DNA of 64,000 bases from Mercurialis annua (lineage: Eukaryota > Streptophyta > Magnoliopsida > Malpighiales > Euphorbiaceae). Made by a program: the position numbers and the translations under genes. Location: NCBI RefSeq assembly GCF_937616625.2, contig NC_065577.1, forward strand, positions 24,813,501 through 24,877,500. The letters run 5' to 3'. The notes under the pieces are model-generated. The model was not told the origin of the DNA. It saw nothing but the letters and a program-made list of their open reading frames with translations, and did no database searches. Shown in pieces: positions 1 to 64,000 of this stretch; positions within the stretch are counted from its first letter, which is position 1; every line of letters begins with the position of its first letter.

Positions 1-334
1 GAAACCCGTAGCTAGTCTTCCTTAAACATACAATTCAATTATACCTGCAGAAAACCAATGCTCGGGGGCAATCGAGACTTCAGCCTAAATCTAGCAGTTA
101 TAATATTCATCAGTTAATATAACATGCTTATCCAATTCCGAGTCTAAAATAGATTTATCATATGCCAAAGCAATAAAACCAGTCGAACCAATCCGACAAA
201 GATATAATAACAATAAAGACGTCTAGTTACTACTGCGGTCTAAGAATAAAACAGTTTTACAGTTTTACTAAAATAAATGGAACCTCCGAGGAAAAGTAAA
301 TGCGGAGATCACCAGACTCTCTCAGATCATAACC

Positions 335-2122
335 CTGGGGAAAATTGGGAAAACAACGGGGTCAGATATACTGAGATGAGTTTATACCACTATCTACATT
401 TATTAAGTGGAAAACCTTTAAAACCGTTTAAAACATTTAATAACGATATTACGGATAATGGTTGGAACCCTAATCCACAATTCTAATAAATATCACAATC
501 CAATAGGTCTGGTCCTGAGAGCTGAGCTACACCGAGTTACCACTGACCACACTTATACCAGAGTCCCGAGAGCTGAGCTACACCGAGTTACTCTACCTGG
601 TCCCGAGAGCTATGCTCACACCGAGTTGCCACATTTCCATATATACCTTACCCAGATAAATACCGGTGCGCACGCAGTCCTAATGATGCCCATTAGGTAG
701 CATGTTCCAACTAAGAGCCATAATATACAGTTCGAAATATACGTACAGTATATATATTTAATATTAAAATAACAATTTACTTAATAAAGCGGTAAATAGT
801 AAGTTCAAACTCACTGCTTGCTAATCCACGTGACAACCTCGCAAGCAATCGAATCATGGTTCGTCTCCGAAGTACGAACGGTCGACGGGTCTAAACAAGG
901 TATAAATAATAATTAAAAACATACCCTAACTCTAAAGAGTACTAGACACCACATAGGACTAGCACAAACGACAAGTCAAGGTAAAGCCCATCAAAATAAA
1001 CACAATACTCAATAAAATAACAAGCCAACAACAAGTCATGTTAAGTTAAGTTCCCGACCTTTAAAACATAAACCGGAGTGGGCAAAAACCCAAATCAACT
1101 TTATTTCAAATAAGTGATTCCAAAGTAGTGAGTCAACTGAGTCATCACTATGCTCAATTTCTTCCCACATGTCAGGCGACCAAAGTCTAACCCACCCAAA
1201 ACCAATGTATAAACCAAATTTAAAAATCCGGAATATCTTTACAATAATATTAACTTGAAACAAAGGAACTCAACACTTAACATCACTAACAATCCAATTG
1301 TAACAACACGCCAACACTTAAGCCAACACTTGGCAAAAGATTACCCAAATAAACACAACGTGTTAAATCACTTTAAATAGATACAACAATGATTATGAAC
1401 ACTTATAAACTAACCAATTCATATTTGAAATTACCTTTTTAATCCACTATCAAAACAATGGTAACTTATCTTAACTTATAAACGATTTGTCCAACAATTT
1501 CCAATTCAATCAATTAGCCCAACGTATTAGAACTATCAAAATAACCCTTTTGAAAAGATAATTTCCAGCCACATTTATATGCCTTTAAAACATCGGATTA
1601 CTTATAGAAACCTACAATTTAGTACCACACTTAAGTCTAGCCAATGATCTCAAGTCACCCAATGTAAGATTCTTAACTAGCCACCTATTACCCATTTATA
1701 TACGTATTTCCAGATTTTTATAGAAAGAGAAACATAATTTAATTCATAACCACATACCAAATCACATAGCCCTTAGTCTAAACAATGATTACAAGCTAAT
1801 CAAGTAAGAACATTAACAATTAACAACAACAACACCCAAAGTATGAAATCTCAGATTTCAATCAAGTCAAAACAGAATATACAACATGCTATATCACCCA
1901 AAGTAATAAAGTAAACCAATATCTAACAATCTCTACAATTTAAAGCAAAGGATTAGAACCACTAACCTCTTGAAATAGATTAATAATGATCCAATAGAGA
2001 AAACCAGAAAAATAATAACTCAATTCAGCCTATAGCAACATATAATAGAGAACAATTAATAAGAAATCGATTGAATGAGTTTTAAGGGATTAAATGTTGA
2101 AATAGTTGATTAAAATACTTAC
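335..2122 (-). other. putative LTR-internal intron
   Basis: On the minus strand a consensus donor (AATT|GTAAGTATTTT) lies at 2122, about 110 bases after the TATA box. A pyrimidine-rich acceptor ending in CCCCAG|GG lies at 335. The same donor/acceptor layout recurs in the other LTRs of the window. This is inferred from consensus and conservation only. Confidence 0.4.
511..629 (-). repeat. three tandem copies of a conserved LTR motif
   Basis: Three imperfect copies, spaced about 40-50 bases, read on the plus strand as GAGAGCTGAGCTACACCGAG plus TTAC. The same triplet, at the same place upstream of the putative acceptor, occurs at 37698-37825 and 45278-45400. Confidence 0.7.
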
Positions 2123-2230
2123 AATTGAAGAAAATAGGTTGAGGAATCAATAGGAGATGGTAATATGAGAGTGACAGCCGCAATAGGGTTTTAAGAAAAG
2201 TTCAAAACTGATTTAGGTCGAATAAGGTGG

Positions 2231-2238
2231 TATTTATA
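2231..2238 (-). promoter_or_regulatory. putative TATA box of the LTR
   Basis: On the minus strand this reads TATAAATA, a plant TATA consensus, directly downstream of the GC-rich repeat array, about 310 bases from the LTR 5' end. The E1 LTRs have the same arrangement (11590, 18881). Confidence 0.55.
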
Positions 2239-2246
2239 GAAAAACG

Positions 2247-2340
2247 GCGAACTGTAAAGTGCAAGTTGGCGACCGCGAACTATAGTTCGCGACCGCAAAG
2301 TAGTTGGCGACCGCTAACTAAAGTTGGCGACCGCTAACTT
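2247..2340 (-). repeat. GC-rich CG-core tandem array in LTR
   Basis: Short repeats of the type GTTGGCGACCGC and GTTCGCGACCGC, with alternating GCGAAC/GTTCGC inverted halves, form an abrupt GC-rich island in AT-rich sequence just upstream of the TATA box. Other LTRs in the window carry structurally similar but sequence-unrelated arrays. Confidence 0.7.
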
Positions 2341-5300
2341 TTCTGCCTAAGAAGGAAAAATGTGAAATTTGACTTTAAGCTCAGAATCGATCCGAAGACC
2401 CAAACCACACTCAAAACATCATAAAACATCATTCAAGAGGTCATGAACCTTCAAACCATGTTTTCGAGAAGTCAAACCAACTCAAACAAATCCAAGGTAT
2501 ATTGGAAAGTTCATCAGAACTAGCCGGAAAAACACGGGGTATTACATAAACGTTTGGTTTAAATTCCAAAAAAGGTAAAACGCTTGGATTTCTTTCGTAA
2601 TGTTTGTAAACTTTTGGCTTTGTTTCGTAACGTTTGTAAACGTTTGGCTTAAATCGCTAAATATGTGCAACGTTTGGATTTGTTTTGTAACGTTTTAAAC
2701 GTTTGGTTTGGTTTTGTAATGTTTGTAAAACTTTGGCTTGAATCGCTAAAAAGGTGAAACGTTTGGTTTTGTTTTGTAACGTTTGTAAACGATTGGCTTA
2801 AATCACTAATAATGTGAAACGTTTGGATTTGTTTTGTAACATTTTAAATGTTTGGCTTAAATCGCTAAAAAGGTGAAACTTGGTTTTGTTTCGTAACGAT
2901 TGTAAAAGTTTGGCTTAAATCACTAAAAGGCGAAACATTTGAATTTGTTTCGTAATATTTGTAAACGTTTGCCTTAAATTGCTAAAAAGGTGAAAAGTTT
3001 GGATTTATTCTGTACCGTTTGTAAACGTTTGGCTTAAATCGCTAAAAGGTTGAAACGTTTGGTTTTGTTTCAAAACCTTTGTAGACGTTTCGCTTAAATC
3101 GCTTAAAAGGGTAAACATTTGTATTGGTTTCGTAACTTTTGTAAGCGTTTGGCTTAATTGGCTACAATAAGGAAACATTTGGATTGGTTTCATAATGTTT
3201 GTAAATGTTTGGATTAAATTGCTAAAATGGGGAAACGTTTGGTTTTGTTCGTAACCTTGGTTAACGTTTGGCTTAAATTGCTAAAAAGGTGAAATGTTTG
3301 GTTTTGTTTCATAACCTTGGTAAAGGTTTGGCAGAAATTGTTAAAAAGGTGAAACGTTTGGATTTGTTTTGTAACGTTTGTAAACGTTTGGCTGAAATCG
3401 TTTAATATGTGAAATGTTTGGATTTGTTTCGTAACATTTTAAACGTTTGGTTTTGTTTCGTAATGTTTGCAAACCTTTGGCTTAAATCACAAAAAAGGTG
3501 AAACGTTTGGTTTTGTTTCGTAACGCTTAAATCGCTAAAAATGTGAAACGTTTGGATTTGTTTCGTAACGTATTAAACGTTTGGCTTAAATCGCTGAAAA
3601 TGTGAAACGTTTTGATTTGTTTCGTATCGTTTTAAGCATTTGGCTTAGATCGTTAAAAAGGTGAAATGTTTGGATTCGTTTCGTAACGTTTGTAAATGTT
3701 TGGCTTAAATCGCTAAAAAGGGGAAACGTTTGGATTTGTTTCGCAACATTTATAAACGTTTGGCTTAAATCGCTAAATAGGTGAAAAGTTTGGATTTGTT
3801 CCATAACGTTTGTAAACTTTTGGCTTAAATCGCTAAAAAGGTGAAACGCTTGTATTTGTTTCATAGCGTTTGTAAACATTTGGCTTAAATCGCTAAAAAA
3901 GACGAAATGTATTTATTTGTTTCGTAACGTTTGTAAACGTTTGGTTTAAATCGCTAAAAAGGTGAAACGTTTGGATTTGTTCTATAACTTTTGTAAACGT
4001 TTGGCTTAAATCGCTAAAAAGGTAAAAGATGAAACGCTTGGATTTGTTTCGTAACTTTTGTAAACGTTTGGCTTAAATTGATATAAAGGTGAAACATTTG
4101 GATTTGTATTGTAACGTTTGTAAACATTTAGCTTAAATCGCTAAAATTGGGAAACGTTTGGATTTGTGTCGTACTGTTTGTAAACGTTTGTCTTAAATTG
4201 CTAAAAAGTTTAAACATTTGGATTTGTTCCGTATTGTTTGTAAACGTTTGGCTTAAATTGCTAAAAAGGTGAAACGTTTTGTTTTGTTTCATAACCTTTG
4301 TAAACGTTTCGCTTAAATCACTTAAAAGGCGAAACGTTTTGATTTGTTTCGTAACGCTAATAAATGTTTGGCTTATATTGCTAATATGGAGAAACGTTTG
4401 GATTGGTTTCGTTACGTTTGTAAATGTTTGGCTTAAATCGCTAAAATGGGGAAACGTTTTGTTTTGTTTCATAATCTTGGTAAACGTTTGGCTTATATTG
4501 CTAAAAACGTTAAACGTTTTGATTTGTTTCATAACGTTTGTAAATGTTTTGCTTAAATTGCTAAAAATGTGAAATGTTTGATTTTGTTTCGTCATATTTG
4601 TAAATGTTTGGTTTAAATTCCTAAAAAGGTAAAATGCTTGGATTTGTTTCGTATTGTTTGTAAACTTTTGGCTTTCTTTCGTAACATTTGTAAACGTTTG
4701 GCTTAAATCGCTAAATAAGTGAAACGTTTGGATATGTTTTGTATAGTTTTAAATGTTTTGTTTGGTTTTTTAATGTTTGTAAAATGTTGGCTTAAATCGC
4801 TAAAAAGGTGAAACGTTTGGTTTTGTTTTGTAACGTTTGTAAACGATTGGCTTAAATTGCTAATAATGTGAAACGTTTGGATTTGTTTCGTAACATTTTA
4901 AATGTTTGGCTTAAATCGCTAAAAAGGTGAAACTTGGTTTTGTTTCGTAACGGTTGTAAAAGTTTGGTTTAAATCGCTAAAAGGCGAAACATTTGGATTT
5001 GTTTCGTAATATTTGTAAACGTTTGCCTTAAATTGCTAAAAAGGTGAAAAGTTTGGATTTGTTCTGTACCGTTTGTAAACGTTTGACTTGCTAAAAGGTT
5101 GAAACATTTGGTTTTGTTTCAAAACCTTTGTAAACGTTTCGCTTAAATCGCTTAAAAGGGGAAACATTTGGATTTGTTTCGTAACTTTTGTAAACGTTTG
5201 GCTTAATTTGCTACAATAGGGAAACATTTGGATTGGTTTCGTAATGTTTGTAAATGTTTGGCTTAAATCGCTAAAATGGGGAAACGTTTGGTTTTGTTCG

Positions 5301-5898
5301 TAACCTTGGTAAACGTTTGGCTTAAATTGCTAAAAAGGTGAAATGTTTAGTTTTGTTTCATAACCTTGGTAAACGTTTGGCATAAATTGTTAAAAAGGTG
5401 AAACGTTTGGATTTGTTTTGTAACGTTTGTAAACGTTTCGCTGAAATCGTTTAATATGGAAATGTTTGGATTTGTTTCGTAACATTTTAAACGTTTGGTT
5501 TTGTTTCGTAATGTTTGTAAACCTTTGGCTTAAATCGCAAGAAAGGTGAAACGTTTGCTTTTGTTTCGGAACGTTTGTAAACGTTTGGCTTAAATCGCTA
5601 AAAATGTGAAACGTTTGGATTTGTTTCGTAACGTATTAAACGTTTGGCTTAAATCGCTGTAAATGTGAAACGTTTGGATTTGTTTTGTAACGTTTTAAAT
5701 GTTTGGTTTTGTTTCGTAACGTTTATAAACGTGTGGCTTAAATCGCTAAAAAGGGGAAACGTTTCGATTCGTTTGTAAACGTTTGGCTGCAATTGCTAAA
5801 AAGGTGAAACATTTGGTTTTGTTTCGTAACGTTTGTAAACGTTTGGCATAAATTGCTATGAAAGGGAAACGCCGGGATTTGTTTCGTAAATGTTTGAT

Positions 5899-5943
5899 CT
5901 TAAAGGGGGTCTTCTATAATTTCACACGTGAGGGGTTATTTTG
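5899..5943. repeat. non-satellite spacer in array, copy 1
   Basis: About 45 bases unlike the monomer (TTGATCTTAAAG, GGGTCTTCTAT, CACGTG, GGGGTTATTTTG) interrupt the satellite. A near-identical copy lies at 7462-7507. Confidence 0.75.
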
Positions 5944-7461
5944 TTTGTAAACATTTGGCTTTGTTTCGTAACGTTTGTAAACGTTTGACTAAAATCGCTA
6001 AAAATGTGGAACATTTGGATTTATTTCGTAACGTTTTAAACGTTTGGTTTTTGTTTCGTAACATTTGTATATGTTTGGCTTAAATCACGAAAAAGGTGAA
6101 ACGTTTAGTTTTTGATTCGTAATGTTTGTAAACGTTTGGCTTAAATCGCTAAAAAGGTGAAAAGTTTGGTTTTTTTTCGTAACGTTTGTAAACGTTCGGC
6201 TTAAATCGCTAAAAAGGTGAAATGCTTGTTTTTGTTTTTACGTTTGTAAACGTTTGGCTTAAATGGCTAAAAAGGTGAAACGTTTGAATTTGTTTTGTAG
6301 CGTTTTTAAAAGTTTTGCTTTAATTGCTAAAAAGAGGAAACATTTGGATTTGTTTCTTAGCGTTTGTAAACGTTTGGTGTAAATCGCTAAAATGGGGAAA
6401 TGTTTGGATTTGTTGCGTAATATTTCCAGCGTTTTTTTTTGTTTCGTACCGTTTGTAAACGTTCGGCTTAAATCGCTAAAAAGGTGAAACGTTTGGATTT
6501 GTTTCGTAACTTTGTCAACGTTTGGCGTAAATCGCTAAAAAGGTGAAACGCTTGTATTTGTTTCGGAATGTTTGTAAACGTTTGGCTTAAAACGCAAAAA
6601 AGGTGAAACGTTTGCATTTCTTTCGTAACGTTTGTAAACGTTTGGTTTAAATCGTTAAAAAGGTGAAACTATTGTTTTTGTTTTGTTACCTTTGTAAACG
6701 TTTTAAACATTTGGTTTAAATCGCTAAAAAGGTGAAACGTTTAGTTTTGTTTTGTAACCTTTGTAAACGTTCGGCTTAAATCGTGAAAAAGGTGAAACAT
6801 TTGGATTTGTTTTGTAACGTTTGTAAACGTTTTGCTTAAATCTTTAAAAAGGTGAAACGTTTGGATTTGCTTCGTAACATTTGTAAATGTTTCGCTTAAA
6901 TCGCTAAAAAGGTAAAACGTTTGGTTTTGTTTCGTAACGTTTGTAAACGTATAGGTTAAAGTTCTAAAAAGGTGACTTGGATTTGTAAACGTATGGCTTA
7001 AATCGCTAAATATGTGAAACGTTTGGATTTGTTTCGTAACGTTTTAATCGTTTGGTTTTGTTTAGTAATGTTTGTAAACTTTTGGCTTAAATCGCTAAAA
7101 AGATGAAACGTTTGCTTTTGTTTCGTAACGTTTGTAAACTTTTGGCTTAAATCGCTAAAAATGTGAAACGTTTGGATTTGTTTCGTAATGTATTAAACTT
7201 TTGGCTTAAATCACTGAATATGTGAAACGTTTGGATTTGTTTTGTAACATTTTAAATGTTTGGTTTTGTTTCATAACTTTTTTAAACGTTTGGCCTAAAT
7301 CGCTAAAAAGGAGAAACGTTTGGATTCGTTTGTAAACGTTTTTAAACGTTTGGCTTAAATTGCTAAAAAGGTGAAACATTTGGTTTTATTTCGTAACGTT
7401 TGTAAACGTTTGGCTTAAATTGCTATAAAGGGGAAACGTTGGGATTTGTTTCGTAATTGTT

Positions 7462-7507
7462 TGATCTTAAAGCGGGTCTTCTATTGTTTCGCACGTGTGG
7501 GGTTATT
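7462..7507. repeat. non-satellite spacer in array, copy 2
   Basis: Second copy of the spacer at 5899-5943, with the same satellite flanks, marking a higher-order duplication with a period of about 1.56 kb. Confidence 0.75.
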
Positions 7508-9869
7508 TTGTTTGTAAACATTTGGCTTTGTTTCGTAACGTTTGTAAACGTTTGGCTAAAATCGCTAAAAATGTGAAACATTTGGATTTATTTCGTAACG
7601 TTTTACACGTTTGGTTTTGGTTCGTAACATTTGTATACGTTTGGCTTAAATCCCTGAAAAGGTGAAACATTTGGTTTTTGATTCCTAACGTTTGTAAACG
7701 TTTGGCTTAAATCGTTAAAAATGTGAAACGTTTGGATTTGTTTCCTAATGTTTTAAACATTTGGTTTTGTTTAGTAATATTTATAAACCTTTGGTAAATT
7801 TCTAAAAAGGTGAAACGTTTGGTTTTGTTTCGTAACGTTTGTAAACGTTTGGCTTATATCGCTAAAAAGGTGAAACGTTTTGATTTCTTCTGTAACGTTT
7901 GTAAACGATTGGCTTAAATCGCTAAAAAGGTGAAAAGTTTGTTTTCTTTCGTAACGTTTGTAAACGTTCGACTTAAATCACTAAAAAGGTTAAACGTTTG
8001 TTTTTGTTTCGTAATGTTTGTAAACATTTGGCTTAAATGGCTAAAAAGGTTAAATGTTGAATTTGTTTCGTAGCTTTTGTAAATGTTTTGCTTAAATTGC
8101 TAAAAAGGAGAAACATTTGGATTTGTTTCTTAGCGCTTGTAAACGTTTGGTGTAAATCGCTAAAATTGGGAAATGTTTGGATTTGTTTCGTATTATTTCA
8201 AACGTTTTTTTTTTGTTTCGTACCATTTGTAAACGTTCGGCTTAAATCACTAAAAAGGTGAATCGTTTGGATTTGTTTCATAACTTTGTAAACATTTAGC
8301 ATAAATCTCTAAAAAGGTGAAACGCTTGTATTTGTTTCGTAATGTTTGTAAACGTTTGGCTAAAAACGCTAAAAAGGGGAAACGTTTGCATTTCTTTCAT
8401 AACGTTTGTAAACGTTTGGCTTAATTCGCTAAAAAGATGAAACTATTGGTTTCGTTTCGTAACCTTTGTAAACGTTTTGTTTCATAACATTTTAAACATT
8501 TGATTTAAATCGCTAAAAAGGTGAAACGTTTGGTTTTGTTTCGGAACCTTTGTAAACGTTCGGCTTAAATCGCGAAATAGGTGAAACGTTTGGATTTGTT
8601 TCGTAACGTTTGTAAATGTTTTGCTTAAATCGCTAAAAAGGTGAAATATTTGGATTTGCTTCGTAACATTGGTAAACGTTTCGCTTAAATCGCTGAAAAG
8701 GTAAAACGTTTGGTTTTGTTTCGTAACGTTTCTAAACGTTAAACGTTACGAAATAAATCGAAACATTTAAAACGTTACGAAAGAAAACCATACGTTAACG
8801 TTTGTAAACGTTTGGCTTAAATCGCTAAAAATGTTAAACGTTTGGTTTTGTTTCGTAACGTTTGTAAACATTTGGCTTAAATAGCTAAAAAGGCGTAACA
8901 TTTGTAAACGTATGGCTTAAATTGCTAAAAAGGTGACTTGGATTTGTTTCGTAACATTTGTAAATGTTTGGCTTAAATCGCTAAAAATGTGAAATGCTTG
9001 GATTTGTTTCGTAATATCTGTAAATGTTTGCTTAAATGGCTAAAAAGGGGAAACGTTTGGATTTGTTTCGTAACCTTTGTAAACGTTTGGCTTAAATCGC
9101 TAAAAAGGTGAAACGTTTGGTTTTGTTTTGTAACCTTTGTAAACGTTCGGCTTAAATCGCGAAAAAGGTGAAACGTTTGGATTTGTTTCGTTACGTTTGT
9201 AAACGTTTAGCTTAAATCGCTAAAAAGGTGAAACGCTTGGATTTGTTTTGTAATGTTTGTAAACGTTTGGCTTAAATCGCTAAAAAGGTGAAACGTTTGG
9301 ATTTGTTTCGTAACATTTGTAAACGTTTGGTGTAATACCCCGTAAAATTAATGGACTAAATTATTCCTTGAAAGGAATAATTTATAGGACCGGGAGAACG
9401 TAAATTAAATTTAAGGATAAATTTAATTTATAGTATCTCCGGAAATATAAAATAGCTATAGAAGTTAAAATAAAAAATTTTGATAATTATATTTTAACTA
9501 ACGAGAAGTAAGAAATACTTATAATTAAAATAGAATAATTTATAAGTTCCGTGTGAATTTTTTGGAGTTAATATTCACGGAATATTTTTAGTAAGTAACC
9601 CCTAAAATTTTATAGAATTTGGATATAGGAATTTTATTAAGTGGGTCTAATTTAGCCCTAGTAAATCTTAAATGATTTATTAAAAATAAAATATAGGTCC
9701 CGTGAGAATAAAAATTACGTTTTTATTCTAATTACGAATTATGGAATTCATGGTTAAAATTTCATATAATTCGGAGTTCGTTGTCCGTTTTAGTTACAGA
9801 TGAATATTTATGAATTTGGGTTAAAGTAACGCGTGAATACCTAGGGACTTGTTTGGAATTTAACCAATC

Positions 9870-9878
9870 TATATATAT
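9870..9878 (+). promoter_or_regulatory. putative TATA box
   Basis: TATATATAT run about 540 bases into the LTR, followed about 90 bases later by a splice-donor-like site. It is the only strong TATA candidate in this LTR. Confidence 0.4.
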
Positions 9879-9966
9879 CAACATTTCAAATGAAATGTTT
9901 CATTTGTTCAAAGGCAACAAAAACTTAGGTTTAAGTTTCAGAGAACGACGACGAAGGCACGCGACG

Positions 9967-11126
9967 GTAGGTTATCCGTTCTCGATCCGATTTCTCGTTT
10001 CTAACTCAAATTTCTTCTGTAATCTGTTATTAATCGAAGTTATAATTGTTATTTTGAATTTGGTTATATAGAAAATGGATTATATTCGAATATATAATGG
10101 TTACCGTATCGAATCGAACAAATACGTAGCGATTTTATGTTCCGATAACAGAAATGGGTAGATTGGTGTTTGTATATGTGTTTAGGATCGAAAATTGATG
10201 CTTAAGCACGTCGAAAAACCCGGGAAATCGCGTTTCCCGGGGCTGTGAGCTTATAGTGCACGAACGTGCACCAACCATGGTGCACGAACGTGCACCAAAG
10301 TGAACGATCGTACACTAGCCTGGGTGAACGAACGTGCACCAGGCAGCACGACCGTGCACAGGGTTGCACAATCGTGCTGCCATGACTCGAGGGGGGGGAG
10401 TGTTTTGGGGCTTTTTGCCCTAACTTTTGACGCAAGTAATTGTCGAATTGTGGATGATTTAAATGGACTTTAAACCTTAAACCTGCACGTTTAAAGAACT
10501 AAAAGAACTTGGACGATTAAGGGAGTTCGATTAATTAAAACTTAGAGCAAGCAAGTAATCGGACCAGGAGAGTGGAGGGTGACCGAAAACTGTTTTGTGG
10601 ATAACGGTTTTGTGAGTTCGCATATATACTTTTGAATATTGATGTCATACCATTTATAACTAAAAATGTGCTTGAAATTATATTGCATAGAGTCGATTTG
10701 AAACCAATATATAGATCCACCGGAACGTGCTATCTATTGGGCAACAATAGAACTGTGTGATTACAAGTGTTAATAAATCATTGCATTGCATACTAGTTGG
10801 GTTCTTTGGCCAGATGCCTGCAAAGCGGCCTAGACCTAACAGGTTATCCTGGGGAGCCAGTAACTCAATGTACAGCCCAACAAACCTTACACATAGATAA
10901 GATGACTGTGATAACATGAGTTCACAGTTCATCCTGTGTTAAACAAGTGAGCATGAACTGTGGTATTAACCATAGTTAACCAAATGGGGTTTCTTTTAGG
11001 GTTTCATTTGGATCGATTATTTGGATGCACAAAGTGTGTTTACATGCGATTTCTGTTTTTATTAATATGCTTAAGTAATTATGTGAATTCACTCATATTT
11101 GACCCCCGTTGATTTCCCTTTCACAG
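9967..11126 (+). other. putative LTR-internal intron
   Basis: Donor-like ACG|GTAGGT at 9967 and acceptor-like CCCTTTCACAG|G ending at 11126, just after the conserved phrase GACCCC that precedes the acceptor in every LTR of this window. Weaker donor than in the other LTRs. Confidence 0.3.
10219..10385 (+). repeat. GC-rich palindromic array in LTR
   Basis: Opens with an inverted repeat at 10219-10241 (arms CCCGGGAAA and TTTCCCGGG around TCGCG). Several near-palindromes follow of the type GTGCACGAACGTGCAC, GCACGACCGTGCAC and GCACAATCGTGC. It stands out sharply from AT-rich surroundings. Confidence 0.8.
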
Positions 11127-11180
11127 GTAAATGACATTTTGACGTAACAAGACTTCCGGTTCTTTCTCCGAAATTTTAAT

Positions 11181-11261
11181 TAAATAAAGATCACTCTAGA
11201 GCTGCAGCGTAGTTCTAGCTCCGCATAGTAGTTCATTTATAAATAAAGATCACTCTAGAGC
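11181..11261 (+). repeat. 59-bp tandem duplication at LTR break
   Basis: The phrase TAAATAAAGATCACTCTAGA (plus GC) occurs at 11181 and again at 11240, so a 59-base unit is repeated and its second copy is cut exactly by the E1 LTR start at 11262. Confidence 0.8.
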
Positions 11262-11469
11262 TGTAACACCCCGTATTTTTTCGGCTTGTTACGATGAGTT
11301 TTTCAATGTGTTTTGGGTTGATGTTTGGTGGTTTAGTTCCGTGGAACTTTGGTTTAGGTTGCACAATAGTTATTTCGATGTTTGGGCTTGTTTTAAGTGT
11401 GGTTTGGGCCGTGTGGATCGACCTTGGGCTTAAGGCCGAGAAAATAAATAATTTTGGAAGCAGGGGGTG

Positions 11470-11568
11470 TATCACGGGCGTGACAGGAGCATCACGGTCG
11501 TGATACACCATCACGGCCGTGATACACCATCACGGCCGCGATTCAGTCATCTCGGGCGCGACGCGGCA
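11470..11568 (+). repeat. GC-rich palindromic array, E1 5' LTR
   Basis: Near-palindromic units ATCACGGTCGTGAT, ATCACGGCCGTGAT and ATCACGGCCGCGAT, spaced 19 bases, just upstream of the TATA box. This LTR has one 19-base unit more than the 3' LTR. Confidence 0.85.
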
Positions 11569-11589
11569 CTGTAGGGTTCACTATTTTGA

Positions 11590-11598
11590 TATAAATAG
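11590..11598 (+). promoter_or_regulatory. TATA box, E1 5' LTR
   Basis: TATAAATAG, a strong plant TATA consensus, about 330 bases into the LTR and directly after the palindromic array. Confidence 0.65.
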
Positions 11599-11861
11599 CT
11601 CCTTAACTCGATTCTTTCAGCCCTTTTTCACCCTATCAGATCTAATGCGACCCTACACTCAGATAAACCCTATTTTTATCATTCCTTTATGATCCTTGAT
11701 GGGTTTTAACAATTGATTGGTGATTGTTTATCCGTTTTGCGATTTCTACGCGTTTTGCTTGTGGTGTTCTTCGTTGGTGTGATTGTGACTCTTGTTGCTT
11801 CTGGTCCAGACCCTTTCCTAAGGTTTAATACTTATATAATCTTGTTATTCTCCATTCTAAG

Positions 11862-13660
11862 GTAATGATTTCCATCTCTTATGTATTGGTAAATCATTGT
11901 CATGTGTTTTGCGTAGAATTGCATGATTTAGGGTGTTTTGGAGTTTGGAACTTTATGATTAATGGTCTGAGATTTATGATTTGAATATTATGTTTTAAAT
12001 GGAGTTTAATATGATTATAATATGATGTATCATGATTGGAATTGGATTTGCATGATTAAAACAACGAATTGGCTAATTCTAGGTTTGTATGAAATTGATT
12101 CGTTTAGTGAATTGTTAAAGTGTTGAATCTGAGTTATTTGGGATATTATGTGGTTATACTACAATAGCTAATGATCTAATCAGTTAGGATCTAGAAGTGA
12201 GAATTGGGTTTGATCTATGTTGTAAAAATCTCTACGATTTGTGAAATTGACAATTTTACGAAAGTTAAACGCTACGATTGCAAATTGGTTTTCAAATGCT
12301 ATACCTACTGATCTAATATTTTCTATATGATGTTTTGATGTTTTTAAATCAGTAGTATCATACTTTGGTTCATCGATTGTTGGTTTTGAATCGTTTGGCT
12401 AGTTTAGGCAATTTTCGGCAAATTGCCAAATTTGATTATTTGAGTGCTTTGGCTTAATATTGGTTTTGATCAAATTTTTAATGGATGTAAATATGTTTTA
12501 TAAACTATTTTGGACATTTATAAAATGTCAGTTTTATCTTATGTTGTTTGGTAATCGATGGTTGAAATGGTATATAAGTTATGGTCAATTTTACAAAAGT
12601 GTTATGGCTATATAATTTAATATTTCAGATTTAAGTTTAAACCTTTAAAAGGTGTTTAAATCCAATTGATTGCATTTATGGTGACATTTTTAAGTGATGT
12701 ATACTTTGGGTGAAACTTGCCAAGTGTTGGCAAGCTATGTGGCTTATTGCTTTTAAGGTTGGCATTGTTAAGCTAGAGATTGAGTTTTTATTTTCAAATG
12801 ATTTTGGTTTTATATATGGATTGGTTTTAAAATCTGGTTTTCACTTTAGCTTATGGTTGGGTCGGGTTAGACTTGGGTCGCCCGACATGTTGTGTTGAGC
12901 TATACTGCAGTTAAGGTTAACACACTACTTTGGAAAACTCTTTGGTTTAAAAGAACTATTTAAATTATGGAAAGGAATTCGGTTTTGTTTTGAAGGATAA
13001 GAACTCATCTAAGCTAACTTGCCTAAATTGTTTAAAGTGAATGATGTGAATTCTTTGGTTTGTTTGTTACATGGATGTTTACCTTACTTGGGTTGTACGT
13101 TAGTTGTGTTCAAGATGCTAGTCCTATGTGGTGTATAGTATTCTTAGAGTTAGGGGTTGAATTGATTTTAACTTATGCTTTATTTCTTAGACCCGTTGAC
13201 TGCTCGTGCTTCGAAGTCGAACCAGGTTTAGTTGCTTGCCAAGTTATCACGTGGATTCGCAAGCAGTGAGTTTATAGTGTTATTTACCGCTTTATTAAGT
13301 ACCGCAATTATTTTAGTATATCAAATGTTTATGAACTGTTTTAAGCGATTATGGATCTGGATTGAAACGAGCTACTCGATAGGCTAGTATCGAGACTGTG
13401 TGCACCGGTAAGTACTCTGGGATCGGCAGACTAATGTCTTGCTTACGCTGGTATATGACGAGGATTTATTCCCGTCCACTCTGGGTTTTCAGTATGCTAT
13501 GTCATACTTACGCTGGTATCATTTCAATACTGTATTTCCGTAATCTTATATATATTAGTATAAAAGGATTTGTTTTAACGGTTTTAAACTTAATAAATGT
13601 AAATAGCATTATGAACTCATCTCAGTATATCTGACCCCGTTGTTTTCCCAATTTTTCCAG
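11862..13660 (+). other. putative LTR-internal intron, E1 5' LTR
   Basis: Donor CTAAG|GTAATG at 11862, about 270 bases after the TATA box. Acceptor with a long pyrimidine tract (TTTTCCCAATTTTTCCAG) ending at 13660. The acceptor phrase is nearly identical in the LTRs at 1-2546, 35675 and 44721. Confidence 0.4.
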
Positions 13661-14103
13661 GCTTATGATTTTGAGAGCGTTGGTTATCTCCGATTTCTTT
13701 GATTCCTCGGAGGTTTTTATGTTATTTCAAACTAGTCAACTGTTTTATACTCTTAGACCGCAGTAGAACTAGTTAGTCATTTATGATTGTTTTATACTTT
13801 GGTTTGTCGGAGTGGTCCGACTATATTTTCATCGATGTTGGCATGTTATACATTGGGTTTGATTTATATAAGGCATGCTTATATTCTCGGGTTTTAGCCG
13901 AGCATTTCAGATATTTAAGTTATTTATTTAAGTTGTTATATAAACTGCTAGATTCAGGTTGTTGTATCGGTTGCCCCCGAACAGTGTTTTCTGCAGGTTT
14001 AAGTGTTTGAATGTTTATCCGCGAGGCTTGCTACGGGTTTTGGTACGACCATACCCATACCCTAGCGCCGGTCGCGATCCATGAAATTGGGTCGTGACAA
14101 AGT

Positions 14104-14115
14104 TGGTATCAGAGC
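14104..14115 (+). other. E1 primer-binding site (tRNA-Met)
   Basis: TGGTATCAGAGC four bases after the 5' LTR, complementary to the 3' end of initiator tRNA-Met, as in chromoviruses of the Tekay/Del type. Confidence 0.9.
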
Positions 14116-14335
14116 TTTGGTTTCAAACCAAGGCCATTTTGCATGTTATGTGCTTACTTATTTAAGGCATGCTAAGTGTTGTTGTTGTGTCATAGGATCT
14201 ACTGCGGAATTAGGATTCAAGTCTTGTCTTTTGAAACGTCATCTTTTGTTTTCAAAACTTTCTACCTTCACCTATAGGAATGTTGAGTGTCGGTCTTATG
14301 TGTTACTGATGCTTTATTTTGAAATGTTTATTGCT

Positions 14336-14480
14336 TATACATTGCGTGATTTGTTGGCTGTTATGCCATATATGAGATATACTTTGGGTGATTTGTTGGC
14401 GGTTATGCCATATATGAGTTATACTTTGGGTGATGTTTTGTTCGTTCTTGTACCTTATATGGTGTTTACCTCGGGTGATT
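14336..14480 (+). repeat. ~45-bp tandem repeat in E1 interior
   Basis: About three imperfect copies of a unit containing ATACTTTGGGTGATTTGTTG and GTTATGCCATATATGAG, shortly after the PBS. Part of a 133-codon frame that shows no recognisable protein and is probably chance. Confidence 0.75.
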
Positions 14481-16296
14481 AGTTGTTGGCTTCAACGCCT
14501 TGGATGATTTTGATTAAAATTGGTTTGCTTTCGTCTTATAGGTGAGTACAGTTTGTTTTGGCTGTGTTTGTTGGGTGCTAAATAGGTTGGCACGTACTAT
14601 GATACGTTAGGCGTTGGCCTTGTGTGGTTTTAAAGGATTTTTGTGTTAAAAATTTAATCATGTTTTGTGCCTTTATGTTGTCTAATCACACGTTGGTTTA
14701 CAGTTTTATTAAGGAAATTGTTTTGATTGTTTTTGTGTTTTGACACGAGAATGGGAATATACGTCTGGTTTTAATACTTTAAAAAGGTGATTTTTGGTTA
14801 TTTTGGAAGTAAAACGAATTTCTCGTATTTCAAAATTTTACGTTTGGATTGGGTCGACGACGATTGTTTTTTTTCTTTCTAAAATAATAATATTATAAGA
14901 GATGTCACCGTATGGCGGATTTAAGGTTGTTGTTGTTATATTTTCACCGGGTTGTGGTTTGTCGACGTCTGAAGCGTCGTCGGTCATATGTTTGGTATAT
15001 TATGTTTGGCCAGATTCAGTGCTTACAGAATGACTGTTTGAGATTAAATATTTTCTCGCTTAAGTTTTTGAAATGCTTTTGATTTTCGGATTGTGTTGAA
15101 CTCATATTTTTGAAAGAAAATTGAGATTTTATTTAATGCTTTTTAAATTTATAAATGGTTGTTGTGATTTACGTTCTTCTCAATTGAGATATTGAGATGA
15201 TTTTGATACTTGGGTTGCGTTGAACTCTTAATAAAATGATGAGATTTAATTGATGTTTTGAATACATTTTATAGATGGTTGTTTTGTGTTTGACTTGGGT
15301 CACACAAATTTGGGAGTTGAGCTTAGTAGTTGTAATGACTCCGCTAACTCGATTGTTTTATGGATTGAGATAATTTGGAAATTTTTAAAGCAATTGATTT
15401 AATTGAGGAGATATTTTTGGATATTGATTTTGTTTTTAACCGTGGAGCTCAACTAAAATTTGGAAGTCTTCTGGTTGACTTTAAACTTCAAAATGAATTT
15501 TGATACGTACTTTTGAAAGATGATATATTATAGGTTGATTTTGTTACGGAGATTCAAAGCTTGTTGTATCATGTCTTGATTCGTCCTTTAAGTATGTTTG
15601 GGTTATTGTGCTTAATGGCGTGCTTGGGAGGTTTAGGGTTTGTATACCTCACATGTTTGGTTGAACTATGTTAATTGTTTTTGTTTTGTCTCTTCGTGCG
15701 GAGTAGCACGTGAGATGATTTATTTCACGTGGTCATGGTTGGCTTACCTTGGTGTATGGTTTTATTTTATGAGTAGGACCTTCGTTCAGACCCTGTATTG
15801 CATTAGTTTCGGTTTTGGGTTATGCTGGGTTTGGTGTGTTATTTTGTGGATTTGAGATCTTGGGGTTTCGATATGAGTAAGATGAAGAAAGTGTTTCTTT
15901 GGTGGTTTTTAATTATCTTAGACAAGGATGTTGAAATTCTTATTCGAAGGGATAGATCGGTGTATTAATACACTGGCGTTTTTCATCCAGATGGGATGAT
16001 GCGATGCGGGAACTGGTGGTTCGTTTTGTAGAAACGTATGTGAAATTGTTTTTTTTCCCTTGAGTTAAGTTTAAGCTTAGTGAAAGTTTATTGTCGCATA
16101 AGAGATTTTATAGTAGTTATCGGTTTGAATTGTTATGTTAGTATCACATGATTTGTTGGATTGCAAGTAAGGATTGAGAAATGTTTTTGAGGTTATCGAG
16201 TGCACATCTCACGGAGTGAAACGTCTAGCAAATGTTTTATTGAGAAACTGATTTCAAATGAAACTTTTTGAAAGTATTTGAAATGTTTTATTACAT

Positions 16297-16499
16297 AATT
16301 GTGCCCAGACATATCATGAACATGCATTTTTGTATGTCACGAATAGGGGATTTCATTGAGCACTAAGTATGTTCACTAAATAATAAGAAAATAAGTAATT
16401 TGTACATGCATAATGGTACATGCATCACGTGCATTGAAATGGTTAGAGTTGGATGCAACTCTTTGGGGATGAGAGGTGTCATCACCCTGGCACACAATT
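16297..16499 (+). other. shared RNA-like module, E1 copy
   Basis: 5' arm AATTGTGCCCAG (16297-16308) can pair with 3' arm CTGGCACACAATT (16487-16499). Just before the 3' arm is hairpin GATGA-GAGGTG-TCATC (16468-16483). The same arrangement is found in E3 (41693-41890) and E2 (52375-52536), in otherwise diverged sequence. A cis-acting RNA function such as packaging or dimerisation is my inference. Confidence 0.6.
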
Positions 16500-18534
16500 A
16501 TGTAAAATGGATTTCAACAATAAAGAGTTTTTGAGAAAAATGTTTTGAAACGAACTCGCGAGTCACTTTGGGATAAACGTATTTATAAGGTTGGATTTCA
16601 AATGATTTTGAAACTGTTATTGAAAGGTAGCTAGACAAAATACTCTATGATGATGGTGGTGAATTGAGGACGATTATGTTATGAGTGGTTGGTTTGTAGT
16701 ATCATAAATTTTGTACTTGGTAGGGAGCAAGAATGAATATAAAATTGCAGTCGAGTTATTGTTGTAATAAGTATGATAGGATTTTGAGGTCGGTTTGGAA
16801 GGCTTTTGTGTTAGCTTCCGATTTATGATTTGAGGTTATTAGATCAAGGGATTCTGTTATGCTCGACGTGTGTGTTTACGCCGTGATTTTAAAGGAAGTT
16901 TGTTTTTACATATTCGTTTTTGTATAATGTTTTGGTATACTCGTATAAAAAATATTGTGTGGAAAAAAAAATATTTGCTTTACAAATATTTTCTATTTTG
17001 ACAAAAGGATAAATTTTTATCAAGCATTGATTTAAAGAGAATAAAAAATTTGTTAGTTGAACTATTTTATATATTTGCAAACTTATATTGAAAGTAAGGT
17101 GTAACTCCGGAATTCAAAATACGGATATTTTGAAAATGTTGATGTGTTTACAAATTTGAGGTTTTTCCAATAGTAAAAGTATTTTGATTTTAAATATAAA
17201 AGGAGTTATAAGATATTAAAATCTTTTAAAGAGAAGTGGGAAGTTGTAATGTTTTGTGATTTGAATTATTTCCCTATAAGTTTGGTTTTGAGCATAACCA
17301 ATGACTCGATTACGGGTGAATGTGATCTAGATGATCTCTTCTTAGCAAGGTTACAGTTATATTTGGTGAAACAATTTTGAGAATTTTAGTTTGGTTCGGA
17401 TTTATGAGTTAGTTGATTTGAGAATCGCGATGAGTAGGTTTCGACAACAAAGGTTGGTTGGTCAATACTGATTGTGAATTTTTGTTGTTAAAAATTTAAT
17501 ATCGTTTCGTTTGATTGTTGAACATTTTGTGTGCGGAATAAAAATTTGGTTTGTGTAATAAAAAATTGTATGTATGTTGGTGTTAGTTACTTTGGGTAAC
17601 TTCGGGATGTATGCTTTCTTATTGTATGAGTGGAAGGATCATTCTGAATGAGTCGGTTTGTATGTAACTTGGAGATTCGTTATCATAGCTTAAAGTGATT
17701 TATTCTTTGGAATATCCGTATGTGAGTATGTGTTTATTGATTCGTTAAGGTTGATGGTCTTGTCGAGCTTAGTCCTTGTCGTGTGTACAACTCGATTTTC
17801 ATGATGTTTTAAAGTTGGCTGATTTATATTGGTGAGAACCTTATCTAGTTAATTATTTACTAGACCGTTCGTTTGATATGACGAGTTTATTTATATCTTT
17901 GATATGGGATAAAAGGTGTAGAGATGTTAAGTAGGTGGCAAGGATTGCATGATGTTATTAATGGGGATTTCGAGGTTTTCATTTGAAGTATTAGATTTTG
18001 GTATTGTAAGAATTGCGATTTGAGTTTCGGGCTTGTCCTTGCACCTTGTCAAGGTTGTCTTGATAGCTGTTAGAACTCGAACTAGTTTAGTAACCTTCCT
18101 TGTGAGTATGTTTAATATTTATAGTTGAATAATCTTGGAGGTTTATATTTTGTTTAATCAAGTAATAGTTGGAGTATTGAACTGTCGAATTTATAATTTT
18201 GCACATACGTGGTGTGGAAATTTGAGTTGTTGTTTTATGTAAGTGGTGATTTGAGTTATCATTCGAGGTACAACGTGTCGAGTTGTGGTTACGCAAGTGC
18301 GTAGGTTGATGAGTGGAGGTATGCCTATGGTTTGAGTTTTATTTGGTTATATAGTTGGCGAGTATACTTAGGGGACGGAGTCCATTATGTGGAATTGTTA
18401 TCTTTCATTCCTTGAGGTACGTAGGGTTTAGCGCTGCTTCGAATGTTCGATGCTATTTTAGTACTTTGGATTTGTGTTATATGTTCTACTTTGGTTGCTT
18501 TGTGCGCGTATATTGTGTTTTGTGCTTTGTGTTA

Positions 18535-18550
18535 AAATCGAGGACGATTT
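18535..18550 (+). other. hairpin before polypurine tract, E1
   Basis: AAATCG-AGGA-CGATTT, a perfect 6-bp stem with a 4-base loop, just 5' of the polypurine tract. The chromovirus and E2 have AAATTCG-AGGA-CGAATTT at the same place. Confidence 0.55.
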
Positions 18551-18558
18551 TTTTTTTT

Positions 18559-18571
18559 AAGTTGGGGAGAA
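18559..18571 (+). other. E1 polypurine tract
   Basis: AAGTTGGGGAGAA immediately upstream of the 3' LTR, the expected plus-strand primer site. Confidence 0.8.
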
Positions 18572-21390
18572 TGTAACACCCCGTATTTTTTCGGCTTGTT
18601 ACGATGAGTTTTTCAATGTGTTTTGGGTTGATGTTTGGTGGTTTAGTTCCGTGGAACTTTGGTTTAGATTGCACAATAGTTATTTCGATGTTTGGGCTTG
18701 TTTTGAGTGTGATTTGGGCCGTGTGGATCGACCTTGGGCTTAAGACCGAGAAAATAAATAATTTTGGAAGCAGGGGGTGTATCACGGGCGTGACAGGAGC
18801 ATCACGGTCGTGATACACCATCACGGCCGCGATTTAGTCATCTCGGGCGCGACGCGGCACTGTAGGGTTTGCTATTTTGATATAAATAGCTCCTTAACTC
18901 GATTCTTTCAGCCCTTTTTCACCCTATCAGATCTAATGCGACCCTACACTCAGATAAACCCTATTTTTATCATTCCTTTATGATCCTTGATGGTTTTTAA
19001 CAATTGATTGGTGATTGTTTATCCGTTTTGCGATTTCTACGCGTTTTGCTTGTGGTGTTCTTCGTTGGTGTGATTGTGACTCTTGTTGCTTCTGGTCCAG
19101 ACCCTTTCCTAAGGTTTAATACTTATATAATCTTGTTATTCTCCATTCTAAGGTAATGATTTCCATCTCTTATGTATTGGTAAATCATTGTCATGTGTTT
19201 TGCGTAGAATTGCATGATTTAGGGTGTTTTGGAGTTTGGAACTTTATGATTAATGGTCTGAGATTTATGATTTGAATATTATGTTTTAAATGGAGTTTAA
19301 TATGATTATAATATGATGTATCATGATTGGAATTGGATTTGCATGATTTAAACAACGAATTGGCTAATTCTAGATTTGTATGAAATTGATTCGTTTAGTG
19401 ATTTGTTAAAGTGTTGAATCTGAGTAATTTGGGATATTATGTGGTTATACTACAATAGCTAATGATCTAATGAGTTAGGATCTAGAAGTGAGAATTGGGT
19501 TTGATCTATGTTGTAAAAATCTCTACGATTTGTGAAATTGACAATTTTACGAAAGTTAAACGCTACGATTGCAAATTGGTTTTCAAATGCTATACCCACT
19601 GATCTAATATTTTCTATATGATGTTTTGATGTTTTTAAATCAGTAGTATCATACTTTGGTTCATCGATTGTTGGTATTGAATCGTTTGGCTAGTTTAGGC
19701 AATTTTCGGCAAATTGCCAAATTTGATTATTTGAGTGCTTTGGCTTAATATTGGTTTTGATCAAATTGTTAATGGATGTAAATACGTTTTATAAACTATT
19801 TTGGACATTTATAAAATGTCAGTTTTATCTTATGTTGTTTGGTAATCGATGGTTGAAATGGTATATAAGTTATGGTCAATTTTACAAAAGTGTTATGGCT
19901 ATATAATTTAATATTTCAGATTTAAGTTTAAACCTTTAAAAGGTGTTTAAATCCAATTGATTGCATTTAAGGTGACATTTATAAGTGATGTATACTTTGG
20001 GTGAAACTTGCCAAGTGTTGGCAAGCTATGTGGCTTATTGCTTTTAAGGTTGGCATTGTTAAGCTAGAGATTGAGTTCTTATTTTCAAATGATTTTGGTT
20101 TTATATAAGGATTGGTTTTAAACTGTGGTTTTCACTTTAGCTTATGGTTGGGTCGGGTTAGACTTGGGTCGCCCGACATGTTGTGTTGAGCTATACTGCA
20201 GTTAAGGCTAACACACTACTTTGGAAAACTCTTTGGTTTAAAAGAACTATTTAAGTTATGGAGAGGAATTCGGTTTTGTTTTTAAGGATAAGAACTCATC
20301 TAAGCTAACTTGCCTAAATTGTTTAAAGTGAATGATGTGAATTCTTTGGTTTGTTTGTTACATGGATGTTTACCTTACTTGGGTTGTACGTTAGTTGTGT
20401 TCAAGATGCTAGTCCTATGTGGTGTATAGTATTCTTAGAGTTAGGGGTTGAATTGATTTTAACTTATGCTTTATTTCTTAGACCCGTTGACTGCTTGTGC
20501 TTCGAAGTCGAACCAGGTTTAGTTGCTTGCCAAGTTATCACGTGGATTCGCAAGCAGTGAGTTTATAGTGTTATTTACCGCTTTATTAAGTACCGCAATT
20601 ATTTTAGTATATCAAATGTTTATGAACTGTTTTAAGCGATTATGGATCTGGATTGAAACGAGCTACTCGATAGGCTAGTATCGAGACTGTGTGCACCGGT
20701 AAGTACTCTGGGATCGGCAGACTAATGTCTTGCTTACGCTGGTATATGACGAGGATTTATTCCCGTCCACTCTGGGTTTTCAGTATGCTATGTCATACTT
20801 ACGCTGGTATCATTTCAATACTGTATTTCCGTAATCTTATATATATTAGTATAAAAGGATTTGTTTTAAGGGTTTTAAACTTAATAAATGTAAATAGCAT
20901 TATGAACTCATCTCAGTATATCTGACCCCGTTGTTTTCCCAATTTTTCCAGGCTTATGATTTTGAGAGCGTTGGTTATCTCCGATTTCTTTGATTCCTCG
21001 GAGGTTTTTATGTTATTTCAAACTAGTCAACTGTTTTATACTCTTAGACCGCAGTAGAACTAGTTAGTCATTTATGATTGTTTTATACTTTGGTTTGTCG
21101 GAGTGGTCCGACTATATTTTTATCGATGTTGGCATGTTATACATTGGGTTTGATTTATATAAGGCATGTTTATATTCTCGGGTTTTAGCCGAGCATTTCA
21201 GATATTTAAGTTATTTATTTAAGTTGTTATATAAACTGCTAGATTCAGGTTGTTGTATCGGTTGCCCCCGAACAGTGTTTTCTGCAGGTTTAAGTGTTTG
21301 AATGTTTATCCGCGAGGCTTGCTACGGGTTTTGGTACGACCATACCCATACCCTAGCGCCGGTCGCGATCCATGAAATTGGGTCGTGACA
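18572..21390 (+). repeat. E1 3' LTR
   Basis: TGTAACACCCCG start and GGGTCGTGACA end, 2819 bases, near-identical to 11262-14099. TATA box TATAAATAG at 18881-18889; putative intron 19153-20951 with the same donor and acceptor. The palindromic array (18780-18860) has one 19-base unit fewer than the 5' LTR. Confidence 0.95.
18881..18889 (+). promoter_or_regulatory. TATA box, E1 3' LTR
   Basis: TATAAATAG, identical to the 5' LTR copy. It could drive transcription outward into the downstream satellite. Confidence 0.6.
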
Positions 21391-24300
21391 ATTTCATAAC
21401 GTTTGTAAACGTTTTTCTTAAATCGCTAAAAAGATGAAACGTTTAGTAGTGTTTCATAACGTTTGTAAACATTTTTTTAAATCGCTAAAAAGGTGAAACG
21501 TTTGGATTTGTTTTGTAACGTTTTCAAGCCTTTGGCTTAATTCGCTAAAAAGGGAATTGTTTGGATTTGTTTCGCAACGTTTGTAAACTTTTGACTTAAA
21601 TCGCTAAAAAGGTGAAACGTTTGGATTTGTTTCGTAACGTTTGTAAACACTTGGCTTCAATTTCTATAAAGGTGACACGCTCTGATTGGTTTCGTAACGT
21701 TTGTAAACGTTTGGCTTATATTGCTAAAAAGGTGAAACTTTTGGATTTGTTTCGTAATGTTTGTAAACGTTTGGTTTAAATTGCTAAAAAAGGTGAAACG
21801 TTTGGATTTGTTTCCTAATGTTAGTAAACATTTGGCCTAAATCGGCTTAAGTGTGAAACGTTTGGTTTTGTATCGTAGAATTTGTAAACTTTTAGCTGAA
21901 ATCGCTAAAAAGGTGAAACGTTTGGATTTGTTTCATAACATTTATATATGTTTGGCTTGAATCGCTAAAAAGGTGAAACGTATGGATTTGCTTCGTAACG
22001 TTTGTAAACGTTTGACTTAAATTTCTAAAAAGGGTTTCGTAACGTTTTAAATGCTTGGATTTGTTTCGTAACGTTTGTAAACGTTTGGCTTAAATCGCTA
22101 AAATGGGGAAACGTTTGGATTTGTTTCATCACGTTTGTAAACGATTGGCTTAAATCACTAAAAAGGGGAAACATTTGGATTTGTTTCATAACCTTTGAAA
22201 ACGTCTGGCTTAAATAGCTAAAAAGGTGAAACGTTTGGTTTTTTTTCGTAATGTTTGTAAACGTTTGGCTTAAATCGCTAAAAAGGTGAAACATTTGGAT
22301 TTGTTTCGTATCATTTGTAAATGTTTGGCTTAAATCTCTAAAATGGGGAAACGCTTCGATTTGTTTCGAAACGTTTGTAAACATTTGGTTTTGTTTCGTA
22401 ACGTTTGTAAATGTTTGGCTTAAATCACTAAAAACGTGACACGTTTGGATTTGTTTCGTAACGTTTATATATGTTTGGCTTAAATTGCTAAATAGGGGAA
22501 ATGTTTGGATTTGTTTCGTAGCGTTCGTAAAAGTTTGGCTTAAGTTGCTAAAAATGTGAAATGTTTGGTTTTGTTCTGTAACGTTTGTAAACGTTTGGCT
22601 TAAATTGCTAAAAAGGTGAAACTTTGGATTTGTTTCGTAACGTTTGTAACCTTTTGGCTTAAATCGCTAAAATGGGGAAACATTTGGATTTGTTTTGTAA
22701 CGTTTGTAAACATTTGGCTTAAATCACTAAACACGTGAAACGTTTGGTTTTGTTTCGTAACATTTGTAAACATTTGGCTTAAATTGCTAAAAAAGTGAAA
22801 CAGTTGGATTTGTTTCGTAACATTTTTATAAGTTTGGCTTAAATCGCTAAAAAGGTGAAACGCTTGGATTTTTTTCGTAACATTTGTAAACGTTCGGCTT
22901 AAATTGCTAAAAATGCGAAACATTTTGTTTTTGTTCCTTAACGTTTGTAAACGTTTAGCTTAAATCGCTAAAAATATGAAACGTTTAGTATTGTATAGTA
23001 ACATTTGTAAACGTTTAGCCTAAATCGCTAAAAAGGTGAAACGTTTGGATTTGTTCTGTAACGTTTGTAAACGTTTGGCTTAAATTGCTAAAAAGGTGAA
23101 ACGCTTGAATTTGTTTCGTAATGTTTATAAACGTTTCGCTTAAATCTCTAAGGAGGTGAATTGTTTGGATTTGTTTTGTAACGTTTGTAAACGTTTTTCT
23201 TGAATGGCTAAAAAGGTAAAACGTTTGGTTTTGTTTCATAACGTTTGTAAACGTTTGTCTTAAATCGCTAAAAAGGTGAAACGTTAGGATTCGTTTTGTA
23301 ATGTTTTCAAATGTTTAGCTTAAATCGCTAAAAATGGGAAACGTTTGGATTTGATTCGTAACGTTTGTAAACGTTTGGCTTAAATTGCTAAAAACGAGAA
23401 ACATTAGGATTTATTTCGTAGAGTTTGTAAACATTTGGCTTCAATTGCTAAAAAGGTGAAACGCTTTGATTTGTTTCGTAATGTTTATAAACGTTTGTCT
23501 TAAATTGCTAAAAAGGGGAAACGTTTAGATTTGTTTCGCAACGTTTGTAAACGTTTGGCTTAAATCGCTAAAAAGATGAAACATTTGGATTTGTTTCGTA
23601 ACGTTTGTAAACATTTGGCTTCAGTTGCTAAAAAGGTGAAACGCTTTGATTTGTTTCGTACCGTTTGTAAATGTTTGGCTTAAATCGCTAAAAAGGTGAA
23701 ACGTTTGGATTTATTTCGTAAACTTTTTAAACGTTTGGCTTAAATTGCCAAAAAAAAAAACGCTTGAATTTTTTTCGTAACATTTGTAAACGTTTGGCTT
23801 AAATCACTAAAAATGTGAAACGTTTGAATTTGTTTCGTAACGTTTTAAACGATTGGTTTTCTTTCGAAACGTTATAAATGTTTGGCTTAAATCGCTAAAA
23901 AGGTGAAACATTTGGATTTGTTTTGTAACGTTTGTAAACGTTTGGCTTAAATCGCTAAAAAGTTACAACGTTTTGTTTTGTTTCGTAATGTTTGGCTTAA
24001 ATCGGTAAAAAGGTGAAACGTTTGGATTTGTTTCGTAACGTTTGTAAATGTTTAGCTTAAATTGCTAAAAAGGTGAAACGTTTGGATTTGTTTCATAACG
24101 TTTGTAAACGTTTGGCTTAAATTGTTTAAAATACGAAACGTTTGGATTTGTTAACGTATGTAAACTTTGGCTTAAATCGCTAAAATGGGGAAACATTTGG
24201 TTTTGTTTCGTAACGTTTATAAACGTTTGGCTTAAATCGCTAAAAAGGAGAAATGTTTGGATTGGTTTCTTAAGGTTTTTAACGTTTGGCTTAAATCGTT

Positions 24301-25107
24301 AAAATGGGGAAATGTTTGGATTTGTTTCGTAATGTTTGTAAACGTTTGGATTTGTTTCGTAACATTTGTAAACGTTTGGCTTAAATCTCTAAAAAGGTGA
24401 AACGTTTGGATTTGTTTCGTAACGTTTGCAAACGTTTCCCCATTTTAGCGATTTAAGCCAAACGTTTACAAATGTTACGAAACAAATCCAAACGTTTCTT
24501 CTTTTTAGCGATTTAAGCCAAACGTTTACAAACGTTACGAAACAAAGCCAAACGTTTCCCCTTTTTAATAATTGAAGCCAAACGTTTGCAAATACTACGA
24601 AACAAATCCAAACTTTTAATCCTTTTTGCGATTTAAGCCAAAAGTTTACAAACGTTACGAAACAAATCCAAACGTTTCACCTTTTTAGCAATTTAAGCAA
24701 AATGTTTACAAGCGTTACGAAACATATTCAAACGTTTCACCCTTTTAGCGATTTAAGCCAAATATGAAACAAAACCAAACGTTTCACCTTTTTTGCGATT
24801 TAAGCCAATCTTTTACAAATGTTACAAAACAAATACAAACATTTCCCCTTTTTAGCAATTTAAGCCAAACGTTTATAAACGTTACGAAACAAAACCAAAC
24901 GTTTAATACATTACGAAACAAATCCAAACGTTTCCCATTTTTAGCGATTTAAGCCAAACGTATAAAAATCTTACGAAACAAATACAAAAGTTTCCCCTAT
25001 TAGCAATTTAAGCCAAACGTTTACAAAGGTTACGAAACAAATCCAAACGTTTCCCCATTTTAGCGATTTAAGCCAAACGTTTGGCTTTATTTCCTAACCA
25101 ATCCAAA

Positions 25108-25168
25108 CGTTTCCAGTTTTTAAAATCTAATTCCATATACAATTCAATTTTTATGCTGACAATGAAAT
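25108..25168. repeat. non-satellite spacer, intact copy
   Basis: Contains ATCTAATTCCATATACAATT and GACAATGAAATAAACG between inverted and direct satellite. The same spacer at 35656-35674/39958-39990 is split by a solo LTR, so this copy shows the empty site. Confidence 0.8.
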
Positions 25169-25835
25169 AAACGTTTGGCTTAAATTGCTGAAAAGGTTAA
25201 ACGTTTGGATTTGTTTCGTAACATTCGTAAACGTTTGGCTTAAGTCGCTGAAATTTTTGAATTTGTTCTGTAACGTTTCTAACGTTGGGCTTTAATCGCT
25301 AAAAAGGTGAAACGCTTTGATTTGTTTCGTAATGTTTGTAAACATTTGATCTAAATCACTAAAAAGGTGAAATGCTTGGATTTTTTCGAAACGTTTGTAA
25401 ACGTTTATCTTAAATAGCTAAAAAAGTGAAAAGTTTGGATTTGTTACATAACGTTTGGCTTAAATCGCTAAAAAGGTGAAACATTTGGCCTTATTTCGTA
25501 ACTTTGTAAACGTTCGGTTAAATTGCTAAGAAAATGAAACGGTTGGATTTGTTTTGTAACGTTTTAAACGTTTCGATTTGTTTCAAAACGTTTTGATTTG
25601 CTTCGTAATGTTTGTAAACGTTTGGCTTCAATCACTAAAAAGGTTAAACATTTGGATTTGTTTTGTAACGTTAGTAACAGTTTGACTTATATCGCTAAAA
25701 AGAGAAATCTTTTGGATTTGTTTCGTAACACTTTGTAAACGTTTCCCCATTTTAACGATTTAAGCCAAACGTTTACAAACGTTACATAACAAAACCAAAC
25801 GTTTATAAACGTTACGAAACAAATCCAAACGTTTC

Positions 25836-25840
25836 ACCTT
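25836..25840. repeat. target site duplication ACCTT (left)
   Basis: ACCTT, matched by ACCTT at 35260-35264. Both belong to the satellite phrase CACCTTTTTAGC. Confidence 0.9.
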
Positions 25841-26430
25841 TCTCACGACCCAATCTCATGGGCCGAGACCGGCGCTAGGGAATAGGAATAGTAGCTCAGA
25901 AACCCGTAGCAAGCATTAAAAAATGTAAAATAATTTTTTGCAAATAATACACATATCATGCATGGCAGTCACATACACGTGTCATGCAATAACATGCCAG
26001 GACATACATCTCTGGCAATCACAAGCGGTAATAGCGCAGCAAACACATTATACACAAAAGATTAAAATATCAGAGTTATATTTTCAGAAAACCGTTGATA
26101 CAAAATAAACTAAAAACATCTATCTAATGCAGCTCTAGAAGTAAAGTACTGTTTCTTTATATACTTTCAAAATATCAGACTTCTGAGTCAAGGATAGAAG
26201 TCCATTGCTTCAAAATTTCTTTTCACCTGAGCGGGAAAACTGTGAGGGGTCAGTATATGGGAATATACTGAATGAGTTTATATATTTACTCATAAGTATT
26301 CATATAAAACATAAAACAATGCAATAACATTTAAATCACGTGTAGCCAAGTACAAGATCCGATTGAAACCTTAATCCTCGAACATGCCAAACATATATAA
26401 TCAAATCAAATTGATCCAAATGATCCGGCC

Positions 26431-26552
26431 CCGGGATAACTCAACCGCGTCAGCCGCGACCAACCTCTTATTCCCAAGTTGTTGGCCTCGGGATAACTCA
26501 ACCGAGTTCAACCCACTATATACGGGTCTTGAGATAACTCAACTGAGTTCAA
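26431..26552 (-). repeat. three-copy LTR motif, chromovirus version
   Basis: Three imperfect copies of the phrase CTCGGGATAACTCAACCGAG (plus TTCAAC). It occupies the same place upstream of the putative acceptor as the triplets at 511, 37698 and 45278, and is a diverged version of them. The 5' LTR copy is at 33770-33893. Confidence 0.65.
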
Positions 26553-27202
26553 CATCATATCTACTATTCACATATCCAACTTTCATATTCGTATACATAA
26601 TCAAGTCCACAGCTGTAATAAATCAAACTGGTGATCACGCAGTCCAATTGATGCCCAATAGGTAGCACGTTCCATCAGATCAATACTTGTTCTAAACGAA
26701 CGAGTATGCAATTCACAAAAAGAATTCGCGTTGGAAACATTCAAATCAAACATAAAGCAATATAAAACGTTTGCTTATACAAAATACTTATTTAAATGGT
26801 TTATAAGTAAATAAATATAAACTCACTAAAAACGCTATCCAAATTTACTTCGATGCTCAGAAATCGTCAAGCTTCCCGAGCCCCTTCTTCAGCTGCTGTC
26901 TGCCCCACCGGATCTAAAATGATTTCAAAACAATTGACTCACATCTGAATCCTATTCTAGGATTGATTCTAGACTTGAGACTCAATAAATTAAACTTATC
27001 GACTATCGTGCTTCTCACGTGTTCAATCCCGATTAACGATTTCTAACTCGTTTTCGGTTCGATATCGCTTTTCCGAACAATTCTCAATTAACCTCTTTCG
27101 GTTAACGACTCAAATTAATCAATAATCAATTGATAACTAATCGATTTCAATCTCGATACGTGAATACGAACAAATTTCTCAAAATGAATGACGAGCCGAT
27201 TC

Positions 27203-27390
27203 ACTATGCGTGCGCGCGTCTGCCTGTGCGGTTGCACAGGGGACTGTGGGCCCGCACAGTCTGACGGTGCGCCTGCATAGTCTCAAGACTGTGCGCTCGC
27301 ACAGTTTCCTGTGCGCCCGCACAGTAAGTAGATTGTACGCTCGCACAGTTTGGCTATGCGCGCGCACAGCAAGGTTGGGAGGCGCACAGC
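27203..27390 (-). repeat. GC-rich palindromic array, chromovirus 3' LTR
   Basis: Many units of the type CTGTGCGCxCGCACAG with CGCGCGCGCAC cores. The 5' LTR counterpart (34543-34662) has fewer units. Arginine- and cysteine-rich frames across it on both strands are artefacts of composition. Confidence 0.85.
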
Positions 27391-27753
27391 CTCGGGTTTT
27401 CGCCCCGGGCTCAAATTCGACATGCTTATGCCTTAAAAATGCTCCCATCACGCTCATATACGTTTATAACACGTAATCTAAGCTCAAAATGCTATAAATT
27501 GATCCTAAATCGTTAAAACGATAAAACTGTTCCGTGGCCTAAAACTTTAACTTGATATCTAATCAAATTAATCCAAATTAACAGTACAACAACGTGCTTA
27601 CCGTGATTCGCCACTGATATACGATCGATTCGAGCTATAGAACGTCGAAAACGGACGAGAAGCGGAGATCGAGCGAATGAAACGATGAACTGACGATGGA
27701 ATGAAAGGAATAGAGATATGAGGTTCTGGATCATTCCTTTTCAAATGAAGGAT

Positions 27754-27766
27754 TATATATATATAT
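27754..27766 (-). promoter_or_regulatory. putative TATA box, chromovirus 3' LTR
   Basis: TATATATATATAT about 340 bases into the LTR. The 5' LTR has a longer TA run at 34896-34919. Confidence 0.45.
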
Positions 27767-28104
27767 GGCTAATTTTCTCTTTGGTCCTTGAAACTTTTCA
27801 AAAGTTGCAATTTAGTCCAAAACATATCCGCGTCGAAATTTTAAACGGTCTCCGATTGACTCGAAACTTTTACAGTAAATACAATTAAATATTTCGTGGA
27901 CTTTGGCGAAACAATTATTAACTCGGGATTTATACTTTATTTCATATTAATTTTCTAAGGTTTTCTCTCAAATCCCGATAATACGCTTAATAAAAATTAT
28001 TCTAAAATTCCTATATTATTAAATTAAATTCATCTTAATTTAATTTATCGGAATTCACGACACGTGGCACGACTTAATTATTTTAAAATATTTGGGGTAT
28101 TACA

Positions 28105-28120
28105 TTCACCCCCCCCTAAA
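28105..28120 (-). other. Chromovirus polypurine tract
   Basis: Minus strand TTTAGGGGGGGGTGAA directly before the 3' LTR. Confidence 0.85.
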
Positions 28121-28122
28121 AC

Positions 28123-28140
28123 AAATTCGTCCTCGAATTT
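28123..28140 (-). other. hairpin before polypurine tract, chromovirus
   Basis: AAATTCG-AGGA-CGAATTT, a perfect 7-bp stem, overlapping the pol stop codon (28139-28141) and lying 3' of it. Same position as in E1, E2 and E3. Confidence 0.55.
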
Positions 28141-28285
28141 AAAACTTTAGCCACGTAACTTGAGTGAATAAGTACGGGTATTTCTGCCTCATATCCTCTT
28201 CTATTTCCCACGTGCATTCTTCTACGGATTGACTCTTTCAAAGAACTTTTACCATTGGAATCTTCTTTGTCCGTTGTTGTCGTAC
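28139..28285 (-). pseudogene. pol C-terminus: chromodomain remnant
   Basis: Downstream of an in-frame stop at 28286 the same frame continues with a chromodomain-like segment: basic VRQQRTKK, then PMVKVL, a stop (28238-28240) where the family has tryptophan, then SVEECTWEIEEDM and KYPYLF. The stretch after the lost tryptophan matches the conserved C-terminal half of group II chromodomains (EEATWE type), which direct chromovirus integration to marked heterochromatin. Both stops are inactivating. The pol frame ends at TAA (28139-28141), inside the pre-PPT hairpin region. Confidence 0.75.
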
Positions 28286-29458
28286 TTACGTGTCAACAAT
28301 CTGCACGGGTTGCTCCTCATAGGTTAGTTCTTCACCGACGTCCACCACTTGCGGTTGGATTATTCGAGAAGGATCAGATATATATTTCCGGAGCATATAA
28401 ATATGAAAGACAGGATGGACTTGTGACATCTCCGGTGGAAAGTCTAGCTTATAGGCAACTGAGCCTATATGCCCTACGATCTGATATGGTCCAACGTATC
28501 TTGGATCTAACTTACCCTTCTTTCCGAAACGAATTATGCCTTTCATTGGCGATACTTTGAGGAAGACATAATCTCCAACTTGAAATTCACCGTCCTTTCT
28601 TTTAGGATCCGCATAGCTCTTCTGTCGACTGAAAGCTATATTCAAACGTTGCTTTAACAATGGTACTTTCTCGGACGTAATCTGGATAATTTCGGCTTCT
28701 GTCAATTTTATTTTTTCAACTTCATCCCAACAGATAGGGGATCGACATTTACGCCCGTACAATGCTTCGTGTGGGGCCATCTCAATGCTCGAGTGGTAAC
28801 TATTATTGTAAGAGAACTCGACTAAAGGTAGATACGTGTCCCAACTACCTCCGAAATCTAACACACATAATCGAAGCATGTCTTCTAGCGTTTGAATCGT
28901 TCGCTCAAATTGGCCGTCCGTATGAGGGTGAAAAGCAGTGCTGAAGTTCAATCGCGTCCCTAATGCTTCTTGTAAGCTTTTCCAGTAGTGAGACGTAAAT
29001 ATGGAACCTCTATATGAAACGATTGACATTGGAACTCCGTGTAGGCTTGCGATCTTATCTATGTATATCTGAGCTAATTTTGCTGCCGAATGTGTTTTCT
29101 TGATAGGTATAAAGTGCGCTGATTTTGTCAAACGTTCCTCGATTACCCAAATGGAATCAAAACCCTTTTGCGTTTTGGGAAATCTGACCACGAAATACAT
29201 CGTGATTTGTTCCCACTTTCACTCTGGGATGGGCAACGGCTAATGAAATCCGTCGGGTCGCTGATGCTCTAACTTGACTTGCTGACAAGTCGGACATTTT
29301 GCCACAAATTCCGCGATGTCTTTCTTCATTCCACTCCACCAGTACGTTGTCTTGATGTCATGGTACATCTTCGTAAAACCAGGATGAACACTATAAACCG
29401 TTCCATGAGTTTCTTCCATGATTTGTTGTCTCAAGTTGTCAATGACTGGTACGCACAA
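28286..29458 (-). pseudogene. pol: integrase (zinc-binding, core and GPY/F domains), inactivated
   Basis: The HHCC zinc-binding part is readable from 29458 (HPGFTKMYHD, then CPTCQQVK). A stop at 29240 separates it from the core, open to 28286. The DDE triad is broken: the first acidic position reads ITMYFVV (family has Asp) and the second SIVSYRGS (family has Asp), both Tyr here; the Glu of GQFERTIQTLEDML is kept. The C-terminal GPY/F module is clear (GKLDPRYVGPYQIVG), followed by VHPVFHIYMLRKY. A stop at 29459 precedes the zinc-binding part. Strand transfer would be impossible from this copy. Neighbours are RNase H upstream and the chromodomain downstream. Confidence 0.9.
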
Positions 29459-30234
29459 TCAATTGCCATATCTTAATACGCTGTTGACCATACAAATTTT
29501 TTGACTCTTTCCTTGTTGTACTTCCTCAATTAGATGTTTTAATTGAGGGTCGTCCAATTGCAACTCTTTAATTTGGTCTATCAACGTTGATTTTATAATT
29601 AACTGAGCCATCAGGTTTCCAAGAGATAAAACCTCAAACTCTAGTCCTTGGCAAAACAACGTATGTATTTCTTTGAATAATGGTCGCCGCCATGTCGTTG
29701 CAATTTGCGCGAGACTTCCTACTGATTTTCTACTCAGCGCGTTCGCCACTACGTTGGCCTTGCACAGATGGTATTGTATAGTACAATCATAATTTTTTTT
29801 AACTGCTCTATCCATCTCCTTTGTCTGAAGTTTAGTTCTCATTGATTGAAGATGTACTTTAAACTCTGGTGATCTGTAAATATCTCGCATGTTGCGCCGT
29901 ACAAATAATGTCTCTAGATCTTTAGCGCGAAAATCACCGTTGCAAGTTCTAGATCATGAGTCGGATAGTTCGTTTCGTGTTTCTTAAGGTGTCGCGAGGC
30001 ATACGCGATCACTCGACCATGTTTCATTAGGACATATCCTAGTCCAACTCTTGATGCATCACAATATACTGTGAACCCTTTCGTTCCTTCTGGTAATGCT
30101 AGATATAGCGCTGTTGTCAGACACTCTTTCAGTTTCAGGAAACTGAGTTCACAATGATCCGTCCAGTTAAATTTGGCGTTCGTCTGAGTTAACTTCGTCA
30201 GTGGTACAACGATCTTTGAGAAATCTTGTACGAA
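29459..30234 (-). pseudogene. pol: RNase H domain, inactivated
   Basis: Follows RT after a stop at 30235. Readable are [30 protein letters not shown], a stop at 29914-29916 (Trp in the family), RHYLYG, a further stop at 29839-29841, then a frameshift in an A-run at about 29797-29804 after which the frame 29459-29890 is correct (CTIQYH, ANVVANALSRKS). The conserved ANVVADALSR phrase has Asn for Asp. The domain degrades the RNA strand during reverse transcription. The N-terminal third of the frame 29459-29890 is a shifted reading and is not genuine protein. Confidence 0.85.
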
Positions 30235-31143
30235 TCATCTGTAATATCCCGCTAAACCGAGGAAACTTCGTATTTCGGTAACCGAGTCAGGTCGTTTCAA
30301 TTCCATTACAACTTCGATCTTCTTTGGGTCATCCTTAATGCCACTTTGGGACACCACATGACCCAAGAAAGCTACTTCCGTTAGCCAAAATTCACATTTA
30401 GAGAATTTTGCATACAGCTGATGTTCTCTTAACGTCTGTAGTACTATTCGTAAATGTTGTTCATGCTCTTCTTCCGTACATGAATAGATTAAAATGTCGT
30501 TGATAAACACGATTACGAATTTGTCCAAGAAAGGCTTCAATACTCTATTCATAAAATCCATGAATGTTGCTGGCGCATTGGTCAATCCAAACGACATAAC
30601 GAGAAACTCGTAATGTCCGTATCGAGTTCGAAAAGCAGTCTTCTGAATGTCATCATCGTGAATCTTCAGCTGATGATTACCTGAACTTAAGTCAATCTTG
30701 GAAAGGTACTTCACTCCTTGTAACTGGTCGAACAAATCGTCGATTCTCGGTAACGGATACTTGTTCTTGATCATCACTTTGTTCAATTGTCGATAATCTA
30801 TACAGAGTCAAACCGATCCATCTTTCTTTTTCACAAACAGCACTGGTGCACCCCATGGGGATACACTCGGTCTGATAAAGGCACGATCAAACAACTCTTC
30901 TAATTGATGTTTTAGTTCTTTGAATTCTGCAGGTGCCATACGATAAGGAGGTATCAATATCGGTTTCGTGCTAGGAGCCAATTCGATACAGAACTCAATC
31001 TCATGATCTAGGGGTAATCCAGTTAGTTCTTCTGGAAAAACGTCTGGATATTCCGATACCACTTGTACATCGCTTAAGTTTACGCGTTTCTTCTCCACAT
31101 CTCGTACTATGGCTAGAAATCCTTGACATCCTTTTCTCAACAT
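30235..31143 (-). pseudogene. pol: reverse transcriptase, inactivated
   Basis: Contains the protease-RT linker (EYPDVFPEELTGLP), fingers motifs (SPWGAPVLFVKKKDGS), a stop at 30808, then [48 protein letters not shown], the active-site region and FLGHVVS. The catalytic YxDD-type box reads FINDILIYS: the first Asp of the usual IDD is Asn. A second stop ends the frame at 30235 after FLGLAGYYR. Both stops replace positions where the family has Arg and fit CGA to TGA. Upstream (31144-31235) is a linker with a frameshift near 31237 and a stop at 31219-31221. Confidence 0.93.
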
Positions 31144-31235
31144 ACGACAGGCTTTAATAGCTGAAACGATACTCGTAGAAGATTCTGTCTTGTCACCCTG
31201 AATTGAAACTAGTTCAATTCAAGGCATGTTAAACA

Positions 31236-31556
31236 TTAGGTCTTCGTTCGACAATCCACATTGGCATAGTGATGAGCCAGCCAATCCATTCCTAGTATGA
31301 CATCAAAAGCTAATACTTCAAGTAATATCAAATCCACCATCAAATCCCGTCCTTGAACTCTCACATGACAAGAGGGATAAAGAATACTAACCTCCACACT
31401 ATCTCCTACAAGGGTGGCTACTGACATTGAATTCTTAGGGTATGCTGGTTGCACTCCTAATTTACTAGCAAAGCTAGGCGAAACAAATGAATGCGTAGCA
31501 CCCGGATCAAACAAAACTAATGCGTCTTGAGAAGCGATAGGAAATGTACCTTGCAC
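31236..31556 (-). pseudogene. pol/gag-pol: aspartic protease
   Basis: Retropepsin-like domain with LFDPGATHSFVS as the active-site box (family DSGATHSF; Ser changed to Pro next to the catalytic Asp), followed by SILYPSCHVRVQGRDLMVDL and the hydrophobic VILGMDWLAHHYANVDC, typical of plant gypsy proteases. It would cleave the polyprotein. The frame ends at 31236 through a one-base shift that breaks the link to RT. Upstream the gag linker has stops at 31668-31670 and 31752. Confidence 0.88.
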
Positions 31557-32936
31557 AACAGCATTGGAAGCCTGAGCCTCTTGAGGATTTAGCTCAAAAA
31601 CCCTAGCCTGACTTCCACCACCCTGTGAAGTCTGACCAGTACCGCGACCTCCACCATTGCTTCCTCCTCAATTGGCATAACCACGGCCCCTCTTGCCAGT
31701 AAATGTACTTCCCATCTGATCATACCCTGATGTTGCCTGCTGTGTAGTCCTCTATTGTTGATAGGAAGGTTGCAGTACTGTAGTTATTGATCCATGAGGC
31801 ATCTGCCTCGGACAATCTCTAGCAAAATGACCCTGTTGGCCAAAGTTGAAACACGCTCCTGAGATGCTACGACACACTCCATAATGCCTCTTGTTGCAGT
31901 TCAGATAAATAGGTGCTCCGCCTCCCATGTCACTCACTGATCTGGCACCAAATCATGTGCCTGATGCACTAACTCGAGATCCATGTCGAGTCCTCTTGCG
32001 TTCCCGCTGGTGTGGTGTAGGTCGAGAGTAACTCCCAACATATGACTGGGCAGGTGCGCTCTGTACTCTGCGAAACGTATTACTTCTCATGGGTGTAACA
32101 TTGGAAGGATCAGGAATCCTTCAAAATCGAATAAGAGAAACTTCCATTTGTCTGGCGCTGTCAATCAGTTGCACCTGAGTCATTCCAATATCAGATGTCA
32201 GACTCACAAATTTGGGTCCTAAACCTTCTACAAACCTTGAATTCACCCTTACTGGATCTGCAGTCAGGTAGGGTGCAAATCTGCTCGCTCTAGTAAACTC
32301 AGTCACATATACTTGCACAGATCAATTGCCTCTACTCAGAGTTAGCCACTGACCATGATAGCTCTCTATTACTGCAAACGGTAGGAAATACTCCCTAAAA
32401 TGATTCGCAAACTCAGCCCAAGTCATAATGTCCATCGTTGGCTGAATATGGCGCTGAAACCAATCCTTTGCAGGTCCTCGTATTGACATTTCCACCGTAA
32501 TGATGGACTGTCTCTCGTTAGCTTGCGAACGTCGAGCGTCACGTTCTACTTCTTCCAAGAAGAATAGAGCATCCTCAGAGCCGTCAAAATTAGTTAGGTT
32601 AAGGCGCATGTGAGCCATGACAATATTTCGATCGGTGTAAGCAACATTACGTAGTTGTTGCTGCTGTAGTTGTTAACGATGCATATACTACACCTCAGCC
32701 TGATTAGCATGCATAGCCGCAATTCCCTTAAGAATCTAATTTAGGTTAAAACCTAAGACATTTGGTTGTTGAGCTTGCGCTTGCACTCTAGGTGCCTGAG
32801 CATGGGCTTCTTGGCCTCCACCTACTCCATGAACAGAAGACTCATCTTGAGCTTCTGGGAGTACATAATGTGCTCCCTCAATGACGTTTTGTGCTGCAGC
32901 GGCAGCTCGTTCTTTCTCTTGTCGTTGGTCAGACAT
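31557..32936 (-). pseudogene. gag: capsid and nucleocapsid, inactivated
   Basis: The probable start is MSDQRQEKERAAAAAQN at 32936, one base after a consensus acceptor (TTGTCTTATTCAG|G), so the longer upstream frame to 33011 is probably leader. Capsid homology is strong: FDGSEDALFFLEEVER, IRGPAKDWFQRH, WAEFANHFREYFLP, then VYVTEFTRASRFAPYL and RFVEGLGPKF. A CCHC knuckle is present but broken: CFNFGQQGHFARDC has Phe for the second Cys. Stops interrupt at 32736, 32688-32690, 32673-32675, 32322, 32121, 31953-31955, 31752 and 31668-31670; nearly all fit C-to-T change of Gln or Arg codons. Confidence 0.88.
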
Positions 32937-32937
32937 C

Positions 32938-33050
32938 CTGAATAAGACAAACAATGTTACGTAGCCGCATAAACGCATATCATCACAACATAAATCGTAT
33001 ATAGCGCGCATTTCATCACATGCAAGTAATCACACTTATGACAGACTCAC
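32938..33050 (-). other. putative leader intron before gag
   Basis: Minus-strand donor-like GAT|GTGAGT at 33050 and strong acceptor TTTGTCTTATTCAG at 32938, immediately before the gag ATG. About 113 bases, a normal plant intron length. Other upstream donors, including the LTR donor, could use the same acceptor. Confidence 0.35.
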
Positions 33051-33184
33051 ATCCTAGAGGGAAACCTGGAAGTTGGAAAATCAAACGAATACTTAACAAA
33101 GACAAGACTCGAATCCTATGTGCTGCAGTAGAATCCTAGGAAAATCGATCACTCTTCCGACATAAGCAATGGTAGCTGGACTAT

Positions 33185-33196
33185 GCTCTGATACCA
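33185..33196 (-). other. Chromovirus primer-binding site (tRNA-Met)
   Basis: Reverse complement reads TGGTATCAGAGC, four bases inside the 5' LTR boundary. Confidence 0.92.
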
Positions 33197-33200
33197 ACAT

Positions 33201-35259
33201 TGTCACGACCCAATCTCATAAGCAGTGTTAGCTCCGAAACCCGTAGCAAACCTTAAATAATGTAAAATAATTTTTCACAAATAATACACATATCATGCAT
33301 TGCACACATACACGTGTCATGCAATAACAAGCCAGGACATACATCTTCCTCTGGCAATGACAAGCGATAATGACGCAGCAAACACATTATATACAAAAGT
33401 TTAAAAAATCAGAGTTATATTTATAGAAAACTGTTGATACAAAATAAACTACAAACATCTATCTACTGCAGCTTTAGAAGTAAAGTACTGTTTCTTTACA
33501 TACTTTCAAAATATCAGACTTTAGAGTCAAGGATAGAAGTTCGTTGCTTCAAAATTTCTTTTCACCTGAGAGTGAAAACTGTGAGGGGTCAGTATATTGG
33601 AATATACTGAGTGAGTATATATATTTACTCATAACTATTCTTATAAAACATAAAACAATGCAATAACATTTAAATCACGTGTAGCCAAGTAAAAGATCTG
33701 ATTGAAACCCTAATCCTCGAACATGCGAAACGTATATAATCAAATCAAACTGATCCAAATGGTCCGACCCCGGGATAACTCAACCGCGTCAGCCGCGACC
33801 AACCTCTTAATCGCAAGTTGTGGGCCTCGGGATAACTCAACCGAGTTCAACCCACTAGATACGAGTCTCGGGATAATTCGACCGAGTCCAACCTCGTATC
33901 TACTATTCACATATCCAACTTCCATATTCGTATTCATAATCAAGTTCACAGCCGTAATAAATCAAACTGGTGATCATGCAGTCCTATTGACGCCCCATAG
34001 GTAGCACGTTCCATCGGATCAATACTTGTTTTAAACCAACGTGTATGCAATTCACATAAAGAATTCGCGTTGGAAACATTCAAATCAAACATAAAGCAAT
34101 ATAAAACATTTGCTTATATACAATACTTATTTAAATACTTTGAAAGTAAAAAAAATATAAACTCACTGAAAACGCTATCAAAAAATACTTCGGTGCTCGG
34201 AAATCGTCAAGCTTCCCGAGCCCCTTGTCCAACTGTTGTCTACCCCGCCGGAACTAAAAAGATTTCAAAACAATTGACTCACATCAAAATCCTATTCTAG
34301 GATTGATTCTAGACTTGAGACTCAATAAATTAAACTTATCGACTATCATACTTCTCACGTGTTCAATCCCGATTAACAATTTCTAAGTCGTTTTCAGTTC
34401 GATATCGCTTTTTTGAACAATTCTCAATTAACCTCGTTTGGTTAGTGACTCAAATTAATCAATAATCAATCAATAACTAATTGATTTCAATCTCGATACG
34501 CGAATACAAACAAATTTTTCAAAACGAACGACGAGCCGATTCACTGTGCGTGCGCGCGTCTGCCTGTGCGGTTGCACAGGGAACTGTGCGCGCACAGTTT
34601 ACTTTGCGCCTGCACAGTCCATAGACTGTTCGCTCGCACAGTTTGGTTGTGCGGCGCACAGCCTCAGGTTATCACCCCTGGCTCAAATCTGATGTGCTTA
34701 CGCCTTAAAAACTCTCCCATCACGCTCATATACGTTTATAACACGTAATCTAAGCCACTGAAATACGATCGATTCGAGCTATAGAACGTCGAAAACACAC
34801 GAGAAACGGAGATCGAGCAAATGAAACGATGAACTGACGATGAAATGAAAGGTATAGAGATATGAGGTTCCAGATCATTCCTTTCAAAGATGAGTATTAT
34901 ATATATATATATATATATGTCTGGATAATTTGCACTTTGGTCCTTGAAACCTTTCAAAAGTTGCAATTTAGTCCAAAACTTATCCGCGTCCAAATTTTAA
35001 ACTGTCTCCGATTGACTCGAAACTTTTACCGTAAATACTATAAAATATTTTACGGACTTTGCCAAATAACTATTAACTCGGGATTTATACTTTATTTTGT
35101 ATTAATTTTCTAAGGTTTTCCCTCAAATTCCGCTAATACGCTTAATATAAATTATTCTAAATTTTCAATATTATTAAATTAAATCCATCTTAATTTAATT
35201 TATCGGAATTCAAGACACGTGGCATGACTTAATTATTCTAAATTATATGGGGTATTACA
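33201..35259 (-). repeat. Chromovirus 5' LTR
   Basis: 2059 bases, TGTAATACCCC at 35259 to GGGTCGTGACA at 33201 on the minus strand. Shorter than the 3' LTR through loss of about 128 bases near 34756 (including the putative donor), a smaller palindromic array (34543-34662) and other small gaps. A long TA run at 34896-34919 is the likely TATA region. Confidence 0.93.
34543..34662 (-). repeat. GC-rich palindromic array, chromovirus 5' LTR
   Basis: Same CTGTGCG/CGCACAG units as 27203-27390 but about a third shorter. Confidence 0.8.
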
Positions 35260-35674
35260 ACCTTTTTAGCAATTTATGCCAAACGTTTATAAATGTTACA
35301 AAGCAAATCCAAACGTTTCACCTTTTTAGCTATTTAAGCCAAACGTTTACAAATGTTACGAAACAAAACCAAACGTTTCACCTTTTTAGCAATTTAAGCC
35401 AAACGTTTATAAACGTAATGAAACAAAAGCAAACATTTAAAATGTTACGAAACAAATCAAAACGTTTCACATTTTTAGCGATTTAATCCAAACGTTTACA
35501 AATGTTACGAAACAAATCCAAACGTTTCCCCTTATTAGCAATTTAAGCCAAACGTTTACAAAGATTACGAAACAAATACAAACGTTTCCCCATTTTAGCG
35601 ATTTAGGCCAAATGTTTGGCTTTGTTTTGTAACCAATCCAAAGGTTTCACCTTTTTATAATCTAATTCCATATA
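35260..35674 (-). repeat. 60-bp satellite array, block 3 (inverted), with split spacer
   Basis: Opens with the right target duplication ACCTT (35260-35264). Satellite is in inverted orientation, then a short direct piece, then the spacer ATCTAATTCCATAT cut at 35674 by the solo LTR. Matches the order at 24870-25130. Confidence 0.93.
35670..35674. repeat. target site duplication ATATA (left)
   Basis: ATATA matched at 39958-39962. The uninterrupted site is seen at about 25125. Confidence 0.85.
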
Positions 35675-36007
35675 TGTAATATTCCGTATTTTTCTGTCAT
35701 GGTTTCATTTTGTTTCCGACTTAGTTTCGATTATTAATGGTGAAATTAGCAAGTGTGAAAATTTATTGGGTTGGATTTGTATCTTGTATGTGTCTCATGT
35801 GTCATGTGAGTTTTCGATGGCGATTTGATTTGTATCCGGATTATAATCAATGTTGCGCTCGTATGCCTTCTGAATCTAACATGTTTTGATAAAACATCCA
35901 TATCTCCAAATTACACCGTTGGATCGGGCTCATTTTTGGATATGTTATGCACGATAAAACATTGACTGTTGGATCAAAATTTGAGACGTGTTGGAGGAGT
36001 GATGGAT

Positions 36008-36050
36008 TGCACGATCGTGCACTCAAGTTCACAAACGTGCATTGTGCTGC
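36008..36050 (+). repeat. short CG-core palindromes in solo LTR
   Basis: TGCACGATCGTGCA (perfect palindrome) followed by a weaker copy CACAAACGTGCATTGTG. The smallest of the LTR arrays. Confidence 0.6.
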
Positions 36051-36201
36051 TACGGGATTTCAGGTATTGAAATAGAACTCTACGTTTTTAATACCCTATT
36101 TTGTTCATTTATTCGTTTTCTATCAAACCTAGCCGATTTTTATTATGAAAGACTCTCTGAAACACTCAATAATTCAGCCTTCTCCTTTGCTGTCAAAATT
36201 G

Positions 36202-38003
36202 GTAAGTTTCTCGTCTCTTTTTCTGTTTTACTTCGATAATCGTCACGTTCCGTTCTTAATCTTTATCTCATTTGTTTTAGCGTCGATTTGAGATTCGATT
36301 CATCACCACATCAGTTTACTTTGTCCTCTTCAATCCGCAAGCGTCAAACTTCAATTTGGTACGTTAGTTGGTTTAACAATTGTCGTGATGCAAGCTACTG
36401 TCGTTCCCTTGTTATATTTGCTGCTGTTCTCCTAGGTTCTTGTTAGGTGATTAGTGTATTGATTATTAATGAATAATGTTTCCGAGTTAATATAAATCAT
36501 GTTTGACTTAGGGTTGTACCTTAAGGTCTTATTTTGGTTTTAAAATCACTGTTTGGTTATTTCCTCTTGTCGTTGGTTGGTTCAACGATTGAACCAAGTT
36601 ATATGGAATGCATATTTGTTGTGTTTGATTGGTTATTCATGTTTCTTTAGGTGGTGAATGTTGGGTTAGTACGTTGTTAGAAATCAATTAAATGGCTATG
36701 TACTGTTAGCTTTGTGCATTCATATTCATGGCTATTATTATATTCATGGCTAATTGATTACGCATATTACTGTGATTACTATTGGGTTAAAGTAATTCCA
36801 ATTTTTGAAATTTAACTTTCGATTCGTTTTCGTTAAATTACTAACGAAAGGCATTATTTTATTTTTAAAAAAAATATAATATTAATATCGATTATAATTT
36901 AAATTGTTTTTTTATTTTATTCAAAAAGCGACAATTATGTTTTTAACCAATAATTTATAATTACTCGGGTAATTATTAATTTTGGGATTTATTGACTACG
37001 CGTCAATTTGACGTTTTAATATTTTAAATGTTTTTCTTGATTTGTTTTTAATTAAATAAATTATTAGTAACTATTAATTACTTGGATTTTAAGATATTGA
37101 GTTCCAATTTATTATTTTATCAAATGAGTATTTTTAAATTATAGACTATGGTTTATAATTTTGGACTAATGACAATTGAGGTTAACCTGGCAATTTTCGG
37201 TAACTCGGCTTACAAATTATTTATGGATATGAAATTAAGTTATTATTTAAATAACATTTTCTGCAATGGATTTTAAAGCGGGAACTCAATAGTCTGGAAT
37301 TATTATGGCATTTTAATTTGTCTGTGTATTTTGTTTACTCTGTGTGATTTACCAGACTTGTTGTTATGCTAGTCCTACGTGGTGTCTAGTACTCTCTAGA
37401 GTTAGGGTTTGTTTTGATAATTATTTTTATTATTTAGACTCTTCGACTGTTCGTGCCTCAGAGACGAACCAGGATTAGTTGCTTGCCAGGTTATCACGTG
37501 GATTACTAAGCAGTGAGTTTGTACTTACTATTTACCGCTTTATTAAATAAATTGTTATTTTCATATCTATGTACTGTATACGATATTGCAAACTTATTTT
37601 CCCATTGTGGTTCTTAGTTGGAACATGATACCTAATAGGCATCATTAGTACTGCGTGCGCACCGGTGTTGATCTAGATAAGGTATGTGATATGTGGGGGT
37701 AACTCGGTGGTAGCCTAGCTCTCGGGACCCAACAGAGTAACTTGGTGTAGCTTAGTTCTCGGGACTCTAGTTATTGTTTAAGTGTGGTAGGTGGTAACTC
37801 GGTGTAGCTCAGCTCTCGGAACCAGGCCTTTTGGATTAAAGTATACAAGTTAGAGTATTGTGGTTTAGGGTTCCAACTATTATATGTAATGTTTATATGA
37901 ATTCTTTTAAAAGGGTTATAAAGGTTTTCCACTTGATAAATGTAAATAGTGGTATGAACTCATCTCAGTATATCTGACCCCGTTGTTTTCCCAATTTTTC
38001 CAG
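36202..38003 (+). other. putative LTR-internal intron, solo LTR
   Basis: Donor AATTG|GTAAGTTT at 36202 and acceptor TTTTCCCAATTTTTCCAG|GG ending at 38003. Both are strong plant consensus sites; the acceptor phrase is identical to that in E1. Confidence 0.45.
37698..37825 (+). repeat. three-copy LTR motif
   Basis: Three copies of GGTAACTCGGTGTAGCTCAG followed by CTCTCGGGACC, the plus-strand form of the triplet in the LTRs at 511-629 and 45278-45400. Confidence 0.75.
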
Positions 38004-38206
38004 GGTTATGATATGAGCGAGTCAGCTTCTCTCCAATTCTTTATTTCCTCGGAGGTTTTACTTTATTTAATAAAGTTATTAAACTAATTTTATTCTTCGA
38101 CAGAAGTAGCAATTAGAAATCTTGTATGTCTAATACTTGTTATAAACTTATTCAATGGATTATTGTTGGTTTGGCATTCTTTTATTAACTTGGGTTAATA
38201 TTGTTG

Positions 38207-38211
38207 GGTTT
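38207..38211. repeat. target site duplication AATAT (left)
   Basis: AATAT matched at 39730-39734. The related LTR at 44721 shows the uninterrupted form around 44955-44975. Confidence 0.85.
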
Positions 38212-39729
38212 TCTAGGTTCATAACGCAGCGGAATTTCAAAAAAATTATCTAAAACCCAAACCAAGATCCATGTAATTTTCGAATAAATAGATTAATAAC
38301 ATAATAAATACTTATTTGTATGTCGAATTCAAACAGCAATGTAGGAAGGAAGGAGGTGGTTCACTTTGGTGATTGCTAGCCTCGGATCAGAAACGCCTCC
38401 AAAAGAACGCGTCCTCTACGAGTATCCACACGAACAGACCTTTAGCCAAAACTAGTGCTTGTGTGCTAGCACTATTGCTTCACAAGCAATTCCGAATTAT
38501 TCAGTGATTTAATGAATAATGAATTTCGTTATTCTCAAACACATTCCTTAATTTATAGTCAAACAACAACACTAGAGTTCGAGACAAATTGGTATTTCAA
38601 TCTCATTGTAACTCTTACAAGTTTATGTTTATCAAAAACACCTTTTTGATAATCATACATATATGTTAATTATTATAATTATTATCTTCAAAAATAATAA
38701 ATTAAGGAAAACACTTATCCTTAAATTTTGAATTTTAATTAATTAATATATATATATATATTATTACGAATTATATATATAATAAACTATTAATCACTTA
38801 ATTCCACTGGGCTTGTACAACCCATAACTGTTTTGGGCGTGTTCTTAGTGTGCGACCCTAAAGGTTCATGTAACGTTGGCAGTAGGCCCGTAATCCCTAT
38901 TTCGGCCCACAAGTCATAAGCGGCCTCTAGCAAGACATTATGACTACCCAAGTTATATGAATATCGATTATCCGATTTAACCAATTACAATAATATTTTA
39001 ATCCCTTTATCACTCGATATCCTGATTGAATATAAGGCATAGTCCTGTCATTCTTATAACATTCAATCATTAGTTTCCCGATTCCAAGTAGACTGAAAAT
39101 GATAAATCTTTATCAATTCATTTAGCATGGCCATGCATTTCCTTCAGTCTATCTTCTTCAAGGGCCCAAAGATATCTTGCTCAAATAAATGAGGGACAAA
39201 TTCCTTCTCAGTCACTCACATTTCTCACATAGTTACTTTCATATCCAATGACAATCTATTCTATTATCTTGTTAAAGATAATGTAAGACTGTATCAAAAT
39301 ATAAAATAGTTACGTAGAAATTCATGATGATTTCAAGGTCAAAGGATTATACTAATAGAATTGAAATGAGAATTACTTATGACAGTGATCTATGTGGTAT
39401 TCTCAAAGTGGATCATCCAGTGCCTTATTTCTCAAATAGCACCTATGATTTGACTTAATATCTCATATACATGATTATTAAAACATAGTCATCAGTCAAC
39501 ATCATACTAGTCTCATTGTTCTATTAAGACTAGGGATAGGTGGAATATAATTCTTTATTAAAGCTAAAGGTTCTACTATCAAGTCACATACTTGATGACC
39601 TTAGAAAGAATTAATCATTCAAGTATTTTAATCATAACATAAAATGATAAAAACAACAAATTAATAAATAACAAAACGATAAAGTCAATACATGGTCAAA
39701 CATGATTGACCTAGTGCATATCACTAACA
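38212..39729 (-). mobile_element. Nested solo LTR, probably Ty1/copia
   Basis: 1518 bases, TGTTGGG...CTAACA, with 5-bp duplication AATAT, inside the solo LTR at 35675. No PBS, polypurine tract or coding frame, so a solo LTR. On the minus strand it begins TGTTAGTGATATGCACTAGG and ends with TTCCGCTGCG and CCCAACA, endings I associate with plant Ty1/copia LTRs; that assignment and the orientation are from memory and moderate. TA-rich stretches at 38740-38785 may include its TATA box. It shares no sequence with the gypsy LTRs here. Confidence 0.82.
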
Positions 39730-39957
39730 AATATGTACTTCTGCCATGTTTAAGACTCAGAGTTGGCTGAGCACTTTAAAATAAATGTTGTATATTATGA
39801 ACTGCTACAACTAGGCTGAAGTCTCGGTTTCCCCTGAGCATTGGTTTTCTTGCAGGTTTATGTATTTGTTGGTTATATGTAAGGCTAGATACGGGTTTTG
39901 GTACAGCCATACCCATACCCTAGCGCCGGTCGCGATCCATGAAATTGGGTCGTGACA

Positions 39958-41180
39958 ATATACAATTCAATTACAATACTGACAATGAAATAAACGTTTG
40001 GCTTAAATTGCTGAAAAGGTGAGACGTTTGGATTTGTTTCGTAACGATTATAAACGTTTGCCTTAAATCGCTAAAAAGGTGAAACATTTAGATTTGTTTC
40101 GTAGCGTTTGTAAAAGTTTGGCTTAAATCGCTGAAATGTTTGGATTTCTTCCGTAACGTTTGTAAACGTTTGGCTTCAATCGCTAAAAAGAATAAACGCT
40201 TGGATTTGTTTCGTAACGTTTGGCTGAAATCGCTAAAAAGGTGAAACATTTGGATTTGTTTCGTAACGTTTGCAGACGTTTGGCTTAAATCCCTAAAAAG
40301 GTGAAACATTTGGTTTTATTTTGTAACCTTTGTAAACGTTAGGCTTAAATCGCGAAAAAGGTGAAATGGTTGGATTTGTTTTGTAATGTTTTAAACGTTT
40401 GATTTTTTTCGAAACGTTTAGATTTGTTTCGTAACGTTTGTAAATGTTTGGCTCCAATCACTAAAAAGGTAAAACGTGTGGATTGGTTTAGTAATATTTA
40501 TAAATGTTTGGCTTAAATCGCTAAAAAGGGGAAATGTTTGGTTTGGTTTTGTAATGTTTGTAAACATTTGGTTTAAATTTCTAAAAAGGTGAAACGTTTT
40601 GATTTGTTTCAAACGTTTGTAAACATTTGGATTAAATCGCTAAAAATGTGAAACGTTGGGATTTTTTCATTAAGTTTGTAAACGCTTGACTTAAATCACT
40701 ATAATGTTGAAACGTTTGATTTTATTTCATGACATTTTTAAACGTTACGAAACAAATCCAAACGTTTCACCTTTTTAGCAATTTAAGCCACACGTTTACA
40801 AACGTTACGAAACAAATTCAAACGTTTACAAACGTTACAAAACAAATCCAAGCGTTTAACCTTTTTAGAAATTTAAGCCAAATGTTTACAAACGTTACAA
40901 AACAAATCCAAATGTTTCATTTTTTAATCAATTTAAACCAATCGTTTACAAACTCTACGAAAGAAATCCAAACGTTTCGAAAAAAATCCAAACGTTTACA
41001 ACGTTACGAAATAATTATTTGGCTTAAATTGCTAAAAAGGTGAAACATTTGGTTTTGTTTCGTAACTTTTGTAAACGTTTGGCATCAATCGCTTAATACG
41101 TGAAATATTTCGTTTTGTTTTGTAACGTTTGTAAACGTTTGGCTTAAGTCGCTAAAAACGTGAAACGCTTTGTTTTGTTT
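39958..41180. repeat. 60-bp satellite array, block 4
   Basis: Begins with the right duplication ATATA and the rest of the spacer (CAATTCAATT, GACAATGAAATAAACG), then direct satellite, an inverted segment from about 40739 to 41010, and direct again to 41180. The first part parallels 25150-25745. Confidence 0.94.
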
Positions 41181-41692
41181 AGACCCTATTCTGATATAGT
41201 ATCAACTGGGGATAAGTTGGGTTGGCTATATTGTTTTTGGATTGAAATCTTTGGGTTTCGATATCAAGGAAGACGAGAGAAGTTTTCCCTTGGAATGGTT
41301 GATGGTTTCTTATTATCCTAAAAAGAATATTGGAAATTCTAACCCGAGAAGATACGTCGGTGTATTTCTATACTGGTATTTTTATCAAGTTAAGGATGAG
41401 ATACGAGAGCTGGCTGTAGATTTTGTAGAAACGAATGTGATATGTTATTTTCGTTGAGTATAAGTTTCAATTTGGTTGATGTTAGTATTTGATACGGAAG
41501 AGTTGTAACGAAGTTATTAGGTTGAGTCGTTATATAGCATTGAATGTTGGTAGATTGCAAGTATGAATTTTGAGAAGTATTTTGAGGTTATTGAATGCAC
41601 ATCTGACAGAGTGTAAAGTCTAACAAATGTTTTATTGAGAAATGGTTTTCAAAAGTTGATTTGTTAAAATATTTGAAATATTTTCAACACGT

Positions 41693-41890
41693 AATTGTGC
41701 CCAGAAATATCATGAACATGTATTTTGAATGTCACGAATAGGATTGCATTGAGCACTAAGTATGTTCACTAAATAAAAGATAAAACAATAATAAATACAT
41801 GCAATAGTACATGAATCACGTGCATAGAAATGATTAGGGTTGCATGCAACTCTTTGGGGATGAGAGATGTCATCACACTGGCGCACAATT
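41693..41890 (+). other. shared RNA-like module, E3 copy
   Basis: 5' arm AATTGTGCCCAG (41693-41704) pairs with CTGGCGCACAATT (41878-41890) over 12 pairs with one bulged base. Hairpin GATGA-GAGATG-TCATC lies at 41859-41874. Confidence 0.6.
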
Positions 41891-43966
41891 ATGCAAAATG
41901 GATTTTATCGATAAAGTGTTTTGAAAAATGTGTTTTGAAAAGAGCTCGTGAGTTACATTGTGATAAAGTTATTTGTAAGTTGTGGGATTTCAAATGATTT
42001 AAAACTGTTACCGAATGGTAGCTAGACAAATACTTTGTGATGATGGAGATGGATATTGAATGTTTACATTGAGAATGAATGGTCTGTAGTATCAGAATCT
42101 TGTGGTTATAAGTAGGAATGATATTTGAGGTTGCGCTCGAGTTATTGTTGTGCCAAGTGCGGTGTATGGTTAGATTCAGACTAGGAAGTTTCGTGAATAT
42201 TTTCCGGTTAGTGATTTAAGATTTGTGGATTAAGGATATTGGCTATGCTCATATGTATGCTTACACAACATTTTGTTTAAACGAAACATTATCTTTTCAG
42301 AGTTGATTTTGTCCAAGTGTTTTTGGTATATTGATATAAAGGTATTTTCATCAACAAAGAGATTTGCTTTGCAAATTTTACCCTTCCGAGTAAAAAAGAA
42401 ATTTTGGCAAATTTGATTCAAAAGGAATTATAAAGTTTTTGCTGAACGATTTCTTTAAATTGTATTTTTGTTTTAGAGAAAAATTTGGAAACGATTTAGA
42501 CTTTGGATGTGCGAAACATCAATGTGTATTTCAAAACGAAGGATTTTTCCACAGTTTGCGTATTTTCGAAAGAGGAATAAACTTATTTTAGTAAATTTGA
42601 TTTACAGGTAACATAAATTTTGTCAGTTAAACTGTTTCACAAAATTTCAAACTTATTTTAGAGTAAGAAAAATCTGTGAATTCAAAATGCGAATATTTTG
42701 AAAATTTTCAAGGGTTTACAAAACTAATGGTTTTTCGACTGTAAAGCATTTTGATTATTTAATATAATAAGGAGGTGTTAGACGTAAAGTCTTTTAAAGA
42801 AAAGTGAAAAAAATTTGAATATAAAATGTTAGAGGATAACTAACAATCCGTTCAGGGTGAATTGGTCGTATTGATCTCTCGTTGTATACGAGGCAATTGT
42901 CAATTGATGAAATAATTTTATGAATTTGAGTTTGATTTAGATATATGAGTTAGTTGATTCGAAATCGAAGATCGTGGTTAATAGGTTTCGACAACCAGAA
43001 TCGGTTGATCGATTTCGTTGATTAATGGTATTATTGTAATGTTTGGGTCAGTGGTTGAACCCTTGGTATGGGCGATTTTTTTTTTAAGTTGTGTAGTATA
43101 AGTGAGATGCAGTCGATGTGCAGTTTAATGGCGGCGTTATGTTTCTAAATGATTGAAGGAATCATTTTGATTGAGATTGTTTATGAGTAAATGATTGAAG
43201 GAATCAAATTTATCGCCAAAGTAAAATCCGATGTATTTTATCGAACCAAAAATTCCTAATCCTATATACTCTAACTAAAAGATAATAAGATTTAATGTCG
43301 ATTTATAATTTGGGTCTTTCATTAATGGTTTATTGAAGAATTTAGTCAACAAAAATACACTGAAATGATAGATTTGAAACAAAATTAAAGTTCGTGCCTT
43401 TAAATGGCAACTTTTAAAGGTCATGATTAAAATGAAACTTTGTGTAAAGTTCGTGATTTTTTTAGGAATTAACCCTTTTTATTATGAGTTAAGTTCACAA
43501 TTCCTTGGGAATAACAATATGAGTTTTTGTGTTTTGGATCGGATGATTCTTTGTAGTGTTTGTTTTGGAACCGAAATATTATCCAAGGTATATTGGGTTT
43601 TGTTATCGATTGTTTTGATGTCGATCTTGTTATAAGTGGAAGAAAGTAGGTGTTTTAGAACACAAGATTTTATCAACTTGTGTTTTCGGTTTTCCTGTTG
43701 AGACGATATAGTTTGAAATTGTAAGAATTATATTTGAGCTTAGGGCTTGATTTGCACTTTGACATTGAGGATTTTATAATCAATAAGATTCGAGCTGGTT
43801 TTGAAAGCCACTCCAGTACAGAGTAGTTGTGACTCTCAGTTGGAAATTCATTGTTTATTCACATTGCGTTGATCAAGTAATAGTTGGAGCACCAAGTCGT
43901 TAGACTCAGAATTTTTGCGCATATGTGTGTTGTGACCGTTTCAACTGCGGATCAGTTTTAGATTTT

Positions 43967-43982
43967 AATTCGAGGTCGAATT
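43967..43982 (+). other. hairpin before polypurine tract, E3
   Basis: AATTCGA-GG-TCGAATT, a perfect 7-bp stem, 18 bases before the LTR start at 44001. The loop differs from the other elements but the pairing is kept. Confidence 0.5.
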
Positions 43983-44000
43983 TTCTTAGGTCGGGGAGAA

Positions 44001-44260
44001 TGTAATACCCCTTATGGTTTCGACATGTTTTGTTTTGTGTTGATCTTCTCTTGGTGATAATTTTGATTAGAGTTATAATTGAAAGAGATTTGAGGTTCGT
44101 TCTTGGTTATTCTAAGTATTTATTCCAGTTGAGTTTTTTGTGGGAGAGATTGTATTCCCTTGCTGATTTCACCTAGAAAGCGCATTATCGTTTCATGTTA
44201 AGTGGAAGTTGGTATTTATACTTTTTGTGACCTTTTTTAGATTGTTTAGTATATGAGTGG
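44001..44260 (+). repeat. 5' fragment of an LTR within E3
   Basis: TGTAATACCCC directly after a hairpin and a purine tract (GGTCGGGGAGAA), the expected 3' LTR start; the LTR character is lost after about 260 bases. Confidence 0.55.
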
Positions 44261-44460
44261 TGGTACTGAGTTGTAGTTGAGGAAATAAATTGTTGAGTTT
44301 TGTTTACGCAAGCGCGTAGGTCATTAAGCACAGAATGATTACAGTTTGGGTTGGTTACTTAGTTGCGGATTGTTCTTGAGAGACAGAGTTCGTTATGCAG
44401 AATTGTTATTATTGCTTTCCTTGACTACTTTGGATGTCGTGTTATTATTGCTTTCATTTC

Positions 44461-44720
44461 GCCTTTTTAGAGATTTAAGCAAAATATTTTGGCTTAAATC
44501 GCTAAAAAAGTGAAACGTTTGGATTTATTTCGTAATGTTTGAAACGTTTGGCTTAAATCGCTAAAAAGGTGAAATGTTTGGATTTTTTTCGTAATATTTA
44601 TAAACGTTTGGCTTAAATCGCTAAAAAGGTGAAACGTTTGTATTTGTTTCGTAACGTTTGTAAACGTTTGGCATAAATTGCTAAAAAGGTGAAATGTTTG
44701 GATTTGTTTCGTAACGTTTC
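44461..44720 (+). repeat. 60-bp satellite array, block 5
   Basis: About four monomers in direct orientation between E3 and the solo LTR, opening with a short inverted piece. Confidence 0.93.
44716..44720. repeat. target site duplication GTTTC (left)
   Basis: GTTTC matched at 57421-57425, at the far end of the split solo LTR. Confidence 0.85.
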
Positions 44721-45110
44721 TGTCACGACCCAATTTCATGGATCGCGACTGGCGCTAGGGTATGGGTATGGTTGTAACAAAACCTGTAGATATCCTTACG
44801 GATAACCAACAAATACATAAACCTGCAAGAAAACCAATGCTCAGGGGCAACCGAGACTTCAGCCTTGTTCTAACAGTTCATACTATACAACATTTATTAT
44901 AAAGTGCTTAGCCAACTTTGACTCATAATCATGGCAGAAACCCGTATTAACCCAAGTTAATATAAGAATGCCAAATAATAAGACTTCTAGTTACTACTTC
45001 GGTCTAAGAGTGAAATCAGTTCAATACCTTTAAATAAATAAAGTAAAACCTCCGAGGAAATAAAGAATCGGGGAACAGCTAACTCGCTCAAATCATTACC
45101 CTGAAAAAAT

Positions 45111-46724
45111 TGGAAAAACAACGGGGTCAGATATACTGAGATGAGTTCATACCACTATATACATTTATCAAGTGGAAAACCTTTAAAACCCTTCTAAAAC
45201 ATTTAATATAAACATTACGTATAATAGTTGGAACCCTAATCCACAATACTAAATATATACATAATACAAAAGGCCTAGTCCTGAGAGCTGAGCTACACCG
45301 AGTTACCACCAACAATACTTAATTCATATCCAGAGTCCCGAGAGCTGAGCTACACCAAGTTACTCTACTGGTCCCGAGAGCTATGCTCACATCGAGTTAC
45401 CACCACATATCACATACCTTATCTAGATCAATACCGGTGCGCACGCAGTCCTAATGATGCCCATTAGGTAGCATGTTCCAACTAGAAGCCATATTGGGAA
45501 AACAGTTCTAAATATACATACAGTATATATTTATATATTAAAATAACAATTTACTTAATAAAGCGGTAAATACTAAGTACAAACTCACTCCTTGTGAATC
45601 CACGTGAAAACCGGCAAGCAACTAAACCTTATTCGACTACGAAGCATGAGTAGTCGACGGGTCAAGGAACATGGCATAAAACATAATTAATACCATCCCC
45701 TAACTCTAGAGAGTACTAGACACCACATAGGACTAGCACAGATATCAGTCAATCCAAAGTACGCACTATCAAAATGTCACAACACATATATACCCAAAAT
45801 GCCAAAGCATAAATCAAGGTGGAGTAATCATATATACTCAAACCATAACAAGAGTTATATAGAAATACATGAGTTTTCATTTAAAATACAATTTGAATAA
45901 TTCAGAAAACAACTTAAAGTAAACCAAGTATAAATCCATGCTAGTGAGTCAGCTGAGTTATTTAAAACTACCAAACTTCTTCTCACTTGTTGGGCGACCA
46001 AAGTCTAACCCAACCCAAAAGTTAAACCAAGTAAACCCAAGTTTACATTTCAAAATACTTGAATGAAAAAATTAGCTATTTAAAAGCAAGAACACAATCC
46101 ATTGTTTAGCCAACAATTGGTAAATCTCTACATACTAACTCGAGTATGTTAAACTTCTTTTAAAAAAATGAAGCGAAAGGGATTAAATCATCCATTTAAA
46201 TGTTAAGCTCAGACTTGAAACGATAATCAAACCATGGCATAAACATGTCTACTAAGGCATAATCAACACAAATTAGTATAACACAAACAAAGCAATGTTA
46301 ACATGCCAAGAACGATGCAAAACAGCCCCAGTACGATTATGGGCAGCAACTATATCGATGAAGTGTACTTAACACATAAATAAGGTGAAATCATTCGTTT
46401 ACAAGCCAACCAATCAACCTATGATTTACTAAGCATGCTAAAAGATGTAACACTAATCAAACACATTTGAACAACCCCTAAACATGAATTTCCAGTCCTT
46501 TATAACAATGCTAAAACAGCGAATTAAAAACCCATAATCATGTGAAATCAATTAGCACTTAAATCCAACAATCAAACTTCAATTCTATAGGTATACTATT
46601 ATAGATTTGACATAGAAAATCAAAGATCACATCAGCCAGAACATAGATACAATGCATTAGAACGCAATCTAGCAACCTAACACATGAATCCATACTCAGA
46701 AATTCAAGGGATAGCAACACATAC
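45111..46724 (-). other. putative LTR-internal intron
   Basis: Minus-strand donor TACG|GTATGTG at 46724 and acceptor TTTTTCCAATTTTTTCAG|GG at 45111, about 1.6 kb apart, in the same positions as in the other LTRs. Confidence 0.4.
45278..45400 (-). repeat. three-copy LTR motif
   Basis: Copies at 45278-45305, 45333-45361 and 45371-45400 of GAGAGCTGAGCTACACCGAG plus TTAC. Confidence 0.72.
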
Positions 46725-47010
46725 CGTAAAGAAACAAGATCAGCAAATGAACCTAATGAAAACAGTGAATCAACACCCACAACACGCTGGAAAAATGGAT
46801 TGAATCAATTAACAATCGATATACGCAATAAGGAATTGATTAGACGAAGAACGGAGTGTTAGAATCGCTAACTGAAGCCAAGGACGTGAGAGATAGCAAT
46901 GGAATTAGTATTTCAGAGAGTTTTTAAGTGTCTAGGGTTTATAAAATGAGTGGGGGCTGATATGGGTCGAATAAGGGGTCTATTTATTGGCCCCGACATA
47001 AAATTACAAG

Positions 47011-47130
47011 TGAGGCGCGATGGGAGGCGCAATGCGAGGCGCGTTCAAACCATCGCGCCTTCATTGGACGCAAAACTTGTATGGGGTGCGTTGCGAGGCA
47101 CGATGGCCCATCGCGCCCTCTAACGCTCCT
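47011..47130 (-). repeat. GC-rich array in solo LTR
   Basis: Units GAGGCGCGATGG, GAGGCGCAATGC, GAGGCGCG and inverted CCATCGCGCC, adjacent to a TATA-like site on the minus-strand downstream side. Confidence 0.75.
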
Positions 47131-47247
47131 CAATCTTTGATCCAATGGTCGAGTTTTTCTTGGGCACAACATATCCAAAAATAAGCCCGATCCAACGGTT
47201 AAATTGTGATATATGAATGTTTTATCAAAACATGTCAGATTTAGAAG

Positions 47248-47252
47248 GTACA
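47248..47252. repeat. target site duplication GTACA (left)
   Basis: GTACA matched at 57226-57230, generated when E2 entered the solo LTR. Confidence 0.92.
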
Positions 47253-47709
47253 TGTAATACCCCAAAATAATTAATTAGCTAATTGGACCACGTGTCCAAT
47301 TTTGATTCGCCAGAGTGGCAATATTAGAAGAATTTCTGAAAAGATAAAGTAAATAAGTTTCAAGTAGGTCGGTTTTGGGAAATTAGTTATGCGGAAATCA
47401 AGGTTATATTTCAATTCTAAAGTAAAATTGGAATTAAAAGGAAAAATGTTAAGAAAAGCCTAGAATAAAGTGCAGGGACCAAAGTGGTAATTTAGCCACT
47501 TTATGTCGAAAATGGAAATTTATAAATTTTGACGGGAAAATATTAATATTGGGATTCGTATTGTTTATCGGATATAAATAATACTTATAAGTCATAATAA
47601 AAGAGTTTATCGATTTAGGTATGGACTAAATCGTACGAAAGAAAAGTTTGAAAGATAATTGGTAACAAATGAAGAAATTAGGGGTTAAATTAACAAATTA
47701 GCCAAGTGA

Positions 47710-47718
47710 TATATAAAT
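47710..47718 (+). promoter_or_regulatory. TATA box, E2 5' LTR
   Basis: TATATAAAT about 460 bases into the LTR; identical at 55191-55199 in the 3' LTR. Confidence 0.55.
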
Positions 47719-48099
47719 GAGAAGATATGAATAAGAAGAATCAGAAGGAGAAGTGAAGAACGATCCAGAACGTCAAAAACCCTTCGATCAAGTTCGGTTG
47801 CTCGCCGTTTCTCCGTTCGGCGTCCGTTTCAGACGATTTTCACGGCGATCTCTTCGGAATTGAAAGCTCCATCTTTTCCGGGGCATCAAATCAAGGTAAG
47901 AGATCGATATATGGTGCGAAAACAGTAGGTTTGGGGCTGTTTCTTTTTAAGATTTGAGATTAAGCTTAAAATTGTTGGTTTTGATGTTTTTGGATTGTAG
48001 AATGATAGAATAAGTGTTTAAATGAAGTGGGTATGTATTGGTGTGAGTTTAGGGAGTTTTAGAGCCCCGGAAATGGTCCGGAAGTGCCGGAAAAACGCT

Positions 48100-48250
48100 G
48101 CACACGTCGGTGCACGACGTGCTGCACTTCAGCACGTCGTGCAGGCTCACGACGTGCACCACAAGGGTGCACGACGTGCACCATGAAGGGCACGACGTGC
48201 CCTTCGCAAAAATTGAAGCGCACGACGTGCCAAGGTGACACGACGTGCCC
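48100..48250 (+). repeat. GC-rich palindromic array, E2 5' LTR
   Basis: Repeats of GCACGACGTGC with GTGCACC linkers. The left end forms a perfect 14-bp stem: TGCACGACGTGCTG (48111-48124) and CAGCACGTCGTGCA (48130-48143) around a 5-base loop. The 3' LTR copy (55581-55754) has one 22-base unit more. Frames across it on both strands are composition artefacts. Confidence 0.88.
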
Positions 48251-48810
48251 TAACTCGACCCGGATCTCCGTGGGACTTCCGGGAGTGAATAAGGACCTCC
48301 GATAGCTTGATTTGAGTGTGAAACTCAGTGAAATGTTTTGATATAGATATAAAACATTATATAAATGAAAATTAACATAATAAATGGTCAAGATAAGTTC
48401 ATCGATTAAGTAAGAATCCGATCAAGAAGTTATCAAAATTTAGAGAAACGAATACGAAACGAAAGGGGTGATAACTTAAATCTATAACCTAGGGTTTTAG
48501 GTTTTTAAGGTTCACCTTTATGTATTAAACATGTATTTGATCTATATGTATCAGACGTGTCAGCAAACGGTGGGGTCAGCCGACGTGGTCTAGCACGGGC
48601 ATATTATCATATTGACTTCGTTATTGATTGGATAGCGGTCACTGTGTGTTGTACTTTTACTTTCATGTATTATATATATTAAAATTATTTTATGAAAATA
48701 TATATATATATTGTTTTCATGCATCGCATTATATACAATTGATTGGATGTTATATGTTTATTTAATTTCTATATGCGAGAACTAGTATGCGATCCGAAGA
48801 AACTAGCTAC

Positions 48811-49408
48811 CTATTGGGTGTCAACTATATGGGTGATCAATGGCAAACTAGGGCAAAAAATCGGAGTTTCAAGTTCACCATCCTCACACTGTTCTTTTAC
48901 GACCTCTACATGTACCTTTGTTGGATGATGTCCAACTAAAACAATGACATATGGAATTTCAGCCATCTCATCCTCATTATTGATCGGCACATCGTCAACT
49001 TGAACCACCTTCGTAACATGCGGATTGTCAAGTGATTTTCCGCTTCGAAGCTCAATCACTTTTACTTGCTCTTTTAGATTTGATTCTGTTGTAGATGGTA
49101 GACCATCTTGAGCTCTAATTTGAATCAAAATAGCCAATTGAGAAATTTGCGTCTCAAGACGATGGTTGACGGCGGCTTGATTTTGGAAAGCGGTTCTTAT
49201 CTCCTCAATTAATTCGTCAATCTTGCTTTCTTCATCCACACTCCAATTTTGCTGAAAATTCGGTGATTGTTGTGGTTCATTGTCAAAGTTGGAATTGCAA
49301 TCCCATTCGTTTTGATGTGGGTGATAACTTGAATTAAAGTTCAAATTTTCATTGAAGTTCTCCCAAATATCGTTCCAACCATAAGTTTCACTAGTTTGCC
49401 ATTGATCA
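48811..49408 (-). pseudogene. captured Athila-like gag fragment
   Basis: The minus-strand frame is open through the whole insert, from the right TGATCA to a stop at 48811 in the LTR. It reads Asn/Gln-rich (HPHQNEWDCNSN), then IDELIEEIRTAFQNQAA, LETQISQLAILIQ, GLPSTTESNLKEQVKVIELR, SGKSL. The phrase LETQIxQLA...LPSxTExN...LRSGK is typical of the C-terminal part of Gag in Athila/Tat-type gypsy elements, a lineage different from the host chromovirus-type element. It has no capsid core, zinc knuckle or pol, and no start codon of its own near the right end. About 195 codons without a stop suggests recent capture or constraint. Confidence 0.7.
48834..49408 (-). mobile_element. 563-bp inverted-repeat insertion in E2 5' LTR
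   Basis: Absent from the 3' LTR. Inner ends are 12-bp inverted repeats ATGGCAAACTAG (48840-48851) and CTAGTTTGCCAT (49391-49402), flanked by TGATCA on both sides (48834-48839, 49403-49408). The 3' LTR has a single TGATCA inside palindrome GTGATCAC. The insert plus one TGATCA is 569 bases, exactly the excess length of the 5' LTR. It may be a short TIR transposon carrying a captured fragment, or a repair product; the palindromic target makes the duplication length ambiguous. Confidence 0.75.
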
Positions 49409-50295
49409 CCAGTATCGAGTCAGTCTAGTATGTTTGCATTGAGAAATGACTTGACACAGCTGGGAGCTGTTGATGAATATGAAATTTACGATTGGGTATA
49501 TGATTTCGATACGAGAGGGAACTCGGCTACGGTGTAGCCTGGAAGTCCCCGTATCTAGTGGCTGGGCCACCAGCGAGTTGGACTCGCAATTGATATTTAC
49601 GATTGGGTTGAATGATATATGATTATTCGAGAGATGTGTCGCATGCTAGGATATTAGTTTCACACGGATCAAATACATGTTTATTTGTTTTATATTAATA
49701 CTTTCTTGAGATGCGATGCTATGTTTTTATATTAATACTGTTAGTAAATGTCAACTCACTCTGTATTTCCCCAAATACTGACCCCTCACCTTTGATGCCT
49801 TTCAGGTGCTTAGCTTGTGGACTTAGCTAGAGGCCAATTTTGAAGTCCAGAAGTCAGCTGTATATGTTAGTTTATGACTTCTGTGAGTGCTGCAGTAGTG
49901 GTCCTGTGTCGATAGTATAATAGCCTAGACAGCAGTTCATTTTGATTGTATATATTAACTGCTGTTATTGTTTTATATGCATTTTGATAGGCTACGTGTT
50001 TAGTATATGATCCACGGCCCCAGGTGCCGGTGAGATGTTTGAAACACTAACTGATGTATGTAGTACCGCGAGGCCAGTTCGTACAGGGTACGGTAACTAG
50101 AGCCCGCGAGGTTTTGATACAGTTAGTGTAAATGTATAATTATATGTACATTTGCTTTCGTTGTTTGATATTGTTTATTTTATATTATATTTGTGAAAAA
50201 TAAATTATGATTTTAGGCTTGCTACGGGTTCCGGAGCTACCACTCCCGTTCCCTAGCGCCGGTTGCGGCTCAATAGTTTTGGGTCGTGACAATGT

Positions 50296-50307
50296 TGGTA
50301 TCAGAGC
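50296..50307 (+). other. E2 primer-binding site (tRNA-Met)
   Basis: TGGTATCAGAGC four bases after the 5' LTR, as in E1 and the chromovirus. Confidence 0.92.
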
Positions 50308-50379
50308 AGTTTGGTCCAGTTACCACTGCAATTTTGTTTCAATGCTTGTTTGAGAGCAGTTTGGTCCAGTTACCACTGC
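50306..50379 (+). repeat. duplicated stem-loop in E2 leader
   Basis: A 26-base phrase, GAGCAGTTTGGTCCAGTTAC plus CACTGC, occurs twice exactly 50 bases apart (50304 and 50354). Each copy can fold as GCAGT...ACTGC with inner GGT...ACC. The first copy overlaps the end of the PBS. Confidence 0.7.
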
Positions 50380-50419
50380 TAGAGTTGTCTGATTGCTTGT
50401 TGACTGGTAGTATTTGTCA

Positions 50420-50814
50420 GTAAGTATACCTAGGAACTACTGCAGCAAGAGTCAGACCGTGGTTGTCTGTAATTGTGTTATGTGTGCATTAGTAGTACAT
50501 GGCATTACGCGCGCGAACCAGGACTATTAAGTTAGTAAGTGAATAGTATCTGTTCATACGGACGACTAAGACGACTAAATAATTGTTTCTTATGTTAAGA
50601 TATAGAAGGTGGTTACATGTTTGCAAATTATGAACGATTGAGAGGGTTAAGTATTTGCTACTCGTGCTGTGATTGTTAAGTGATTATTTGCTTGCGAATT
50701 ACATGCAGTTGGATTAAATGCTAAAATGGTTACAATATTGTATAAGTTGATACTGGAATTGCGTGTGGAAAGGAACTCAGATGGTCGCTTATGTTTGAAA
50801 TTGTTTCTTTTCAG
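50420..50814 (+). other. putative leader intron before E2 gag
   Basis: Donor TTGTCA|GTAAGTAT at 50420 (another GTAAGT lies at 50535) and acceptor TTGTTTCTTTTCAG ending at 50814, one base before the likely gag ATG. Parallels the chromovirus, where gag also starts one base after an acceptor. Confidence 0.4.
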
Positions 50815-50815
50815 C

Positions 50816-51844
50816 ATGTCTGGGCAAAACGGAGCTCAGTCGCATGCTGAGGAAGAATGGGAGGAAGCGCCTCCTATATTTCAAAACAGGTTTCATAATG
50901 AAGTAGGCGAACCATCTGGGGTCCATCAGAATGGATTCCATGCAGATAATGGAACATCACCAGAAATATATCAAAATGGTTTTATGTCTGTGTCGGAGAT
51001 AGGTAGTTCTTCCAGAAACAGAGTTAGAGAACATTCGCCGGAGATTGAATACAGCGAAGAAGAAGAAGAGGAACCGGAGGAAGATCCGGAAGAGGATCTT
51101 GAAGAAGATCCTGAGGAAGACCCTGAGGAGGATCTTGAGGAGGATCCAGAAGAAGAATTAGAAGAAGAAGCAGAAGAGGAAAATCCTCAGGAAGAAGAGT
51201 TTGAAGAAGAAGAAGAGTTAGATGAATTAGATTTCGAGGAATACAGAGGTGACTATTTCTGGTCAAGTGTGCGGAGATACCGCAATTTGAGGGAAGATGC
51301 GGACATAGCTAACGGTCAGGCGCAGATAGCCCTAAATCAGGTTAGGAGGCAGATGCGTTCTTTTTCTAGAGGGATGTTAACTGTAGGAGCGTATTCTACT
51401 GATTTTCTGCGGATGGCAGAGGGAGTCCCTAATCTTAACGAAGACAATAGGACCATTAATCGTAGATATGTCAGGGGTTTAGGACCTCAGTTTGATGAGC
51501 TGTATGAGCATGTGGACGAACATTTCAGCACGCTTACTACAATGGCCCGCAGGATTGAAACAGAGCATGAATGGTCGGGTGATCCGATACGACCTTATTA
51601 CTTTAGACGTGAGTACCACCCGGATTACGTCAGTACGTCCTCCATAACTACAACCAACCCTTATTTTGTGCAAAGAGGTGGACGAAACTCAGGTAGAACA
51701 GTTAGGGGCCGACATACTGGCGTAGTTATTAGGGAACCTAACGTTCCACACCAGGCACCTCCAGGTATTAGTGATTTACGTGCTTTAAGTAATTGTGTTT
51801 ATGTGTTTGCATTATTGTGTTTATATAATTGCTGCATTGCATAG
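50816..51844 (+). CDS. Gag-like protein with long acidic segment
   Basis: I place the start at ATG 50816 (MSGQNGAQSHAEEEWEEAPP) because it lies one base after a consensus acceptor; the frame is open from 50726. About 343 codons. N-terminal part: repeats of NGFH-type phrases (QNRFHNE, QNGFHAD, YQNGFMS). Middle (about 51054-51240): a ~60-residue run almost entirely Glu/Asp with Pro and Leu. C-terminal part: capsid-like SVRRYRNLRED, GAYSTDFLRMAEGVPN, INRRYVRGLGPQFDELY, comparable to VYVTEFTRASRF and RFVEGLGPKF in the chromovirus Gag. The basic tail (GGRNSGRTVRGRH) may bind nucleic acid; there is no CCHC knuckle. The last ~25 codons are T-rich and look intronic: GT at 51765 and TAG at 51873 could splice and end the protein after APPG. 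The upstream capsid half seen in the chromovirus is missing. Confidence 0.7.
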   Translation: MSGQNGAQSHAEEEWEEAPPIFQNRFHNEVGEPSGVHQNGFHADNGTSPEIYQNGFMSVSEIGSSSRNRVREHSPEIEYSEEEEEEPEEDPEEDLEEDPEEDPEEDLEEDPEEELEEEAEEENPQEEEFEEEEELDELDFEEYRGDYFWSSVRRYRNLREDADIANGQAQIALNQVRRQMRSFSRGMLTVGAYSTDFLRMAEGVPNLNEDNRTINRRYVRGLGPQFDELYEHVDEHFSTLTTMARRIETEHEWSGDPIRPYYFRREYHPDYVSTSSITTTNPYFVQRGGRNSGRTVRGRHTGVVIREPNVPHQAPPGISDLRALSNCVYVFALLCLYNCCIA

Positions 51845-54698
51845 TAGAATATCAGTAATAGGTTTTGCCTTTAGGATAATACCTCAGAAAGTGAGAACCT
51901 ATAGGAAGCGCTGTTATTAAATACGTGCCTAATGAAAGAAAATATATATAAATATAACTTACAGAAACAATAATATGATAAACATCACATCATATAATTA
52001 TCGCAAACGTAATTCCTATATTACGTTTTTGAATTGAAGAAAGAGATGGATTACTTACAGGAAGTCGATGTGAAACATCGGTATCTGCGTCTGTATATGA
52101 CGTAGTTTAGAGTGTTGCAGAAGTGGATGTGGTGATTATATCAGTAGAAAATTTTGAATTAAATTGAGTTGTCGGAGATATGGAGAGAGAAGGAATGTAA
52201 CAGAAGAACAGTCTGTAAATGACAGCAATACAAAAATTTGACAGCAATATAAAAATTTAAAATATACCCAATAAGTATAAAGAAAGCCGTTAATAGTTGC
52301 AAAGCGTATAATCTAGAGTAAGACTTACGATTTTATGAAAATTTTGAAAGTTTTTATGATTTTTCAAAGTACAGTTGTGCTCAGACATCGCATATAACAT
52401 TGCATAATCACGATAGGAATGCATAAGAAACTGATTTTCAAAATGTAGATCATGCATCATATCTTTACAATGATAAAGAAAATGCGATTTTGAGCAACTC
52501 CTTGGTGATGAGAGATGTCATCACTCTGAGCAACAATTGTACTAACGATTTTAAATGATTTATGAAAAGTGGTTTAGAAACAGCTGCGCAGCCAAAAGAA
52601 GTTTTAAAGTCGTTTTGTTCAGTAAGTAAACTCGGATATAAAGCCCTGCGACGAAGAATAAAAGATTCTTATTAAATAAGAATAAAAATTGTAAAAGAAA
52701 CTCCAATAACAGAATAAAGCCATGTTAATAATTATTTCAACGAAGCTAGTGGAGCTAAAGAAGAATGTGAATAAGGACTTATCGCCGGAGAGCATATGCA
52801 GATAGGCTGCAATGCACTGGCAATACATAAGGATACAATATTTATCCTTATAATAAAACGAATGATGAAATGACAGAGAGTTGTGTTAGGCGAAAGAAAC
52901 GTACAAGTACGCAAGGATGAAGAAGATTATCCAGTAAGATGTGAAGGTTCGAAGTTGGATAGATCAAAAGAGATAATGATGCTATATGACTGATATTAAG
53001 TAAAGTTACTAATATCAGCACTAAGAATTATAAGTTGCGTTAACAGAAAGGAGAAAGGTACACGTATAGACATACGTATCAGTAAATGTAAGAATGGTGG
53101 ATGATATGAAGAAAAGTGTAAGGGTAAAATTCAAATACCCTCAAAATTTAGTAAGATGATTAGAGAAGTGAAAGTTCTAGAAATACGTCATAAGGATTGT
53201 CAGAATAGAGTAGCAGCAATAGAACTGCTATAAACGAAGGAATGACGTAACAAATATAACAAGTAAAAGACAAGACAAGAGTCGATACTAGTACAAAGAT
53301 ATAAAGTTATTTAATGACAATTAGAATCAAGATATAAGTGCTAAGGAAGCATAAAGCGTATAGGACGACAGTGAATTGAAATTGTTCCCTGACTTTGGGA
53401 ATTACAAAGTAAGTACAATATAAATGTTAAGAACAATCGGAAAACCCTTCAAAAGAAGACGAGAGATAGAATAAGAATAAGTTAAGGAACGATTACAATC
53501 AGTATCAAGATTGTATTGTAAAAAAGTGAAAATAAAAATTGACAGTAAGAAGCAGAAGTGTAAAATAGAAAGAAAGCTGATTATACAATAAGAAAGAATG
53601 ACGATTAACGAAATAAATAAGTTATTAAGGATCTAATGAATCCGTTGAGGATGAAAGTTAAAGATGAAGTTAGTTAAAGGTTAAAGATAAGAAAGAAGTT
53701 AAGCGAAAGCTGATTAATGAGAAAAGTTCTCGAAATAGTTAAATGCTAAAGAAGCATGTAGGATTCTTATGAGGTCATCTTGAATAAGGAACTGTGATGT
53801 AAAGGAAGAACATCATTGAATGAAAAGTCAATAAGAGATTTAAGGTAAACTCCAAAGAAACAATTAGGTGAAAGTGAAGGGGATAAGAATATGAGTAATA
53901 TTAGTGAACAAGGGAGACTGTACAAGCCATACGATCAGAAGTAACGTGAATTACGTGTCTAAGATAATGGTAAAGAACAAAGGATCACGACTAATAGAAT
54001 GACGTGAATTTTACGATAGCTTAAAGAAGCGAAAGAATAAGAAATGGAAGATAGTGAAGGATGTATCAAGTTTAGCTATGTTAAAAGACAGTAACTGTGC
54101 TAGACAGGGTACAAGTTGAAAGAGATTAGTTAATCAGGAATGAGATGTCAGATAACGGTAGAAAGAAGTAAGAAACGACGATAATCAGTAAGGAAGAAGG
54201 ATGATATCGTTAGATGATAGTAAAGATTAAAAGTCATAGATTGTGATTACGAAAGGAAAATACTCATAGGAGTATGAATAAAGTAAGTACGTTATTAAAG
54301 ATGGAGTCAACACGTCGTGACTATTCATGTATAAAGAAGACGAGTAGCAACCCCATGGCTACTGGGAATGAAATGATGGAACGAGATAATGTTAGACATG
54401 GATTAGTAACAATCAGATAGCAATGACGCAAGGACTATGACATCAAGGATACGTCCAAGGCTATCCTATTTCGGGGAAGACAACAAATGAAACGAAAGTA
54501 GCAATGAGAAGATTCTCAACTATGCAACAGCAAGAAGCTACTATGAACAAAATAGATAATCGATTAACAATAAGTACGAAGTCATAACTATAAGTGAGAG
54601 CTAAGATTTAAAGTAAATGAAGAAACTACGTCTGACACGTAGTAATGGACGTCAAGGAAATTATAAGGACGATTTTAAGATCCCAACAAGTTTAATGA
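51845..54698 (+). mobile_element. E2 interior, non-coding, purine-rich
   Basis: About 2.85 kb, strongly A- and G-rich on the plus strand, with frequent stops in all frames. I find no protease, RT or integrase motif. It holds the shared RNA-like module (52375-52536) and ends with the pre-PPT hairpin. Apart from the module, similarity to the T/G-rich E1 interior is hard to see. Confidence 0.8.
52375..52536 (+). other. shared RNA-like module, E2 copy
   Basis: 5' arm TTGTGCTCAGA (52375-52385) pairs with TCTGAGCAACAA (52525-52536) over 11 pairs with one bulge. Relative to E1 and E3 (GCCCAG with CTGGC) this copy has GCTCAG with CTGAGC, so a C-G pair has become T-A. Hairpin GATGA-GAGATG-TCATC at 52507-52522. 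About 2.08 kb after the PBS, against 2.2 kb in E1. Confidence 0.6.
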
Positions 54699-54716
54699 AA
54701 ATTCGAGGACGAATTT
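54699..54716 (+). other. hairpin before polypurine tract, E2
   Basis: AAATTCG-AGGA-CGAATTT, identical to the chromovirus copy although E2 has no pol frame here. Confidence 0.6.
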
Positions 54717-54718
54717 TT

Positions 54719-54733
54719 ATAAGGGGGGAAGAA
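54719..54733 (+). other. E2 polypurine tract
   Basis: ATAAGGGGGGAAGAA immediately before the 3' LTR. Confidence 0.85.
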
Positions 54734-57225
54734 TGTAATACCCCAAAATAATTAATTAGCTAATTGGACCACGTGTCCAATTTTGATTCGCCAGAGTGGC
54801 AATATTAGAAGAATTTCTGAAAAGATAAAGTAAATAAGTTTCAAGTAGGTCGGTTTTGGGAAATTAGCTATGCGGAAATCAAGGTTATATTTCAATTCTA
54901 TAGTAAAATTGGAATTAAAAGGAAAAATGTTAAGAAAAGCCCAGAATAAAGTGCAGGGACCAAAGTGGTAATTTAGCCACTTTATGTCGAAAATGGAAAT
55001 TTATAAATTTTGACGGGAAAATATTAATATTGGGATTCGTATTGTTTATCGGATATAAATAATACTTATAAGTCATAATAAAAGAGTTTATCGATTTAGG
55101 TATGGACAAAATCGTACGAAAGAAAAGTTTGAAAGATAATTGGTAACAAATGAAGAAATTAGGGGTTAAATTAACAAATTAGCCAAGTGATATATAAATG
55201 AGAAGATATGAATAAGAAGAATTAGAAGGAGAAGTGAAGAACGATCCAGAACGTCAAAAACCCTTCGATCAAGTTCGGTTGCTCGCCGTTTCTCCGTTCG
55301 GCGTCCGTTTCGGACGATTTTCACGGCGATCTCTTCGGAATTGAAAGCTCCATCTTTTCCGGGGCATCAAATCAAGGTAAGAGATCGATATATGGTGCGA
55401 AAACAGTAGGTTTGGGGCTGTTTCTTTTTAAGATTTGAGATTAAGCTTAAAATTGTTGGTTTTGATGTTTTTGGATTGTAGAATGATAGAATAAGTGTTT
55501 AAATGAAGTGGGTATGTATTGGTGTGAGTTTAGGGAGTTTTAGAGCCCCGGAAATGGTCCGGAAGTGCCGGAAAAACGCTGCACACGTCGGTGCACGACG
55601 TGCTGCACTTCAGCACGTCGTGCAGGCTCACGACGTGCACCACAAGGGTGCACGACGTGCACCAAGGGGGTGCACGACGTGCACCATGAAGGGCACGACG
55701 TGCCCTTAACAAAAATTGAAGGGCACGACGTGCCAAGGTGACACGACGTGCCCTAACTCGACCCGGATCTTCGTGGGACTTCCGGGAGTGAAGAAGGACC
55801 TCCGATAGCTTGATTTCAGTGTGAAACTCAGTGAAATGTTTTGATATAGATATAAAACATTATATAAATGAAAATTAACATAATAAATAGTCAAGATAAG
55901 TTCATCGATTAAGTAAGAATCCGATCAAGAAGTTATCAAAATTGAGAGAAACGAATACGAAACGAAAGGGGTGATAACTTAAATCTATAACCTAGGGTTT
56001 TAGGTTTTTAAGGTTCACGTTTATGTATTAAACGTGTATTTGATCTATATGTATCAGACGTGTCAGCAAACGGTGGGGTCAGCCGACGTGGTCTAGCACG
56101 GGCATATTATCATATTGACTTCGTTATTGATTGGATAGCGGTCACTGTGAGTTGTACTTTTACTTTCATGTATTATATATATTAAAATTATTTTATGAAA
56201 ATATATATATATATTGTTTTCATGCATCGCATTATATACAATTGATTGGATGTTATATGTTTATTTAATTTCTATATGCGAGAACTAGTATGCGATCCGA
56301 AGAAACTAGCTACCTATTAGGTGTCAATAGGCTGTGTGATCACCAGTATCGAGTCAGTCTAGTATGTTTGCATTGAGAAATGACTTGACACAGTTGGGAG
56401 TTGTTGATGAATATGAAATTTACGATTGGGTATATGATTTCGATACGAGAGTGAACTCGGCTACGGTGTAGCCTGGAAGTCCCCGTATCTAGTGGCTGGG
56501 CCACCAGCGAGTTGGACTCGCAATTGATATTTACGATTGGGTTGAATGATATATGATTATTCGAGAGATGTGTCGCATGCTAGGATATTAGTTTCACACG
56601 GATCAAATACATGCTTATATGTTTTATATTAATATTTTCTTGAGATGCGATGCTATGTTTTTATATTAATACTGTTAGTAAATGTCAACTCACTCTGTAT
56701 TTCCCCAAATACTGACCCCTCACCTTTGATGTCTTTCAGGTGCTTAGCTTGTGGACTTAGCTAGAGGCCAATTTTGAAGTCCAGAAGTCAGCTGTATATG
56801 TTAGTTTCTGACTTCTGTGAGTGCTGCAGTAGTGGTCCTGTGTCGATAGTATAATAGCCTAGACAACAGTTCATTTTGATTGTATATATTAACTGTTGTT
56901 ATTGTTTTATATGCATTTTGATAGGCTACGTGTTTAGTATATGATCCACGGCCCCAGGTGCCGGTGAGATGTTTGAAACACTAACTGATGTATATAGTAC
57001 CGCGAGGCCAGTTCGTACAGGGTACGGTAACTAGAGCCCGCGAGGTTTTGATACAGTTAGTGTAAATGTATAATTATATGTACATTTTCTTTCGTTGTTT
57101 GATATTGTTTATTTTATATTATATTTTCGAAAAATAAATTGTGATTTTAGGCTTGCTACGGGTTCCGGAGCTACCACTCCCGTTCCCTAGCGCCGGTTGC
57201 GGCTCAATAGTTTTGGTTCGTGACA
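54734..57225 (+). repeat. E2 3' LTR
   Basis: 2492 bases. TATA at 55191-55199, putative intron 55377-56739, array 55581-55754 with one 22-base unit more than the 5' LTR. Ends GGTTCGTGACA, one base changed from GGGTCGTGACA. Confidence 0.95.
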
Positions 57226-57420
57226 GTACAAGAATAAATCATCGATTATAAACCGAATACAATTCAAATCGTCATCGAAAACTCATACGACACATGTGAC
57301 ACATACTAGATACAACTTAAACCCCAAAAAAAGTGTCAAACTTGCTCAGTCCACCATTAACAATCCGAAATTAAGTCGGAAACACAACAATACCATGATG
57401 GAAAAATACGGGATATTACA
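57226..57420 (-). mobile_element. Solo LTR, remaining part after E2
   Basis: Begins with the right GTACA duplication (57226-57230) and continues the solo LTR started at 44721, ending ATATTACA at 57420; the GTTTC duplication follows. Confidence 0.92.
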
Positions 57421-60400
57421 GTTTCTAAACGTTTGGCTTAAATCGCTAAAAAGTTGAAACGTTTGGATTTGTTTCGTAACGTTTCAAACGTTTGGCTTAA
57501 ATTGCAAAAAGGGGAAACGTTTGGATTTGTTTAGTAACTTTTGTAAACGTTTGGCTTAAATCGCTAAAAAGGTGAAACGTTTGAATTTGTTTCGAAAAGT
57601 TTGTAAATGTTTGGTTTAAATCGCTAAAAAGGTGAAACATTTGGATTTGTTTCTTAACATTTTAAACGTTTGGCTTAAATCGCTACAAAGGGGAAACGTT
57701 TGGATTTGTTTCTTAACGTTTATAAATGTTTGGCTTAAATCACTACAAAGGTGAAACGTTTGGATTTATTTCGTAACGTTTGTAAACGTTTGGCTTATAA
57801 TGCTAAAAAAGTGACACGATAGGATTTGTTTCGTAACCTTTGTAAATGTTTGGCTTAAATCGATAAAAAGGTGAAACGTTTGGATTTGTTTCGTAGCATT
57901 TGTAAAGGCTTGACTTGAATCGCTAAAAATGCAAAACGTTTTGTTTTGTTCCATAACGTTTGTAAACATTTGGCTTAAATCGCTAAAAAGGTGAAACGTT
58001 TGGATTTGTTTCGTAATGTTTGTAAACTTTTCGCTTAAATCCCTAAAAAGGTAAAACGTTTGGTTTTGTTTTGTAACGTTTGTAAACGTTTGGCTTAAAT
58101 TGCTAAAAAAAGGAAACGCGTGGTTTTATTTCTTAACCTTTATAAACGTTTGGCCTAAATCACTAAAAACGTGAAACATTGGGATTTGTTTCGTAATGTT
58201 TGTAAACGTTTGGCTTAAATCGCTAAAAAGGTGAAACGCTTGGATTTGTTTTGTAACGTTTGTAAACGTTTGGCTTAAATTGCAAAAAAGGGGACACGTT
58301 CGGATTTGTTTCATAGCATTGTAAACGTTTGGCTTAAATCGCTAAAAAGATGAAACGTTTGGATTCGTTTCATAACGTATGTAAACGTTTGGCTTAAATC
58401 GCTAAAAATTTGAAACGTTTGGATTTGTTTCATAATGTTTGTAAACGTTTGACTTAAATTGCAAAAAAGGTGAAATGTTTGGTTTTGTTTCGTAACGTTT
58501 GCAAACGTTTTTCTTAAATCGCTAAAAAGGTGAAACGTTTGGTTTTGTTTCGTAATGTTTGTAAACGTTTGGCTTAAATCTCTAAAAAGGTGAAGCGTTC
58601 AAATTTGTTTTATAACGTTCATAAACGTTTGGCTTAAATCGGTAAAAAGGTGAAACGTTTGGTTTTTTCGTAACGTATTGAAACGTTTTGTTTAGTGATT
58701 TAAGGCAAACGTTTACGAAACAAAACCAAATGTTTCCCTATTTTAGCGGTTTAAGAAAAACGTTTACAAACGTTACGAAACAAATCCAAACGTTTAACCT
58801 TTTTAGCGGTTTAAGCCAAACGTTTACAAACGTTATGAAAAAAATCCAAACGTTTCCTCATTTTAGCAATATAATCCAAATGTTTAAGAACGTTACGAAA
58901 CAAATCCAAACGTTTCACCTTTTTAGCCATTTAAACCAAACGTTTACAAACGTTACGAAACAAATCCAAACGTTTGTTTCGTAACTTTTGTAAAGGTTTG
59001 GCTTAAAGTGCTGAAAAGGTGAAACGCTTGGATTTGTTCCGTAACGTTTGTAAACGTTTGGCTTAAATCCTTATAATGGGGAAACGTTTGGATTTGTTTC
59101 GTAACGTTTGTAAACGTTTGGCTTCAATCGCTAAAAATGTGGAACGCTTAGATTTGTTTTGTAACGTTTGGATTTGTTTCATAGCGTTTGTAAACATTTG
59201 ATTAAATCGCTAAACCTTACGAAATAAATCCAAGCTTTTACCCATTTTATAAATTTAAGCCAAACTTTATCAAATGTTACGAAACAAAACCAAACGTTTC
59301 CCCTTTTTAGCTATTTAGGCCAAACGTTTAAAAACGTTGTGAAACAAATCCAAACGTTTGGCGATTTAAGCAATTTATGCCAAACGTTTACAAAACTAAA
59401 CGTTTCCCATTTATTTATAAATTTAAGCCAAACTTTATCAAATGTTACAAACAAAACCAAACGTTTCCCCTTTTTAGCTATTTAGGCCAAACATTTACAA
59501 ATGTTGTGAAACAAATCCAAACGTTTGGTGATTTAAGCGATTTATGCCAAACGTTTACAAAACTAAACGTTTCCCATATATAGCGATTTAAGCCGAACGT
59601 TTACAACCATTATGAAACAAAACCGAACGTTTCACCTTTTTAGCGATTTAAGCCAAACGTTTATAAACGTTACAAAACGAAACCAAACGTTTACAAACGT
59701 TACGAAACAAAACCAAACGATTACAAACGTTACGAAACAAAACCAAACGTTTCACCTTTTTAGTGATTTAAGCCAAACGTTAACAAAGGTTATGAAACAA
59801 AACCAAACGTTTAACATTTTTAGCAATTTAGGCCAAACGTTTACAATCGTTACGAAACAAATCTAAGCGTCTTACATGTTTAGCAATTTTAGCCAAACGT
59901 TTAGAAACGTTACAAAAAACCCAAACGTTTCACCTTTTTAGAAATTTAAGCTAAACATTAATAAACGTTACGAAACAAAACCAAACATCTACAAACGTTA
60001 CGAAACAAAACCAAACGTTTCACCTATTTAGCGATTTAAGCCAAACGTTAACAAAGGTTATGAAACAAAACCAAACGTTTAACATTTTTAGCAATTTAAG
60101 CCAAACGTTTACAAACGTTACAAAACAAATCCAAGCGTTTCACCTTTTTAGCAATTTAAGCCAAACGTTTACAAACATTACAAAAAATCCAAACGTTTCA
60201 CCTTTTTAGCAATTTAAGCTAAACATTTACAAACTTCACGAAACAAATCCAAGCGTTTCACCATTTTAGTGATTTAAACCAAATGTTTACAAACGTTACG
60301 AAAAAAAACCAAACGTTTCCCTTTATTAGTGATTTAAGCCGAACGCTACGAAACTAAACCAAGCGATTTAAGCCAAACGTTTACAAACATTACGAAACAA

Positions 60401-63400
60401 AAAGGTGAAACGTTTTGATTTGTTTCGGAACGTTTGGCTTAAATCGCTAAAAAATGTGATATTTTTGGTTTTGTTTTGTAACGTTTGTAAACGTTTGGCT
60501 TAAATAACTAAAAAGGTGAAACGTTTGGCTTTGTTCCATAACGTTTGTAAATGTTTGGCTTAAATCACTAAAAAGGTGAAACGTTTGGATTTGTTTCATA
60601 ACGTTTGAAAACGTTTGTCTTCAATCGCAAAAAAAGTGAAATGTTTGGATTTGTTTTGTAACGTTTGTAAACTTTTGGCTTAAATCGATAAAAAGGTGAA
60701 ACGTTTAGTTTTGTTTCGTATCGTTTGTAAATGATAGTAAAATTAATTAAACGTTTGGATTTGTTTCGTAACATTTGTAAACGTTTGGCTTAAATTGCTA
60801 AAAAGCTGAAACATTTGGATTTGTTTCGAAACGTTTGTAAACGTTTGGCTTAAATCGCTAAAAAGGTGAAACGTTTGGATTTGTTTTGTAACGTTTGTAA
60901 ACGTTTGGATTATATCGTCAAAAAAGGTGAAACTTTTCGTTTTGTTTCGTAATGTTTGTAAATGTTTGGCTTAAATTTCTAAAAAGTGGAAACGTTTGGT
61001 TTTTTTTCTTAACCTTTTTAAACGTTTGGCCTAAATCGCTAAAAAGGTGAAAAGTTTGGATTTGTTTCATAACATTTGTAAACGTTTGGCTTAAATCGCT
61101 AAAATGTGAAACGTTTGGATTTGTTTCGTAACGTTTGTAGACGTTTGGCTTATATTTCTAAAAAGGTTAAACGCTTGGATTTGTTTCGTAGCGTTTGCAA
61201 ACGTTTGGCTCAAATTGCTAATAGGATGAAACATTTGGTTATGTTTCAGAAGCTTTGTAAACGTTTGGCTTAAATTCCTAAAAAGGGGAAACGTTCGGTT
61301 TTGTATCGTAACGTTTGTAAAAGTTCGGCTTAAATCGCTAAAAATATGAAACGTTTGATTTTGTAAACGTTTGGTTTAAATCGCTTAAATCGCCAAACGT
61401 TTGGATTTGTTTCATAACGTTTGTAAACATTTGGGATAAATCGTTAAAAAAGTGAAACATTTGGATTTGTTTCGTAACGTTTTAAATCTTTGGCTTAAAT
61501 TTCTAAAAAGGTGAAACGCTTGGATTTGTTTCGTAACATTTGTAAATGTTTGACTTAAATCGCTAAAAAGTTGAAACGTTTGTAAACGTTTGACCTAAAT
61601 TGCTAAAAATGTGAAACGTTTGGATTTGTTTCATAACGTTTTAAACGTTTGGTTTTGTTTCATAACCTTTATAAACATTTGACTTAAATCGCTAAAAAAG
61701 TGAAACGTTTGACTTAAATCGCTAAAAAAGTGAAACGTTTGGATTTGTTTCGTAAGGTTTGTTAACGTTTGGCTTAAATTGCTAAAAAAGGTAAAACGCT
61801 TGGATTTGTTTCGTAACGTTTGTAAACGTTTGGCTTAAATTGCTAAAAAGGTAAAACACTTGGATTTGTTTCCTAATATTTGTAAACGTTTGGCTTAAAT
61901 TGCTATAAAAAAGTGAAACACTTGGATTTTTTTCATAACGTATGTAAACGTTTGGCTTAAATTGCTAAAAAGGTGAAACATTTGGATTTGTTTCGTAACG
62001 TTTTAAACATTTGGTTTTGTTTCGTGACGTTTACATACGTTTGGTTTAAATTGCTAAAAAGGTGAAACGTTTGATTTTGTTTTGTAACGTTTGTATACGT
62101 TTGACTTTATTTGCTAAAAAGGTGAAACGCTTTGATTTGTTTCGTAACGTTTGCAAATGTTTGGCATAAATTGCTAAAAAGGTGAAACCCTTGAATTTGT
62201 TTCTTAACGTTTGTAAAAGTTTGGCTTAAATTGCTAAAAAGTCGAATTGTTTGGATTTGTTTTGTAACGTTTATAAACGTTTGGCTTAAATTGCTAAAAA
62301 GCTGAAACGTTTGGATTTGTTTTCTAACGTTTGTAAACGTTTGGTTTATATATCTAAAAAGGTGAAACGCTTGGATTTGTTTCGTAACGTTCGTAAACAT
62401 TTAACTTAAATCGCTAAAAATGTGAAACATTTGGTTTTGTTTCGTAACGTTTGTAAATGTTTGTTTAAAACATTACAAAACAAATTTACGAAACAAATCC
62501 AAACGTTTCATCTTTTTAGCGATTTAAGCCAAACGTTTTAAAAAGAAGAAACGTTTGTATTGGTTTCGTAACGTTTGTAAACGTTCGGCTTAAATTATAA
62601 AAAAGGTGAAACATTTGGATTTGTTTAAACGTTTGGCTTAAATCGCTAAAAAGGGGAAACGATTTGATTTGTTTCGTAATGTTTTAAACGTTTGGTTTTG
62701 TTCGTAACGCTTGAAAACGTTTGTCTTAAATCGCTAAAAAGGTGAAACGTTTGGATTTGTTTCGTAACGTTTGTAAACGTTTGACTTAAATTGCTAAAAA
62801 GGTGAAACACTTGGATTTGTTTCGTAACGTTTGTAGACGTTTGGCTTAAATTGCTAAAAAGGGGAAATGTTTGGATTTGTTTCGTAACATTTGGATTTGT
62901 TTCGTAACGTTTGTAAACATTTGGCTTAAATTGCTAAAAAGGTGAAACGTTTGGATTTGTTTCGTAACGTTTGCAAACGTTTGGCTTAAATGGCTAAAAA
63001 GGTGAAACGTTTGGATTTGTTTCATAAAGTTTGTAAATATTTGGCTTAAATTGCTAAAAAGGTGAAACGCTTGGATTTGTTTCGTAAAGTTTGTAAATGT
63101 TTGGCCTAAATCGCTAACAAGGCGTAATGTTTGGATTTGTTTCATAACGTTTTAAATGTTTGGTTTAAATTGCTTAAATGGGGAAACGTTTGGATTTGTT
63201 TCATAAACGTCTGTCTTAAATCGCTAAAAAGGGGAAACATTTGGATTTGTTTCATAATGTTTGTAAACATTTTGATTACATTGCTAAAAAGGTGAAACAT
63301 TTGGATTTGTTTCACAACGTTTTTAAACGTTTGGCTTAAATAGCTAAAAATGTGAAACGTTTGGATTTGTTTCGTAACATTTTAACGTTCGGTTCTGTTT

Positions 63401-63938
63401 CCTAACATTAGTAAACGTTTGGCTTAAATCGCTTAAAAGGTGAAACGTTTGGCTTAAATCGCTAAAAAGGTGACACGTTTGGATTTGTTTTGTAACGTTT
63501 GTAAACGTTTGGCTTAAATTGCTAAAAATATGAAACATTTGGAATTGTTTCGTAACGTTTTAAACGTTTCGTTTTGTAACGTTTGTAAACGTTTAGCTTA
63601 CATCGCTAAAAAGGGGAAACATTTGGATTTGCTTGGTAATTTTTGTAAACGTTTGGCTTATATTGCTAGAAAGGTGAAACATGCTTAAATCGCTAAAAAG
63701 GTGAAACGTTTGGTTTTGTTTCGTAACATTTGTAAACGTTCGCCTTAAATCGCTAATAAGGTGAAACGTTTGGATTTGTTTTGTAACTTTTGTAAACGTT
63801 TGGCTTGGTTTCCTAATGTTTGTAAACGTTTGGCTTGGTTTCGTAACGCTTGTAAACGTTTGGCTTAAATTGCTAAAATGTAAAACGTTAGGATTTGTTT
63901 CATAACGTTTTGAACGTTGGGTTTTGTTTCGTAACAGT
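57421..63938. repeat. 60-bp satellite array, block 6
   Basis: About 108 monomers, mostly direct. Inverted stretches at about 58695-58976, 59211-60390 and 62462-62540. A ~172-base unit is tandemly duplicated at 59236-59404 and 59408-59580. Repetitive frames on both strands are satellite artefacts. No gene is seen. Confidence 0.96.
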
Positions 63939-64000
63939 TGTTATAACCCCCCTCTCAAATTTATTTTTAAAATTAATTTCAAAACATAATTCAAATTTAA
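63939..64000 (+). mobile_element. start of another LTR, cut by window end
   Basis: Satellite stops abruptly and TGTTATAACCCCCCTCTC begins, resembling the TGTAATACCCC LTR starts. Only 62 bases are visible. Confidence 0.45.

Follow-up and report, generated by a model that had tools for sequence, protein, structure and literature searches.

A conserved RNA module followed by a palindrome of switching sequence: a candidate dimerisation and packaging region in pol-less LTR retrotransposons of Mercurialis annua

HIV-1 subtypes are known to use different palindromes. Both of the HIV-1 palindrome hexamers occur in passages of PMC5874298, which describe retroviral dimer sites (HIV-1 SL1, MuLV SL-A and MMTV Pal II) as short palindromes that lie in, or are presented as, small hairpins and that form a kissing loop and then an extended duplex; according to the same passages, these sites are found mostly in the 5' leader, with that of FIV perhaps in gag. 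In the yeast Ty3/Gypsy element Ty3, deletion of the DS/PAL6 site (CUGCAG, nt 391-396) abolishes 5' RNA dimerisation in vitro, as reported in a section of PMC11381356. The cis signals for movement of Ty1 and Ty3 have been delimited to the ends of these elements, and packaging of Ty3 is also dependent on UTR or POL sequences (PMC4974528, in part). Among plant elements, LTR elements with gag only have been defined as the TR-GAG class (an extract of PMC6022998), one of which transposes in Arabidopsis ddm1 according to an extract of PMC8704663.

The window, by which we mean the whole 64,000-nt stretch of Mercurialis annua DNA analysed, holds three retroelement copies (E1, E2 and E3) that share a non-coding module closed by a terminal stem, P1 (Table 1). 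The region formed by this module and a downstream palindrome would resemble retroviral dimer sites in the shortness of its palindrome, but it lies 1.2-2.7 kb after the primer binding site (PBS) and has about a dozen palindromes within one genome. Ty3 PAL6 is the closest known site and is, as here, a G/C-rich palindrome, although PAL6 is near the 5' end and Ty3 encodes Gag and Pol. A dimerisation site would be expected near the 5' end of the genomic RNA; because this region is not there, and because we infer its function from sequence, it is called dimerisation/packaging-like and is placed outside the known site families.

Table 1. Coordinates, in the window, of the module and its surroundings in the three copies, with a pol-bearing relative for comparison
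Feature	Position	Strand	Remark
E1 5' LTR	11262..14099	+	98.2% identity to 3' LTR
E1 primer binding site TGGTATCAGAGC	14104..14115	+	from sequence; presumably of tRNA-Met type
E1 5' arm of terminal stem P1	16292..16308	+	pairs with 16487-16504
E1 conserved block CAUGCAUCA, holding palindrome AUGCAU	16419..16427	+	position read from sequence
E1 hairpin P3 (AGAGUUG/CAACUCU)	16445..16462	+	pairing probability 0.93 in E1 and E3
E1 core hairpin P4, GAUGA-N6-UCAUC	16468..16483	+	pairing probability 0.97; identical in the three window copies
E1 3' arm of terminal stem P1	16487..16504	+	pairs with 5' arm
E1 palindrome ACTCGCGAGT	16554..16563	+	sole G/C-rich palindrome of at least 10 nt in the 4.47-kb interior
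E1 polypurine tract GGGGAGAA	18564..18571	+	from sequence
E1 3' LTR	18572..21390	+	pair of 5' LTR
Pol-bearing relative, without module	25840..35259	-	RT and Tf2-1-type SH3 domains; gag homologous to F6 gag
E3 5' arm of P1	41690..41704	+	
E3 core hairpin P4	41859..41874	+	
E3 3' arm of P1	41878..41893	+	
E3 AGCTCGTGAGTT, at the palindrome's place	41943..41954	+	self-complementary only if G-U pairs are counted
E2 5' LTR	47253..50291	+	target-site duplication GTACA flanks E2 on both sides
E2 primer binding site	50296..50307	+	from sequence
E2 gag-like ORF, 372 aa	50726..51844	+	
E2 5' arm of P1	52368..52385	+	
E2 core hairpin P4	52505..52524	+	
E2 3' arm of P1	52525..52543	+	
E2 palindrome GCTGCGCAGC	52583..52592	+	sole G/C-rich palindrome of at least 10 nt in the 4.44-kb interior
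E2 polypurine tract	54722..54733	+	region common to other families
E2 3' LTR	54734..57225	+	

An initial sequence-only reading of the window had located three copies of the module with paired ends, an invariant hairpin GATGA-N6-TCATC (P4) and, in E1 and E2, a distance of about 2.1-2.2 kb from the PBS. Our analysis bears this out: the window has three occurrences of the 18-nt core GATGAGAGRTGTCATCAC, where 0.01 would be expected, P1 pairs in E1, E2 and E3, P4 is the same in all three, and the PBS-to-module distance is 2.19 kb in E1 and 2.07 kb in E2. The position given to the module stood and its 3' limit did not, as the conserved region continues up to the palindrome in E1 and E2. A compensatory change of C-G to U-A, also pointed out at that stage, is real and is one of five P1 pairs that have changed on both sides (columns 8, 9, 10, 12 and 21) in the alignment of E1, E2 and E3 (A1). 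Sliding the structure gave six alternative versions, each with a lower score than the real one (covariation of 0.02-0.14 versus 0.31). No inverted repeat ranks above P1 in any of the three interiors, which measure 3.3-4.5 kb, and its location corresponds between them; taken by itself, its inverted-repeat score does not stand out from block shuffles for E1 and E3. The mean pairing probability of P1 in E1 is 0.95 for the outer 12 bp and 0.35 for the inner 4 bp, and the folding z-scores of the three window modules are -3.3, -2.1 and -4.9. Hairpin P3 is not kept as such in E2 and, despite its good form in E1 and E3, pairs in only 67% of cells across 54 distinct copies. A further stem, P2 (AUCAU/AUGAU in E3, AUCGCAU/AUGCGAU in E2), was rejected as a general feature, with pairing probabilities of 0.01 in E1, 0.50 in E3 and 0.80 in E2.

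The surroundings of the three copies have several features of their own. E3 is an incomplete copy, with no PBS after the LTR upstream of it. The LTR ends of E1 are intact and its flanks (11252-11261 and 21391-21400) are without a target-site duplication, unlike those of E2, which suggests recombination between elements. Within the 5' LTR of E2, the minus strand of 48811-49344 contains a 177-aa ORF which, by eye, resembles a gag piece of another retroelement; this stretch is probably a nested insertion, because the match between the two LTRs of E2 breaks at 48825-49402. A diverged 60-bp tandem repeat (consensus AAACGTTTGGATTTGTTTCGTAACG...) forms arrays at 2547-9330, 21392-25744, 39990-41180, 44488-44719 and 57421-63934, which cover more than a quarter of the window in both orientations, with E1 and the E3 fragment among them.

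The carriers of the module belong to several families: F1 (E1 and E3), F2 (E2), F3 and F4 (mutually related), F5, F6 and F7 (one or few copies each). Flanks of the module align inside the F1, F2 and F3/F4 groups and not between these groups (E 1e-10); an F5 locus (L062) has part of its downstream flank in common with F2. The module itself aligned in 9/10 pairs of E1, E2, F3, F4 and F6 (blastn, plus strand, E 1e-4), the exception being E2 with F6. Besides the module, these representatives align mainly over the PBS leader and over the polypurine tract (PPT) with the start of the 3' LTR, except that F3 and F4 align over most of their length and that there is one 37-nt match between F4 and F6. The start of the module ranges from 1.2 kb (F4, L092) to 2.7 kb (F6, L091) after the PBS. 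Interior length is nearly constant, at 4.38-4.47 kb, in F1 (E1, 14100-18571), F2 (E2, 50292-54733), F3 (L069) and F4 (L092), though most of the sequence is unalignable, which perhaps reflects a size constraint; the F6 interior (L091) is shorter, at about 3.6 kb. The F3 LTR parts of L069 have an identity of 99.95% across 2,053 bases and, therefore, at least one family has moved recently. In one F1 copy (L066), an apparent LTR end takes the place of the 5' stem arm of the module, through a deletion that fused the two, and the stem is lost.

None of the 92 loci read contained pol by tblastn with the pol pieces of the pol-bearing element in the window (72 of these loci were of 3-10 kb, and five repeat a copy). 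Gag-like sequence was present upstream of the module in 43/43 F2 loci and in F3, whose gag-like ORFs are of about 300 aa with 33% identity to the ORF of E2 over 174 aa. The E2 ORF is below the Pfam cut-off for Retrotrans_gag (E 0.094) and has 38% identity to F6 gag over 93 aa. Gag-like sequence is in pieces in F4, and in two pieces in L070 (F6), where a zinc knuckle can be made out by eye in the second; the gag of F6 matches that of the pol-bearing elements in the window, L093 and L094. For F1, neither gag nor pol was matched in E1 or in any of 15 F1 loci, and E1 has no ORF over 133 aa. The claim that the interiors are non-coding is hence correct for E1 and not wholly so for E2, and a description as three non-coding elements is too narrow because several families carry gag-like sequence. 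With LTRs, PBS, PPT and a gag-like ORF and without pol, F2 and F3 agree with the definition of TR-GAG elements, though at gag scores short of the Pfam cut-off, and F4 and F6 are TR-GAG elements in broken form, having gag-like sequence in pieces and no pol. F1 agrees with the definition of large retrotransposon derivatives, LARDs (LTRs and a kilobase-sized interior without coding domains), as E1 is large, non-coding and without pol; this likeness is by description only, and the conserved region here differs in being a short module common to families with gag-like sequence. The TR-GAG descriptions, in the extracts of PMC8704663 and PMC6022998 considered, mention no conserved RNA module or palindrome. 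In the open-licence PMC literature, we found no report of a covariation-backed conserved RNA structure in plant LTR elements.

A search of autonomous relatives with the model, suggested by the sequence-only reading, went against a shared signal. R1 detected no module in any of three pol-bearing copies, which comprise that of the window and two others whose gag-pol frames span 1,634 and 1,649 aa, and the best R1 matches inside the pol-bearing element of the window were on the opposite strand with E values of 0.17 and 1.2. None of 10 pol copies was within 10 kb of a module, a weak result as only about 0.75 would be expected by chance; these 10 came from 150 scored of 5,021 candidates and are those falling within the stretch listed. 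The pol-bearing copies (window, L093 and L094) have a palindrome in the 5' leader about 55-81 nt past the PBS (TCCTAGGA; in L094, GACTCGAGTC), possibly a dimer site of their own.

The genome search covered one species, in the 451-Mb Mercurialis annua assembly, where the window is C55:24813501-24877500. A 29-place core pattern had 1,700 exact matches (864 forward and 836 reverse) and its reversed control none; a core search of viral contigs gave 0 matches. A covariance model derived from E1, E2 and E3 found the whole module in 68/68 loci, 38 of them picked for their resemblance to E1 or E2 and the other 30 through the core pattern, in position order on C1. Alignment A3 comprises 56 copies, the additions being L070 and twenty short loci with unusual core strings among the matches listed; copies picked by the core pattern are bound to keep P4. 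Some loci are repeats (L001 is E1, L009 is E2, L030 is L047, L040 is part of L069 and L044 is part of L092), and these enter the 68-locus model count, the P3 cell count, the flank, gag/pol and identity counts and the larger of the two centre counts given below; they are absent from the 55-copy and 40-copy palindrome counts.

Three families show that the module is conserved above its surroundings. Mean pairwise identity was 0.939 in the module versus 0.816 and 0.778 in its 400-nt flanks for F2 (43 copies), 0.886 versus 0.648 and 0.761 for F1 (15 copies) and 0.870 versus 0.676 and 0.673 for F3/F4 (9 copies). In F1 and F2 the conserved block extends about 150-200 nt beyond the module. F3/F4 have a second, separate stretch of equal conservation (0.83-0.93), at 550-800 nt from where the module starts, and, therefore, their module is a local peak and not the sole one. 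P4 and the preceding block GCAACUCYUUGG are nearly invariant, AUGCAU is present in 55/56 modules (about 4.8 in shuffles; E3 is the exception) and CAUGCAUCA(Y) in 47/56. No open frame runs through the module, with stops in 18/18 frames (six frames of E1, E2 and E3, with 30 nt added on each side). A decayed coding segment, which had been held up as the alternative, thus fails on these stops and on the excess of conservation over the adjacent flanks in the three families examined, and a coding origin is rejected.

For stem P1, the evidence concerns the helix and not its individual pairs. Over 50 distinct copies, 717 of the 750 cells in 15 P1 pairs are standard pairs; four of the 56 copies, without anchors (L066, L071, L080 and L085), and two duplicates were excluded from the covariation tests and from the count of one-sided departures given below. 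When the same substitutions were dropped randomly on a tree, 1 of 2,000 runs reached the observed pairing with either of two trees. This set of 15 omitted two stem pairs, one of them poorly paired, which favours the stem; hence, the comparison was repeated with 16 pairs (3 and 5 of 2,000 runs) and with all 17, for which it is weaker (25 and 38 of 2,000 runs). By an R-scape-like per-pair statistic with a tree-aware null, no pair was significant: the best P1 pair had an E value of about 13, the top-scoring pair of all (E 2.2) lies outside the stem and six other pairs outscore the best stem pair. Both-sided changes on single branches numbered 2, and pair-breaking events 16 versus 16.9 in the null. 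One-sided departures from Watson-Crick pairs led to G-U in 19 cases and to A-C in 7, an excess which fits pairing of a plus-strand RNA better than a DNA structure. The covariation expected across many copies is therefore found for P1 as a whole, which beats the tree-aware null, and not for any single pair, as some non-stem pairs score as high; P1 is supported as a helix, and its individual pairs are unproven.

The clearest covariation lies downstream of the module. A perfect G/C-rich palindrome (at least half G/C) of at least 8 nt is found 25-72 nt past the 3' end of the model in 49/55 copies, versus 3.3% of shuffles, and one of at least 10 nt in 43/55, versus 0.36%; control windows of equal size around the module gave 0/56, 0/56, 1/36 and 2/36. 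This count omits one of the 56 copies (L089), whose flank is too short, and the 25-72-nt stretch was chosen after a view of 36 of these copies. A clean test is provided by 40 further copies, the first 40 by position of 49 unread among the matches listed: 34/40 have a palindrome of at least 8 nt and 24/40 one of at least 10 nt, whereas shuffling a 60-nt stretch gives 3.1% and 0.3%; five of nine F6 loci (L135, L136, L138, L141 and L142), taken on the wrong strand, are left uncounted. The palindromes are of 8-12 nt and comprise 14 distinct strings in the 55 copies and one more in the further 40, or about a dozen after merging of shortened F1 forms. F1 has ACTCGCGAGT; F2-like copies have GCTGCGCAGC, GCTGGCCAGC, GCTAGCTAGC or GCTGATCAGC; F3 has the 8-nt CCAGCTGG; F4 has GCTTGCGCAAGC, GCTTGCAAGC, GCCTGCAGGC or CCTGCCGGCAGG; and the F5 copy L081 and the F7 copy L082 have CTGGTCGACCAG and GTGAGCTCAC, respectively. 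As in E1 and E2, the palindrome of F4 is the only G/C-rich one of at least 10 nt in the whole interior; that of E3 sits inside the P3 hairpin and that of the pol-bearing element inside the pol region. F6 has no palindrome in the expected stretch and none of 10 nt; TAGGCCTA occurs about 100 nt further on in L070 and L091.

The centres of these palindromes are self-complementary in 53/55 cases when arms GCT and AGC are required and repeated copies are removed (57/59 before removal). They comprise GCGC (40), GGCC (9), AGCT (2), TGCA (1) and GATC (1), the remaining two being AGCC and CACG; the two middle bases change jointly and read C-G, G-C or, in a single copy, A-T. F1 shows almost no variation at the centre (CGCG 39, CACG 1). 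On all three counts (49/55, 34/40 and 53/55 centres) self-complementarity is kept while the letters change, as expected of a dimerisation site, with F6 as the exception. The middle bases are adjacent and unable to pair within one molecule, yet they covary, which points to an intermolecular contact. A DNA-binding protein would conserve the letters and a hairpin would be indifferent to its loop, whereas contact between two identical RNAs would explain both observations; the switching palindrome favours dimerisation specifically. Predicted duplexes have energies of -11.7 to -26.7 kcal/mol, versus 0 to -4.1 for the hairpins.

A cis-acting RNA role, for which the sequence-only reading had named packaging and dimerisation, is supported by the conservation of the module, the retention of the P1 helix and the switching palindrome, and we think that module and palindrome together are probably the cis-acting dimerisation and packaging region of these pol-less LTR retrotransposons. 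Two element RNAs would first touch via the palindrome downstream of the module, either by a kissing loop or by forming an extended duplex at once. Next to it, the closed module, comprising P1, P4 and the conserved blocks, would be bound by Gag, either the element's own or that of a relative, and the Gag-bound RNA dimer would enter a virus-like particle, where the Pol of a helper may reverse-transcribe the packaged RNA from the PBS and PPT. Two families count against dimerisation and packaging: F1 is without detectable gag and F6 is without a palindrome in the usual stretch. A packaging signal would also be expected to be common to the presumed helper. If the module were read by the Gag of a helper then it should be present in helpers, and all three pol-bearing relatives scanned are without it; hence, the Gag of such a helper would have to manage without the module.

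Module-free helpers would be reconciled with the proposed function if the Gag were private or if the region served dimerisation only. Carried further, the module and palindrome could be a mid-genome psi-plus-dimer region belonging to the pol-less elements themselves and read by their own diverged Gag, with the palindrome repeatedly replaced in a symmetric manner so that each subfamily pairs with itself; Gag and packaging would then be separate from those of the helpers, reverse transcription would be shared, and pol-less elements and pol-bearing helpers would have only leader, PBS and PPT in common. We put this forward tentatively, as a possibility that we rather doubt.

It is unlikely, in our view, that the module is instead an RNA-stability element. 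The RSE of RSV is a 400-nt element immediately downstream of gag (a section of PMC5580461), and the modules of E2 and F6 are likewise past gag-like sequence, starting 524 nt after the stop of the ORF in E2 and about 370 nt beyond the point where the gag piece of F6 (L070) ends, so that such a role is possible for the gag-bearing families. However, the RSE lies directly after the stop and binds PTBP1, with no switching palindrome mentioned in that section of PMC5580461. A stability element needs no palindrome of switching sequence, and F1 (E1 and E3) keeps the module without detectable gag. A role in nuclear export, localisation or the binding of a host factor, with the palindrome serving a purpose other than dimerisation, is also improbable: the strongly conserved core and the additional conserved blocks do resemble a protein-binding site, but self-complementarity kept under changing letters would be left unexplained.

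A ribozyme or a captured cellular non-coding RNA might be suspected from the compact structure and nearly invariant core, and is very improbable given that no Rfam family reached its gathering score anywhere in the window (the E1 and E2 modules gave weak matches far under the cut-off at a relaxed threshold) and that no hammerhead core was seen by eye. Insertion of a foldback MITE or small transposon into several LTR elements, whose terminal inverted repeats would mimic the stem and which would account for inverted-repeat ends and high copy number, is the least plausible reading and was rejected: independent insertions with unique flanks were not found, as flanks co-align with those of other family copies (except upstream in L062, upstream in L066, through its deletion, and on both sides in L070, which aligns with L091), E1-E2 similarity continues somewhat outside the stem (E 0.017), no target-site duplication is visible by eye at the module edges and the palindrome is outside the inverted repeats.

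Pol-less LTR retrotransposons are common in plants, and how their RNA is selected for particles is poorly known; more generally, the return of the proteins of transposable elements to their own copies is described as poorly understood for retrotransposons in a passage of PMC8704663. The dimerisation and packaging region proposed here would be a signal of known type at an unusual location, and what appears new is the switching palindrome downstream, with its unusually clear natural covariation. As a candidate signal the region is short and localised, its core has about 1,700 matches in one genome, and its natural symmetric palindrome replacements are ready-made compensatory mutants.
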